This document shows positions 1 through 47,861 of a DNA stretch of 47,861 bases, piece after piece (position 1 is the stretch's first letter; every line of letters starts with the position of its first letter). The notes below the pieces were generated by a model that made no database searches, was not told the DNA's origin, and saw only the letters and a list, made by a program, of their open reading frames with translations. The stretch is taken from positions 1 through 47,861 of the IMG/VR virus record IMGVR_UViG_3300014839_000011. The stretch is one strand, 5' to 3'. Origin of the DNA: a virus. A program made the translations under genes and the position numbers.

Positions 1-540
1 ATCCTCAACGACCTCCTTGATCTTGACCTCCAGGAGCTTCTTGACCTCGTGAGAGAACCGAAGTACGCCGAATTCGCCCTGGGGGGTCACGACATTCAGA
101 TACCACTGCCTCTGGCAATTGTGGTCCTTCAGCCAAGTCTTGTCGCTGGCGAGAATGGACTCCACAGTCTCGCTTGTATTGGTGGGATCGGCCTTGACGA
201 TGTTCGTCTTCTGTTCGAGTTCAGCCTTCTTAGAGAGAACAAGCTGGCATTCTGGGCAAAGCTGAGTCACCATGCCGCTACGGAAGTTCTTCACCTCGAT
301 GCACTTGAACGGCCTCTGCTTGGCGTTCTCGGGATTCTTCTGGTCCACTCCGGCGTAGCCAAAATGCTGACCGTAATACATCGCCCAGGTACCAGCCGAG
401 GCTAGAGACTTCATGGGCGGAAGAATGCGGTACGTGTAGCAAATCGTACCACCTGACTTGTCTGTCTTCAGGTCAAAGTTCTTGAATCCGCCGCTACCAC
501 CGTATTTTGCTTTTCCGAAGCCAGTCGAGTTTTCGCTCAT
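1..540 (-). CDS. gp32-like single-stranded DNA-binding protein (partial, 3' end outside window)
   Basis: The reading frame is open from an ATG at 540 to the window edge (180 codons), so the C-terminus is missing. The protein starts MSENSTGFGKAKYGG. Around residues 50-92 it has a His followed by Cys-x14-Cys-x2-Cys (the last pair in QLCPECQ), the same order of zinc ligands as in T4 gp32 (His, Cys, Cys-x2-Cys). That, with its place next to the replicative polymerase genes, suggests a protein that coats single-stranded DNA during replication and recombination. The call rests on zinc-ligand order and context, not on full-length similarity. It lies downstream of the 248-residue gene in the same leftward unit. 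Confidence 0.55.
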   Translation of the reverse strand, partial: MSENSTGFGKAKYGGSGGFKNFDLKTDKSGGTICYTYRILPPMKSLASAGTWAMYYGQHFGYAGVDQKNPENAKQRPFKCIEVKNFRSGMVTQLCPECQLVLSKKAELEQKTNIVKADPTNTSETVESILASDKTWLKDHNCQRQWYLNVVTPQGEFGVLRFSHEVKKLLEVKIKEVVED

Positions 541-567
541 GATTCTGTATCCTTGATTGTGTAGGGT

Positions 568-1314
568 TTACTTGGTGATTTCAGGGGTGGTCTTCTTTGT
601 TTTGAACTTCTCCTTCACCGTAGCGAACACCTTGAAGACATACTCCTTGTCTACTGTGCTCCCCTTGGTGAAGACGTTGGAGCCGAATTTGGCTACGCAG
701 CTCTCCAGGCCACGGGCCTCGTCGGCGCACTCCAGGCCGATGAGGACTACCGGCAGGGCTGTAGCGGAGAAGCGGGTGGCATAGGCCTGCTTCTGAATTT
801 CAGCGGCGATGTAGAGGCGATTTAGGTCGTCTCCGAAGGTATCGCGGATAGTGCCCCTCACCCTCTCAACCAAGTCTTTGCGAGTAAGGACCCTTCCGTC
901 CTTGTACTTGGGGAGGTCCATAGCCTTGACGTTGAGTTCATGGCCCACGTCGGTGATACCCTGGGTGAGCTTGGAGAAAGCCATAATACCGAATTCTCGG
1001 GAATCGGCCAGGACAGGCTCGATAAGGTCAGCAATCCGGGAATACAGGGCATCGGCGTGGACAGTTAGGGTCCCACCCTCGTCTGCGGCGATTTTGGCGA
1101 ATGCCTCGGCTTCGTCTCCAATAACGAAGATGCCGATGGTCATCTCAGCGATCCTGTCAAAGTATTGCTTGCGAAGAGGCACCAAGCGGTCCTTCGCCTC
1201 GTTGACTGTATTGGTGATAGAAGACCGAGTGCGCCAATCCCAAGCTTCAGTGTCGATATTGGCCAGCTTTTCAGTTTCCACGATTTGACGAAGCAGCTCT
1301 TTCAGGGTTTCCAT
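568..1314 (-). CDS. hypothetical protein in the polymerase/SSB cluster
   Basis: 248 residues starting METLKELLRQIVETEKLANID. It is preceded by AAGGAG and by a CGCTAT-type promoter element only 20-30 bp upstream. No domain is recognised. The composition is soluble and largely helical, with a lysine-rich tail. It sits between the C-terminal DnaE gene and the gp32-like gene, so a replication or recombination role is plausible but unproven. Confidence 0.7.
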   Translation of the reverse strand: METLKELLRQIVETEKLANIDTEAWDWRTRSSITNTVNEAKDRLVPLRKQYFDRIAEMTIGIFVIGDEAEAFAKIAADEGGTLTVHADALYSRIADLIEPVLADSREFGIMAFSKLTQGITDVGHELNVKAMDLPKYKDGRVLTRKDLVERVRGTIRDTFGDDLNRLYIAAEIQKQAYATRFSATALPVVLIGLECADEARGLESCVAKFGSNVFTKGSTVDKEYVFKVFATVKEKFKTKKTTPEITK

Positions 1315-1334
1315 GTATCTCCTTGTTGAATGTA

Positions 1335-1345
1335 CTAATAGCGCA
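1335..1345 (-). promoter_or_regulatory. CGCTAT-family promoter element (leftward)
   Basis: Minus strand reads TGCGCTATTAG, followed by AAGGAG and the ATG at 1314. No TTGACA-like hexamer is seen 17 bp upstream; that sequence is the end of the dnaE C-terminal gene. It probably drives the 248-residue gene and the SSB. Confidence 0.6.
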
Positions 1346-1356
1346 GTGAGTGTGGA

Positions 1357-3300
1357 TCACTCTTCTGATTCTTTCTTTGGTAATGCAGGTTGAATTACCT
1401 TGATGTCGTCTATTCCGATGATTTTCCCTTCCCTCTTAGACAGCAGAACCAAAGCCACTGACCCGGACATCTCCTTCTTGAAGTAATCGGGCAGCTCACC
1501 CGTATCGTACCCGGGCCACTTGACTGCCTTCAGGCGCTTGCCGTCGATATCCAGTATCAATTCACAGGCTTTCTTTTTGTCTCCGTACGAGAAATTCCTT
1601 TGTTCGACTACGTAGGCAATGACGGCCATGTGGATTTTTGGGGTGGGCGCGTTAGCCCCAGGGAAAGGTGGCTCGCAATCGCTGCGGTCGAAGATAAGCA
1701 CTGAATCAGGACCCATGACGATCTTGTCCGACCATGCCTTGGGAAGACCTTCGATGAGCCCTATCTCCTTGCCAGTAACGAACGGGACCCAGTGTTTCGG
1801 TGAAGGCCTGAAGTAAGCCCTTTCGTTGTCTGCTGGATAGGAGAATCCAGGGATCTTTATGCACTTCAGGTGCGGGAACAGATTCTCTGAGTAAGCCGGC
1901 AGAACAGCCTTCCTCATCTGGAAACGAATCATGGCATCCAGGTGCAGGTATTTTGCGGGAACTGCTTCAATCTTCCTCTTCTTTGATGCCTTAGCTACTG
2001 CCTCGAAATACATACCCAGTTGATCCACTGTTCCAGTATCTGGAGGGAACAGAGAGTCCATCGCTCCGCTCACGATGAGAGTGCCGACAACCGTCTTATT
2101 CAAAGCTGAATGGCCAGCCCTGGTCTTGGGCACCATGGTCTTGGTCTTTTTGTCTTCGACCATGACTGTATTGCCCTGTTCATCTTGGACCACTGTGGTA
2201 TTGGCCTTCTTGAAGGCTTCGATTTTATGGCAGAAGTCGTTGATGTCTGCGTACGGACGCCCGGCGCAAAGCTGTTGGTGGGCTTTCTCTCCAATACCCA
2301 AGAGTAGAGTGACGGGGGCTCTGATGCGCTCCTTCTTGATCTCGAATTGGTCTGCACTCAGGTTTACGTCAGGGAGGTCAATCATGTGACCACAGTGACC
2401 CCAGAAGGTGTCGTTGATTTCGTTTTTGCCTGCATTCCTGAGCACAGCAGTCCACCACTCTAGGGGGTAGTAGTGCTTGAGGTAGGCGCATGCATAGCTG
2501 ATGACTACGTAGCATACGGCATGTGATTTATTGAATCCGTACTGAGAAAATTTCTCCATAGAGGTCCACAGGTTAGCCGCCTGCTCTTCGCCCAGCATCG
2601 GGATGGCTCCACGGTCAAAAACCTTACGGTCCTCCATTACCTTCTTGGTCTGCTTCTTGGAGATATGAACACGAAATTCGTCGGCTTCCTCTGCTGTAGT
2701 GTGTCCGACATGCTGGAATATACGCTGGAGGGCTTCTTGGTAGATGATCGTCCCCTTAGTCTCCGGTAGCAGCTCATCTAGAATTGGTAAGCTCCCTACG
2801 GGTTCTTCGCCTCTAACTCGCCGTGCATATTCGACCAACATATTGTGCTTCTTCCCGTCTTTGTCTTCTACAAAGAAGTCCAAGGGGCCGGGACGATCAA
2901 GTGCCGTGAAAGCGGCTAAGGCCTCGATACTGTCTAGCCCCTTGTGTGCATCGCCTGCTGTATCAGTGGATTTCACATAATCGAACTCACGAAGCCACTG
3001 GAGGGCGCCAGGGGTGTTCATTTGGAACACGGTCTCTGTCTTGCCTTCGCAGATGTCTCTAAAGACAGACTGGTCTTCAGGAAGATCCCAGATGTCGGCG
3101 AATGCGCCGTTCGGTAATGGGGTTATTCTATTCGCCGATACCAATTTGCCGTCGATAAATGAGGAAGTCTTAATGTTCCCGTTTTCATACAGCAGTAACT
3201 CTTTTTCGATCAACGACTTTCTGGTCTTTAGTTCCTGGACACGAGAATCAATCTTACTGTTAGGAGGTCCATTCATGTCAGTCCCGGTGTTTGTGTACAT
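1357..3300 (-). CDS. dnaE: DNA polymerase III alpha, C-terminal part of a split DnaE
   Basis: 647 residues from ATG 3300; an in-frame ATG at 3276 (MNGPPNSKIDSR) is an equally good start. It holds the DnaE region downstream of the third catalytic aspartate: VFQMNTPG (the FQxxS-like motif), FTALDRPGPLDFF, GTIIYQEALQRI, and YGFNKSHAVCYVVISYACAYLK, followed by helix-hairpin-helix and OB-fold-like segments. It has no PHP domain or catalytic Asp triad; these lie in the gene at 3951-6104. The two polypeptides together make one DnaE of about 1360 residues and presumably assemble non-covalently. No intein motifs occur at the break. The start overlaps the start of the GIY-YIG gene on the opposite strand. 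Confidence 0.93.
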   Translation of the reverse strand: MYTNTGTDMNGPPNSKIDSRVQELKTRKSLIEKELLLYENGNIKTSSFIDGKLVSANRITPLPNGAFADIWDLPEDQSVFRDICEGKTETVFQMNTPGALQWLREFDYVKSTDTAGDAHKGLDSIEALAAFTALDRPGPLDFFVEDKDGKKHNMLVEYARRVRGEEPVGSLPILDELLPETKGTIIYQEALQRIFQHVGHTTAEEADEFRVHISKKQTKKVMEDRKVFDRGAIPMLGEEQAANLWTSMEKFSQYGFNKSHAVCYVVISYACAYLKHYYPLEWWTAVLRNAGKNEINDTFWGHCGHMIDLPDVNLSADQFEIKKERIRAPVTLLLGIGEKAHQQLCAGRPYADINDFCHKIEAFKKANTTVVQDEQGNTVMVEDKKTKTMVPKTRAGHSALNKTVVGTLIVSGAMDSLFPPDTGTVDQLGMYFEAVAKASKKRKIEAVPAKYLHLDAMIRFQMRKAVLPAYSENLFPHLKCIKIPGFSYPADNERAYFRPSPKHWVPFVTGKEIGLIEGLPKAWSDKIVMGPDSVLIFDRSDCEPPFPGANAPTPKIHMAVIAYVVEQRNFSYGDKKKACELILDIDGKRLKAVKWPGYDTGELPDYFKKEMSGSVALVLLSKREGKIIGIDDIKVIQPALPKKESEE

Positions 3301-3970
3301 CCTTATTGATCCTATAGCAAATCAAGTTAGGTATGTGGGGATCAGCAAGGATCCATCCAAAAGATTCAAGGGTCACCTATTTACAAGCAACTTAATCAAA
3401 AATACTCACAAAAACAACTGGATCAAAAAACTCAAGAGCTGCGGTATGAAGCCTACGTTGAGCGTCATAGAGCAGGTTTCTTTCGATGAATGGCCTGCTA
3501 AAGAACGATATTGGATAAAATACTACAAGGACATAGGATGCGATCTGACCAATGCTACTATAGGCGGGGAAGGTGTCCTTGAGCCATCTGAAGAAACTAG
3601 ACAAAAAATCCGTAATGCATTCCTGGGCAGAAAGCTCACCCAAGAACAAAAGGATAAGATATCGAAAGCCCACAAGGGAAAGAAACTCACAGAGGAGCAT
3701 AAGGCAGCCATTGGACTCAGCGGAATTGGACGCGTTCAATCTCTGGACAGTATAGCCAAAAGGAATGGGACTAGAGAGAAACTATTTAACGTCAAGGTGA
3801 AGAGCATATACGATGAGATGATCGAACTCTATATCGGGGGAGCATCTCAATTGGAACTGGTCAGGAAATTCCATGTAAGCAAGGACACGGTCCGTCAAAT
3901 TCTATTGAATGCCAATATCATCATCAGGGACCGAATGGTAGCTGTTCATCTTAGGAAGACAAAAAGCTGA
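3275..3970 (+). CDS. GIY-YIG homing endonuclease with NUMOD3 repeats, inserted in split dnaE
   Basis: 231 residues. I chose the ATG at 3275 because TAGGAGG lies just upstream; the frame is open further 5' but only as an antisense shadow of dnaE. GIY-YIG core: FVYILIDP near residue 6, then VRYVGISKDPSKRFKGH. Residues about 105-155 hold NUMOD3 repeats (EETRQKIRNAFLGRK, KDKISKAHKGKK), and the end has a helix-turn-helix (LVRKFHVSKDTVRQIL). It lies on the strand opposite to dnaE and fills almost exactly the interval between the two dnaE parts. It overlaps both of them by about 20-26 bp, so there is no room for a group I intron. It presumably cleaves uninterrupted dnaE alleles. Confidence 0.9.
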   Translation: MSVPVFVYILIDPIANQVRYVGISKDPSKRFKGHLFTSNLIKNTHKNNWIKKLKSCGMKPTLSVIEQVSFDEWPAKERYWIKYYKDIGCDLTNATIGGEGVLEPSEETRQKIRNAFLGRKLTQEQKDKISKAHKGKKLTEEHKAAIGLSGIGRVQSLDSIAKRNGTREKLFNVKVKSIYDEMIELYIGGASQLELVRKFHVSKDTVRQILLNANIIIRDRMVAVHLRKTKS

Positions 3971-6104
3971 GTTCATCTTCTATGTCAGCAAGCTCCCTGC
4001 GAAGCGAATCTTCTCTCCGGGATTGTATTAATCTAATTGCACTTTTCAGATCCAATAAAGACGTGACCGAGAGAAAATCCATCTTGAGACCGCCACTCGC
4101 TTCTACGCTCTTTGGGGTATAGGCAGTCACCGGCACGTCGCTAACTATCGTCATGGGAATGAAGTCAGAGACAGGCGCGTCGCAAACACAATACCCGCAA
4201 GGGTGCCGGGATTTTGATCTCGAAAGTCCAATTACCTTCTGTACAATAGCCCATTCGTCCGGGTACTTCTGGACATATTCCATCAGGGCGGCGTCTGTTT
4301 CGATAGATCCCCGAACCCATGATTTGTCTGAGCCTTCGTACCCGAAGATAAACTCAAGGTCTTCGATACCCTGAGGGGTGTCCTCAAACAGCTTTGCTAG
4401 CCGCTCGATATCTCCCGGTACGCCCCCGTGTAAGACCCGAGCAACATCCTTCACTGATGAACGGAGCTTGAGGCTGGTGTCGATTCCGATTTGGGCATAA
4501 TGGTCACCGAAGCGACGCTTAAGCCAGCCGGTATCGGGGTCTACCAGTATGTCTCGATTGCTGAAGTCCATGTCAATGTCGGGCCACTTCCCTGACCTGA
4601 TGCGTGAGGCGGTCAGGAATCGTTCCATGGAGAGCCCATACCTAAGAGGCTCAACGTGAGTGATTCCCAGGAGGTATGTAATTAGTACGCCAGCAGCAGA
4701 TCCTCGGCCCGGTCCACCCAATCCACCCCTTAGTTCATGTTCAGAGACGGCCTCTTCCGACAAGAAGAAGTACGGCAATAGATCCACCGTCCCATTCCGG
4801 TGAAGCATCTCGATTTCATCGGTAAGCCTCTTGACCCAGGCTTCGTCCTCCCAGTTCATTCTACCGTGCCGCTCAATTAGTTCCATTACATGCCCAAAGG
4901 TGTCAGACGGGTAGAAGCTAGTCGGCAGACTCTTGCGCGTCTTCAGCTCAAACTTATCGAAGCGAGACGCCCAGGCATAACTATTGTCGACCCACTTCTC
5001 GAATTCGGCTTCACTCACGCCGACCTTGGTCTTGAAGTATTGGAAGGACTCTTCACTGCTTTGACGGTGGTATGACCCGCTGAATTTCCATGAGCCCCCA
5101 CCTGACTGAAGACGGATATCCTGGACGATCTTCTCGTCGGGGTAGGCGAAGTGGCTGTCGTCTCCGATGAGGATGGTGTCACCGTACTTCTCGGCCATGT
5201 ACATGAGGAACTTGTCGCATCCAGCTTGGAGGTCTCCATCGAGAGCCCAGGGACGACACTCATTCTTCAGGAAGCCCTCACGAAGTTCGATACGGAGAAT
5301 CTTGCGAGGAGGGGCGTCTACCCACTTGCGGTTTTCCATGGTGGCCAGCAGTTCTACGGCCTCATTGGGGTCCAGAATCTTGCCCTTGAGCTTCCTGGCT
5401 AGGTCTTGAACCTGCATCTCCCCGTGGTCCTTGGTCTTGAACTTTTTCCAAGGGATGAACTTCTCCTCAGTGCCGTCCATCCATGTCACTATGCAGGCTG
5501 ATTGCCAATAGCTGTCGCAGACGTGAGGGAATACCTCAACGAAGAAATTCCCTGGGCGGCAGAGCCCACGTAGCTTCTCGTAGTAGGCCACAGCCATGTC
5601 TGGGTCGTTGTGGTCCACCAGATGGCGCTGGACGACTCCTGCGAGGCAGGATGATGTCATAGTGATGTTCTTGGAGCCTAGCTCCTCCAGGTCAGCCCAG
5701 GTGAACAAGGGCTTGTTTTCGGAGCCGTGCTTCTCTCTGCGGTTCAAGTCGGTACGGGAGAGCACTCGGATGAGTGTTTCAAATGCCTCCTGGTCGCAGG
5801 CCCCCAACGTGACATGGTAGTATTTTGCGTACTTCGTGAAGGTCCCGTCCGGGTCCTTTGGGACGCCAGCCGCAATCAGGATGGGACAATTATCGTCACG
5901 TAGATATCCTTCAAGGCCCAAGATGGGCTTGAGCTTCTTCTCGTGGGCAAGGTCATACACCTTACGGCAAGCCTGAAGGGTACCGTGGTCGGTTACCGTT
6001 AGATATCCGGTACCAAGCTCAATCTCCCTGTCAGCAAAGGCCTCTGGGGTGGAGGCTGTATCAAGAGACTGGATATGACAGTGACAGCTTGGGTAGTTTC
6101 TCAC
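3951..6104 (-). CDS. dnaE: DNA polymerase III alpha, N-terminal part (PHP and catalytic palm) of a split DnaE
   Basis: 717 residues from a GTG at 6104 with GGAG 10 bp upstream. A PHP domain comes first (PSCHCHIQSLDT, TVTDHGTLQACR, MTSSCLAGVVQRH). The polymerase core follows: GGPGRGSAAGVLITYLLGI, then PDIDMDF with the Asp pair at about D511/D513, and the third catalytic Asp at about D676 in LKMDFLSV. The D513-D676 distance (163) is close to the 152 between E. coli D403 and D555. All three catalytic Asp residues are therefore here. The protein stops soon after, with a charged helix that may pair with the similar charged N-terminus of the other part. The stop overlaps the end of the GIY-YIG gene. 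Confidence 0.93.
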   Translation of the reverse strand: MRNYPSCHCHIQSLDTASTPEAFADREIELGTGYLTVTDHGTLQACRKVYDLAHEKKLKPILGLEGYLRDDNCPILIAAGVPKDPDGTFTKYAKYYHVTLGACDQEAFETLIRVLSRTDLNRREKHGSENKPLFTWADLEELGSKNITMTSSCLAGVVQRHLVDHNDPDMAVAYYEKLRGLCRPGNFFVEVFPHVCDSYWQSACIVTWMDGTEEKFIPWKKFKTKDHGEMQVQDLARKLKGKILDPNEAVELLATMENRKWVDAPPRKILRIELREGFLKNECRPWALDGDLQAGCDKFLMYMAEKYGDTILIGDDSHFAYPDEKIVQDIRLQSGGGSWKFSGSYHRQSSEESFQYFKTKVGVSEAEFEKWVDNSYAWASRFDKFELKTRKSLPTSFYPSDTFGHVMELIERHGRMNWEDEAWVKRLTDEIEMLHRNGTVDLLPYFFLSEEAVSEHELRGGLGGPGRGSAAGVLITYLLGITHVEPLRYGLSMERFLTASRIRSGKWPDIDMDFSNRDILVDPDTGWLKRRFGDHYAQIGIDTSLKLRSSVKDVARVLHGGVPGDIERLAKLFEDTPQGIEDLEFIFGYEGSDKSWVRGSIETDAALMEYVQKYPDEWAIVQKVIGLSRSKSRHPCGYCVCDAPVSDFIPMTIVSDVPVTAYTPKSVEASGGLKMDFLSVTSLLDLKSAIRLIQSRREDSLRRELADIEDELSFLSS

Positions 6105-6139
6105 TGTGAAGTATCTCCAGACCTAATCCAGTACTTACC

Positions 6140-6640
6140 ATGACGACACAAATCTGCAACCAATGTAAGATAGAGAAACAACTTGACGAGTTCTATACAC
6201 GTAAGTATAGCACACTGGCAGGTGAAAAGATCTGCCATTCCCACACCTGTAAATCTTGTGCTGTGGCCAAGGTGGTAAAGAATACAAGGGACCACTGGGA
6301 GGACAGGTACAAAACATACCACCAGAAGTTCTATGCTACTGGTGCAGCAATACAAAGGTGCCGAGATTGCCGAGATAGAATGTGGCTAAAGGTTAATCAA
6401 TTAAAGCAAGGTCCTTGTATGGATTGCGGCAGAAGTTTTCCGGCCGTCTGCATGGACTTCGACCACAGAGATCCATCTACCAAGAGCGACTCGATTAGCC
6501 AATTGGTAGCAAAAAGGCGGCGGTGGGAAATTATAGAGGAGGAGATCCAAAAGTGCGACTTGGTCTGCGCTTGCTGTCACCGTATCAGAAGTTCCAAGAT
6601 GCTAGGCTGGAATGCCGGTGAAGGAACAGACGATGGCTAA
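6140..6640 (+). CDS. HNH endonuclease, free-standing
   Basis: 166 residues. The N-terminal zinc-finger pair is ICNQCKIEKQLDEFYTRK with HTCKSC. The C-terminal HNH module is PCMDCGRSF, then MDFDHRDPSTK, then CDLVCACCHRIRSSK. It runs against the surrounding minus-strand genes, between the dnaE N-terminal part and the 180-residue gene. Its 3' end overlaps that gene's 3' end by 56 bp. No good SD and no CGCTAT element precede it. Probably a selfish endonuclease. Confidence 0.85.
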   Translation: MTTQICNQCKIEKQLDEFYTRKYSTLAGEKICHSHTCKSCAVAKVVKNTRDHWEDRYKTYHQKFYATGAAIQRCRDCRDRMWLKVNQLKQGPCMDCGRSFPAVCMDFDHRDPSTKSDSISQLVAKRRRWEIIEEEIQKCDLVCACCHRIRSSKMLGWNAGEGTDDG

Positions 6641-7127
6641 TTCGGTGAGTGAGCATCAGAACCTTCACCCAGAAGTCGGTCTGAACCACAGACGAGAATG
6701 TACGTTGAACCACCTTGGGCAGGACGCTAGCATCACCCTTGTAGATACGCCAGCCGCAGCCACAAGCGATCTCGATGTCGTCTGGCCCGGCTTCCTTAGC
6801 GAATAGAGGATGCTTGAAGATATGAGCTTTGTATCTAGAGCCAAGGACCTTGACGATCTCCACCCTCTCTTGGATCAATTCCTCCACTTCATGACAAATA
6901 GTGGGAGCGGCGTCAAAGGGTACTCCCTCTGCTTGCGGCTCCTTCTTCAGTAGCTCTTCGATAGACTTCTCGCGCACTGAATCGGGACAATCAGGACAGG
7001 GGGTGGCTACATTGGTACTGTAACAATTCAGCCATCCTTCCCCATCGCACTCCGGATTGTGCTCCTTCTGGTCCAGGGAGATGGCCTGCTGGTCAAACGT
7101 TTCCTTGTCTGCTTCGTTGTTATCCAT
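6585..7127 (-). CDS. hypothetical protein, Cys-rich
   Basis: 180 residues from ATG 7127 with GGGAG six bases upstream; the start overlaps the stop of the 73-residue gene by 8 bp. It has a CxxC pair (TPCPDCPDSV) and a later IACGCGWRIYKG, suggesting a small zinc-binding fold. No family recognised. The last about 18 residues (SHRLFLHRHSSLASWNF) lie antisense to the HNH gene and may be an artefact of that insertion rather than the ancestral C-terminus. Confidence 0.65.
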   Translation of the reverse strand: MDNNEADKETFDQQAISLDQKEHNPECDGEGWLNCYSTNVATPCPDCPDSVREKSIEELLKKEPQAEGVPFDAAPTICHEVEELIQERVEIVKVLGSRYKAHIFKHPLFAKEAGPDDIEIACGCGWRIYKGDASVLPKVVQRTFSSVVQTDFWVKVLMLTHRISHRLFLHRHSSLASWNF

Positions 7128-7341
7128 TTTTGACTCCCATCAGCTCCCTCAGTCGATTCACTGCCTGCCGGTAAAGGTCTTCCACTTCATTCTCCACAAG
7201 GGCTAATGCATGAGCGATGATCCTATTCGGGCAACCCTCAGGATACCTCTCGAGCAGCTTCTTCAGGGAGAAGTTGAACCTCTTGAGGTTAACGAAGTCG
7301 CCTTCTTCGGCGATCTTGGCTTTGATTTCAGTGATGGTCAT
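7120..7341 (-). CDS. small hypothetical protein
   Basis: 73 residues, MTITEIKAKIAEEGDFVNLK. Charged and helical, no recognised domain. ATGA overlap with the upstream 133-residue gene and 8-bp overlap with the downstream gene mark it as part of a translationally coupled string. Confidence 0.65.
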   Translation of the reverse strand: MTITEIKAKIAEEGDFVNLKRFNFSLKKLLERYPEGCPNRIIAHALALVENEVEDLYRQAVNRLRELMGVKNG

Positions 7342-7739
7342 GGCAGATCTCTGAATGGGAGAACTTTGTTGTAGGTCGAGTGGGCACGTCGAGCTTCTTT
7401 GAGTTCCTTTTTCATCCTGGAAATGACGGACGCATTCTCCTTGACATCCATCAGAACTTCCTTGAGCATATTGAATATACCCAAATGAACCATGGTGGCT
7501 CCCCCTAGCGCCAACTTTGCGTCGGTGTATTCTCTGAGAGACACTACCTTTGCCCGATAAACCAAGAAGTCCAAATTTTTCTGTAGGGCGTCTATATGTT
7601 CTGCAGTCTTCTTCAGGTCTCTCTGGAGAGCCGCCTTCCTGGTGCCAAGCTCTAGGATAATTGACTTCCCTTGGGCGATATTGTTGGTGAGCTTCGAGAT
7701 GGTGTCTTCAAGCGCAAGAAGCTCATCGAATGCTGGCAT
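7338..7739 (-). CDS. hypothetical coiled-coil protein
   Basis: 133 residues from ATG 7739 (MPAFDELLALEDTISKL). The frame is open further upstream, but ATG 7739 overlaps the HNH stop as TAATG, the usual coupling arrangement here. Heptad-like helices run through residues 5-65 (LEDTISKLTNNIAQGKSI) and 90-125 (MKKELKEARRAHSTYNKV). Function unknown. Confidence 0.65.
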   Translation of the reverse strand: MPAFDELLALEDTISKLTNNIAQGKSIILELGTRKAALQRDLKKTAEHIDALQKNLDFLVYRAKVVSLREYTDAKLALGGATMVHLGIFNMLKEVLMDVKENASVISRMKKELKEARRAHSTYNKVLPFRDLP

Positions 7740-8248
7740 TAGTCTCTCTTGAGGTAAGGGTAGCAAACACAAGTGAGGTCAGGTGGTGTCTCTAGGTATT
7801 GGGCTACAGATTTGGCCAAATCAGGTCGGTCTCGAAGATAGGCGATAGCCATGTTGCACATATGGCAGACCAGACCTCGTACCGCCCCTGTCCTATGGTC
7901 ATGATCCACTTGGTAGGTCTTGTGTTTTCCTGTAGGCGGCCCCTTACAAATAGAACAAACCCCTCCTTGTTGTGCTAAGATGGTGTCGAACTTCTCCCTG
8001 GTTAGCCCATAACGTTTCAGCCAATGATCTGGATGATCCTTCCTATACTGATGGGATTTCTCCCTCCCTGTGAATCTAAGGTCTTGCTTGTTTTCCTGGT
8101 AGTACCCTAAATAGTACTTCTTATGGTAGACGCTTAGGCATTCTTTGCAGGCTTTGCGGTATTTGCCGCTGTCTTTTCTAAACGCAAAATAAGTTTCATT
8201 CAGTGGCTTAGGTATATTACATTTCGGGCACGTTTGTATGATGTCCAT
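7739..8248 (-). CDS. HNH endonuclease, endonuclease VII-like
   Basis: 169 residues. An N-terminal zinc finger (CPKCNIPKPLNETYF, CKECLS) is followed by the endonuclease VII-type core: YGLTREKFDTILAQQGGVCS, ICKGPP, VDHDHRTGAVRGLVCHMCN. The VDHDH and paired CxxC motifs are the His-Me-finger active site and zinc site. Joined to its neighbours by 1-nt overlaps on both sides, so it has been inserted without breaking the coupled leftward unit. Confidence 0.9.
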   Translation of the reverse strand: MDIIQTCPKCNIPKPLNETYFAFRKDSGKYRKACKECLSVYHKKYYLGYYQENKQDLRFTGREKSHQYRKDHPDHWLKRYGLTREKFDTILAQQGGVCSICKGPPTGKHKTYQVDHDHRTGAVRGLVCHMCNMAIAYLRDRPDLAKSVAQYLETPPDLTCVCYPYLKRD

Positions 8249-9360
8249 TAGAAGTTCTCGAATGGCTTGATTACGTTATCAAGAGACTTATCCTTGTCAG
8301 TATATTCATCCACAAAGATATCTCTCCTATCCCCCATTATGATACCGGGAACCGTCTCAAACAACGCTTGGCAGCATGCCGTGGAAAAGATGCCGATAGA
8401 TTGAGCATAGGCATCTGGAGGGATCAGACATCCGTTTGACAGGAAGGTCACGTCATTTGGTAGTCTGGTACAAGATGCCACATGTACATGGCCAACAATA
8501 AATAGGGAGTGCCTCCGTTTGAGGCCCAGATTGATTTCGTTGATTTGCTTCCTGATCCCCTCTACATCGATTGCTCTATTGGGGTACCCAGGCCGAAGAA
8601 CTGTATCTCCATGCGATGCGAATATTGACATGTCAAATGCTCGGCAGGTGTAGTAGGGAGTATATGGAATCTGGACCTCTACATTTGATAGGTGAGCTGT
8701 AGTTGTTTTAATGGCGAAATAGATCATCGTCTCGATACTATCGAACTTCTGACAGACAGCCCGATCATGATGACGAGCCATGTTGCGTCCATGGTTCCCT
8801 GGAGTACAGAAGACTGTCACCTTCTTGAATTGTCCAGAAAGGAAGACTACCGCCTGAGTCAGAAGATGGATAGCAGAACAGGATTGCTCTGCAAGTGGGG
8901 CCCCATCCCTCATGTCATGGAGTTGGTTCTGAATAAGGTCCCCGAGAAGATGTACGTACAGCTCCGTCTCGCCTCGATATTGCATCTTGTACTCTGCAGC
9001 CTGTAGGACAACAGCGGCAGTGCGACGGGCTTCCTCGGCATGACCATATTGAAGGGGAACTTCTCTATTATCCAGCATAGCTCCATAGTGGAGGTCGCTC
9101 AAGACTAGGTTGAGAATCCTCTGTGTCTTCTCGTTGCCCCTCTTGCTAGTCTTGTATGCCTTCCCTACGAAGTATTTATTGGATAGCCTCTCCTGGAGCA
9201 CTCCATCTAGCTGCTCCAGGAAGAGGCGATCTCGTGCTGCATTGACGGCAACGGAACGAGAGCGCTGGACGTTATTTACCTTGTCGAGTTCATCTGCACG
9301 ATCTTGAAGGTATTCCTGGACTTTAGCGTCTCTTGCGTCTCGTTCTTGCCGTTTGCTCAT
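8248..9360 (-). CDS. calcineurin-like metallophosphoesterase
   Basis: 370 residues from ATG 9360 with AGAGGAGAG upstream. Metal-binding motifs in order: SDLHYGAM, LLGDLIQNQ, TPGNHGRNM, ASHGDTV, and VGHVHVASC. This is the full di-metal phosphoesterase set. The first about 70 residues are a charged helical extension. It lies away from the SbcD-like gene at 24448 and differs from it, so it is probably a separate nuclease or phosphatase; its substrate cannot be read from sequence. Confidence 0.88.
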   Translation of the reverse strand: MSKRQERDARDAKVQEYLQDRADELDKVNNVQRSRSVAVNAARDRLFLEQLDGVLQERLSNKYFVGKAYKTSKRGNEKTQRILNLVLSDLHYGAMLDNREVPLQYGHAEEARRTAAVVLQAAEYKMQYRGETELYVHLLGDLIQNQLHDMRDGAPLAEQSCSAIHLLTQAVVFLSGQFKKVTVFCTPGNHGRNMARHHDRAVCQKFDSIETMIYFAIKTTTAHLSNVEVQIPYTPYYTCRAFDMSIFASHGDTVLRPGYPNRAIDVEGIRKQINEINLGLKRRHSLFIVGHVHVASCTRLPNDVTFLSNGCLIPPDAYAQSIGIFSTACCQALFETVPGIIMGDRRDIFVDEYTDKDKSLDNVIKPFENF

Positions 9361-9398
9361 GGGTCTCTCCTCTTAGAGTGGACTTCTTGGAGCGAAGA

Positions 9399-10049
9399 TT
9401 ACCCCTTCTCCGGAGGTGCCGGAGGCTCTACGTGGCCGGGACAGGAGGAGCAGTCGCCGCTACAGGCAGGAGCTGCCTCAGGAGCCGGAGCGAACCCCTT
9501 CTCTTCAGGAGCCGGCGCAGGAGCCGGGACGGGCTGCTCAGCGACATCGTAGATCTCGTTGATGGTGAACTTTCCACCGTTGGGGAGGTCGAAGCTGAAA
9601 CCGACACCCTGGCCAGAGACCTTGTCCTTGAACTCAGGCTTGATTCCCTGGAGGGAAATCTGGACTCGACCAGCCCCGTAGGCCTTGCCGTCCTTGTCGA
9701 ACTCAGTGCCAACGATGAGGCTCTTCTCGCTGACAACTGCGGCAACGACGAACTTGCCATCCTTCACTGCGGTCTCCAAGTCCCTCTTCTGGGACTCAGA
9801 AGCCGCGACAGCACGCTGAAGCAGAATGGAGTCAACTTCAGCCTGGACTTTGCCTTCGCCCACAACGTCCTCAAGAAGATTCTTTACTGCCTCCAGGACG
9901 TTCGCGAAGCTGTCGACCTTGTTCTCCATCTGGCCGAAGGCAGAATTGATGCCCTGGATGATCTGGGGGATGCTCTCCTCAAGAGCGGAGACTCGCTCTA
10001 GAGCGGACTTGGTAGCCTTACGGACACTCATCTGACGGTCGATACCCAT
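9399..10049 (-). CDS. hypothetical protein with Pro/Ala-rich tail and Cys cluster
   Basis: 216 residues, preceded by AGGAGG ten bases upstream. Residues 1-100 are helical (KATKSALERVSALEESIPQI) and possibly coiled-coil. A beta-rich part follows, then a tail of Pro-Ala repeats and a cysteine cluster (CSGDCSSCPGH) close to the C-terminus. The tail could bind a metal. Family unknown. It follows the 275-residue gene with a 5-bp gap. Confidence 0.7.
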   Translation of the reverse strand: MGIDRQMSVRKATKSALERVSALEESIPQIIQGINSAFGQMENKVDSFANVLEAVKNLLEDVVGEGKVQAEVDSILLQRAVAASESQKRDLETAVKDGKFVVAAVVSEKSLIVGTEFDKDGKAYGAGRVQISLQGIKPEFKDKVSGQGVGFSFDLPNGGKFTINEIYDVAEQPVPAPAPAPEEKGFAPAPEAAPACSGDCSSCPGHVEPPAPPEKG

Positions 10050-10054
10050 GTGTG

Positions 10055-10882
10055 CTATTCCTCCTGTGAGACTTTGTTGACTAACTGAGCGACACCGACA
10101 TGGTGTCCCTTCACTTGAATGTCCAGCTTGTCGATTTGACGCCCGGCTTGGATTGCGGTTACCTGTCCGAGCATCTCTCCTTGAGGCATAGGGAGCATAC
10201 CGACAGGATGTCCTTGCCTTGTGATGTCCTGCTTAAATTCTGTTCCGAGTTCGTTCTTGACCACCCTATAGACCTTGTGGCCCTGACGAACTGTCTTTCC
10301 TGTGTTTTCTACCACCTCGTTCTCGCCACCCTTTGTCGGAGCAACAGTTGTCTTGGCTGCTGGGGGTGTAGGCCGCACAGGCTTCGGCGAGGGGGCAGCG
10401 GAACGGGGCTTGATTGGAGCGGGAACTGCAGCCTGCCGGAGGGTGGGCTGAACCGGCTTGGCTTCAATGAGTTCCGGCTTTTTCACGAGCCTTCGTGCCA
10501 CTGCCTTGAGGGCTGCAATTTCCTCCTTGTCAAAGGGGAGAACCTGAGTTGCAGCTACAGGCTTGGGGGCTCTGATCCCCAACAGAGTCTCGAGCCTCTC
10601 CTTGAAGAACGCCCTGGCCTCATTCTCTACTGTACTGGAGGCCTCTGTGTTCTCGTTGAAGAGCTTTCCCTTGAGCAAGGTGCGATAGTACATCGCCACT
10701 TCGAACCGCTTTTCGCATTCGAGGTCAAGAGCATCGTACGAAGTCTGGCTCCTTGACGGCTCGGACATGACACTATCTACTTGCTCTTCTGTCACTTCCT
10801 CAAGGGGCTCGTCCCCGGGTGTTTCGGCATATTCTGCCGCCCTATCGGGGTCGACTTCTACGTCTTCGAATGCGTTTTGCAT
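10055..10882 (-). CDS. hypothetical protein with acidic N-terminus and Pro/Ala linker
   Basis: 275 residues from ATG 10882 (MQNAFEDVEVDPDRAAEY). Acidic N-terminal 45 residues, a helical middle, a basic Pro/Ala/Lys linker around residues 140-185, then a small C-terminal domain with TVRQGHKVYRVVKNELG and a second RQGHPVG. No known family. Located between two other low-complexity proteins in the replication arm. Confidence 0.7.
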   Translation of the reverse strand: MQNAFEDVEVDPDRAAEYAETPGDEPLEEVTEEQVDSVMSEPSRSQTSYDALDLECEKRFEVAMYYRTLLKGKLFNENTEASSTVENEARAFFKERLETLLGIRAPKPVAATQVLPFDKEEIAALKAVARRLVKKPELIEAKPVQPTLRQAAVPAPIKPRSAAPSPKPVRPTPPAAKTTVAPTKGGENEVVENTGKTVRQGHKVYRVVKNELGTEFKQDITRQGHPVGMLPMPQGEMLGQVTAIQAGRQIDKLDIQVKGHHVGVAQLVNKVSQEE

Positions 10883-10885
10883 GGA

Positions 10886-11101
10886 TTACTTAACCTCTGG
10901 CACCAGACCGGTGGGCGTGCCAACGGGCATCGCAACCTCCACAACGGGCTCGACCGGGTAGGTCGAAGCATCGGTCTTCGGGGCTGCAGGAGTCAGAACC
11001 TTGGGGGCCTTGACCTTGCACTCAGCGCAAGTCAGCGCAGGGCGGCCACGCTTGCCAGTCGCCGGGATCTCCTTGCCGCACTTCTTACAATTCGTCGCCA
11101 T
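10886..11101 (-). CDS. small zinc-finger protein, CGKEI/TGKRGRPA module
   Basis: 71 residues from ATG 11101 with AGGAG upstream. Residues 4-30 form a zinc module, CKKCGKEIPATGKRGRPAL followed by TCAEC: two CxxC pairs around a GKRGRP segment that resembles a minor-groove-binding AT-hook. A Pro/Val-rich tail follows. Nearly the same module ends the 131-residue protein at 34964-35359. It probably binds DNA or a protein partner. Confidence 0.75.
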   Translation of the reverse strand: MATNCKKCGKEIPATGKRGRPALTCAECKVKAPKVLTPAAPKTDASTYPVEPVVEVAMPVGTPTGLVPEVK

Positions 11102-11150
11102 GTTTTTTCTCCTATTACGAGTTGAACTGCATTTCCTGCTGTCGAACATA

Positions 11151-11161
11151 CTAATAGCGAA
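11151..11161 (-). promoter_or_regulatory. CGCTAT-family promoter element (leftward)
   Basis: Minus strand reads TTCGCTATTAG, about 50 bp upstream of the ATG at 11101 and just after the dUTPase stop. No recognisable -35. Confidence 0.6.
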
Positions 11162-11175
11162 TTGGGAAACAGATC

Positions 11176-12372
11176 TTACTTGCCAGTACTCCCAAATCCG
11201 CCAGCGCCTCTCTCTGTATCGTCCAGCTCAGTGACCTCCTGAACTTCGAAGTGACAAATTGAACGGGGGATGAGCTGAACAACGCGGATAGGTAGAGGTA
11301 GATCTGGGGCCCCGGGGTCCATTTTCCTAAGGGCGACCAGAATCTCTCCGACATATGTCCTGTCAACGACACCGACACTGTTTGCTAGGGAATATCCGGT
11401 TTTAATTATAGAACTACGAGGAACTAAATCGAAGTAGTACCCCTCAGGAGGTTGAATCTTGATACCGGTGCCATATAGTGTCACATCGCCTAATTCTTTT
11501 ACCTTAGTCACTATAGCGATGTCGTATCCAGAATCAGATGTATGATGTTTCAGTAAAGGTAGGGCTTCGGGGCGGGTGAAATTGTACAGCAATTTCCCGC
11601 AATACTTCCTGTGGCCAGTTCCAACGGGGGTAAAGCAACACCAATCCAGGTACAGATCTCTCTTCCTCGGGAGATAAAAGTTAGCGCCTTCGTATAGCTT
11701 TCCTAGAAAGTCTAGTGTATTAGGATGGACTCCCCATCGTACTTGACCGTTTTTGTCGTCGTTGTGGGCAGATGGACTTAACAGACACACACCCGCTCTC
11801 ATATGAGGAGAGGACGAGGTTATATTGCACTCAGGGGTCCTGTCGCAGGAGGGGAGTCTGATCGATCCGTCACCGTCAAAAAGCCCCCGTAAGAAAGCCC
11901 ACTGTAGGCCTACAGGCAGATGAAGCGGGAATTTAACTATCCCATTTTTCTTCCCAGGGTTGATCCCTAGATGGCCACATATCTCCAATACCATCTTCTT
12001 TGAATATATAACCAGCTTCGCCATATGGGCGAAAGGGCGTTTATGGATAACTCCATTTCCTGCTATCCCCTTAAGCTGGTCCAGTACGTTTTTGTCTTTT
12101 TCGTGTATTTCAATCACAATAGCCCCATCTTTACGAATGGACCCGTCACTAGCTATCCACCCTAAGAGGTAGGCCTTCCCTTCGGAGTCTATGTCGGCCA
12201 TACTTATTAATCCATCGGTGTAGCGTGCATTGGGATTGGCATTACCCAGATATTTGGTCTTAAGATATTCCCCTCTACACTTCAAAGAGCAGGAGGGAGG
12301 TCCTTTGTGGAGCCTAAGCCAATAGGACGGTTTTCTGACTATCAAAGTACCACATACAATACATCTAGCCAC
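11176..12372 (-). CDS. dut: LAGLIDADG endonuclease fused in frame to dUTPase
   Basis: 398 residues from a GTG at 12372 that has GAGGAGG five bases upstream and overlaps the nrdJ stop by 8 bp. N-terminal half: a Cys finger (CIVCGTLIV, CSLKC), then LAGLIDADG motifs AYLLGWIASDGSI and AFLRGLFDGDGSI, ending near DLYLDW. The last about 120 residues are a complete trimeric dUTPase: SDSGYDIAI (motif 1), LVPRSSI (2), NSVGVVDRTYVGEI (3), RVVQLIP (4), RGAGGFGSTG (5). No Met lies between the two parts, so the dUTPase has no start of its own. The N-terminal zinc finger is typical of free-standing nucleases, and intein end motifs are missing, so a true fusion is more likely than an intein. Confidence 0.88.
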   Translation of the reverse strand: MARCIVCGTLIVRKPSYWLRLHKGPPSCSLKCRGEYLKTKYLGNANPNARYTDGLISMADIDSEGKAYLLGWIASDGSIRKDGAIVIEIHEKDKNVLDQLKGIAGNGVIHKRPFAHMAKLVIYSKKMVLEICGHLGINPGKKNGIVKFPLHLPVGLQWAFLRGLFDGDGSIRLPSCDRTPECNITSSSPHMRAGVCLLSPSAHNDDKNGQVRWGVHPNTLDFLGKLYEGANFYLPRKRDLYLDWCCFTPVGTGHRKYCGKLLYNFTRPEALPLLKHHTSDSGYDIAIVTKVKELGDVTLYGTGIKIQPPEGYYFDLVPRSSIIKTGYSLANSVGVVDRTYVGEILVALRKMDPGAPDLPLPIRVVQLIPRSICHFEVQEVTELDDTERGAGGFGSTGK

Positions 12373-13999
12373 AGGAACCTCCTCGGTTAATATCACAGAC
12401 ATCGGCCTGTTCAACGAAGACCTCTCCAATGTGCTTGACGGCAGTAGCATAACGGACGGGCTGCAGTGGCTGCCCTGAGCGGGCACCATCGGGATATGCA
12501 GTGATACCCCTAAGCTTGGGCAGGTACTTGATTAGCATGTTCCCAAAGGCCTCAACTGTGCCGCTGTTATTGAATTCGCTACCCCAGGGAGGTAGGTTGA
12601 TTGTGCTCGAGATTCCGTGGTCCACGTACTGCTGAACCCAGGCTTGGAAGGCGACCCTCTTCTCGATGTTCTCCGCTAGCACGTAAGCATCCTCAATGGA
12701 GTCAGGGTCGGCGCCGGCTTCAATCAACCTCTGAGCTGTTGGGTCAACGACGTACTGATAATGCACCACATCTCCCTTGAAGTAGCGCCTCTTGTAGGCG
12801 ACACAGAAGATAGGCTCAATTCCCGTGGTACTTTCTGCAGCGATTCCAACTGTCCCATTCGGGGCAATAGCCCTGGTCTTGATGGGGACATTTAGGTCCC
12901 AAAGCTTGGCATATTTACTGGCGTACAGCCCTGAGGTCAAATAGACCTTCAGGTATTCCTCCAGTGCAGAATCAGGCTCGTACTTTTTCCCATGAGCCAA
13001 GAGCCACTCATGGAGCCCCAACAACCCCAGGCCGAGGCGACGGTTCTTGGTCCTAACCTGATCCACCTTGGCATAGGGGACATCGCTGTAGACGGTCCCC
13101 GCAAGCAAGAAAGATGTCGACAGCTCCACCACCCTCTTCATTTCGTCCAGTGAAGCAATTCGGGACATATTGATGGAACCTAGATTGCAGATGTCGCTGT
13201 CGTCTGCACTGGTGATTTCGGTACAGGCGTTCCGGAGGCATTCTCTCCTGTTGGCTCCGCAATCAACGCTGAAGCCCGGCTCGCCCGTCTTGAGCATCTG
13301 CTGGACAACCGCCCAGTAAACTCCGTAAGCCAAGGAATGATGCTCGTGTTCGTCGTTTTCGTATGCCGTAAAAAAGTCATCGTCCAAAATCACGCTGACG
13401 TTGGTCCCATCTAGACGTGCTGGGAAGTTGCTGTCCTGTTCCTTGAGGGCCTTGACCTCTTCGGACCAATTCTTGATTCGGATGAACTTGTGGACATCGG
13501 GATGATTCCAGTGTAGGCCAGCCCAGATAGCCGAGCGGCGAGTGCCACCCTGGCGGATGCCCCTCCCGGCTTCGTTCACCATCTGGACCAAAGCGATAGG
13601 ACCCGTCGCCCGGCCTCCTGTCTTGCGAATCAGCTTCCCCTCGCCTCGTAGGTCGCTGTAGACCACTCCGATACCAGCCCCAGTCATCAGGGCCATGGTG
13701 GACTTATACATCAAATCCGCCCAACCTTCACGGCTGTCTTCTGCCCTCAGGGTGAGGCAGTTCTGGACTTGGTGAAATTGCCTACCCGCAGCGTACAGAT
13801 ACCTGCCTCCAGGCATGAACTTTCGGAGGGAGATGAGGCTCTCGATTTCCTCCACCATCGCCTTAGGGGCGTCGACGGCTTTCATGACGAAGTGAGCCGT
13901 ACGATGGGCTATCTCTGGCCACGTCTCCTTGCGGCCATCAAGATCGTGGGCATAACGCTGATCTACAACAGTTTGAGCGAAGGGGCCCATCTTCATCAT
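12365..13999 (-). CDS. nrdJ: adenosylcobalamin-dependent (class II) ribonucleotide reductase
   Basis: 544 residues from ATG 13999, which overlaps the HNH stop as ATGA. Active-site features: QNCLTL (first redox Cys), GIRQGGTRRSA, LRNACTEIT (thiyl-radical Cys), CNLGSIN, and APNGTVGIAAESTTGIEPIF, the class II substrate-binding loop. The C-terminus has two Cys (ADVCDINRGGSCG) able to act as the re-reducing pair. It reduces ribonucleotides to deoxyribonucleotides using vitamin B12 coenzyme from the host, and no separate small subunit is needed. With dUTPase next to it, it supplies DNA precursors for phage replication. Confidence 0.92.
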   Translation of the reverse strand: MMKMGPFAQTVVDQRYAHDLDGRKETWPEIAHRTAHFVMKAVDAPKAMVEEIESLISLRKFMPGGRYLYAAGRQFHQVQNCLTLRAEDSREGWADLMYKSTMALMTGAGIGVVYSDLRGEGKLIRKTGGRATGPIALVQMVNEAGRGIRQGGTRRSAIWAGLHWNHPDVHKFIRIKNWSEEVKALKEQDSNFPARLDGTNVSVILDDDFFTAYENDEHEHHSLAYGVYWAVVQQMLKTGEPGFSVDCGANRRECLRNACTEITSADDSDICNLGSINMSRIASLDEMKRVVELSTSFLLAGTVYSDVPYAKVDQVRTKNRRLGLGLLGLHEWLLAHGKKYEPDSALEEYLKVYLTSGLYASKYAKLWDLNVPIKTRAIAPNGTVGIAAESTTGIEPIFCVAYKRRYFKGDVVHYQYVVDPTAQRLIEAGADPDSIEDAYVLAENIEKRVAFQAWVQQYVDHGISSTINLPPWGSEFNNSGTVEAFGNMLIKYLPKLRGITAYPDGARSGQPLQPVRYATAVKHIGEVFVEQADVCDINRGGSCG

Positions 14000-14268
14000 G
14001 TTTTCGGTCTCCGAAGTTCGTACGCCTTGAGGTAAGCTGTCACTGCTTCCGACTTTGCAACGGTAATGCAACGGCCTAAGTACTGGGTATTACACATGAA
14101 GCAGCACAGGCCTCTGACGTAAAGCTTTCTCTCAGAGTCGGGCATGTGCTTCCAGCCCTTGACGTGCTCGTGCTCGATACACAGTCGCCCCTTCTTGGGC
14201 TCCTGCTTGCAGATAGCGCAAACTCCTCCTTGACTTTCAAGGAGGAGCTGCCAGTCGGCTTCAGTCAA
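13996..14268 (-). CDS. short HNH endonuclease, endonuclease VII-like; start unclear
   Basis: The core is clear: LLLESQGGVCAICKQEP, IEHEHVKGWKH, VRGLCCFMCN. The only conventional start is a TTG at 14268, which has no SD. The codons before it (LAKYG) continue the usual family sequence, so real coding probably begins further upstream. The frame stays open to 14379, overlapping the 94-residue gene, with no ATG or GTG. Either an unusual start, a frameshift from the upstream gene, or a decayed nuclease. HEHVKG replaces the usual HDHxTG. It ends by overlapping the nrdJ start. Confidence 0.7.
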   Translation of the reverse strand: MTEADWQLLLESQGGVCAICKQEPKKGRLCIEHEHVKGWKHMPDSERKLYVRGLCCFMCNTQYLGRCITVAKSEAVTAYLKAYELRRPKT

Positions 14269-14309
14269 GCCGTATTTGGCTAGGGTAGCTGCGCTGGGGA
14301 CTAGGACTT

Positions 14310-14594
14310 TCAGGACCCATTCCTTGCCGAGAGGATTGTCTGGGCATAGCGGATCCTGAGCTTCGCTCCCTTCTGGCCTTCACGATAAATAGCCCCAGCC
14401 TCCTTAGCTGCAAGCAGCTTTTCCGCGAGATCTCCGTCAGCCTTCTTCGCCTGCATGAGCTTGTCCAGCTCCAGGGCAACCTCAGCCACCCTCTTCTTGA
14501 TCTCATCTACCGGCATCGCAGCGATGGCCTCCTTGAAGTCCTTGTCGAGGTCACTGAACGGGTCGGTGTTCTTCTTGAATCCCTTAGGCGGCAT
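14310..14594 (-). CDS. small hypothetical helical protein
   Basis: 94 residues, MPPKGFKKNTDPFSDLDKDF, with AAGGAG upstream and a CGCTAT element 30-40 bp upstream. Lys/Glu/Ala-rich helices suggest a coiled coil. No family recognised. Confidence 0.75.
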   Translation of the reverse strand: MPPKGFKKNTDPFSDLDKDFKEAIAAMPVDEIKKRVAEVALELDKLMQAKKADGDLAEKLLAAKEAGAIYREGQKGAKLRIRYAQTILSARNGS

Positions 14595-14622
14595 GTGTTA
14601 CTCCTTATGGTTGGTTGTACTA

Positions 14623-14633
14623 CTTATAGCGCA
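14623..14633 (-). promoter_or_regulatory. CGCTAT-family promoter element (leftward)
   Basis: Minus strand reads TGCGCTATAAG, upstream of the 94-residue gene and the HNH/nrdJ/dut genes after it. No clear -35 box. Confidence 0.65.
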
Positions 14634-14885
14634 TCAGCACTCAGGGTAGAGCTTGGCGATCCTCAGCAGGTTGGCTGCCCTCTTGTCCCACTCCATCTTG
14701 GGGTAGGCCAAATTCAGCACGAGGCAACGGGCTGCATTGGTCTCGTTGTCGTCCAAAGGGAACCTCTTGCCCTGACGGGTGACCGAGCTGATTGCCACGA
14801 TATCTCCGTCGACATCAGCATCGGCCTCAACCTCGACGGGCTCTCCCTTACGATGAACGGTCATCTTGATCGAATAGCCAGACAT
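14634..14885 (-). CDS. small hypothetical protein
   Basis: 83 residues from ATG 14885 (MSGYSIKMTVHRKGEPVEV), chosen because GGAGG lies four bases upstream. An ATG at 14939 in the same frame would add 18 residues, but AAGG abuts it with no spacing. The sequence alternates short beta strands with an acidic EADADVDGDIV stretch. No known family. Confidence 0.7.
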   Translation of the reverse strand: MSGYSIKMTVHRKGEPVEVEADADVDGDIVAISSVTRQGKRFPLDDNETNAARCLVLNLAYPKMEWDKRAANLLRIAKLYPEC

Positions 14886-14963
14886 GCGGCCTCCAGTGGT
14901 AGATGTGAGCCCGGCCGTGGCATTCCCACGGAGAGCCATCCTTATCGCGGGCCCGTTGTTGAA

Positions 14964-17135
14964 CTAACTTATAGCGCATCTAAGACGAGAATAGCCGTTT
15001 TCGTACTCGATGTCAATAGACTGGGAAAACATGGACTTAACTTCAGAGGCGTGGTCAACCACCAAGATCAACCTATCCGAGGCGCAAGTCCGCAGAATCT
15101 CAAGACATCCTTCCTTCTCTACGACTCCGAGACCCTCGAAGGCCTCGTCCAAAATCATCCAGGACGGCACGATGCCCGTACGTCTGGAGACCACAGCGGC
15201 CACTGCAAGATCTACGGCCAATTCAATTACCGAAAACATTCCCCCCGAACACCCTGCTTTGACTGGAGTTTCATGGCCGTTTATCTTACAGACAGGGGTT
15301 ATCTCCTTATTGATCCTGCCCTTCTGGGTCGTCGTTTCAGACCTGAAACTGATGGTGACATGGGAGGTATTCGGGATGGAGCCCAGGATACGGTTGGTTT
15401 CGTCACTAATCTCCCATAGACACTCATCGAAGATGGCCCCCAAAAAGCCCTGGGGCCCCACCAGGAGCAAGAAGTCCTTCTCTGCGGTCAACTTGCCTTG
15501 GTACTCTCCCGCTCGCTTCCTAGCGCCCTCCAGGCGTTTCTCTGCTTCCTGGACCGCACGGACGTTGGCTTCTGCCCTTTGTCTGATGCTGGCATTCTTC
15601 ATGTAGACGGAGTTGGCCTCGCTTTTGCAGGCCTGCAGTTCAGAGTAGGCGTTCCGAAGAGTATTTTGAAGGGCCTCTACCTCATCCTTGGAATCTGTCA
15701 GTCGTTCGGTGGCGTTTCCCTGGTGGTCCTGGGCTGCCTTCAGCGCTGACGACCTAGTCGACTCCAGGGCCGCCTTGGCTTCGGCAACTTTTGCATCGTG
15801 TTCAGACTGGGATGTCATCAAGAGATAGTGATTGTATTGTTCGATGTCTGCACACTGATGCATCAACTGACACTCAATGCCCTCAAGGCGCTTGATGTCG
15901 GGATTCGGAGTGTGCTTCCAAGCCGTCTGTACGGCCTCCTCAAGCCTCTTAATGCGGGCGGGGACAGCTTCGAGCTGGCGTTCTTCCAGGAGATTGGCAA
16001 TTGAGGCCATTTCAGCTTCTAGCCATTGCTTCTGTTCTACAGCCTGTCGCCACGGCTGCAAGCAGTTGAAGCATATATTTTTCTCTAGTACAGCAATTTG
16101 AGAAAGCAGATCTCGGCCCTTGGCCTTCTTCTTCTCCAGGTCGTCCAGCTCTTTGCGTGTTTCGTCCAGCTCTCGCTGCAGTTTGCGGGCCTCTTTTTGT
16201 TCGGCTTCATGAGTTGTAATGTCTTCAACGATAGCTTGCTTCAGGTGTTCCCTGGCCTGCTCCAGCAAACCATTGAGGCGTACTTCCTCGGATCGGTCGG
16301 GTTGTTGCAGGGGAGAGTTCTGAGCCACCTTGACGGCTTGTTCAAGGTGATTCAATATCGGCATGTTCTCCTGGATAATACGGTCAGTCTGGATTTGGAT
16401 ATCCTTCTCGATTTGAGATATAGCGGTCTTCTTGAATTGAACGGTATACTCCAGGTTCTTGATTTTGTCTTCCTTAGTGGCCACGGCAGCACTGAACTTG
16501 GATTCGTCCAGTACATCCTCTACGGCCTTTGCTGCATCTTGGATGCGGATACTTTCGTCCTGATACCTCTTGACTTCTTCGAGGTGGTAATTAGCGATAG
16601 GCTCGAGTTCTGCGATATGCTCTTTGGTCTCAGAGGCGGCCTTTTCAAACTTACCGAGGCCCAACAGAACGGTCAGGAACTCCTGCTTCTCTGAATTGGT
16701 CCTAGACAAGAACTGCCCACGAGTCTGCTGTCGGCGGTATGTCAAGGCTTCGAGCAAGTCAGGGTGGAGTCCGAGGATCTGGTATAGCTTATCCTCCAAG
16801 AGCTTAACACTGCCCTTCAGAACCTCCCCATTGATGGTCAGAGAAAGCTTCTCCCCACGAGTGACAACAACCTCCCCTTCGGGGGTATCCAAACAAAGCT
16901 CAACAGACATCGGGTCGGCCGTCAGCCACGACTGCAAGTTGGTGGCGGGGATATGACAAATCCCAAGGGCGTAAGCAATGGCAAGGTTGACTGAGGACTT
17001 CCCTGAACCAGACGAGCCACCGCTATCCAGGTTGTAACCTCTAATCAGATCAATTCCCGAAGCTGGGAATTCAATTACCGTACGGTCCACAAACGAACGG
17101 AAGGCCTTGAGGGCAACCCACTTGAGAGTGTTCAT
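14964..17135 (-). CDS. sbcC: SbcC/Rad50/T4 gp46-like recombination ATPase
   Basis: 723 residues. Walker A GGSSGSGKSSVN at about residue 40, long coiled-coil arms, a zinc hook near the middle (ICFNCLQPW), ABC signature GCSGGMFSV, and Walker B WMILDEAFEGL followed by the VVDHA switch His. This is the ATPase of a two-subunit exonuclease that processes DNA ends for recombination-dependent replication. The nuclease partner is probably the SbcD-like protein at 24448-25425. The start codon ATG 17135 lies only about six bases beyond the -10-like hexamer at 17141-17146 and lacks an SD, so a leaderless transcript is possible. Confidence 0.93.
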   Translation of the reverse strand: MNTLKWVALKAFRSFVDRTVIEFPASGIDLIRGYNLDSGGSSGSGKSSVNLAIAYALGICHIPATNLQSWLTADPMSVELCLDTPEGEVVVTRGEKLSLTINGEVLKGSVKLLEDKLYQILGLHPDLLEALTYRRQQTRGQFLSRTNSEKQEFLTVLLGLGKFEKAASETKEHIAELEPIANYHLEEVKRYQDESIRIQDAAKAVEDVLDESKFSAAVATKEDKIKNLEYTVQFKKTAISQIEKDIQIQTDRIIQENMPILNHLEQAVKVAQNSPLQQPDRSEEVRLNGLLEQAREHLKQAIVEDITTHEAEQKEARKLQRELDETRKELDDLEKKKAKGRDLLSQIAVLEKNICFNCLQPWRQAVEQKQWLEAEMASIANLLEERQLEAVPARIKRLEEAVQTAWKHTPNPDIKRLEGIECQLMHQCADIEQYNHYLLMTSQSEHDAKVAEAKAALESTRSSALKAAQDHQGNATERLTDSKDEVEALQNTLRNAYSELQACKSEANSVYMKNASIRQRAEANVRAVQEAEKRLEGARKRAGEYQGKLTAEKDFLLLVGPQGFLGAIFDECLWEISDETNRILGSIPNTSHVTISFRSETTTQKGRINKEITPVCKINGHETPVKAGCSGGMFSVIELAVDLAVAAVVSRRTGIVPSWMILDEAFEGLGVVEKEGCLEILRTCASDRLILVVDHASEVKSMFSQSIDIEYENGYSRLRCAIS
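14968..14978 (-). promoter_or_regulatory. CGCTAT-family promoter element (leftward)
   Basis: Minus strand reads TGCGCTATAAG. It overlaps the last codons of the sbcC gene and lies about 80 bp upstream of the ATG at 14885. Confidence 0.6.
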
Positions 17136-17140
17136 GTCTA

Positions 17141-17151
17141 GTTATAGCGAA
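17141..17151 (-). promoter_or_regulatory. CGCTAT-family promoter element (leftward), directly before sbcC
   Basis: Minus strand reads TTCGCTATAAC, and the sbcC ATG follows after six further bases. The element is also the end of the 49-residue gene (codons TCG CTA TAA). Confidence 0.6.
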
Positions 17152-17291
17152 TGGGTGCGGTTGGACATCACACCGATGCCGAACCTGTTACCAAAACCGA
17201 CACCTGTCCATGTCCATAGTTGTCCTTCGAGTCCTTTGAATTCCTTCATTGGCCGGCGCCAATAGAATTCCATTCCGAAGATCTTCATCAT
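17142..17291 (-). CDS. 49-residue hypothetical protein
   Basis: The start ATG 17291 overlaps the upstream FmdB-like stop as TAATG, with AGGGG seven bases upstream; a second ATG follows directly. The sequence begins MMKIFGMEFYWRRPMKEF and ends with MSNRTHSL. It is rich in Trp, Phe and Gly (QLWTWTGVGFGNRFGIG). No known family. Supported by the tight overlap and SD. Confidence 0.6.
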   Translation of the reverse strand: MMKIFGMEFYWRRPMKEFKGLEGQLWTWTGVGFGNRFGIGVMSNRTHSL

Positions 17292-17548
17292 TATTCGCCC
17301 CTTTGCTTCTTTGTTGCTTCTGCCCTTTCCTTAAACAATCTTTCCGCATCCACAAGTCTTTCCACCCTATGGGTCATCAGATTGTTATCCAAGACCTCCA
17401 CACATCGAGACGACGGAGGCCTAGGGTCTCGCAGCATCGGCTTACCGCAACACAGCTTCGGCGAGAGGTGGGGGTCTGCTTCCTCCGGCGTACAGATGCG
17501 CCGAAGGGTCTTGGGGCAGACCTGACATTTGTAGTGGTAGAGAGGCAT
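17291..17548 (-). CDS. FmdB-like zinc-ribbon protein
   Basis: 85 residues from ATG 17548, which shares one base with the upstream stop. It starts MPLYHYKCQVCPKTLRRI, the FmdB-type opening, with a second Cys pair at LCCGKPMLRD. The rest is a basic helix (VERLVDAERLFKERAEATK). Small zinc ribbons of this type are common in phage genomes; the role is unknown. Confidence 0.75.
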   Translation of the reverse strand: MPLYHYKCQVCPKTLRRICTPEEADPHLSPKLCCGKPMLRDPRPPSSRCVEVLDNNLMTHRVERLVDAERLFKERAEATKKQRGE

Positions 17549-17649
17549 CACTTACCGTCGCTTAGTTTGTACCAGAGCCACTCGCAGGACAACACGAGGC
17601 TGAAGTAACCCACCGAAATGAAGGTCATCGCCAGCAAATAGCTAGACAT
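17548..17649 (-). CDS. 33-residue membrane micropeptide
   Basis: Start ATG 17649 overlaps the 77-residue gene's stop by 8 bp (ATGTCTAG), and its stop shares one base with the FmdB start. The peptide MSSYLLAMTFISVGYFSLVL continues with SCEWLWYKLSDGK, so one transmembrane helix makes up most of it. It sits directly after another single-span membrane protein. Evidence is overlap geometry and hydrophobic pattern. Confidence 0.55.
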   Translation of the reverse strand: MSSYLLAMTFISVGYFSLVLSCEWLWYKLSDGK

Positions 17650-17875
17650 CCTCGTCTGCCTCATTGTAAGTCTTGCCTGTGACCTCAACGCTACCCTCGG
17701 TACCTGAAAGGATATCAATCACCCTTTCAGAAACCTCGTTCATTGTCTCGAGATCCGGACCTTCGCCGAGGGCCTCTGCCTCCCTGTCTTGCTTCATCTT
17801 GTGGATTCGGTAGATAGTCAGGAGGAAATGACAGAATACAAGAATGAACAGTGCATTTAGGAGAAGAGACATCAT
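17642..17875 (-). CDS. small single-span membrane protein
   Basis: 77 residues, MMSLLLNALFILVFCHFLLT: a transmembrane helix over residues 3-21, then a charged, acidic cytoplasmic or periplasmic domain. The start overlaps the HNH stop (ATGATG over TGA). No family recognised. Possibly works with the 33-residue membrane peptide next to it. Confidence 0.7.
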   Translation of the reverse strand: MMSLLLNALFILVFCHFLLTIYRIHKMKQDREAEALGEGPDLETMNEVSERVIDILSGTEGSVEVTGKTYNEADEDV

Positions 17876-18450
17876 GGCTTTCTTTCTTTCTTTTGTTGTG
17901 TCATATAATCACTGACACGTTCTAGTATCACTTGAAGGCTATCTCCAAGGAGACCTAGTCCTGAATTACAGGTATTGTGAACCATTCCTCGGATGGCACC
18001 GGTTTTGTGGTCATGGTCCACCGCTGGATCTCCCCTTTCGTTATTAAATGGTTTTCCGCAAAAATCGCATTTACCACATGAAGATAGAAGCAGTTTATCA
18101 AATTCGACGGTTGTAAGTCCGAATGTCTGTAGAACGTGATAATAGAACATTTTCCTCTTGTGACTGAGATTACTCCGAGCCCAGTTGTTGTTGTAGTCTG
18201 GATGAGCGATTCTCCATGCTATCCCAGCTTTCTTGGAGCAAGACTTACAATTGCCATTTGAATATTTGTTGACATCACCGCATTTGGCACACGGCTTGTT
18301 ATATTTTGGAGAACTCCTTCGGTTCCCTTTATAGGTAAATCTCCATTTTCCACAAGCCTTTTTAGCACAAGACCTACACCGACCATTCTTCCTTCTGTCA
18401 GCCCCTCCACATCTAACACATGGCTTGACCGCTAGGCAAGGGCCGTTCAT
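17872..18450 (-). CDS. HNH endonuclease, endonuclease VII-like, with two zinc fingers
   Basis: 192 residues. Two repeated N-terminal fingers (PCVRCGGADRRKNGRC and PCAKCGDVNKYSNGNC, each followed by a CxxC-type half) precede the nuclease core: FGLTTVEFDKLLLS, CDFCGKPF, VDHDHKTGAIRGMVHNTCN. Overlaps both neighbours by 1-4 bp, so it was inserted between groEL and the membrane-protein genes without stopping coupled translation. Confidence 0.9.
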   Translation of the reverse strand: MNGPCLAVKPCVRCGGADRRKNGRCRSCAKKACGKWRFTYKGNRRSSPKYNKPCAKCGDVNKYSNGNCKSCSKKAGIAWRIAHPDYNNNWARSNLSHKRKMFYYHVLQTFGLTTVEFDKLLLSSCGKCDFCGKPFNNERGDPAVDHDHKTGAIRGMVHNTCNSGLGLLGDSLQVILERVSDYMTQQKKERKP

Positions 18451-20231
18451 TAGGGTCTCTGGTCCGCTTCGTTTGTATTAGCATCGCGCTCCCATGCCGT
18501 AGTAGCTTGGGCTTCGCTTCTTTCTAGGGTCAGATCTCTCCGGAAACAAATTGTCCCCCCCAACGTCCCAAGCAGTGTTGCGATTGATATACTATTCCGA
18601 ATGGCCTCCAATACAGCAGGGGTCGAGTCCAGGATCCCCCCAGCAAGGGGAGAGACGTGCTTGCTTTCGAGGATGTCATAGACTAACAATTCCTTGCCTT
18701 GATTCATATTGTTTAGGATAGGCTCCAGGATGGTCATGCATTCGTCTTCAAATATCCCAGCATTTCTAAATAGTGTGATGACCGGCTCGTACAGAGCAGG
18801 AATGAGGACCTCACTTACAATGAGGTCGTTCTGCAGGCGAAGTTCGGCCATCGTCCGAAGCAGAGTCCATCCCCCACCCGGCAGGGCTCCGTGCTTGATG
18901 GCTCCACGTACGCCACAGACGGCATCCTCGGCGCGGTCTCTCTTCTCCTTGAGTTCTCCGTTGCTGGCGCCAATCACCTTGAGGCGAGCGATGCCCCCCG
19001 TCAGCTTTCCAATGCGCTCTTCAAGGAACATGTGCTCAAGCTGTGATTCAGCCCGGTCTAGTTGTGCCTTGAGTTCATCCACACGAAGCAAGATGCAGTC
19101 TTCCTGCTCCTGGGGGCGAGGGGAATGGCTGACTACGTTGGAACGGAATCGAGTGACCTCAAAGGAAGCAACCCCAAAACCCAAGTCATCTGGGAGTGCA
19201 TGTTCAAGAGTCTCGTTGAGAGGGTCGAGGAGTGTCGCTCCAGTGATGGCAGCAAGGTCCTGGAGAAAGTAGAGTTGGCCGTTGGGGAAGGGGAACTGAG
19301 GCACCAGTAGAGGGAACACATTGAGTGAATTTCCTTCGGGGAAGTTGAAAGCCAGCAGTGACATGACCTGCTCACTGAAACCAGTGGCTACCAAGACGAC
19401 GTTGTGGGGGCCACCGTTGGCTTGCCACTCCTGATGGACGAGATCCAACACCTTGAGCAGCGACTGGAACTCGGTGACCTTGCCATGGTAGAGCAAAAAC
19501 ACTGGCTTCTCCAGAATACAGCGTTGCGCCTGTTGGTCGTTTATATATTTGCAATAGAACTTCCCACACGAACTTTCATATCCCATGGAAATCGGGTATC
19601 CGTCGATTTTCTCGACTTCGTAGTGACTGGGCCCATTCACCTCAGCAATAGTCACGTTTCCGTCGTCTCCGACTAGGTCGAAGCACTCCATGACTGCATC
19701 GCTCAGCTCGGTGTCCCCGTTAGCTGAGATCTTCGCCACGTTCTTGAGAAGGTCTCTGCCCTCAGGGGTGCTCAAGTCGGCTTTGTAGGCGAGCTTCCTG
19801 ATTAGCGGCTCGATGACTTCTTTGAAGGCTCTCTCGAGCCGGCGCACGACCTTCTGCGGGCTGATCCGGGGATTGCCTGCACAGAATTCCTTGGTGTGAC
19901 GGACGATGCTTTCTGCCAGGATGGTTGCTGTAGTGGTGCCGTCTCCAGCCTCTGAAGCGGTACGGACGGCAGCATCTCGAGCTGCCTCCATCACGCAATG
20001 AGCTGCAGGGTCATCGAATCCGAGAGCACGGAAGCAAGTGACACCGTCCTTCGTGACCATAGGGCCAAGGGCGAACTCCTGCCGCTCAATCAGGACCTGT
20101 CGCCCGCCAGGACCGAGGGTACCCCCAACGATGTCGGAGATTACTTTCATGGTCTTCAGGATGGTTTTCTCTAGAGCCGGGCCCTTGGTCTGGATGCTTT
20201 TCGCGACACTCTTGATTTTCTGGTATTCCAC
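18450..20231 (-). CDS. groL: phage-encoded GroEL-like chaperonin
   Basis: 593 residues from a GTG at 20231 with AGGAGG seven bases upstream. Chaperonin signatures: TLGPGGRQVLIE, TKDGVTCFRAL, EAGDGTTTATILAESI (ATP site, with the catalytic Asp), KISANGDTE, and the long block ERIGKLTGGIARLKVIGAS followed by AEDAVCGVRGAIKHGALPGGG. It is longer than the usual about 548 residues and ends in a charged tail instead of Gly-Met repeats. It presumably folds phage proteins such as capsid. It shares a leftward unit with the winged-helix gene. A possible GroES-like partner is at 23919-24287. Confidence 0.93.
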   Translation of the reverse strand: MEYQKIKSVAKSIQTKGPALEKTILKTMKVISDIVGGTLGPGGRQVLIERQEFALGPMVTKDGVTCFRALGFDDPAAHCVMEAARDAAVRTASEAGDGTTTATILAESIVRHTKEFCAGNPRISPQKVVRRLERAFKEVIEPLIRKLAYKADLSTPEGRDLLKNVAKISANGDTELSDAVMECFDLVGDDGNVTIAEVNGPSHYEVEKIDGYPISMGYESSCGKFYCKYINDQQAQRCILEKPVFLLYHGKVTEFQSLLKVLDLVHQEWQANGGPHNVVLVATGFSEQVMSLLAFNFPEGNSLNVFPLLVPQFPFPNGQLYFLQDLAAITGATLLDPLNETLEHALPDDLGFGVASFEVTRFRSNVVSHSPRPQEQEDCILLRVDELKAQLDRAESQLEHMFLEERIGKLTGGIARLKVIGASNGELKEKRDRAEDAVCGVRGAIKHGALPGGGWTLLRTMAELRLQNDLIVSEVLIPALYEPVITLFRNAGIFEDECMTILEPILNNMNQGKELLVYDILESKHVSPLAGGILDSTPAVLEAIRNSISIATLLGTLGGTICFRRDLTLERSEAQATTAWERDANTNEADQRP

Positions 20232-20233
20232 TG

Positions 20234-20626
20234 CTATGCCTCCTGATTCGTTAGGGAGATCCGCTTGTGCCCCACCCAGACTTCGCTATCTTGCTGGATA
20301 GGTTTTGAGTACTCTACGATGGGCAATTCTGCCTTGGGAGTCTCTGGTGGCGATTCTACTACAGGAATTGATTTGGAGAGGACGATCTTCCTTCGGCGCA
20401 ACCAGCCCTTGTCCAGCTTTTTGGACCGCATTGCAACTTGGATTTCTCCGTAGCCCTTGAGGTAATGGATGTATCGAGCGATACTTCGATGGCCAATGTA
20501 TAGCGCTTTGGCTAGGTCGGCGTCTGTCCCACAATACGGGGTGGGCTGTGTCTGTAGGTATTCGAGCAATTCATTGGCTCTGGCCCTGAACAGGTTACCG
20601 CTGTCTTTGTTGCCCATAGAATCCAT
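20234..20626 (-). CDS. winged-helix DNA-binding protein
   Basis: 130 residues; first gene of the left arm. Residues 15-80 form a helix-turn-helix of the winged type (ANELLEYLQTQPTPYCGTD, LAKALYIGHRSIARYIHYLK) with a basic segment after it. The C-terminal 45 residues look unstructured. It is placed just after the divergent control region and three leftward promoter elements, so it may be an early regulator. Confidence 0.75.
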   Translation of the reverse strand: MDSMGNKDSGNLFRARANELLEYLQTQPTPYCGTDADLAKALYIGHRSIARYIHYLKGYGEIQVAMRSKKLDKGWLRRRKIVLSKSIPVVESPPETPKAELPIVEYSKPIQQDSEVWVGHKRISLTNQEA

Positions 20627-20644
20627 GTCGCTGGCCTTTCAATA

Positions 20645-20656
20645 CACTATAGCGAA
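20645..20656 (-). promoter_or_regulatory. CGCTAT-family promoter element (leftward), proximal
   Basis: Minus strand reads CTTCGCTATAGTG. The predicted start is near 20639, followed by AAAGG and the winged-helix ATG at 20626. Confidence 0.65.
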
Positions 20657-20694
20657 GACCTCGACATGATCTGCAATGGATATTCAAGATCAGT

Positions 20695-20705
20695 ACCATA
20701 GCGAA
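20695..20705 (-). promoter_or_regulatory. CGCTAT-family promoter element (leftward), middle
   Basis: Minus strand reads TTCGCTATGGT, second of three tandem leftward copies upstream of 20626. No TTGACA-like box. Confidence 0.5.
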
Positions 20706-20777
20706 ACTCTCAAGTTGAAAACTCACTCCACTAAAGAGACAAAACGAATGATACAGAAGAGATCATGCAAACAAATC

Positions 20778-20788
20778 ACCATAGCGCA
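20778..20788 (-). promoter_or_regulatory. CGCTAT-family promoter element (leftward), distal
   Basis: Minus strand reads TGCGCTATGGT, third tandem copy, about 150 bp upstream of the winged-helix start. Confidence 0.5.
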
Positions 20789-21252
20789 GAGGTTTGAGTT
20801 GGTTGAGTAGGTAAAACGTGGATGTTACGTGGAGACCCCCTTGGAGCAACTTAAGGTCTGTACAGTAGGAGAGTTGTCCTTGCAAAGTACTGAAATCAGG
20901 TTGGCGGCACCCCCTATCTCAATACAACATACCGGAACATCAAGGGATTTTGGAAATAAAGGAACTTTACAGAAACTCAACTCGGCAAAGGGCGTCATTC
21001 TTTTGTCTGGATAGGCAGGTAAACAAGACAGACAATCGAGGGCCTCGGATTCTGTCTCTTGAAGGAAGGGAGTTTCGACTTCTTGCGATTCGCTAGATGC
21101 AGTCCCCGGATCAGCATTGATTACCCAAAGGGCTGCATAGCAACAGGTCAAACCACTGTCCAGATAAGTGTCCCTATAGGGGCGCACGTGCGACGTACCG
21201 GCGCCGTCGCGAGGCGTCAGGATATATTAGTAATGTATTAGTATAGATCAAG

Positions 21253-21267
21253 AATGTATCATACATT
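21253..21267. repeat. perfect palindrome, possible operator
   Basis: AATGTAT-C-ATACATT: seven-base arms around a single base. It lies 40-50 bp upstream of the first rightward promoter element. A related AATGTATTAGTA sits about 20 bp before it. Likely a binding site for a dimeric regulator such as the adjacent winged-helix protein. Confidence 0.45.
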
Positions 21268-21308
21268 GAGCGCACGTGGGACCGAAGGGAAATTCCAGAT
21301 CTATTCAA

Positions 21309-21319
21309 TTCGCTATTTA
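21309..21319 (+). promoter_or_regulatory. CGCTAT-family promoter element (rightward), distal
   Basis: Reads TTCGCTATTTA, 60 bp upstream of the helicase start and 40 bp before the stronger copy. Confidence 0.5.
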
Positions 21320-21348
21320 CGATATAGAGGCCTGGATCTCAACCTGGA

Positions 21349-21359
21349 TACGCTATATC
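21349..21359 (+). promoter_or_regulatory. CGCTAT-family promoter element (rightward), proximal
   Basis: Reads TACGCTATATC. The predicted transcription start, AAGGA SD and helicase ATG (21378) follow within 20 bp, the layout seen at most copies. Confidence 0.65.
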
Positions 21360-21377
21360 TAGGGTAAGGATACGGCC

Positions 21378-22856
21378 ATGATTACACAAGTCTCAGCTAC
21401 GAAATCAATCTTGACTGACCTGGACTTTGATGAGGTCAATAGACATCTCCAGTACCATGACAAGAGGGTGGACTTCGAAATCAAGAAGTGCAAGGACTCT
21501 AAGCCATGGTTTGTCAAGAAGTACGGAGAGGAAGCATTTCAGCAAAAGCTCGATGACTTGAAAGCAAAGAGAATCAAGACGCTCTTATTCAAGAACGAAG
21601 ACGGTACCTACTGGACGTATTCCGGCATCAGCAAGTATCTAGCCGACAAGATGAGAGACCAACATCTCAATCAAGTCCAATATCCAGAACCAAAGGCAAT
21701 CCCCTGGAGTAAAGAGCCTGACAAGATTCCACGTCCCTATCAGAAAGAAATCGTAGAGAAGCTTATCGAGATCAGGCATGGAGCAGTTGAAGTTGGTACT
21801 GGCCTAGGGAAGTCTTTCTGTGCCTTGTTGTTAGCTAAGCATTTCGGTCTCAAGACAGTGATTATGACTCCCTCGAAGAATATCTGTAACCAGATGTACG
21901 ATGAATTCATCAAGCACTTTGGAAAGAAATACGTCGGGAAGTATGGCGATGGCAAGAAAGAATTCTCCAAGCTATTCGTTGTAGCAATCGATGATTCCCT
22001 GTCTCGAGTTGAAGTGGGTACTGAAGCATGGGATGCCCTATCGGCTGCTTCTGTTTTTATTGCAGATGAAAGCCATCTTACGGCTGCTGCAACTTTGGCC
22101 AAGGTTTGCTTTGGTCTGATGGCCAATAGTCCCTATCGGTATTTCTTCTCTGGAACTCAGTTTCGAAATGATGGACTTGACCTCCTGCTGCATGCTATCA
22201 CAGGTGGAATCGTTTTCAAAATGACTGTGCAGGAGGGTGTAGACCATGACCCTCCCTATTTGGCTAAGCCTATGTTTCGCATGATCAAGATGAAAAGTAG
22301 GGTGAATTACTATTCAGACGACCAAAACAAGATGACTCGAGCCCATCTGTATTACAACAACGATGTTATCAAGACTGCAGCTTCTGTAGCAAACCAGATG
22401 GTTGAAGAACTCGGTCGCCCTGTAGTTATCTTGATTGAAGAGCTTGAACAATTCACCAAGTTGTTGCCCTATCTGAAGCACAAAGTGGGCTTTGCCCATG
22501 CTCTTTGCAGCAAGGATAATGTGGATAAGATTCCTCCAGAATACAGGAAGTCTGACCCCACCGCCCTGGTCGAAGCCTTCAATCGCCATGAGTTCCCTAT
22601 TCTCATCGGGACTAGCTGCATCAGTATCGGTACCGATATCCAAGATGCAAGAGCCCTGATCTACCTGCAGGGTGGTAAGTCCGAGATACAGGTGAGACAG
22701 GCGATTGGTCGTGCTACACGCCTGTGTGATGGAAAAACAGACTGCTTCATTCTGGATTTCGATGTAAGCGAATGTGAGACGACTCATCGTCATGCCTACG
22801 CTCGTCGCGAAATCTACCAAGAGATTTACCCTGGACTCGAGGAGATGTCGGTATGA
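21378..22856 (+). CDS. SF2 DNA helicase, UvsW-like
   Basis: 492 residues. Motif Q-like region RPYQKEIVEKLIE, Walker A EVGTGLGKSFCALLLAK, motif Ia MTPSKNI, DExH box IADESH, motif III FFSGTQFR, motif V-like GTSCISIGTDIQDA, and motif VI RQAIGRATR. This matches superfamily 2 helicases such as T4 UvsW, which remodel forks and recombination intermediates. First gene of the rightward unit; its stop overlaps the sigma-factor start as ATGA. Confidence 0.88.
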   Translation: MITQVSATKSILTDLDFDEVNRHLQYHDKRVDFEIKKCKDSKPWFVKKYGEEAFQQKLDDLKAKRIKTLLFKNEDGTYWTYSGISKYLADKMRDQHLNQVQYPEPKAIPWSKEPDKIPRPYQKEIVEKLIEIRHGAVEVGTGLGKSFCALLLAKHFGLKTVIMTPSKNICNQMYDEFIKHFGKKYVGKYGDGKKEFSKLFVVAIDDSLSRVEVGTEAWDALSAASVFIADESHLTAAATLAKVCFGLMANSPYRYFFSGTQFRNDGLDLLLHAITGGIVFKMTVQEGVDHDPPYLAKPMFRMIKMKSRVNYYSDDQNKMTRAHLYYNNDVIKTAASVANQMVEELGRPVVILIEELEQFTKLLPYLKHKVGFAHALCSKDNVDKIPPEYRKSDPTALVEAFNRHEFPILIGTSCISIGTDIQDARALIYLQGGKSEIQVRQAIGRATRLCDGKTDCFILDFDVSECETTHRHAYARREIYQEIYPGLEEMSV

Positions 22857-23890
22857 TGCTCTCTGATTCAGATTCCCACTTCCGCGATTTCGCTCATACC
22901 CTGGAACGTGCAATCGAGAGGTACGGTGACCTCAGCGATGAGACTTTGCTAGCCCGTCAATGCCGCCAGATGGAGAAACTCGCCTCCCTGGAAGTGGAGT
23001 TCACCCAGACCCTCCTGAAGCATGCCTGGGGTCCAGGTGTATTCAAGGGATTTGTAGGGTACATCTGCGATGAGCGAAAGAACATCCTGGCAGCTAGGCC
23101 ATTCTTCCGTGAACGTCAGGTAACATTTACCAGAGAAATCTCTAAGGCCCTGAAGGCTAGGAACCACGAGGCTCTATACGGGTTCCACATCAATTTCCAG
23201 TTCGTCCAGTTTGCCGTCAACAAGTACAAGTGGCCTGTCGGATCTCAGGTGCTGAAGATAGCAAAGCATATTTCCCAGTTGCGTATGGAATTGGTAGAGA
23301 TGAACATGCCCTTGGCTATCAGTCGGGCTAGGATCTTCTGGTCTAGAACACCGAAATCCCAGTTGACCTACATGGACCTCGTGCAGATTTCATGTGACGG
23401 CTTGATTAGTGCTATCGACAAATACGTGATGCCCTTCAGCAGGAACTTCAGGGCTGTGATTATTGGCCGGATCACAGGCAATTTTATCGAGCAGTATTCT
23501 GAAACACTGGTTCATTTCTTCCCTGTGGACAAGAGGAAGATCTACCGAGCCAACAAGCTCATGTCCCGGTTAGTTCATGGCTGCGAAGGCCACTTGGATT
23601 ACGCTAAGCTGGTCGAGGCCGTCAACAAAGACGTAGACGAGGCACACAAGACAACCGAGTCGGAAATAGCCGACCTACTCGCTGCTGCCTCCTGTGTTAG
23701 CACTGATGGGGCATGTCTGGATGGTGAAGACACTGCTCCAAGCATCAATCGGTTTGCTGCTCCGTCGTCATGCCAGCCTGATGTCCAATTCGAAAAACAT
23801 GAGGTCATCTCGAAATTGGAGGAGGCTATTAGAAAACTGCCGATGGCCGAGCAGAAACTATTGCACATGAAGGGGATCTCACTAGGCTGA
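22853..23890 (+). CDS. phage sigma factor (sigma-70 family) lacking region 4.2
   Basis: 345 residues. Residues about 145-218 match sigma region 2: LVEMNMPLAISRARIF, then LTYMDLVQISCDGLISAIDK (core-binding 2.2), then FRAVIIGRITGNFIEQYSET (2.3/2.4, -10 reading and melting). A region 3-like helix set follows. The end, LEEAIRKLPMAEQKLLHMKG, matches the first helices of region 4, but the protein stops four residues later, so the helix-turn-helix that reads the -35 box is missing. It would direct host RNA polymerase to promoters recognised mainly through the -10, as T4 gp55 does. A good match for the CGCTAT elements that lack -35 boxes. The identification is from motif order; overall similarity is low. 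Confidence 0.75.
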   Translation: MMLSDSDSHFRDFAHTLERAIERYGDLSDETLLARQCRQMEKLASLEVEFTQTLLKHAWGPGVFKGFVGYICDERKNILAARPFFRERQVTFTREISKALKARNHEALYGFHINFQFVQFAVNKYKWPVGSQVLKIAKHISQLRMELVEMNMPLAISRARIFWSRTPKSQLTYMDLVQISCDGLISAIDKYVMPFSRNFRAVIIGRITGNFIEQYSETLVHFFPVDKRKIYRANKLMSRLVHGCEGHLDYAKLVEAVNKDVDEAHKTTESEIADLLAAASCVSTDGACLDGEDTAPSINRFAAPSSCQPDVQFEKHEVISKLEEAIRKLPMAEQKLLHMKGISLG

Positions 23891-23901
23891 TACGCTATAT
23901 C
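23891..23901 (+). promoter_or_regulatory. CGCTAT-family promoter element (rightward)
   Basis: Reads TACGCTATATC directly after the sigma-factor stop at 23890. GGAGGA and the ATG at 23919 follow. Confidence 0.65.
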
Positions 23902-23918
23902 TTGAATGGAGGATTGTC

Positions 23919-24287
23919 ATGCACGATGCAAAGAAGATGATTGAAGTCCTGTCCGACCAGTTACCTCCGTCGTCCCCTCCGCAGGCCCTACCGCCAAAAC
24001 CTCCCCGTGCAATCAACGGCAAGGTAGCTTGTGCTCCATTTGTTTCGATGTCGGTGGAGAAGGAGATCCGTGGAGGCATGGCTTGCCCAAAGCAGAGGGG
24101 AACGATGACCAAGCTGGAGGTCGTCCTGGATAGCGGGAAGGGGGCTGGCAATTGGTACTCGAAGGGGAGTTCGGTTTGGGTGCGAGCCGAGCAATTCCAG
24201 TTGCAGTGGGCCAAAGACGTGTTCGACCTTGACGGTACCAAGTTTATCCTTGTCCCTGAGGAACAAATCCTGCTGGTGCAGTCATGA
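23919..24287 (+). CDS. hypothetical protein, possibly GroES-like
   Basis: 122 residues with a strong SD (GGAGGA). A Pro-rich N-terminus (PPSSPPQALPPKPPR) precedes a beta-rich part ending SSVWVRAEQFQL, WAKDVFDLDGTKFILVPEEQ, ILLVQS. The order of G-S/x-VxV, a turn, xDGxxFILVPExxIL resembles the C-terminal half of GroES-type co-chaperonins and related short phage proteins. The link to GroES is suggestive only; the mobile loop is not recognisable. A GroEL-like gene elsewhere in the window makes it attractive. Confidence 0.4.
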   Translation: MHDAKKMIEVLSDQLPPSSPPQALPPKPPRAINGKVACAPFVSMSVEKEIRGGMACPKQRGTMTKLEVVLDSGKGAGNWYSKGSSVWVRAEQFQLQWAKDVFDLDGTKFILVPEEQILLVQS

Positions 24288-24445
24288 TGCATCCCATCTT
24301 GTTTCTGTGGTGTATGTTGGTCGGCCATCGTCATTGGCTCTTTAGTAGAGAAAATCCGATGATGTGGTTTACTAGTGCCGCAGGAGAGAGGCTCGAATTC
24401 CGATTCTGTGATCGTTGCGGTACCCTGCACGGCAAGAGAGGCTAA
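24284..24445 (+). CDS. 53-residue hypothetical protein with one CxxC
   Basis: Starts ATG 24284 overlapping the previous stop (ATGA); a second ATG follows directly. MMHPILFLWCMLVGHRHWLF, with a single CDRCGTLHGK near the C-terminus, may be half a zinc site. It lies three bases before the SbcD start, whose SD (AGAGG) is inside its end. Confidence 0.55.
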   Translation: MMHPILFLWCMLVGHRHWLFSRENPMMWFTSAAGERLEFRFCDRCGTLHGKRG

Positions 24446-24447
24446 CA

Positions 24448-25425
24448 GTGAAACTCCTGGTCGTCGGCGATGTCCATGCTGTGGCCACTGAGCTACAGGA
24501 CTGCGCCACCTTGGTTGGTTTTGTGCTCGAGGTTGCAGAGCAGACCAAACCGGACCTGATCCTGTTCCTCGGGGACCAATTTCACAACCACTCCATCGTT
24601 CATGTCGATGTGTTGGCCTTCTGGAAGGCTGCCTTCATCGCCTGTCGAAAGTCTGGGTTCAAGGTGGCCGCCCTGGTCGGAAACCATGATATGACAGGCC
24701 TGGAGTCGAACCAAAACCATGCAATGCTGGCGTACACCAGCGACATCACAGTAGTCGACAAGCCCATGGTTGTAGGCGGGGTGTTGCTGCTGCCGTACTA
24801 CTTTGACCCCAAGGCCTTCGTTGAGGCATGTGTGGCTCATTCCGATTGCTCCACAGTGATTTGCCACCAGACCTTTCAGGGCGGCACGTATGACAACGGA
24901 TTTTACGCGAAGGATGGCGTGAACCTTGACGAGATCCCCCAGAAGTCCGTGGTATCAGGACACATTCATAAGCCACAATCTTTTGGGAAATGCTTTTACC
25001 CCGGCTCCCCTAGGTGGCGCACCTTGTCGGACGCTAATGAAGAGAGGGCTATCTGGCTTCTGAAATATGAAGCAGGTAACCAAGTAGACCAGACGGCATT
25101 TAGCACGGGGGCTAATTGCCGCCGCGTTTGGTACTTTGTTGATACAGTGGAGGCTCCCGTGAAGCTACCCTCTGTCATAAAGGACCAGTGGAGAATCGAC
25201 ATCAAGGGCTCTCAGGAATACGTGCAGGCCAGAAAGCAAGAACTGCAGGGACCCGGAGTCCAGGTTCGGTGCTTCCCGGACCAACAGGCGAATACCCTGC
25301 AGGTCCGGGAGTCCGAGGGCGTCGAAAAGGCTTTTACTGGGTTCATGGATAGGTATCTACCAAAGTACGGGACAACTAGAGACGTGCTCGAAAAGATGGC
25401 GAAGGAGAGACTGGGAAATGGATAG
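24448..25425 (+). CDS. sbcD: SbcD/Mre11/T4 gp47-like nuclease
   Basis: 325 residues from a GTG at 24448 with AGAGG six bases upstream; a longer frame exists but begins inside the upstream gene. Di-metal phosphoesterase motifs: VVGDVHAVATE, LFLGDQFHNH, ALVGNHDMTG, VICHQTFQGG, VVSGHIHKPQSFG. A C-terminal capping domain follows. It should pair with the SbcC-like ATPase (14964-17135) as a DNA-end-processing exonuclease, although the two genes lie in opposite transcription units. Confidence 0.88.
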   Translation: MKLLVVGDVHAVATELQDCATLVGFVLEVAEQTKPDLILFLGDQFHNHSIVHVDVLAFWKAAFIACRKSGFKVAALVGNHDMTGLESNQNHAMLAYTSDITVVDKPMVVGGVLLLPYYFDPKAFVEACVAHSDCSTVICHQTFQGGTYDNGFYAKDGVNLDEIPQKSVVSGHIHKPQSFGKCFYPGSPRWRTLSDANEERAIWLLKYEAGNQVDQTAFSTGANCRRVWYFVDTVEAPVKLPSVIKDQWRIDIKGSQEYVQARKQELQGPGVQVRCFPDQQANTLQVRESEGVEKAFTGFMDRYLPKYGTTRDVLEKMAKERLGNG

Positions 25426-25654
25426 TTCTCTACCCTACAGACCCCATAGGTTCTCCGGTTATCCGGGCGCAATATGCTTGGATTGTGGAATTGAGGACGC
25501 AAAAGAGCTATGTGTTGCTATCCATCAATTGAACTGCAAGAGGAGGGGTTGCGACAATCAGTCCTGTCCAGGATGTCCATGGTGTGGTCAATACGGTTTT
25601 CCCAGTGATGCTGTCTCCGTTTCTCCTTGTCGATATTGTGGGAGAGATCCATGA
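25418..25654 (+). CDS. small Cys-rich protein, probable zinc binding
   Basis: 78 residues, start overlapping the sbcD stop by 8 bp. Ten Cys residues in pairs: CLDCG, CKRRGCDNQSCPGCPWCG, CRYCG. Probably two zinc knuckles. Function unknown. Confidence 0.7.
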   Translation: MDSSLPYRPHRFSGYPGAICLDCGIEDAKELCVAIHQLNCKRRGCDNQSCPGCPWCGQYGFPSDAVSVSPCRYCGRDP

Positions 25655-26070
25655 GTAACGTAGGTAACAATACCACTGAGCAGCTCCTCGTCCTGAAGGC
25701 GCTTACCCGTTCTACCGGGTGTCTACATGAGGGACAAATCCTGCAGCTCAAGATGTGGACCTATCTACTCTACCCCAAGGTCAAAGTCAAGTACGAGATT
25801 CAGATTGACCAGACTCTAAAGTCAGTGAAATACCTGCTCTCCTACCCTCGTAAGGTCCCCGCAGGGCTCGCAGGGAAATCGGCTGAGCTAGAGAAGGACT
25901 TCCATTGGCTCCTTGGTGACGAGTGGCTCCTGGAGATTGTAGCGAATTCTAAGAGGGTGTTCAGGGGCACCAGACAGATCAAGGCTGGGCAGGACGCGCA
26001 GAAGAAGGTATATACCCCCTTTATCAAAGCAGTGGATGAATACGCTGATTCTTTTAGGAAGAAGTCATGA
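25651..26070 (+). CDS. hypothetical protein
   Basis: 139 residues from ATG 25651 (MSNVGNNTTEQ), overlapping the previous stop as ATGA with GGGAGAG upstream. Mostly helical, with a Lys-rich C-terminus. No family recognised. Followed by a 4-bp overlap with the GIY-YIG gene. Confidence 0.65.
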   Translation: MSNVGNNTTEQLLVLKALTRSTGCLHEGQILQLKMWTYLLYPKVKVKYEIQIDQTLKSVKYLLSYPRKVPAGLAGKSAELEKDFHWLLGDEWLLEIVANSKRVFRGTRQIKAGQDAQKKVYTPFIKAVDEYADSFRKKS

Positions 26071-26699
26071 CCAGTAAGTTTTTGGTATACGGGCTAGTAG
26101 ATCCTCGTGACGGCCAGTTGCGTTACGTGGGGAAGTCCTGCTCTGGCCTCTGGAGGCCTACGGAGGAGTTTAATAGAGCCCTTAAGGGACAGGAGGGAGC
26201 TAACCATCGGGTTAATTGGATTAAGAATATGCATTCCTCTGGGTGTAGGTATTCGGTTGTAGTGTTCCAGGAACTTGAATCAAATGAGATATTATCTCAG
26301 GCAGAGGTATTTTGGATTGCATACTTTAGAGGGTTGGGATGTAAACTAACAAACATGACGGTCGGCGGTGAGGGAGTGGTCTACAGTGGTGTACATCGTA
26401 GAGGGTATCATCTCTCTGACGCCACTAGGGCCAAGATGCGAGCTAAGCGCCTAAGTGATAAAACAAAGGCCCTTATAGGCGCATGGAGCAGAGGGAAAAA
26501 GAGGACAGAACGGACGAAACACCTCATTCAGATGTCTCAGCCTCATCGCCGTTCTGTGGTGGATCAAAATGGTGTGGTATACCCTACAATTTCCGATGCA
26601 GCTAGATGCCTCGGTTTGGACAGGTCAAACATTAGTGCTATGCTACACGGTCGTTTGAAATCAATCGGTGGTTATATTTTTAGGGTGTCAAATGGATGA
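26067..26699 (+). CDS. GIY-YIG homing endonuclease with NUMOD1 motif
   Basis: 210 residues. GIY-YIG core: FLVYGLVDPRDG, LRYVGKSCSG, WRP, then a catalytic-region Glu in QAEVFWIAYFRGLG and the Asn-type NMTVGGEGV. A basic NUMOD3-like linker (TRAKMRAKRLSDKTKALIG) follows, and a C-terminal NUMOD1 DNA-binding motif (PTISDAARCLGLDRSNISAM). Inserted just before the terminase genes and coupled by ATGA overlaps at both ends. Confidence 0.9.
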   Translation: MTSKFLVYGLVDPRDGQLRYVGKSCSGLWRPTEEFNRALKGQEGANHRVNWIKNMHSSGCRYSVVVFQELESNEILSQAEVFWIAYFRGLGCKLTNMTVGGEGVVYSGVHRRGYHLSDATRAKMRAKRLSDKTKALIGAWSRGKKRTERTKHLIQMSQPHRRSVVDQNGVVYPTISDAARCLGLDRSNISAMLHGRLKSIGGYIFRVSNG

Positions 26700-27279
26700 G
26701 ATTGCAAGGATTCCTCTGGATGCATTGAGTGTCAGGGAGAGGTCTGCCTACCAGTTATCTGTCTCACGCAAGGAGCCCTTCCTCTCGCCGGTTCTAGCCG
26801 ACCAGTTGTATCGTCTGTTCGAATCCGGCAAGACCTGTGAGGAAATCCAGGCAGTCAACAAAGGGATTACCTTGGGAACTATCGTCCGGGCTAGGGTTGA
26901 TTTCGGCTGGGATGAGAAGAGGAATCAATATTTCCAGAGCCTGTGCGACAGAGCCAAGGGGCAAGCCAAACAGCTCGTGCTCGAGTCCGTGTCTTTCCTG
27001 AGCGACTTCTTGAGCGCATTCCATCGCCATGACAAGGATAAATTCGCCCGCTTCATCCAGACTGGCGACCCGAAGGAGCTGGACGGGGCCATGATGGCAG
27101 ATGGTGGAGGCCTGAAACTGTATCAGAACGTGGTGGCACTGCTCTTGACTTTGACGGGCCAGGAATCAACCAAGACGATCCATGGGGTGGTCGAACACCA
27201 TCACACTGTTGAGGCCCCCAAGGCAGACAAGGCACTCACTTCGGAAGAGGCATCTGCCTTGCTATTGGGGTCCAAGTAA
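26692..27279 (+). CDS. terS: probable terminase small subunit
   Basis: 195 residues from ATG 26692 (MDEIARIPLDALSVRERSAY), overlapping the GIY-YIG stop. It lies directly before the large terminase gene with a TAATG junction. A helix-turn-helix-like stretch (LFESGKTCEEIQAVNKGITL) and a central helical oligomerisation region fit small terminases, which bind the packaging site. Called from position and helical pattern; sequence similarity is not decisive. Confidence 0.6.
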   Translation: MDEIARIPLDALSVRERSAYQLSVSRKEPFLSPVLADQLYRLFESGKTCEEIQAVNKGITLGTIVRARVDFGWDEKRNQYFQSLCDRAKGQAKQLVLESVSFLSDFLSAFHRHDKDKFARFIQTGDPKELDGAMMADGGGLKLYQNVVALLLTLTGQESTKTIHGVVEHHHTVEAPKADKALTSEEASALLLGSK

Positions 27280-29234
27280 TGGACTTGAGTTCACTGTCGC
27301 CGGAGCAATTGGACTCCCTCAAGCGCAAAGCCGTACTTGTGCCTTGCAAGAGCAAGGATGCACTGAAAAATTGGGTGGGTCTATACCTAAACCTAGACCT
27401 GCCTAATTGCATCGTGGACCCCAGCAGCAACTCCTGTCCTATGGACATCCTCTGGCTTGCCTACTGCAAGATGGTAGAGGGAGATCCCGACTACACCAGA
27501 ATCCTGTTCTTCGCCGCTCGAGACTGCTTCAAGAGCCTTCTGGCTTCTGTTATCGAGCTATTGTCGGTCCTGCATTTGAAGAGGGACAACTGCCACCTTG
27601 CAGCAATTGAGTCTCAGAGCCGTGTCTGCGCTAGGTACCTCCGCAAGTATGCCGTCCTGCCCTACATCAGGGACTATGTATCGCAGATGTCGGAGAGGCG
27701 CATCGAGTTTACTAGGTTCGAACGCAGCGGAGAGACCATCTCGTTTGTTGAGTACAATGCACTGAACCCCGTCGACAAGCTCACCTACACGCAGGTAACC
27801 AACTTCATCCAGGTCGTGATCGCGACAATGCAGGGTACCAACTCTGCCCACTCTCAAGTCCTCCTTCTAGACGAGCTGGACCTAGCCCCTCGCGCTCCTG
27901 TTGAGGAATCGAAGATGATTCCTACTCAGTGCGCTGACGGTAAGCCCCCTGTGGTCTTGATGACCTCCTCCCGTAAGTTCGCTGCCGGCTTGGTTCAGGA
28001 AGAGATTGACGAGGCAGAGGAGCGTGGCACACGAGTGTTCCACTGGAACCTCTTGGACTGCACTCGCCCTTGTCCTCCGGAGAGGCATCTGCCTCAGTCT
28101 CCGATGATTGACATCTACTATTCGGAGTCCAATCTCAAGGCTATTTCCGAGGTAGCCTGGGGTGAGTTAGGGGAAGACCAGAAGGAGAAATACAAGAAGA
28201 CTACGGGTTATACCGGCTGCCTCAAGAATTGTCGTTTGTTCGCTGTGTGTCGTGGCCGGCTGGTGTCTGGACAGAAGTGCAAGTCCCCCCTCCTAAAGAC
28301 AATTCCTCACGTTCAGAACCTATTCAGGAGTGTGGACGTTGAGGTCGCCAAGGCCCAGTTGATGTGCTGGAAGCCATCAAATTACGGCCTGATCTATCCC
28401 AATTTTGACGCCTCCCTCCACGTACTCACTGCAGCTCAGATAGCGGCCAAGGTGACCGGAGACAACTATCCCGCTTCCTTCTCCAAGGCTGATTTGATTC
28501 GTCTATTCAAGAGCCGTGACGCTCAATTCTTTGCGGGCATGGACCATGGCTACACTCACAATTTCGCAGTTGTAGCTGGAGCTAAAGATGGGAATAGGTT
28601 CTTCGTCCTCGATGTCATTTCCGCTGCAGAACTTGAACTGTCTCAAAAAATCGAGGTGTGTACTTCGCGCATCAAGGACCTGAACCCTGTCATCTACGCA
28701 GACCCCGAAGATCCCGCTTCCAACAAGACACTGAAGAAGCATTTCCGGATGCGTGACTGGAGTAAGAAGCCGGGTTCCGTTGTGGGAGGCATTAGTATCG
28801 TGCGGTACAAGCTGATGCCTACCATGGGCAATGAGCCTCAATTGTATTTCCTGGGAGGTGACTCAGACGTTGAGACCTTGGTTAAGGACTTCTCGAAGTA
28901 CAGGTGGATGCTAGACAAGAATTCAGGAAAGCCCACTGATATCCCCAGCGAAGAAGACGACGACAGAATGGACGCCCTACGCTACGTGATTATGAACGTA
29001 TTCGACAAATCAGGCAAGCTGATGGCTGCCCCCGAGACTGCATCAGAAAAACGCTCCCTGGAGGCTATATCCGGAGGAGGTTCTCTGCAGCAGGGTAATT
29101 ACTCTCAGAGCAACTGGGCCTCAAAGATCATCCAGGAGTGTCTGCAGCCTACTTCGACTCCAGGTCAAGACGACGCAAATCAGTCCCAATCCTCCAAGGG
29201 TAAAAAAGGTGGATTCATATGGAACTTGGGATAG
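27279..29234 (+). CDS. terL: terminase large subunit (packaging ATPase and nuclease)
   Basis: 651 residues. The ATPase half has a deviant Walker A (ILFFAARDCFKSLLAS, about residues 75-90) and Walker B (QVLLLDELDLAPR), then LMTSSRKF as the coupling motif. The nuclease half has FFAGMDHGYTHNFAVVAG (first Asp), VIYADPEDPA, and EEDDDRMDALRYVIM (last acidic cluster). A Cys-rich segment between the halves (CLKNC, CRGRLVSGQKC) is unusual and may bind zinc. The protein pumps DNA into the prohead and cuts it. Confidence 0.9.
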   Translation: MDLSSLSPEQLDSLKRKAVLVPCKSKDALKNWVGLYLNLDLPNCIVDPSSNSCPMDILWLAYCKMVEGDPDYTRILFFAARDCFKSLLASVIELLSVLHLKRDNCHLAAIESQSRVCARYLRKYAVLPYIRDYVSQMSERRIEFTRFERSGETISFVEYNALNPVDKLTYTQVTNFIQVVIATMQGTNSAHSQVLLLDELDLAPRAPVEESKMIPTQCADGKPPVVLMTSSRKFAAGLVQEEIDEAEERGTRVFHWNLLDCTRPCPPERHLPQSPMIDIYYSESNLKAISEVAWGELGEDQKEKYKKTTGYTGCLKNCRLFAVCRGRLVSGQKCKSPLLKTIPHVQNLFRSVDVEVAKAQLMCWKPSNYGLIYPNFDASLHVLTAAQIAAKVTGDNYPASFSKADLIRLFKSRDAQFFAGMDHGYTHNFAVVAGAKDGNRFFVLDVISAAELELSQKIEVCTSRIKDLNPVIYADPEDPASNKTLKKHFRMRDWSKKPGSVVGGISIVRYKLMPTMGNEPQLYFLGGDSDVETLVKDFSKYRWMLDKNSGKPTDIPSEEDDDRMDALRYVIMNVFDKSGKLMAAPETASEKRSLEAISGGGSLQQGNYSQSNWASKIIQECLQPTSTPGQDDANQSQSSKGKKGGFIWNLG

Positions 29235-29272
29235 CAACAATCTTTAGATAGCGAAATTCCTGAAAGGGACCA

Positions 29273-30235
29273 ATGCAAGCCTTCTTAAATGTGTCGTCAT
29301 CCGTTGTGGCGTATGGAGATGTGACAGCCAATGCCAATCCGGCTCTAAAATACGTAGACTGGAAGAGGACTCTCGGCCCTGTCCCGGTCGTCAACCCCGA
29401 GTCAAAGTCGCTTACTTTGCAGCCCGGGGAGACCAAGCTGGTATTTGACGGGACTAGGACGACCACCATCGCCTCTGACACCCAACTTGTCTTGACGGCC
29501 AGTATCCTCGACCCAGCTAGGTATCGTTTCACTCAAGGGACTGGGACCGCCCCGGGATTCAGGACCAATCGCGCTCTGGTAACTTCGAGTGTCCCCTTGA
29601 CGCTGGTGGCAAATGCCAATGGTACCCTAACTATGGATGCAGGTATATTGCATCCCTTCTCTGGTGTGTCTATCGGGGATACTATTTTTGTTCCCGGGCC
29701 GACCACAGGAGATGTGACCGCTGGATTTGATACATACAACGAAGGCGAGTGGATCGTCTTGGGTCAGTCTTCATCTTCTCTGACACTCGTGAGGAACGGG
29801 GATTTCAGTGGGGTGTCTGAGGCTGTCACTCCGGCTACAAATGCTGTACTAGCTTATTCTGCCAGTGGCGTCCAGGTGGGAGATGATGTCGACCTCAGCG
29901 CAGGATTTGCCACTTCTGCCCAGAGGGTGTATCAGGTAATGGTAGTCACAGCCACTTGGTTTGAGGTAATTAGCGCAGCTCCCCTGGCTCCGGAAAGTGC
30001 CACGCCAGGGGTAGCGGGCATTGCCTTCTACTCGAGCAGCAAGAGCTTCCTCAGGGTCGAGTCAGACCAGAGCTGCGTAGTGAGGGTGAATGGGGACACG
30101 GGGAACTATAACCACCTTCAGCCTATGACCGATGGTGGAGTTGGATACTACGAGAAAATTGGCCCGTCGTGGTCCTTGACGCTGGTCAACAAGTCTCTGG
30201 TGTCAGCCAATGCTACGGTGATCTCAGCCGAATAA
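29273..30235 (+). CDS. beta-rich virion-like protein of unknown role
   Basis: 320 residues with AAAGGGA before the ATG. Almost all beta-strand pattern, rich in Val, Thr, Ser, Gly, with few charged residues (SKSLTLQPGETKLVFDG, VPLTLVANANGTLTMDAG). Placed between terminase and portal, so a head decoration or fibre protein is plausible. No domain recognised. Confidence 0.65.
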   Translation: MQAFLNVSSSVVAYGDVTANANPALKYVDWKRTLGPVPVVNPESKSLTLQPGETKLVFDGTRTTTIASDTQLVLTASILDPARYRFTQGTGTAPGFRTNRALVTSSVPLTLVANANGTLTMDAGILHPFSGVSIGDTIFVPGPTTGDVTAGFDTYNEGEWIVLGQSSSSLTLVRNGDFSGVSEAVTPATNAVLAYSASGVQVGDDVDLSAGFATSAQRVYQVMVVTATWFEVISAAPLAPESATPGVAGIAFYSSSKSFLRVESDQSCVVRVNGDTGNYNHLQPMTDGGVGYYEKIGPSWSLTLVNKSLVSANATVISAE

Positions 30236-30243
30236 GAGGGACC

Positions 30244-32352
30244 ATGTCTAGAAAGAGTCAGATCGAAAGACCGGAGCTAACCCCACTCGCCAAGTCGGTA
30301 TTGGAGTCTCTGGTCAGCTCCGACCGTTCTTTTGTCTCCAAAAAGCATAGCTCCCCAAAGATGATGGGGAACAACGAGATAAGGGAAGACGACTCCCCAC
30401 CTACTCTGGTCAAGTCCATCCTTAACGTGCTGAATGGTGGCCACGGTAAGGATAGCGAAAATAGCATCGAGCGCCTCGCGTTTGAGACGGACCCTACACA
30501 GTATAATATGTACGCCTCGGTCTATCGGGCCAAGGTCAAGTTACTTCCCGACATCATCCTGAAGCGTATCGCCATCCAGGACGATTTGGTCGCGTCAATT
30601 GTCAATGCACGTTCCAATCAGGTCGGTTCATTCGGCCGCTTGCGCCCGAATCGACACGAGATCGGATTCATTATCGAACCGAAGTCCGGAGTCATGGACA
30701 AGGCCGACACAAAGCAAAAGGAGGCCCTCCAGAGGCGTATGGACGAGGCCCAGGTGAAGCTTGAGAACTGCGGCCACACCACAGGTTGGACCAAAGACGA
30801 CAGGGTCACTTTCTCCCAATACCTTGGGATGAGCACTCGCAATGCAGTTGTTGTCGGTAGGATCGCCACTGAAGTCATCTGGGTGGCAGACGCCAAAGCC
30901 GGTGGAGAGAAGAAGTTCCACTCGTTCCGCCCTATCGATGCAGGTACTATCTACAGGGCCGTTCCCCAGCAAGAGGCCGCCCAGGCCGTTCGCGACAACG
31001 CACGTCATCTGCTAGAGTCCCTCAAGAACAAGAAACTGGAGCCAGAGAAGTTCCAGAAGGACGAATACACTTGGGTGCAAGTGATTGAAGGCCGACCGGT
31101 TCAGGCATTCACAAGTGAAGAGTGCATCGTCCACAATTTCTATCCTGTGACAGACATCGAGCTGGACGGATACCCACTTACCCCTCTTGACACCATCATC
31201 AATGCCGTCACCACACACATCAACATCACCCAGCACAACAAGGTCTATTTCCAAAGTGGCAGAGCTGCTCGAGGTATGTTGGTCATCAAGTCGGATGACG
31301 CCGATGAAGGTGTAGTCAGCCGTATCCGCCAGCAGTTCAATGCCAGCATCAATTCGGTCGGCAACGCTTGGCGTATGCCCGTGTTTGCCGTTGGCGCTAC
31401 AGACGAGATTGACTGGAGCCCTATCGACAGTGGCGCTAGGGACATGGAGTTCCAGTTTCTCTCCGACACTAACGCCCGTGTCATTCTCTCTGCCTTCCAG
31501 ATGAGCCCAGAAGAGCTTCCCGGCTACGCCCATCTTTCCCGAGGTACTAACAATCAGGCTCTCTCCGAGAGCAACCAGGAATACAAGCTAGAGGCACACA
31601 GAGACGTTGGTATCCGCCCCCTCATCAAGACCTGGGAAGACTTCATCAATGCTCGCATCTTCCCCCTCATTGACCTTGAGTTGTCGAGGATCTGCACTGT
31701 CAAGCTGGTCGGTCTGGATGCGGAGACCGCTGAAAAGGAAGCTGTCCGTATTCAGCAAGATATGGCCGTCCATATGGACATGGACGAAATTCTTGACACT
31801 GTCGAGAAGGAGCCAGTAGGCAAGCGTTGGGGTGGCGAGTTCCTTCTCAACCCCCAGTGGCAAGCCGTTGTCGACAAATACCTTACTGTCGGTGAGATTC
31901 TGGAGCATTTCTTTGGCGTAGAGGGTGCGGCTAAGAACCCCAGCTTCGCCTACATGAGGGACTCGTTCTGGTTCCAGTTCCAGCAGATGCAGCTAGAACA
32001 GGCTCAGATGCAGGCCCAGCAGCAGGCGGCACAGATGCAGGCTCAGCAGCCCCAGCCGCCCCCAGGAGGCGACAAGAAGGGTCCAGACGGTGGTGGCCAG
32101 CCCCCGGCCGGTGGTGGCGAACAGCAGCCCGCCCAGCCCCCTGAGGGTGGCGATCTGACGCGCAGCCTTGACCAAGCAATGGTTCTCCTGTCGAAGTCTG
32201 AAGGGCAGCTACCCCCAGGCAAAAAGAAGCTCCTCGCCCAGCATCGAGAGACCGTCTCTAGGTTCATGACGGGCTGGGAGAAGGACACTGCTGAGGCGAT
32301 GAAGGAAATCCTGAAGGTTGCGGAGAAGTTCGAACCCAAGCCCAAGGAATAA
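30244..32352 (+). CDS. portal protein
   Basis: 702 residues from ATG 30244 with GAGGG upstream. The order is right for a portal (after terL, before a MuF protein), and the body fits the family: a long alpha/beta core with IGFIIEPKSGVMDKAD, a stretch GYPLTPLDTIINAVTTHINI, DTNARVILSAFQMSPEELPG, and a Gln/Met-rich then Pro/Gly-rich C-terminal tail (about residues 570-660). Forms the dodecameric ring through which DNA enters. Called from context, length and motif pattern. Confidence 0.8.
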   Translation: MSRKSQIERPELTPLAKSVLESLVSSDRSFVSKKHSSPKMMGNNEIREDDSPPTLVKSILNVLNGGHGKDSENSIERLAFETDPTQYNMYASVYRAKVKLLPDIILKRIAIQDDLVASIVNARSNQVGSFGRLRPNRHEIGFIIEPKSGVMDKADTKQKEALQRRMDEAQVKLENCGHTTGWTKDDRVTFSQYLGMSTRNAVVVGRIATEVIWVADAKAGGEKKFHSFRPIDAGTIYRAVPQQEAAQAVRDNARHLLESLKNKKLEPEKFQKDEYTWVQVIEGRPVQAFTSEECIVHNFYPVTDIELDGYPLTPLDTIINAVTTHINITQHNKVYFQSGRAARGMLVIKSDDADEGVVSRIRQQFNASINSVGNAWRMPVFAVGATDEIDWSPIDSGARDMEFQFLSDTNARVILSAFQMSPEELPGYAHLSRGTNNQALSESNQEYKLEAHRDVGIRPLIKTWEDFINARIFPLIDLELSRICTVKLVGLDAETAEKEAVRIQQDMAVHMDMDEILDTVEKEPVGKRWGGEFLLNPQWQAVVDKYLTVGEILEHFFGVEGAAKNPSFAYMRDSFWFQFQQMQLEQAQMQAQQQAAQMQAQQPQPPPGGDKKGPDGGGQPPAGGGEQQPAQPPEGGDLTRSLDQAMVLLSKSEGQLPPGKKKLLAQHRETVSRFMTGWEKDTAEAMKEILKVAEKFEPKPKE

Positions 32353-32354
32353 CA

Positions 32355-33128
32355 GTGTCTACCTACCGATTTCAGCTACCTCAGGGTGCTGTGAAATCAA
32401 TTCATGGTGCAGTTGATGCGCTATTTGATCGGGCCAAGGCCCGCATGCTGGGACCCCAGAGTGTAGACAAGCGCATTGCTGTAGCTTTCGACAAGACCTT
32501 TTCGATTCCCGGTCTCTTCCTGGCTGCCTCCCGCGATGAGGACGCTAAACCTGACGAAGGTATCCTCAAGACCCTTCTCGGCAACGTTGGTAACTATATC
32601 GATTCGTATCGTGAGGCCACTAAGGTCAAGGTAACCAGGGCTGTGGATTCTTGGCTGCAGGAAGCTGCCATGACCGGCGTTAAGACGGACATGGAGACGG
32701 TTCTTGGCGGTGAGCTGGCTACCGTCTGGGGCAAGGTGACTTCAGACATGCAACGCCTCGTGGATACCGAGGCCTCCAACGCCAGGAACACTGGGGCTCT
32801 GGACGGAATCATCCGTGTCAATGCAGCCCACGAGATTGAGGACCCGGTAGTGGTGTTTATCGTCGTGCGCGATTCGAAATTGTGTGAAGAGTGCCGCAGA
32901 CTTCATCTCATGGACGATGGGGTGACCCCCAGAGCCTACTATATTTCGGAGCTAGGCCATTCTTACCACAAGAAAGGTGAGGACACTCCAAAACTTGGAG
33001 GGCTTCACCCCCACTGTCGCTGCAGCCTAGTCACCATCATGCCGGGGTTCGGATTTAGCGATGCCGGCTCCATCGTATTTAAGGGTATCGGCTACGACGT
33101 TATCAAGGAGCAGAGGAATGAGAAGTAA
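32355..33128 (+). CDS. MuF-like head morphogenesis protein
   Basis: 257 residues from a GTG at 32355, two bases after the portal stop. Near the C-terminus it has the MuF signature: RDSKLCEECRRLHLMDDG, then GGLHPHCRCSLVTIMPGF, with paired Cys and His. Minor head proteins of this family act next to the portal in head assembly. Its end overlaps the HNH start. Confidence 0.85.
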   Translation: MSTYRFQLPQGAVKSIHGAVDALFDRAKARMLGPQSVDKRIAVAFDKTFSIPGLFLAASRDEDAKPDEGILKTLLGNVGNYIDSYREATKVKVTRAVDSWLQEAAMTGVKTDMETVLGGELATVWGKVTSDMQRLVDTEASNARNTGALDGIIRVNAAHEIEDPVVVFIVVRDSKLCEECRRLHLMDDGVTPRAYYISELGHSYHKKGEDTPKLGGLHPHCRCSLVTIMPGFGFSDAGSIVFKGIGYDVIKEQRNEK

Positions 33129-33555
33129 AGAGGAAAGGGCCGAGTACAATCGTCAGTATAGAGAGAAGCATAAGGCTGAGTTGGACAAATACCAGCGAGA
33201 GTATTCAAAGAAGCACTCTGCGAAAAAGGTAGAGGAGGTCCGTCTTTGGCGGCTAGCTCATCCCGGGCGGCGAACATACAAGTTCACCGAGTCTGCGCGT
33301 AACGCCCAGTTGCGATACAAGTACGGTATTGAACCCGAGGCTTTTGATGCCATCCTAGCGAAACAGGATGGCGTGTGTGCGATCTGCAAGAAACCAAGTG
33401 AGGAGCGGTTGCACGTAGACCATGACCACAAGACCAATAAAGTGCGTGGACTGCTGTGTGGAGGGTGCAATCGGGCTCTCGGCCTCATGAAGGACAGTCC
33501 CGAGACCTTGCGTGCCGCTGCAGAGTACCTAGATTCCACTTCCGTTGGCGAATAA
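33118..33555 (+). CDS. HNH endonuclease, endonuclease VII-like
   Basis: 145 residues from ATG 33118, inside the last codons of the MuF gene, with AGAGG just before. A basic N-terminal helix (RAEYNRQYREKHKAELDKYQ) is followed by the core: YGIEPEAFDAILAKQDGVCA, ICKKPS, VDHDHKTNKVRGLLCGGCN. Left boundary of the minus-strand island of small genes; its 3' end runs over the end of the small gene at 33485-33649. Confidence 0.9.
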   Translation: MRSKEERAEYNRQYREKHKAELDKYQREYSKKHSAKKVEEVRLWRLAHPGRRTYKFTESARNAQLRYKYGIEPEAFDAILAKQDGVCAICKKPSEERLHVDHDHKTNKVRGLLCGGCNRALGLMKDSPETLRAAAEYLDSTSVGE

Positions 33556-33649
33556 CTCGACTCGTGCTTTTGCTCCGGATTTGTAATACGATAGCCGCCC
33601 GGCCTGGGGAGACTACAGTGGTGTATTCGTAATTCCCGGTGCGTTGCAT
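33485..33649 (-). CDS. possible 54-residue protein, C-terminus over the HNH gene
   Basis: Starts ATG 33649 with AGGGAG upstream, 12 bp after the stop of the 118-residue gene. It reads MQRTGNYEYTTVVSPGRAAI. Up to about residue 32 it looks like a real small protein; the remaining residues are antisense to the HNH gene. Possibly a gene shortened or altered by the HNH insertion. No family recognised. Confidence 0.4.
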   Translation of the reverse strand: MQRTGNYEYTTVVSPGRAAIVLQIRSKSTSRVIRQRKWNLGTLQRHARSRDCPS

Positions 33650-33661
33650 GTCGATCTCCCT

Positions 33662-34018
33662 TCAGGTGGTCAGCTTCGCCAAGTCGTATTCCTCGCGCTT
33701 CACGTTGTAACTCAGGGCGTAGTTACAGAGGGCCTCAGAGTCCCACATGCTGACGGCATCTTTGATGTGGAGGCTCCAGAGCTGCCCCTTCTGGGTGAGG
33801 TACTCCCGAGGGAAGCACTTTCGCACCGCGATATACCTGGGGGGCTCAACAGACTTCTCGATGGGGATGGAATCCAGGTCCTTCAGCCAGCTTCGGACAT
33901 TGTCCCGGAGAGTCTGGACGAACTCGTCGCTGGCGTTTACCAGACTGCCAAGGCGAGCCTCAGCGATACGACACAGTGCATCCCCTGCGGTTCGGTTCTG
34001 AAGTTTGTTCACAGGCAT
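33662..34018 (-). CDS. hypothetical protein of the small-gene island
   Basis: 118 residues, MPVNKLQNRTAGDALCRIAE, with AGGAG before the ATG. Mixed helix and strand, no recognised domain. Confidence 0.7.
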   Translation of the reverse strand: MPVNKLQNRTAGDALCRIAEARLGSLVNASDEFVQTLRDNVRSWLKDLDSIPIEKSVEPPRYIAVRKCFPREYLTQKGQLWSLHIKDAVSMWDSEALCNYALSYNVKREEYDLAKLTT

Positions 34019-34027
34019 TTGAAGCTC

Positions 34028-34180
34028 CTATAGAATCTGGATTGTCACAACTCCACGCTGGGGTTTCTCCCGCTCTTCTTCTTTGTCTGGCGGCGGCGGT
34101 AGTGGAATCTCGAGCTGGGGCCTCTGCTCCTCTCGTCTCTCGTTCTTCTTGAGTTTGTCGATCATCCAGTCAGGGATCAT
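34028..34180 (-). CDS. 50-residue Pro-rich protein
   Basis: MIPDWMIDKLKKNERREEQR, then an IPLPPPPDKEEE stretch and RGVVTIQIL at the end. Amphipathic helix, polyproline linker and C-terminal strand make a compact, recognisable architecture for a small protein-binding peptide. One base separates its ATG from the upstream stop, and its end overlaps the SD of the next gene. Confidence 0.65.
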   Translation of the reverse strand: MIPDWMIDKLKKNERREEQRPQLEIPLPPPPDKEEEREKPQRGVVTIQIL

Positions 34181-34181
34181 G

Positions 34182-34391
34182 TCAGGCCTCGAAAACGACG
34201 GGGTTGGTCAAGGGATAAGCGACTTCACCTCGTCCATCTCCATGCTGCTTGTGGCAGTCTGGACACATACAGGCCCACATGCCTCTGAAGCCTGTCCTGC
34301 CGTCGATGAACTCGTTGGTGATCTCCAGTCCACAGATATCGCAAGCTTGAGGCACGTCCCCGAACCATGTCTTTATATCGTTGTTCTTCAT
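34182..34391 (-). CDS. small zinc-binding protein
   Basis: 69 residues from ATG 34391 with AAGGG upstream; overlaps the previous gene as ATGA. Two Cys pairs, ACDICGLEITNEFIDG and ACMCPDCHKQHG, fit a treble-clef or zinc-ribbon fold. Function unknown. Confidence 0.7.
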   Translation of the reverse strand: MKNNDIKTWFGDVPQACDICGLEITNEFIDGRTGFRGMWACMCPDCHKQHGDGRGEVAYPLTNPVVFEA

Positions 34392-34564
34392 GTCGTCCCT
34401 TCCTTCTGGTCTCGTGCAACGTGATGTTTCCAGTGCTTTTTTACCAGTGGCCAACAGATGGCCCCTATGACTCCATCGAAGATCACCATGAGGAGCAACT
34501 CAAACTCCCAGTGGGATGCACTCTGCAGCAGGGAGACGAAGGTTTCTGGCTCGCATTCACACAT
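34388..34564 (-). CDS. small membrane protein
   Basis: 58 residues from ATG 34564 (MCECEPETFVSLL), overlapping the upstream stop by 8 bp; an in-frame ATG at 34582 is the alternative. One transmembrane helix (FELLLMVIFDGVIGAICWPL), then a basic tail (KKHWKHHVARDQK). Role unknown. Confidence 0.55.
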   Translation of the reverse strand: MCECEPETFVSLLQSASHWEFELLLMVIFDGVIGAICWPLVKKHWKHHVARDQKEGTT

Positions 34565-34835
34565 AGGGGAGGGCCATGTCATACTTGTCGAACTTCTTGG
34601 TGATTTTCTCGCAGAGCTTCACCGTCGCCTCGTTGCGGAGGTCGAAGTAACCCGTGGGAACGCACTTAGCCCACGCTTGGATACAGGAACAGAAAATCCC
34701 GAAGATCTTCTGCTGTAGGGTGCGGTGCGAGTAATTCGTGATGTACCCAACGAACTCCTCCATGTCCTCCCTACTGCATCCGTTTGCGAAATTCTCGAGG
34801 ATTTGAGCTACCTCTCGTCCGGTCTTGTCTGCCAT
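34557..34835 (-). CDS. hypothetical protein, first gene of a sigma-70-type unit
   Basis: 92 residues, MADKTGREVAQILENFANGC, preceded by AAGGAGG. Helical, four Cys. No known family. The promoter at 34857-34885 is about 20 bp upstream. Confidence 0.7.
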   Translation of the reverse strand: MADKTGREVAQILENFANGCSREDMEEFVGYITNYSHRTLQQKIFGIFCSCIQAWAKCVPTGYFDLRNEATVKLCEKITKKFDKYDMALPYV

Positions 34836-34856
34836 GTTGCCTCCTTGATGTTTTCA

Positions 34857-34885
34857 AGTATAGCGAGACTCTGGGGGACTGTCAA
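34857..34885 (-). promoter_or_regulatory. sigma-70-type promoter carrying the CGCTAT element
   Basis: Minus strand: TTGACA (34880-34885), exactly 17 bp, then TATACT (34857-34862) preceded by CTCGC. Consensus host -35 plus the phage-specific CGC before the -10. Confidence 0.8.
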
Positions 34886-34886
34886 G

Positions 34887-34967
34887 TTAATAGGAGGGTG
34901 CGGGCCAGATGGTGATCTGGTTTCCTCCGTCGAGGTAGGTCCGCCCTACACCGCACCCTCCGTTCAC
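34887..34967 (-). CDS. possible 26-residue peptide
   Basis: GTG at 34967 overlaps the stop of the 131-residue gene (GTGA). It reads MNGGCGVGRTYLDGGNQITI then WPAPSY. No strong SD. Lies on the stem-loop at 34893-34961. Coding is possible but not certain. Confidence 0.35.
   Translation of the reverse strand: MNGGCGVGRTYLDGGNQITIWPAPSY
34893..34961. other. long stem-loop with inner hairpins
   Basis: GGAGGGTGCGG (34893-34903) pairs perfectly with CCGCACCCTCC (34951-34961). Between them are CCAGAT-GGTG-ATCTGG and GTAGG-TCCGC-CCTAC. No T-run follows on either strand, so it is not a standard terminator. Confidence 0.5.
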
Positions 34968-35359
34968 TTCTTGCACTCAGCGCAGATGACCGCAGGGCGG
35001 CCCCTCTTGCCCGTGGGGGCGATTTCCTTGCCGCAGGTGCGGCAGAGGTGCTTCGTCTCCTCTGGGGCCGCTGTAGGGGCGACGGGAGAGGTAGCTTGGG
35101 CCGCCTTGAGGTCGGCGAGGTGCCGAGTCTGTGAAGGGGTGAGGGGAGCAGCGGCGATGATCTGGGCTGCAAGGGGAACCACCTCCACGGCCTTGGGCGG
35201 ATAGAACTTCTTGTGGATGGCCTTGCACTGCTCCCAGAGGTCGTGGATGTCTGGGGACAGGGCAATGTCGACGGTCTCGCCGCCAACACTGTTCACCCTC
35301 TCCAGGGCCTGATCCGTGGTCTCGCCCGGCAGCATCTCGATGAAGCGAATCCTGGTCAT
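34964..35359 (-). CDS. hypothetical protein with CGKEI/TGKRGRPA zinc module
   Basis: 131 residues, preceded by AGGAGG. N-terminal 60 residues: TRIRFIEMLPGETTDQALER, helical. A Pro/Ala-rich linker, then a C-terminal zinc module CRTCGKEIAPTGKRGRPAV with ICAEC, almost the same as that at the N-terminus of the 71-residue protein at 10886-11101. Likely DNA- or protein-binding. Confidence 0.75.
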   Translation of the reverse strand: MTRIRFIEMLPGETTDQALERVNSVGGETVDIALSPDIHDLWEQCKAIHKKFYPPKAVEVVPLAAQIIAAAPLTPSQTRHLADLKAAQATSPVAPTAAPEETKHLCRTCGKEIAPTGKRGRPAVICAECKK

Positions 35360-35380
35360 TTGTTGCCTCCTGATATTTCA

Positions 35381-35409
35381 ACTATAGCGCAACTCAGGGA
35401 GTCTGTCAA
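35381..35409 (-). promoter_or_regulatory. sigma-70-type promoter carrying the CGCTAT element
   Basis: Minus strand: TTGACA (35404-35409), 17 bp, TATAGT (35381-35386) preceded by TTGCGC. Drives the 131-residue gene. Confidence 0.8.
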
Positions 35410-35413
35410 GACC

Positions 35414-35629
35414 CTAGCAGAAGATCAACCCAAAATCGGTGTTGTGCTTGGTCCTGAGGAGGGCGAGGGCTTCCATCCCGGCCCAGGTTCGGCTTTCCCC
35501 AACTGACTCCACCTCGACGTACACCTTCTCGGTGCCCTCAACGGTCACCCTGAGGCCAGCTTCACGGCATTTCTCGGCCAGGGCGGTCACCATCGTGGGG
35601 CCAGTCCATGCGCTGAGCTTGTGGGTCAT
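35414..35629 (-). CDS. small hypothetical protein
   Basis: 71 residues from ATG 35629 (MTHKLSAWTGPTMVTALAEK) with AGGAG upstream; a longer frame begins in the structured leader and is not favoured. One helix followed by beta strands (LRVTVEGTEKVYVEVES). Unknown function. Confidence 0.7.
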   Translation of the reverse strand: MTHKLSAWTGPTMVTALAEKCREAGLRVTVEGTEKVYVEVESVGESRTWAGMEALALLRTKHNTDFGLIFC

Positions 35630-35728
35630 TGTTTTCTCCTGGTGGGAGGCTGCTCTCTGCCCCCCAGAGTCACACACACACGGCTGTGTGTCCACCGCCT
35701 CGCAGTTTCGAACCTGCTAGGCACATCT
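35630..35728 (-). promoter_or_regulatory. structured 5' leader
   Basis: About 99 nt between the predicted start and the ATG at 35629. Three hairpins in order: 35697-35722 (GCCTAGCAG with CTGCGAGGC, one mismatch, loop GTTCGAAA), 35674-35691 (ACACACA with TGTGTGT), 35655-35669 (CTCTG with CAGAG). May regulate or stabilise the message; no known riboswitch class recognised. Confidence 0.4.
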
Positions 35729-35734
35729 GTCCAG

Positions 35735-35763
35735 ATAGTACAGGGCTGCCGGTATTCTGTCAA
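35735..35763 (-). promoter_or_regulatory. sigma-70-type promoter without CGC
   Basis: Minus strand: TTGACA (35758-35763), 17 bp, TACTAT (35735-35740). Unlike its neighbours it lacks the CGC before the -10. Drives the 71-residue gene. Confidence 0.65.
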
Positions 35764-35802
35764 GTGGTTCGGTTAAATATGCGATCTTACTAGCAGTAGC
35801 AG

Positions 35803-35813
35803 TGCGCTATATA
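35803..35813 (+). promoter_or_regulatory. CGCTAT-family promoter element (rightward)
   Basis: Reads TGCGCTATATA, followed by AGAGGAA and the HNH ATG at 35835. No -35. Confidence 0.6.
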
Positions 35814-35834
35814 CAGGTAGAGGAACTTTCAACT

Positions 35835-36581
35835 ATGAACGGCAATCTTGAGGACATGCCTACAAAGGGACCCAAGGACAGGATGGTTGAGGCCTACCTG
35901 TCCGGCCTGTCGGCTGCAAAGGCAGGTAAGACGGTGGGCTATAGTGAATCAGTGTGCTTAAGTGAACTAAAAAAGAGGGGCATCCCTGTGCGTAAGAAGA
36001 AGTGGGTCCTTGCCCTAGAGCGGGGTCGTAAGGTGTGTTTCAAGTGCAAGGAAGAAAAAACCTTGGACCAGTTCTTTGCGAATAAGTTTCTTAGGGACGG
36101 GGTAACTACTTGGTGCCGGGATTGCACGAAGAAGTCCAATAAAAAATGGCATGATAATAATGTCGAATATCATCGTGGACTGAACAATGAACATTACCTC
36201 CTTCACAAAAAGGAGAAGCACGCTAAACGCATGGAGCGGTTACACACAGATCCAAAGGCTCGTCTTATCCACCATCTTAGGTCTAGGTTGAATGCCTTTT
36301 TCGGGGGCAAGAAACCAGCACATACTATGGACTTGGTCGGCTGTTCTTTAGAGGTATTGAAGGCTCATATCGAGTCTCTCTTTACCGATGGGATGACCTG
36401 GGGCAATTACGGAGAGTGGCATGTGGACCACATTATCCCGATGGCGAAAATTGATTTAGCTAACCCTGAGTCCATCTGGAAGATCTGTCACTATACCAAT
36501 TTGCAGCCGCTTTGGGCAAAGGATAATTTGACCAAGGGGTCCAAATACGAAGAGCAATCTTCTTCATCTGGAGATCCATAA
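35835..36581 (+). CDS. HNH endonuclease with helix-turn-helix and zinc finger
   Basis: 248 residues from ATG 35835; AGAGGAA lies ten bases upstream and the promoter element just before. Residues 10-55 form a helix-turn-helix (YLSGLSAAKAGKTVGYSESV). A zinc finger follows (CFKCKEEKTLDQFFANK, WCRDC). The HNH core is GEWHVDHIIPMAKIDLAN, LQPLWAKDNLTKGSK. Right boundary of the small-gene island; its stop overlaps the protease ATG. Confidence 0.88.
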   Translation: MNGNLEDMPTKGPKDRMVEAYLSGLSAAKAGKTVGYSESVCLSELKKRGIPVRKKKWVLALERGRKVCFKCKEEKTLDQFFANKFLRDGVTTWCRDCTKKSNKKWHDNNVEYHRGLNNEHYLLHKKEKHAKRMERLHTDPKARLIHHLRSRLNAFFGGKKPAHTMDLVGCSLEVLKAHIESLFTDGMTWGNYGEWHVDHIIPMAKIDLANPESIWKICHYTNLQPLWAKDNLTKGSKYEEQSSSSGDP

Positions 36582-39500
36582 TGAGTTCAAACAGAGGGAT
36601 GATTATCGATGGGGCACTGGCCACCCAGATGATCGACAGCTCTGGGGAGACCCTGATGATTGAAGGGGCAGATATCTCTTCTCTAGAAGCGGGTGATGGA
36701 ATAGCGAATTTTGAGCATCTCGGACCCGAAGATCGAGGTTATGGACAAGAGATAGTTGGCAAGATCATCTTCGCTAAAAAGATTTTTGGTCCCGAGGATT
36801 GCGACAATGACAGACAGAGGCTCTTCTGGGATAAGGTAAAAGCTCCGCTTGTTTATGGCATGATCCGCCTATATGACGCCGCTGGTCATGCCGGAGCCAA
36901 GGCTCTCGCTGCACAGATCCGAGATCATGTGGCAAATGGTGAACCTCCAACTGTGCGCTACAGCGTTGAAGGCACCACCCTTACGAAGGATGGCAACAAG
37001 CTCGTGACTTGCATTATCCGCCGCGTAGCCTTGACCCTAAAGCCTTGTAATAAGACAGCTTTTTCAGGCTTGGTCGAGGATTCTAATGCCCCTGAGGGCT
37101 TCGAGAAGAACCCTGAAGAAGCGACCAAGGATATCCTGAGTTCTCTAGCAGAGAAGTGCGAGCACCCAAATTATACTCGCCTTGGCGGTTCCTTCGAGTC
37201 TGAATGTGGCATCATCGATGAGGACTCCCTTCTGAAGTCGCTCATCAAAATCAAGGCCCTCACCGCCCTGGCGAAGGCCACTGAGGCTGGCACCTACGCT
37301 GGCCCAATGAGTTCTGGTGGCGCTTGTCTGCAGCGAGAGGATCTTGGAGAGCGCAAGGAAGTCCACAAGCTCTGGAAGGATCAAGCCCTCAAGGCTTGGC
37401 ACGATTATGATAAGAAGAACGAGACCTTCGACAAGTCTGAGTTCAGCACGTTCCTTAGGCATGAATTACCTGAGGTTGACGATAGCTTCATCGACCGCTT
37501 CGCGGACCTGATTGACGACTACAAGGTCAAGGTGGGCGCCCTGAAGAAGGCCGCCGAGGATACCTCGTTCGATTTCGGCCACAACGTGGCTCCCGGTACC
37601 GAAGGGCTGCAGGCCCCACCTCAGGAGGAGCCGGAGAAGCAGGGTCCACCTGTCCTGACTCTTCGTGGTACCCCCAAGCCTCCCAAGCTCTTCAAGGACA
37701 GGGGAGGCGTGCAGGTTCCCGTCAAGAATTTCGTGTTCGATGAGGAGACTGGCACACTGCACACCCCTCGCGGCTCCCTCAAGATGTACATCCCTGGCCG
37801 AGATAGGCATCCTGGCGCCAAGGAAGCTTTCCACACCATCATGAATGATCCGAAGGTCAACGAAATTCATGACAGGGCAATGGAGGGTTGGTCTAGGGTT
37901 AACGGACTTCTTAAGGCCGGGAAGCTTCCACCTGAAGTCGTCATGCATTCAGTGCTGTTCTCACAGATGTCACCTTCGACTCCGGTTCCTGTCCAGGAGC
38001 TTATGTACAGTGTGGACGGAGACACAATCTTAGAGTCATGCACAGGCGAGAAGAGATTGGCGGATTTCGTTCCCGGGGATACCGTCCACGGGGTAGGGGA
38101 CTTAGGTCAGGTTCTCGAGACTTCCGTTGTGGCTCTCCACGATCACGGTATTCTGGCCGGCTTTGAAGTCGAGTTCGAAGATGGATACAAGATCGTCTGT
38201 TCCAAGGACCACAAGTTCTTGACAGATCTAGGGCAGGCGCCCCTCTACGCTATAGTTCGGGGCGGGTTGGAGGTCTATAGTGAACCGGGCATGCAAGATA
38301 GGTGGCTGGCCAAGCAGGTGCGGCCTTGTCTTTCAAAAGGACAAAGAATTCAGAGAGCACCGCAAGAACTGTCAGAAATGCAAGGAAATTCGAGCCAAAG
38401 CCAGGGTGGAGTCTGCCCAGAGATGGCACAGGGAGCACCCCGAGGAATCCAAAAATCTTGTCGGGGCTGGAGTCGCTGGGATGGATCGTTGGCGTGCCGA
38501 ACATCATGGAGAGGAGATTTCCGGAATCAAGCGATGGAGGGAGCAGAACCAGGACGCCTACAAGAAGAATCAAGCTCATTCTGCTGCGGCGATGAAGGAG
38601 TGGCAAAAATCACATCCCAAGGAGTTTGCGGCTCACTGTGTAGAACTGCCGGCTTTAGCAAAGAAGTGGAGACAGGAGCACCCCGAGGAATTTGCAGCAA
38701 ATACCAAGAGGATGTACGAGACCCCCAAGACTGGGAGTACATCCTCCAAGGCCGAGAGATGGCTTCGGGCATCCGGGACCTTGGTTTGGCCGGAAGTTCG
38801 GATTCGCTGTGGCGAAGAGCGCAAGCAAGTGGACTTTGTTTCTCCGGACCACAAGATTTGGGCGGAAGTGGACGGCTACTTCCACTTCTTCGAGTTTCGG
38901 GGCCACACCTCTCTGGCGAGGATCCAAGCTCGCGACCAGATGTTAAATCAGGAAGCATTGGCCCGTCAAGATGTGACGTTGATTCGATTAGCGGGGAGTT
39001 GCTTTATGAGGGAAGGCAAGATGAAGCCGGAATGGCTCCAGTGGTTTACAGTCATGCTCCACTCGCCTCAACCGGGAATCTGGTGTTGCGGCGAATTGTA
39101 TCAGTCCGTTATGTGGGCGAACGACACATGTACGATCTTGAAGTCTCCCACCCCAAGCACAACTTCCTCCTCCCCAACGGGGTAGTCACCAGCAACAGCA
39201 CCCTTGTGGACTCCATGAAGGAATATGGGATTGATGCTCGTCATCCCAACTTCCCCATCATGGAGCAGGATTGGATGAATCGCGAGAAAAAGCTACCTCA
39301 GTCTTCGCGAGGCTATTTCGAGGGAGGCGGAAGCAAGTTCCTTGTGGCGAAGCAGTCGTTCAAGAAGGACAAGATGGGTAAGGAGTTCATCCTTGATGAA
39401 CGAGGCAATAAAATCCCCCGCGCAGCGGCAGGTGACGCCCAGCCCTACATGAATCCTCATCAGAAGTTCAGCCGTATCGCTGAATACAGCAAGAGTCACG

Positions 39501-41191
39501 ATTGGCTCGAAAATCTAGTTAAGAAGCATGGTACGGACGGCCGAGCAATGGTCCGTGAGCTGATGGCCGCTAAGTCTGGAGAGAATAACATACCTGGGCT
39601 CAAGCAGAAAACTGGCCGGTATATGGCTGGTATGGCTGGCGCAGGTAATCAGTTCGTTCCAGACACACACATGGTTCGCTATTTGTTTGGTCTAGAAAAA
39701 GGACCTGATTCACCCACCATCGACTACCTAAAGAGTGGCCTTTGGCGCTCTACCACTCAGACTACAGACGCCCTAGACGGCATTGATAGGTACTACTTCA
39801 GACATCACGATGCAGTCAAGCACATGCTCCAGAGTCCAAAGTGGGGGCATCTGTTCAAGGACGACCCCGAACAAGCCATCTTCCCTGCCTTCTGGAAGAA
39901 CTGGGCTGCTATTGCCCCACACGAGAGAGCCAGAGGGTACGCTGGAACTAGCGACTCTTCTACCGAAGGCACAGACCACCGTCCCTTCTGGGAGGCTATC
40001 GATCCCTTCCTTGGCAAGTCCGAAATCCCAGATGCATACACCCCTGTGCATACTGCCCGCCTACATCGTCATTGGGCCCAGCAATATGGGGAGATGCCAG
40101 CACTCATGATGTTCTATGCTCACCTTGTTCCACACCTCTTGAAGAATATCGACAAGCCAACGAGCCCAGCTATTAAGTCGGAGCTGCTGGTCATCAACCT
40201 AAAGAAGGCTTTGTCTGAGGTTCTGCAGCAGCCTTCCCGTGGTGTAGCTGTAGGCGGTGGGCAGAAATACGAGATCCTTGCGGAGCATCCCGATTCGTAC
40301 GTGGGAAAAGGCAAGGAGGGCCTTGTCCGTCTACCCAAGTCGAAGCAGGGTACCCACTATGATGTGAAGGTACCCGTTTCTACGCCCGGCCCCCGTCCCG
40401 TAGTGGATTCCACAATTCATGGTATCCCGGGCCTCAGCGACGACCCTGCCCAGCAGCAGTTGATTCATGGCCTGGACCTAGGTGGCCATGACCTGAGCCA
40501 CTCGGAGTGGTTTGCTAATAACGGGAAGCCTGTTTTCCTGCGAAGTGATGCCATGGAAAAAGGCTGGGGTTCGGTTAAGGCAGAGCCAGCCTACTACAAT
40601 GCCGCTCGAGATGTGTTCGGGCTAAACCAATACCTGCCTCTGTCTGCGGCCTTCAGACATCCTGTGGGAGACCATGATTCTTGCGCCACCGAAGGCATTC
40701 CGAACCTGGAGCACATGGACACAGATGAAGCTAATCGTGTCCGGGGTGCCCATGCATTTGTTCTGCATCATTTAGGTGGCACAGGCGAGTTATTGAAGTT
40801 GGGGATTATGGACACCGCCATGGGAGTTGACCACAGTGACCACAATACCCACTTCAATTTTGCTTCAGAGCCGCACCTTCGTTTGACTGACAACGGGAAT
40901 CAGGACGGCCTTGCGCTGAACAATCCACCGGGCGAACCCGCTTACCTAAGGCACTACGGATATGCTTCGCAAATGCCATGGCAGGCCAAGTCGGTTCCTG
41001 ATTCGGTACACAAGTGGCTGCGGGGAATCGACTTTCGTCAATTAGAGTCTTCCCTCGCTAAGAGCGGTATGCCTTATCATCAGGCGGATGAAGCTTCTAG
41101 ACGCTTGATGGAAATGAAGGCACACTCGGTCAAGTTCGGACAGACTGCTACTTGGGGATCTTTACTTATATCTCCGTGGGATGCGCTATAG
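36581..41191 (+). CDS. prohead protease fused to glycosylase-like and kinase-like domains, interrupted by an intein
   Basis: 1536 residues as precursor, about 1140 after splicing. Residues 1-165: prohead protease (NFEHLG with H46; VRYSVEGTTL with S128; ALTLKPCNKTA). A linker rich in Pro, Glu and Asp follows. The second domain resembles HhH-GPD DNA glycosylases: HSVLFSQMSPS before the intein, then IPGLKQKTGRYMAGMAG and VPDTHMVRYLFGL. K1010 and D1028 are 18 residues apart, as are the catalytic K120 and D138 of E. coli Nth; no iron-sulphur cluster Cys are seen. The third domain, around 1330-1500, has AYYNAARDVFGLNQYLP, MDTAMGVDHSDHNTHFN, LRLTDNGN, like PI-kinase/HipA-type folds. The intein is residues 477-872. 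The end may once have continued into the GGDEF gene, now separated by a GIY-YIG nuclease. Confidence 0.8.
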   Translation: MSSNRGMIIDGALATQMIDSSGETLMIEGADISSLEAGDGIANFEHLGPEDRGYGQEIVGKIIFAKKIFGPEDCDNDRQRLFWDKVKAPLVYGMIRLYDAAGHAGAKALAAQIRDHVANGEPPTVRYSVEGTTLTKDGNKLVTCIIRRVALTLKPCNKTAFSGLVEDSNAPEGFEKNPEEATKDILSSLAEKCEHPNYTRLGGSFESECGIIDEDSLLKSLIKIKALTALAKATEAGTYAGPMSSGGACLQREDLGERKEVHKLWKDQALKAWHDYDKKNETFDKSEFSTFLRHELPEVDDSFIDRFADLIDDYKVKVGALKKAAEDTSFDFGHNVAPGTEGLQAPPQEEPEKQGPPVLTLRGTPKPPKLFKDRGGVQVPVKNFVFDEETGTLHTPRGSLKMYIPGRDRHPGAKEAFHTIMNDPKVNEIHDRAMEGWSRVNGLLKAGKLPPEVVMHSVLFSQMSPSTPVPVQELMYSVDGDTILESCTGEKRLADFVPGDTVHGVGDLGQVLETSVVALHDHGILAGFEVEFEDGYKIVCSKDHKFLTDLGQAPLYAIVRGGLEVYSEPGMQDRWLAKQVRPCLSKGQRIQRAPQELSEMQGNSSQSQGGVCPEMAQGAPRGIQKSCRGWSRWDGSLACRTSWRGDFRNQAMEGAEPGRLQEESSSFCCGDEGVAKITSQGVCGSLCRTAGFSKEVETGAPRGICSKYQEDVRDPQDWEYILQGREMASGIRDLGLAGSSDSLWRRAQASGLCFSGPQDLGGSGRLLPLLRVSGPHLSGEDPSSRPDVKSGSIGPSRCDVDSISGELLYEGRQDEAGMAPVVYSHAPLASTGNLVLRRIVSVRYVGERHMYDLEVSHPKHNFLLPNGVVTSNSTLVDSMKEYGIDARHPNFPIMEQDWMNREKKLPQSSRGYFEGGGSKFLVAKQSFKKDKMGKEFILDERGNKIPRAAAGDAQPYMNPHQKFSRIAEYSKSHDWLENLVKKHGTDGRAMVRELMAAKSGENNIPGLKQKTGRYMAGMAGAGNQFVPDTHMVRYLFGLEKGPDSPTIDYLKSGLWRSTTQTTDALDGIDRYYFRHHDAVKHMLQSPKWGHLFKDDPEQAIFPAFWKNWAAIAPHERARGYAGTSDSSTEGTDHRPFWEAIDPFLGKSEIPDAYTPVHTARLHRHWAQQYGEMPALMMFYAHLVPHLLKNIDKPTSPAIKSELLVINLKKALSEVLQQPSRGVAVGGGQKYEILAEHPDSYVGKGKEGLVRLPKSKQGTHYDVKVPVSTPGPRPVVDSTIHGIPGLSDDPAQQQLIHGLDLGGHDLSHSEWFANNGKPVFLRSDAMEKGWGSVKAEPAYYNAARDVFGLNQYLPLSAAFRHPVGDHDSCATEGIPNLEHMDTDEANRVRGAHAFVLHHLGGTGELLKLGIMDTAMGVDHSDHNTHFNFASEPHLRLTDNGNQDGLALNNPPGEPAYLRHYGYASQMPWQAKSVPDSVHKWLRGIDFRQLESSLAKSGMPYHQADEASRRLMEMKAHSVKFGQTATWGSLLISPWDAL
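38247..38256 (+). promoter_or_regulatory. CGCTAT-family promoter element inside the intein
   Basis: Reads ACGCTATAGT, with a predicted start near 38263, then GGAGG at 38269-38273 and the GTG at 38280. Same layout as the intergenic copies, but inside intein coding sequence. Confidence 0.65.
38280..39185 (+). CDS. Vsr-like homing endonuclease nested out of frame inside the intein
   Basis: 301 residues in the frame one base on from the intein frame. GTG at 38280 has GGAGG six bases upstream and a CGCTAT element 24 bp before that. After about 14 leader residues comes a finger CGLVFQKDKEFREHRKNCQ, KC, then repeated helices (WHREHPEE, WRQEHPEEFAANTKR), then a PD-(D/E)xK/Vsr-like nuclease: SSKAERWLRASGTLVWPE, KQVDFVSPDHKIWAEVDGYF, HFFEFRG, VTLIRLAGSCFMREGK. 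The last about 40 residues are only a shadow of intein block F. The intein frame is open across all of it, so the stretch is read in two frames. No other endonuclease domain exists in the intein, so this is its homing nuclease. Confidence 0.8.
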   Translation: MNRACKIGGWPSRCGLVFQKDKEFREHRKNCQKCKEIRAKARVESAQRWHREHPEESKNLVGAGVAGMDRWRAEHHGEEISGIKRWREQNQDAYKKNQAHSAAAMKEWQKSHPKEFAAHCVELPALAKKWRQEHPEEFAANTKRMYETPKTGSTSSKAERWLRASGTLVWPEVRIRCGEERKQVDFVSPDHKIWAEVDGYFHFFEFRGHTSLARIQARDQMLNQEALARQDVTLIRLAGSCFMREGKMKPEWLQWFTVMLHSPQPGIWCCGELYQSVMWANDTCTILKSPTPSTTSSSPTG

Positions 41192-41192
41192 G
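41182..41192 (+). promoter_or_regulatory. CGCTAT-family promoter element (rightward)
   Basis: Reads TGCGCTATAGG at the very end of the protease fusion gene. The GIY-YIG ATG at 41197 follows so closely that the transcript would be nearly leaderless. Confidence 0.55.
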
Positions 41193-41196
41193 ATAT

Positions 41197-41898
41197 ATGA
41201 TGGGCATCGTCTATCATATTTTCAATACCGTCAATGGTAAATGCTATGTTGGACAGACATGGCAATCTCTAGACAGGCGATGGAGAAGCCATTTAAGGAA
41301 TGGGAATTGTATCAAATTACATCGAGCCATCTTGAAGTACGGGCAGGATTGTTTTATTCGGTCCGTATTGACTTCGGGGTTAACTAGTCAAAGCCAGATG
41401 AATGAGGCTGAGATATATTGGATGGAGTATTTTGATTCCATCAAGTTCGGGTACAATCTTCGAGAAGGTGGCAGTAACGGGCGGCCTTCAGACGAAACCC
41501 GCAGAAAAATTGGTGCTGCTTCTCTGGGTAGAAAGTTTACTAAGGACCACAGTGATAAGATAGGTGCTTTCTGGAGAGGTAAAAAGAAGTCAGCAGAACA
41601 AAAAAAGAAGATCTCTATGAGTCATTTAGGGCTCAAGGTTGGTCCTCAGTCGGTGGAGACTAGAGCTAAGATCAGTGCCTCTCTTAAAGGCATCCCCCGC
41701 CCTGAAGACGTGCGGTTGAAACTTAGTATATCAATGGGTGGTCGTTCGTTCTTTTGTCCTGAAACCTCAGCGGTATACCAAAACCTAAATGAGGTAGCTA
41801 GGCTACTTCATCTCGTCCCTTCTAGTATTCGTAAGGTACTTAGGGGGAAAATGCATCAAACCGGTGGTTACACATTTAAGTACATAGAAGGAGCCTAA
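41197..41898 (+). CDS. GIY-YIG homing endonuclease with NUMOD3 and NUMOD1 motifs
   Basis: 233 residues from ATG 41197 with AGGA just upstream; a second ATG follows at 41200. Core: GIVYHIFNTVNGKCYVGQTW, RRWRSHLRNG, NEAEIYWMEYFD, YNLREGGSNGRPS. Then NUMOD3 repeats (RKIGAASLGRKF, KKISMSHLG, RAKISASLKG) and a NUMOD1 end (YQNLNEVARLLHLVPSSI). Lies between the protease fusion and the GGDEF gene and may have split one ancestral gene. Confidence 0.92.
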   Translation: MMGIVYHIFNTVNGKCYVGQTWQSLDRRWRSHLRNGNCIKLHRAILKYGQDCFIRSVLTSGLTSQSQMNEAEIYWMEYFDSIKFGYNLREGGSNGRPSDETRRKIGAASLGRKFTKDHSDKIGAFWRGKKKSAEQKKKISMSHLGLKVGPQSVETRAKISASLKGIPRPEDVRLKLSISMGGRSFFCPETSAVYQNLNEVARLLHLVPSSIRKVLRGKMHQTGGYTFKYIEGA

Positions 41899-41899
41899 C

Positions 41900-43177
41900 G
41901 TGCCACTTCGACATTTGCATTCTGTATTTATGACGAAGGTTGGGAACCAAGGTCAGGTCTCCAGACATCTGGCTGGTCGCTTCTTGACTGCAGGAAATCA
42001 TCTGCATGTACTTGAGGATTACCATGGTCTCCTCAGCAGGCATTTGAATGAAGGTCCTTTGGATACGGACTCCTTCAAGAAGATTCACGAACTCTACAAT
42101 TCGCAATATCTGCATGTAGCAAATCAGCAAGAGATTGAAGACGGAAAACACCCCGACATCCTGCCTGAGGCCAAGCTAGATCCGAAGCCTTCTCGCCGGC
42201 CGTCTTCTTTCGAATATCAACATCAGGGGAGTGAGCGTCCAGACTTCATTGACTTCCACGAGGGTGTGCCCCATTTCAATGGAGTGCCCACAACTCACGC
42301 TCATGTCCACTCCTTGATGAACAACGTACAGAACGGCCTCGGAGTCATTCGCTACAAGAAGGACAAGGGCAGCGAGATCCAAAAGATGGAGTCCGTCCTT
42401 GATTTCTTGATGAAGGCCGATTCCCCTGACCTCAGTGGAGTCTTCTCGAAGCTGCGCGAGCTAGTCAAGGATGGTCACCTAGACCCAGAGCACGAGAGAG
42501 TTCTGGCAAATCACGTCTATAGGGACCCCATGATTCCCGAGGTAGGTAATAAGTTCGCCTATTCCGATTTCCTTGCTCGCCCCAAGCCGGGCGTGCATAT
42601 TATGCTCGACGGAAATTCCTTCAAGAGCGTAAATGACAGATATGGGCATGCCATGGGCGACGAGGCCATTAAAGCAATGGGGCGGGCTGTACGTTCTGCT
42701 GCGGATTCCGTAGGGCAAGACAAGGCTAAGGTATGGCGCATTGGTGGAGACGAAATGGCTGTTCACGTGCCGACACATGAACATGCCGCCTCTTTTGCCC
42801 GTGCTCTCCGATCTAACTTGGAGGCTATAGCACCTATCGGCGGGAGTCACAGATTAAGTATGAGCATGGGGTTCGGTTCGAATCCAGAGGAAGCCGACAA
42901 AGCTCTGTATCACGCCAAGTCTCAGAAGTATACACCCGATACAGCAGGGTTAGACGAAGCCCAAAGGAAGGCTATTTACCCCAAGGGCACTGAGCCTAGC
43001 TTTGCCCACTCTTTGGTTCCGGGATTTGAGGGACCAATCCCCCTTGACCAAGGTCAGTTGAACCTGAAGCCGATCCCTCCACCACCAGTAAAGGATAATC
43101 CCCGGTTGGCTCAGTCTCCTTTACCCGTTGGGCCATCAACTCCTGGGCCTTCTCGAGTTTCCTCTGCAGTGAAATAG
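41900..43177 (+). CDS. GGDEF-domain protein in the head module
   Basis: 425 residues from a GTG at 41900 with AAGGAG six bases before. N-terminal 220 residues: no known domain. Residues 230-345 are a GGDEF domain: HIMLDGNSFKSVNDRYGH, AMGDEAIK, WRIGGDEMAVHV, ADKALYHAKSQKY. D237, N245 and D254 have the spacing of the metal and GTP ligands of PleD; GGDEM keeps the catalytic Glu and changes only the last residue. No RxxD inhibitory site is seen. It could make cyclic di-GMP or bind GTP structurally. The Pro-rich tail from about 395 lies antisense to the LAGLIDADG gene and may not be ancestral. Could be the detached C-terminus of the protease fusion. Confidence 0.8.
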   Translation: MPLRHLHSVFMTKVGNQGQVSRHLAGRFLTAGNHLHVLEDYHGLLSRHLNEGPLDTDSFKKIHELYNSQYLHVANQQEIEDGKHPDILPEAKLDPKPSRRPSSFEYQHQGSERPDFIDFHEGVPHFNGVPTTHAHVHSLMNNVQNGLGVIRYKKDKGSEIQKMESVLDFLMKADSPDLSGVFSKLRELVKDGHLDPEHERVLANHVYRDPMIPEVGNKFAYSDFLARPKPGVHIMLDGNSFKSVNDRYGHAMGDEAIKAMGRAVRSAADSVGQDKAKVWRIGGDEMAVHVPTHEHAASFARALRSNLEAIAPIGGSHRLSMSMGFGSNPEEADKALYHAKSQKYTPDTAGLDEAQRKAIYPKGTEPSFAHSLVPGFEGPIPLDQGQLNLKPIPPPPVKDNPRLAQSPLPVGPSTPGPSRVSSAVK

Positions 43178-44078
43178 TTTGGGTTCCGTATAGGAATGAG
43201 GCTATCTTTTGCACTTCTGTCTTGCGGCTATTTTCTGCTATCCAGATCCTTCCTCTTGGAGCGACTCGCAGCGTAATAGAGAGTTGATTGTATACGTATG
43301 AAGTGAATTCATCTATGGTCGCCCTGGATCCGCATAAGCCCAGCCTGTAACCTGTTGTCGAAGAAACCACCCACCCATCTCCGTCTACCATTCCCCTCCA
43401 GAAATGTCGTTGTAGGTTAGAGTCTGTGCTTCGCCATGGGGTGTAGGTTAGGCTCTTCGCTGGATATATCCCCAGGGCCCTCAAGTCTGATACCATACCC
43501 GTTGACCTAAAAGCAAAGGCAACGCATCGCTTGGCCTGAGGTCTTATCGGTGAGTCGCTACCTATCGCATGAGCAAATTTCCTGAGATGCTCTAGATCTG
43601 CGATGGCTAGGTTAATCTGTACCCTAGACCCGTAAACATTTCCGTCTGCAGCTAGAAAACCAAGCCAATAGGCTTTGGCTTCTGTATCGATGTATGAGAA
43701 AAACTCCGTGTTCAGAGAGTGAGCGAATTGAGCACAGCTTCTAATCACTACGTTCTTTTTGCGTAAAGCCAATCTGACTCTATTGGCACTCACACCTAGA
43801 CCATCAGCGATGCGTTTAATGCTGTCTCCATTTTCGTATTGACAAATAATTTTGTCCCATGTGGCTTGATCTAAACGAAAAGGTCGCCCGGTTCTTGGTT
43901 TGATACCTATACCTAAGCACCTTTTGCACCTATTCTTGTATTCGTAGAAGCATAGGGCCAGGGGCAATAGATCGTGGCAGTAGCCACACTCTCTTAACCC
44001 CCTTTTTGTGTTACATATTTTGCATAGGTTATTAGACGCTAACTTTGAATTTGATGAGTGACAGTTTGAGCAGCCCAT
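42996..44078 (-). CDS. LAGLIDADG homing endonuclease, antisense in the head module
   Basis: 360 residues. N-terminal Cys clusters (GCSNCHSSNSK, CKICNTKRGLRECGYCH) are followed by a helix-turn-helix (DSIKRIADGLGVSANRVRLA). The LAGLIDADG motifs are AYWLGFLAADGNVYG and FWRGMVDGDGWVV. The domain ends near SLQRKLEKAQELM. The last about 45 residues are a shadow of the GGDEF tail. It lies on the strand opposite to all its neighbours, overlapping the GGDEF gene tail to tail by 182 bp. Confidence 0.88.
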   Translation of the reverse strand: MGCSNCHSSNSKLASNNLCKICNTKRGLRECGYCHDLLPLALCFYEYKNRCKRCLGIGIKPRTGRPFRLDQATWDKIICQYENGDSIKRIADGLGVSANRVRLALRKKNVVIRSCAQFAHSLNTEFFSYIDTEAKAYWLGFLAADGNVYGSRVQINLAIADLEHLRKFAHAIGSDSPIRPQAKRCVAFAFRSTGMVSDLRALGIYPAKSLTYTPWRSTDSNLQRHFWRGMVDGDGWVVSSTTGYRLGLCGSRATIDEFTSYVYNQLSITLRVAPRGRIWIAENSRKTEVQKIASFLYGTQTISLQRKLEKAQELMAQRVKETEPTGDYPLLVVEGSASGSTDLGQGGLVPQIPEPKSGQS

Positions 44079-44192
44079 ATCATGTAGATTGCTACTCCCC
44101 TCGTCCTATTGAGTTTGCAACTTAATCTTCTTTTTGTACCTGAGAAACAAAAGGCCTTTTACCTGCCGTACCACACTCAAGGAGAATGAAAC

Positions 44193-44687
44193 ATGAACAC
44201 TACCATGAAGGCAATCGAGATCATGAAGGGCATCAAGGAAGAGCTAGACCTTCGTCTCGGCCTGACTCAGGCGACCTCGCTGCTCTCGTCTGTTATCACC
44301 TATGAGGCCCTGTCGTCTCAGGTGTCTGACGGTTCGACTCTGCATCCCGTTATGCTCGTCGGCGACGACACCAGCACTCACGTCACCTTCCGCATTGTTG
44401 TCAAACCCATCGAGTGGGCCCTCGCCAAGGACGTTCTTGGTCTCGCAAGCCCAGTCTATACTCCCCACGAGATTCTGCTTGGTCTTGAGGCCACCAGCGC
44501 CTTCGCTCAGTATGTTGGCTATGCCGAGCTAGCCGTTGTGGTTTCCGTCCTTGCTGCTCGCGGCTGCCGCCTCACCATCTTCGCAGTTGGTTCCGGCGAT
44601 AGCTTCGACACCGCAGACTTCCTGACTGCAAACCTGAAGCAGGTCATCGAGCCGAGCGTCAAGTACCCCATGATCATGTCCCAGTAA
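44193..44687 (+). CDS. hypothetical head-module protein
   Basis: 164 residues, with AAGGAG before the ATG. MNTTMKAIEIMKGIKEELDL, a helical start, then hydrophobic alpha/beta segments (ELAVVVSVLAARGCRLTIFA). No family recognised. Position before the scaffold gene suggests a virion or assembly role. The 114 bp upstream hold only an AT-rich imperfect hairpin. Confidence 0.7.
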   Translation: MNTTMKAIEIMKGIKEELDLRLGLTQATSLLSSVITYEALSSQVSDGSTLHPVMLVGDDTSTHVTFRIVVKPIEWALAKDVLGLASPVYTPHEILLGLEATSAFAQYVGYAELAVVVSVLAARGCRLTIFAVGSGDSFDTADFLTANLKQVIEPSVKYPMIMSQ

Positions 44688-44718
44688 TTTCGGGTCGAAG
44701 ATCGAAAAGGAGATTTTC

Positions 44719-45675
44719 ATGTCTATGAAGATCAAAGACTCCGAAGTTAAGAAAATCCTCGCCGAAGTCGAGACGGAGATTGGCGCTCTGCTGAAGTCAG
44801 AGTCCGACCGTCTCGCCAAAGGCCATGAGGAAAGCCCCGGAGAGGGCTCTGCCTCTGAGGGTTCTGCTGGTGGCCCGCCTGAGGGCTCCCTTTCTGCTCC
44901 TCCTGGACCAGAAGATACCTCGGGCGCTCCTCCGATGGATGGTTCGGGCGCTCCCCCCGTCGATGACGGCTCTGGCGCTCCTCCGATGGACCCCTCTGCC
45001 CCTCCGGACGGTGCGGTTCCTCCTCCTGGAGCTTTCCAGGACCCTGCCGCTGACCAAGGGCCGGTTGACCCTGAGATGCTGATGGCTGAGTATGCCAAGC
45101 TACCTCCCGAGGAGCTGAAGGTCCATTACATGGCGGCTAAGGCTGCTCTCGCTCAGGTCATGGGCGGGGATCCCGATGGTCAAGGGGCTATTGCTCCTCC
45201 TCCTTCGCCCTCTCCTGCTGGCCCGCCTTCTCCCTCCCCTTCTCCTTCTCCTGCGCCCCTGGCTCAGGCTGAGGTCCCTGCGGACATGAAGAATCTGCCC
45301 GCAAATGGTGGAAGCCAGAAGGCCGCTGTTCCCGATGCAATCAAGTCGGAGACTGCAGTTGAAGGTACCGCTCTTGCCAAGGCCCAGAAGGATTTCGATG
45401 AGAAGTCCGCAGACCTAGAGAAGCAGATTGAGCTTCTGGTCAAGGCAGTGGACATGGTGATTGGGCAGCCAATTCGGAAGGCAGTTACGGGAGTGTCGTT
45501 CGTTCCGCGCACTGTCGACCCGAAGGCTGAGCCCTCGAAGGACGAGATCAACGCCAAGCTGGGCGAAGTGATCCGTGGCAGGAAGCTCTCGAAGTCGGAG
45601 AGCGAGAGGGCAATCGCCTACAGCATGGGTCACATTGGCTACGAACAGATTAAGGATCTGCTCGAGAAGAAGTAA
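44719..45675 (+). CDS. probable scaffolding protein
   Basis: 318 residues with AAGGAG. Helical N-terminus (KIKDSEVKKILAEVETEIGA), a long low-complexity middle rich in Pro, Ser, Gly, Ala (residues 45-185, with GSGAPP and SPSPSP repeats), then a coiled-coil helix (DFDEKSADLEKQIELLVKAV) and a basic helical C-terminus of the type that binds capsid protein. It lies directly before the capsid gene. The scaffold role is inferred from position and composition. Confidence 0.65.
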   Translation: MSMKIKDSEVKKILAEVETEIGALLKSESDRLAKGHEESPGEGSASEGSAGGPPEGSLSAPPGPEDTSGAPPMDGSGAPPVDDGSGAPPMDPSAPPDGAVPPPGAFQDPAADQGPVDPEMLMAEYAKLPPEELKVHYMAAKAALAQVMGGDPDGQGAIAPPPSPSPAGPPSPSPSPSPAPLAQAEVPADMKNLPANGGSQKAAVPDAIKSETAVEGTALAKAQKDFDEKSADLEKQIELLVKAVDMVIGQPIRKAVTGVSFVPRTVDPKAEPSKDEINAKLGEVIRGRKLSKSESERAIAYSMGHIGYEQIKDLLEKK

Positions 45676-45712
45676 AACCTCAACGCTTTGAAAGAAAACA
45701 AGGAGAATCAAA

Positions 45713-47101
45713 ATGTCCCAGACAATCGAAGCAATCAGTTCACTTGTCAAGGCTCTGGAAGCCGGTTCGTACAACGTCGCTCCGAGTCAGTTGGTGCAGG
45801 GTGCTGCACTGATGACGGAAGACCTCAGCAACGTCATGCAGGTTGTGACTGCTGATGAGAAGGCCGCCAAGATGCAGAAGGATCTGAAGACCGAGACCTG
45901 CAAGAGCACTCTTGCACAGTTCGACCGTCAGCTCTCCTATGGCGTCATGGGTGGTTCGGCTCAGCTCGAAGGTCACGTTGGTCAGGAAGAGACCAGCCAG
46001 TACACACGTATCACCGTTCCGATGTGCTATTACTCGCACACTCGGCGTGTGACTCTCGTCGCGACCATGGTCAATGCTGTCGACGGCAAGAAGGCTGATG
46101 AAAAAGCCGCTGCAGACGCTGCAAAGAAGATCCTCTTCGATGTCGAATTCGACATCTTCCGTGGCAAGGCCGATTTCTCGAACAGCGGCGTGTTCGACGG
46201 CAACCCCATGGTCATCCCGGCTCTCCCCAACATCCTCTCGCTCGATTGCCAGATCCGCATGTCGGACTCTGAGCGTCAGGCTCAGGACCAGATGTTCGCA
46301 GAGTTCGGCAGCGATGAATCATGCATTATCGCTGGCGGCTCGACACTGCAGCAAGAGAACATCGAAGACGCCTGGACACGCAGCCAGATGAATCATGGCG
46401 AAGCCGATGTCCTCTTCGTTGACCCGAAGGTCCTCTCGAATTACAACAAGATCACTTACGCCAAGGAGCGTATTGTTCTTGCTGGTTCGCCTCAGGAAGC
46501 AACCGGCGCGACCCTCCGGAAGCAGTGGACCTCAGGTGGAGTGGTTGAAGTTGAAGCCAGCCGCTTCCTCTCTGGCAAGACCAGCCCTGCTCCCTCGCGC
46601 CCAGCCGGCCCCAGCCAGCCCACGCTGACTTCGGTGACTCCTGGTGCAATCAGCGGAGTGACCACAGGCTTCCTCGCCGGTCAGGTGTACACCTACAACG
46701 TGACGGCATGCAATGAGGTTGGCGAGTCTGTGCGTTCGTCCAACACCACTGGCACCATCGCGACGACAGGACATGGCGTGACCCTGGTTATCGCTGACCA
46801 GTCCAGCGTCAGGTTCTTCAATGTGTACCGCAGCGCGGCCGGCAGCTCCGTCTGCAAGTTCATCGGGCGCGTCATCAAGGGCTCAACCACCACGACCTTT
46901 ATCGACATCGGCAACAAGCAGCCGGCGTTCGTGAGCGGTCTCCTGGTTCAGAAGGACACGATGGCTCTGAAAGAGCTGGCTCCGTACAGCCGCCTCAAGC
47001 TGGCAGTCACAGAATTGTCTCAGCCGGAGGCACATTTTAGATTCTTAACTTTGTGCGTTTATCAGCCAAGGAAAAATGTCCTAATTGACAATTTGCGTTG
47101 A
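45713..47101 (+). CDS. major capsid protein
   Basis: 462 residues with AAGGAG. It follows scaffold, and codon use is strongly biased to a few codons, as expected of a highly expressed gene. The core has VVTADEKAAKMQKDLKTE near the start, a mid region NHGEADVLFVDPKVLSNY, and a tail ELAPYSRLKLAVTELS. Residues about 295-425 look like an inserted Ig- or fibronectin-like domain (PTLTSVTPGAISGVTTG, YTYNVTACNEVGES, FFNVYRSAAGSS). Assembles the head shell. Confidence 0.75.
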   Translation: MSQTIEAISSLVKALEAGSYNVAPSQLVQGAALMTEDLSNVMQVVTADEKAAKMQKDLKTETCKSTLAQFDRQLSYGVMGGSAQLEGHVGQEETSQYTRITVPMCYYSHTRRVTLVATMVNAVDGKKADEKAAADAAKKILFDVEFDIFRGKADFSNSGVFDGNPMVIPALPNILSLDCQIRMSDSERQAQDQMFAEFGSDESCIIAGGSTLQQENIEDAWTRSQMNHGEADVLFVDPKVLSNYNKITYAKERIVLAGSPQEATGATLRKQWTSGGVVEVEASRFLSGKTSPAPSRPAGPSQPTLTSVTPGAISGVTTGFLAGQVYTYNVTACNEVGESVRSSNTTGTIATTGHGVTLVIADQSSVRFFNVYRSAAGSSVCKFIGRVIKGSTTTTFIDIGNKQPAFVSGLLVQKDTMALKELAPYSRLKLAVTELSQPEAHFRFLTLCVYQPRKNVLIDNLR

Positions 47102-47129
47102 TAAGTGCTGGAAACTACTAGGGTTTCCG

Positions 47130-47164
47130 ATACCCCGGGTTCAAAAGATCCGGGGTATTCTTTT
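47130..47164 (+). terminator. rho-independent terminator after the capsid gene
   Basis: ATACCCCGG (47130-47138) pairs perfectly with CCGGGGTAT (47150-47158) over an 11-base loop, then TCTTTT. The T-run leads straight into the next promoter element. Confidence 0.85.
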
Positions 47165-47173
47165 CGCTATAAC
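47163..47173 (+). promoter_or_regulatory. CGCTAT-family promoter element (rightward)
   Basis: Reads TTCGCTATAAC, overlapping the end of the terminator. GAGGTGAG and the HNH ATG at 47191 follow. Confidence 0.65.
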
Positions 47174-47190
47174 TTAGCTGAGGTGAGCGA

Positions 47191-47736
47191 ATGGCTTCTA
47201 AAATTTGCGTTAAGTGCGGTAAGGACAAGAACCTGGACTTGTTTGACAAGCATCCCAACGGTAGGTTTGGCAAACACCCCCGTTGCAAAGAGTGTCGCAA
47301 GCCCGAACACCACAAGATGTATGAAGATAACAAGGAACGTTGGGTGGAACGAGATAAGAGATTGAGAGAAGAGGATCCCGAAGGGTTCAAACAAAAGAAC
47401 AGAGAAGCCCAAGAGAGGTACCGGGCCAACCCTGACAATACCATCAAGCTCCGATACTTGAAGACTCGCTATGGAATTACAGTTGAACAATTCGAGGAAA
47501 TGGAGCGCAAGCAAAAAGGGCTGTGTGCTATCTGCGGAGGTCCCCCTACAGGGCGCTTTGATCGGCTACATGTAGATCACGACCATTTGACCAAGAAGGT
47601 ACGGGGGTTGATTTGTTTTGATTGCAACGTGGGGCTGGGGAATTTCAAAGACTCTCAAGAGTTTTTGGATCGCGCCTCTTCCTACCTTGCCCGCTTCGCG
47701 GAACCCACCGACTCCCTGACCTCCTCCCAACTCTAG
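47191..47736 (+). CDS. HNH endonuclease, endonuclease VII-like
   Basis: 181 residues. N-terminal zinc finger ICVKCGKDKNLDLFDKH with CKECRKP, a basic helix, then the core YGITVEQFEEMERKQKGLCA, ICGGPP, VDHDHLTKKVRGLICFDCN. Has its own promoter element and SD and stands alone after the capsid terminator. Confidence 0.92.
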   Translation: MASKICVKCGKDKNLDLFDKHPNGRFGKHPRCKECRKPEHHKMYEDNKERWVERDKRLREEDPEGFKQKNREAQERYRANPDNTIKLRYLKTRYGITVEQFEEMERKQKGLCAICGGPPTGRFDRLHVDHDHLTKKVRGLICFDCNVGLGNFKDSQEFLDRASSYLARFAEPTDSLTSSQL

Positions 47737-47740
47737 CTGT

Positions 47741-47751
47741 TTCGCTATAGT
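47741..47751 (+). promoter_or_regulatory. CGCTAT-family promoter element (rightward)
   Basis: Reads TTCGCTATAGT; GGAGGA and ATG 47769 follow within 20 bp. Confidence 0.65.
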
Positions 47752-47768
47752 ATAGTGTGGAGGAAATC

Positions 47769-47861
47769 ATGCACAAGAAGAAGAAGCTGCTCGTGGACAT
47801 GGATGGCATCATCGCTGATTTCTTCACGCCCCTTTTCCGCGACTACAAGCGCCTTACAGGC
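47769..47861 (+). CDS. 5'(3')-deoxyribonucleotidase-like HAD hydrolase (partial)
   Basis: The first 31 codons only; the rest lies beyond the window. The start has a strong SD (GGAGGA). LLVDMDGIIADFFTPLF is the HAD motif I (DxDG) in the form found in 5'(3')-deoxyribonucleotidases, which dephosphorylate nucleoside monophosphates. With the reductase and dUTPase it would affect nucleotide pools. Confidence 0.65.
   Translation, partial: MHKKKKLLVDMDGIIADFFTPLFRDYKRLTG

Follow-up and report, generated by a model that had tools for sequence, protein, structure and literature searches.

A conserved phage sigma-70-family protein lacking region 4.2 and a candidate -35-less late promoter motif in Mx1-type phages

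The viral DNA analyzed here, referred to as the window, is 47,861 nucleotides long (IMG/VR record IMGVR_UViG_3300014839_000011) and carries a sigma-70-family gene in a group of genes whose order (helicase, sigma, small ORF, SbcD, TerL) is kept across the clade by synteny. The helicase gene overlaps the sigma gene by 4 nt, and the two form one operon of conserved order. The features at this locus are:

21351..21357, plus strand: CGCTATA without a -35 box, candidate promoter of the helicase-sigma operon
21378..22856, plus strand: DNA helicase gene (phrog_16, E=4.9e-54; synteny)
22853..23890, plus strand: sigma-70-family ORF, ATG start, 345 aa, ending after region 4.1
22862..23245, plus strand: N-terminal helical part of the sigma protein, residues 4-131 (VIA, pLDDT, conservation)
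23267..23518, plus strand: region 2 (2.1-2.4), residues 139-222 (PF04542, RpoD profile)
23519..23752, plus strand: region 3 (3.0-3.2), residues 223-300 (RpoD profile, model)
23777..23887, plus strand: region 4.1, residues 309-345 (helices 309-327 and 331-339, then the protein end)
23919..24287, plus strand: small conserved ORF after the sigma gene (synteny; GroES-like C-terminus by eye only)
24415..25425, plus strand: SbcD-like nuclease subunit (phrog_100, E=1.6e-24; synteny)
27279..29234, plus strand: terminase large subunit (phrog_5653, E=6.5e-16; synteny)

The family search gave no match for the small ORF at 23919-24287; a phage GroEL gene (18450-20231, minus strand) lies in the same window as this ORF, which appears GroES-like by eye. 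The DNA polymerase gene (phrog_405) is found in two minus-strand ORFs, 1357-3300 and 3951-6104, which are about 650 nt apart and both overlap a plus-strand ORF at 3014-3970 (318 aa). This arrangement looks like an intron or a homing-type insertion. Families of endonuclease VII, HNH or homing-type endonucleases are matched by six window ORFs, one of which also holds a dUTPase-PHROG-like domain, and from these matches the genome appears to be heavily invaded by endonuclease-type genes:

7739-8248, minus strand: endonuclease-type ORF
11176-12489, minus strand: endonuclease-type ORF
17872-18450, minus strand: endonuclease-type ORF
26067-26699, plus strand: endonuclease-type ORF
35802-36581, plus strand: endonuclease-type ORF
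42996-44078, minus strand: endonuclease-type ORF

As a single sequence, the 22853-23890 product gave weak matches to sigma families, including the sigma family phrog_351 in PHROGs (E=7.9e-6) and Pfam Sigma70_r2 (PF04542), where its match (E=0.027) did not reach the Pfam cut-off and the best family member gave E=1.4e-4. A profile built from 32 family members matched RpoD among PDB sequences (best chain 7xya_F, E=1.2e-10) and E. coli RpoD itself (E about 4.6e-9 to 5e-9). The alignment to RpoD runs from region 2.1 through region 3 to region 4.1, where the ExKLLRxKG end of the profile pairs with RpoD, and stops at E. coli residue ~567. Both the profile match and the fold identified region 2, which is responsible for core binding and -10 reading, and this bears out an earlier sequence-based reading of the window, referred to here as the original prediction, in which region 2 was described as recognizable.

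A first structure model built on 2 sequences had a pLDDT of 50 and was discarded. The AlphaFold model from 32 sequences had a mean pLDDT of 85.2, with values above 90 at residues 31-150. The structure comparison with sigma-70 that had been proposed as a check returned a sigma fold: Foldseek matched the model to SigA/RpoD chains with a probability of 1.0, and VIA placed model residues 4-345 over sigma-70 residues 92-567 (Z 12.8, 292 residues, rmsd 10.7). The whole-chain TM-score was only about 0.4, and both this value and the high rmsd arise because the domains are placed differently in the model. T4 gp55 was not among the fold matches listed, which is not evidence of a difference. Residues 4-131 superposed on sigma-70 region 1.2/NCR, from residue ~92, and include the family-invariant motif ARP[YF]FRERQ. 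Region 3, including the linker, is present, with low model confidence at residues 282-302. Judged by profile alignment and predicted structure, the product is a sigma-70-family protein with region 1.2-like, 2, 3 and 4.1 segments, and the missing C-terminal part is the region 4.2 helix-turn-helix, the reader of the -35 box. The ORF translation ends in KLPMAEQKLLHMKGISLG, and its last residues before the stop read EEAIRKLPMAEQKLLHMKGISLG.

Among 50,697 phage records, tblastn identified one relative, in Myxococcus phage Mx1 (45% identity), and two further IMG/VR relatives had the same C-terminal end. The Mx1 protein (WNM70309, 'putative RNA polymerase sigma factor') is an orthologue with the same end and the same gene order; in the Mx1 genome announcement the sigma factor was annotated only, and neither its truncation nor late promoters were described (PMC10720576). 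Additional homologues were retrieved with a degenerate DNA pattern for ARP[YF]FRERQ, which yielded 47 stretches; 39 homologues were complete, and after removal of redundancy 31 IMG/VR loci were left. Because this pattern sits in the N-terminal half, the missing C-terminus was not selected for. Matches to the pattern in GTDB were rejected as spurious, and alignment-derived scans of viral and GTDB contigs recovered little.

The 32 aligned homologues and the Mx1 protein (39-60% identity) all end 1-20 residues past the KG of the KLLRxKG core, for which the consensus is L-x-x-x-E-x-K-L-L-R-x-K-G; the tail after KG has a median of 5 aa (range 1-20) in the 32 aligned members, and region 4.2 is absent from 32/32 of them and from Mx1. 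A frameshift, readthrough or a sequencing or assembly error behind the short end was ruled out because every complete homologue stops at this point. The comparison of homologues indicates that truncation before region 4.2 is a real, conserved family trait, in agreement with the original prediction that the protein ends early in region 4. PHROG 351 was matched by 4/4 members tested, with E-values down to 4e-12; the aligned part covers regions 2 to 4.1 and stops at position 688 of the 928 in the profile. One family member was found per genome in 11 clade genomes, Mx1 and the window, and none was found in T4; in G004 the gene is split in two by contig ends. Many homologue-bearing contigs are 130-182 kb in length.

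Provision of region 4.2 by another gene was also considered and rejected. Sigma70_r4 gave no match over the cut-off in 14 records (the window, the contig of L002, Mx1 and 11 further genomes), nor did Sigma70_r4_2 (PF08281) in the window, the contig of L002 and Mx1, and the sub-threshold region 4 matches were weak and chance-like in appearance.

Upstream regions in Mx1, based on the published annotation, contained [CT]AATCT[TAC] in 15/47 late-strand versus 1/97 early-strand cases (Fisher p=1e-7). With a simple custom gene caller, CAATCTT was then counted upstream of genes in four IMG/VR genomes not used for discovery (11, 4, 5 and 8 versus 0.64, 0.47, 0.54 and 0.65 expected) and in the window (2 versus 0.13 expected). 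Pooled over six clade genomes, it occurred 36 times versus 2.9 expected and ranked first of 16,340 7-mers, with 7 occurrences of its reverse complement; the next best letter permutation, AATCTTC, is CAATCTT shifted by one base. The same pipeline recovered the known late motif TATAAAT in T4 (12 versus 0.65), and no CAATCTT was found upstream of genes in Mx8 and Mx4, phages of the same host as Mx1. The 34 kb contig G002 had too few sites in the motif search. The YAATCTT copies in the window are:

9395..9401, minus strand: TAATCTT before the 9360 exonuclease gene
29238..29244, plus strand: CAATCTT, 28 nt upstream of the 29273 gene, candidate -10-like element of a late promoter
36555..36561, plus strand: CAATCTT before the 36581 gene, whose Mx1 counterpart by orthology is the putative prohead protease gene; the G003 orthologue has the motif
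44123..44129, plus strand: TAATCTT, 63 nt upstream of 44193, a weak candidate

CAATCTT precedes late structural genes, at a distance from the start codon that varies from about 8 to 45 nt, and many late genes have no visible copy. A modest late-strand bias is seen outside Mx1 (20:2, against 165:81 overall; p=0.015), and 2/22 motif-preceded genes with Mx1 orthologues are located on the early strand. Several sites are conserved between genomes: that of the 29273 gene in its orthologues in G005, G008, G009 and Mx1 (as CAATCTA), that of the Mx1 7617 gene in Mx1, the window, G005, G008 and G009, and that of gene 23137 in Mx1, G005, G009 and G003. In the Mx1 prohead protease gene (L004:13002), CAATCTT lies at 13010, just inside the annotated gene; the annotated start is probably too early, because the orthologues carry the motif upstream. 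Similarly short motif distances were seen in Mx1 at 7617, 36563, 75289 and 121405.

Alignment of 58 YAATCTT sites revealed an extension, R-G-Y-V-G, at positions -5 to -1 just upstream of the motif and no information at the -35 position. The 99.9% null was passed by a single column, at -42, as is expectable by chance among 100 columns. The expectation that this phage has -35-less promoters is supported, the candidate YAATCTT being other than the motif that was originally put forward. CAATCTT as a late promoter was not found in a literature search of partial coverage.

Natural sigma-70 members without region 4.2 are already accepted, as exemplified by T4 gp55, a protein of 185 aa with no regions 3.2 and 4.1, a clamp-binding C-terminus and the partners gp33 and gp45 (PMC7892883, PMC2988020). 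Like gp55, the phage sigma has a sigma-2 domain, no region 4.2 and candidate -10-only late promoters, so that gp55 was fairly cited as a functional precedent. The two differ in that the present family keeps regions 3.2 and 4.1, matches phrog_351 rather than phrog_234, and is associated with YAATCTT instead of the TATAAATA-type T4 late element, and in that no gp45 (PF09116) is co-encoded in 11 clade genomes and Mx1. No sequence similarity was detected between gp55 and the family (hhalign probability 0.9%). By these comparisons the family is not a member of the gp55 family, and the likeness is one of apparent mode of action.

The closest mechanistic precedent is sigma-70(1-565), a laboratory construct that equals the wild type on the extended -10 promoter galP1, where it needs no co-activator, and is inactive on T7 A1 (PMC6237814). 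The phage sigma ends at nearly the same aligned residue (~567) and by analogy would be expected to act on extended -10 promoters and not on -10/-35 promoters. The construct is artificial and was studied on E. coli galP1, whereas the phage proteins are a natural, conserved family that appears to have its own -10 specificity. The phage protein is best read, in effect, as a natural late sigma of the sigma-70(1-565) design.

The sigma identity and predicted fold, the conserved truncation, the failure to detect a separate region 4.2 or clamp gene, and the clade-wide occurrence of CAATCTT before late-strand genes without a -35 box were obtained by computation. From them we infer that the sigma factor reads CAATCTT, that CAATCTT is a promoter, and that the helicase-sigma operon is early or middle and its targets late. 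Taken together, it is likely that the sole phage sigma of this clade of ~130-180 kb genomes directs the host core RNA polymerase to -35-less YAATCTT late promoters. A host sigma or another factor would read the early and middle promoters, including CGCTATA at 21351 before the sigma operon; the phage sigma would then be made and replace the host sigma on the host core RNA polymerase. Core binding, and the reading and melting of the extended -10 element (R-G-Y-V-G plus YAATCTT), would fall to regions 2 and 3, and the holoenzyme would be brought to late promoters with no region 4.2 contact to a -35 box, because the polypeptide stops where sigma-70 has residue ~567. The sigma factor and CAATCTT are probably paired, the link between them being their shared distribution: both are common to six genomes, and CGCTAT is found mainly in the window and G008.

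A sigma factor without region 4.2 can act unaided, because sigma-70(1-565) transcribes galP1 like the wild type. By this analogy, the phage sigma alone, with no clamp or region 4 partner, may account for the full late switch on RGYVG-YAATCTT as a new class of extended -10 promoter, and would then be an evolved counterpart of that construct, a proposal to which we give slightly less than an even chance. It is less likely, and would be compatible with late transcription from YAATCTT by the phage sigma, that the factor is split, with the function of region 4 supplied by a separate phage protein (a gp33-like flap binder or an AsiA-like factor) and the truncated sigma weak in its absence. T4 gp55 and gp33 have been described as such a split sigma (PMC2988020), in which gp33 binds the beta flap (PMC2988020, PMC7892883); many clade genes are without an assigned function, and the kept region 4.1 suggests a surface retained for something. 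The lack of Sigma70_r4 over the cut-off in 14 records and of PF08281 in three argues against a split factor, but such profile searches are blind to a gp33 analogue because gp33 has no sigma homology.

The original prediction assigned CGCTATA to the sigma factor and described the promoter motif of the genome as mostly -10-like, with no -35 box. The enrichment of CGCTATA was reproduced (16 sites in the window versus 2.03 expected; 0/100 shuffles reached 16), and the sites lie mostly 20-30 nt before start codons, mostly without a -35 box. By way of correction, several sites are inside genes and 2/16 have a perfect TTGACA 17 bp upstream:

34859..34865, minus strand: CGCTATA, forming a consensus -35/-10 promoter together with TTGACA (34885-34880)
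35383..35389, minus strand: CGCTATA, forming a consensus -35/-10 promoter together with TTGACA (35409-35404)

G008 has 21 CGCTAT sites near starts, mostly of the GATTCGCTAT type and without a -35 box. On the G008 contig (L099-L107), GATTCGCTAT accompanies about 20 starts, and in many of these cases its distance to ATG is exactly 9 nt, a spacing that suggests leaderless transcripts.

In the window and in G008, CGCTAT makes a second motif that lacks a -35 box, and it could be the target of the sigma factor, alone or along with CAATCTT. A reading in which the sigma factor recognizes CGCTATA, the CGC serving as an extended -10, while a different factor uses CAATCTT, is nevertheless improbable. Four of six genomes have 0-1 upstream copies of CGCTATA, the two copies with TTGACA fit a host sigma, and the copy at 21351 heads the operon of the sigma factor itself, which should be on before the sigma factor exists. 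Early-strand genes in Mx1 often have TTGAC with a TAnnnT -10, frequently with CGC before the -10, so that CGC fits host-type promoters, because it is paired there with TTGAC. The assignment of CGCTATA to the phage sigma is therefore probably wrong, CAATCTT being the motif present in all six genomes. The Mx1 early promoters (L005-L007, minus strand) also have GATC (AGATCC/GGATCT) between the -35 and -10 elements, TAGATC is found with no -35 box at some genes for replication in Mx1 (DNA polymerase, RNR), and AGATCT/TAGATC is enriched in G005 too; in Mx1, these elements may possibly represent a middle promoter class or an operator.

More doubtful still is the interpretation of CAATCTT as an RNA-level element for processing or translation, or as a site for a host factor, instead of a promoter for the phage sigma. 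The motif is known from sequence alone and sits just before start codons, but its distance to the start is variable, it is strand- and class-specific, it is absent upstream of the genes of the other Myxococcus phages Mx8 and Mx4, and the conserved extension upstream resembles that of extended -10 promoters. Of the two helpers that the sigma factor was originally said to need perhaps, a co-activator may exist, whereas a clamp has not so far been supported: a T4-like system tethering the polymerase to a sliding clamp, which the gp55 analogy, late promoters without -35 boxes and a large genome with its own DNA polymerase would favor, is very improbable, given that neither gp45 (PF09116, in 11 clade genomes and Mx1, with T4 as the positive control) nor a beta clamp (PF02767, PF02768, in clade genomes and Mx1) was detected and that the 1-20 aa tails have no conserved or clamp-type binding motif, although a host clamp or a very divergent one might possibly serve, and a tail might carry a motif of an unusual kind.

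If the proposed late transcription from YAATCTT by the phage sigma is true, it would represent a second natural route to dropping -35 reading in a phage sigma factor, apparently independent of T4 gp55, and the kept regions 3 and 4.1, which are absent in gp55, would allow a direct test of their role without region 4.2. YAATCTT would be the first candidate late-promoter code for Mx1-type phages, and the link between the sigma factor and this motif would be testable at the bench, Mx1 being culturable on M. xanthus. The two may also be of use to studies of transcription, as a candidate for a short orthogonal sigma/promoter pair. Homologue searches indicate that this sigma family is widespread among large phages, and that its truncation is more general than one window shows.
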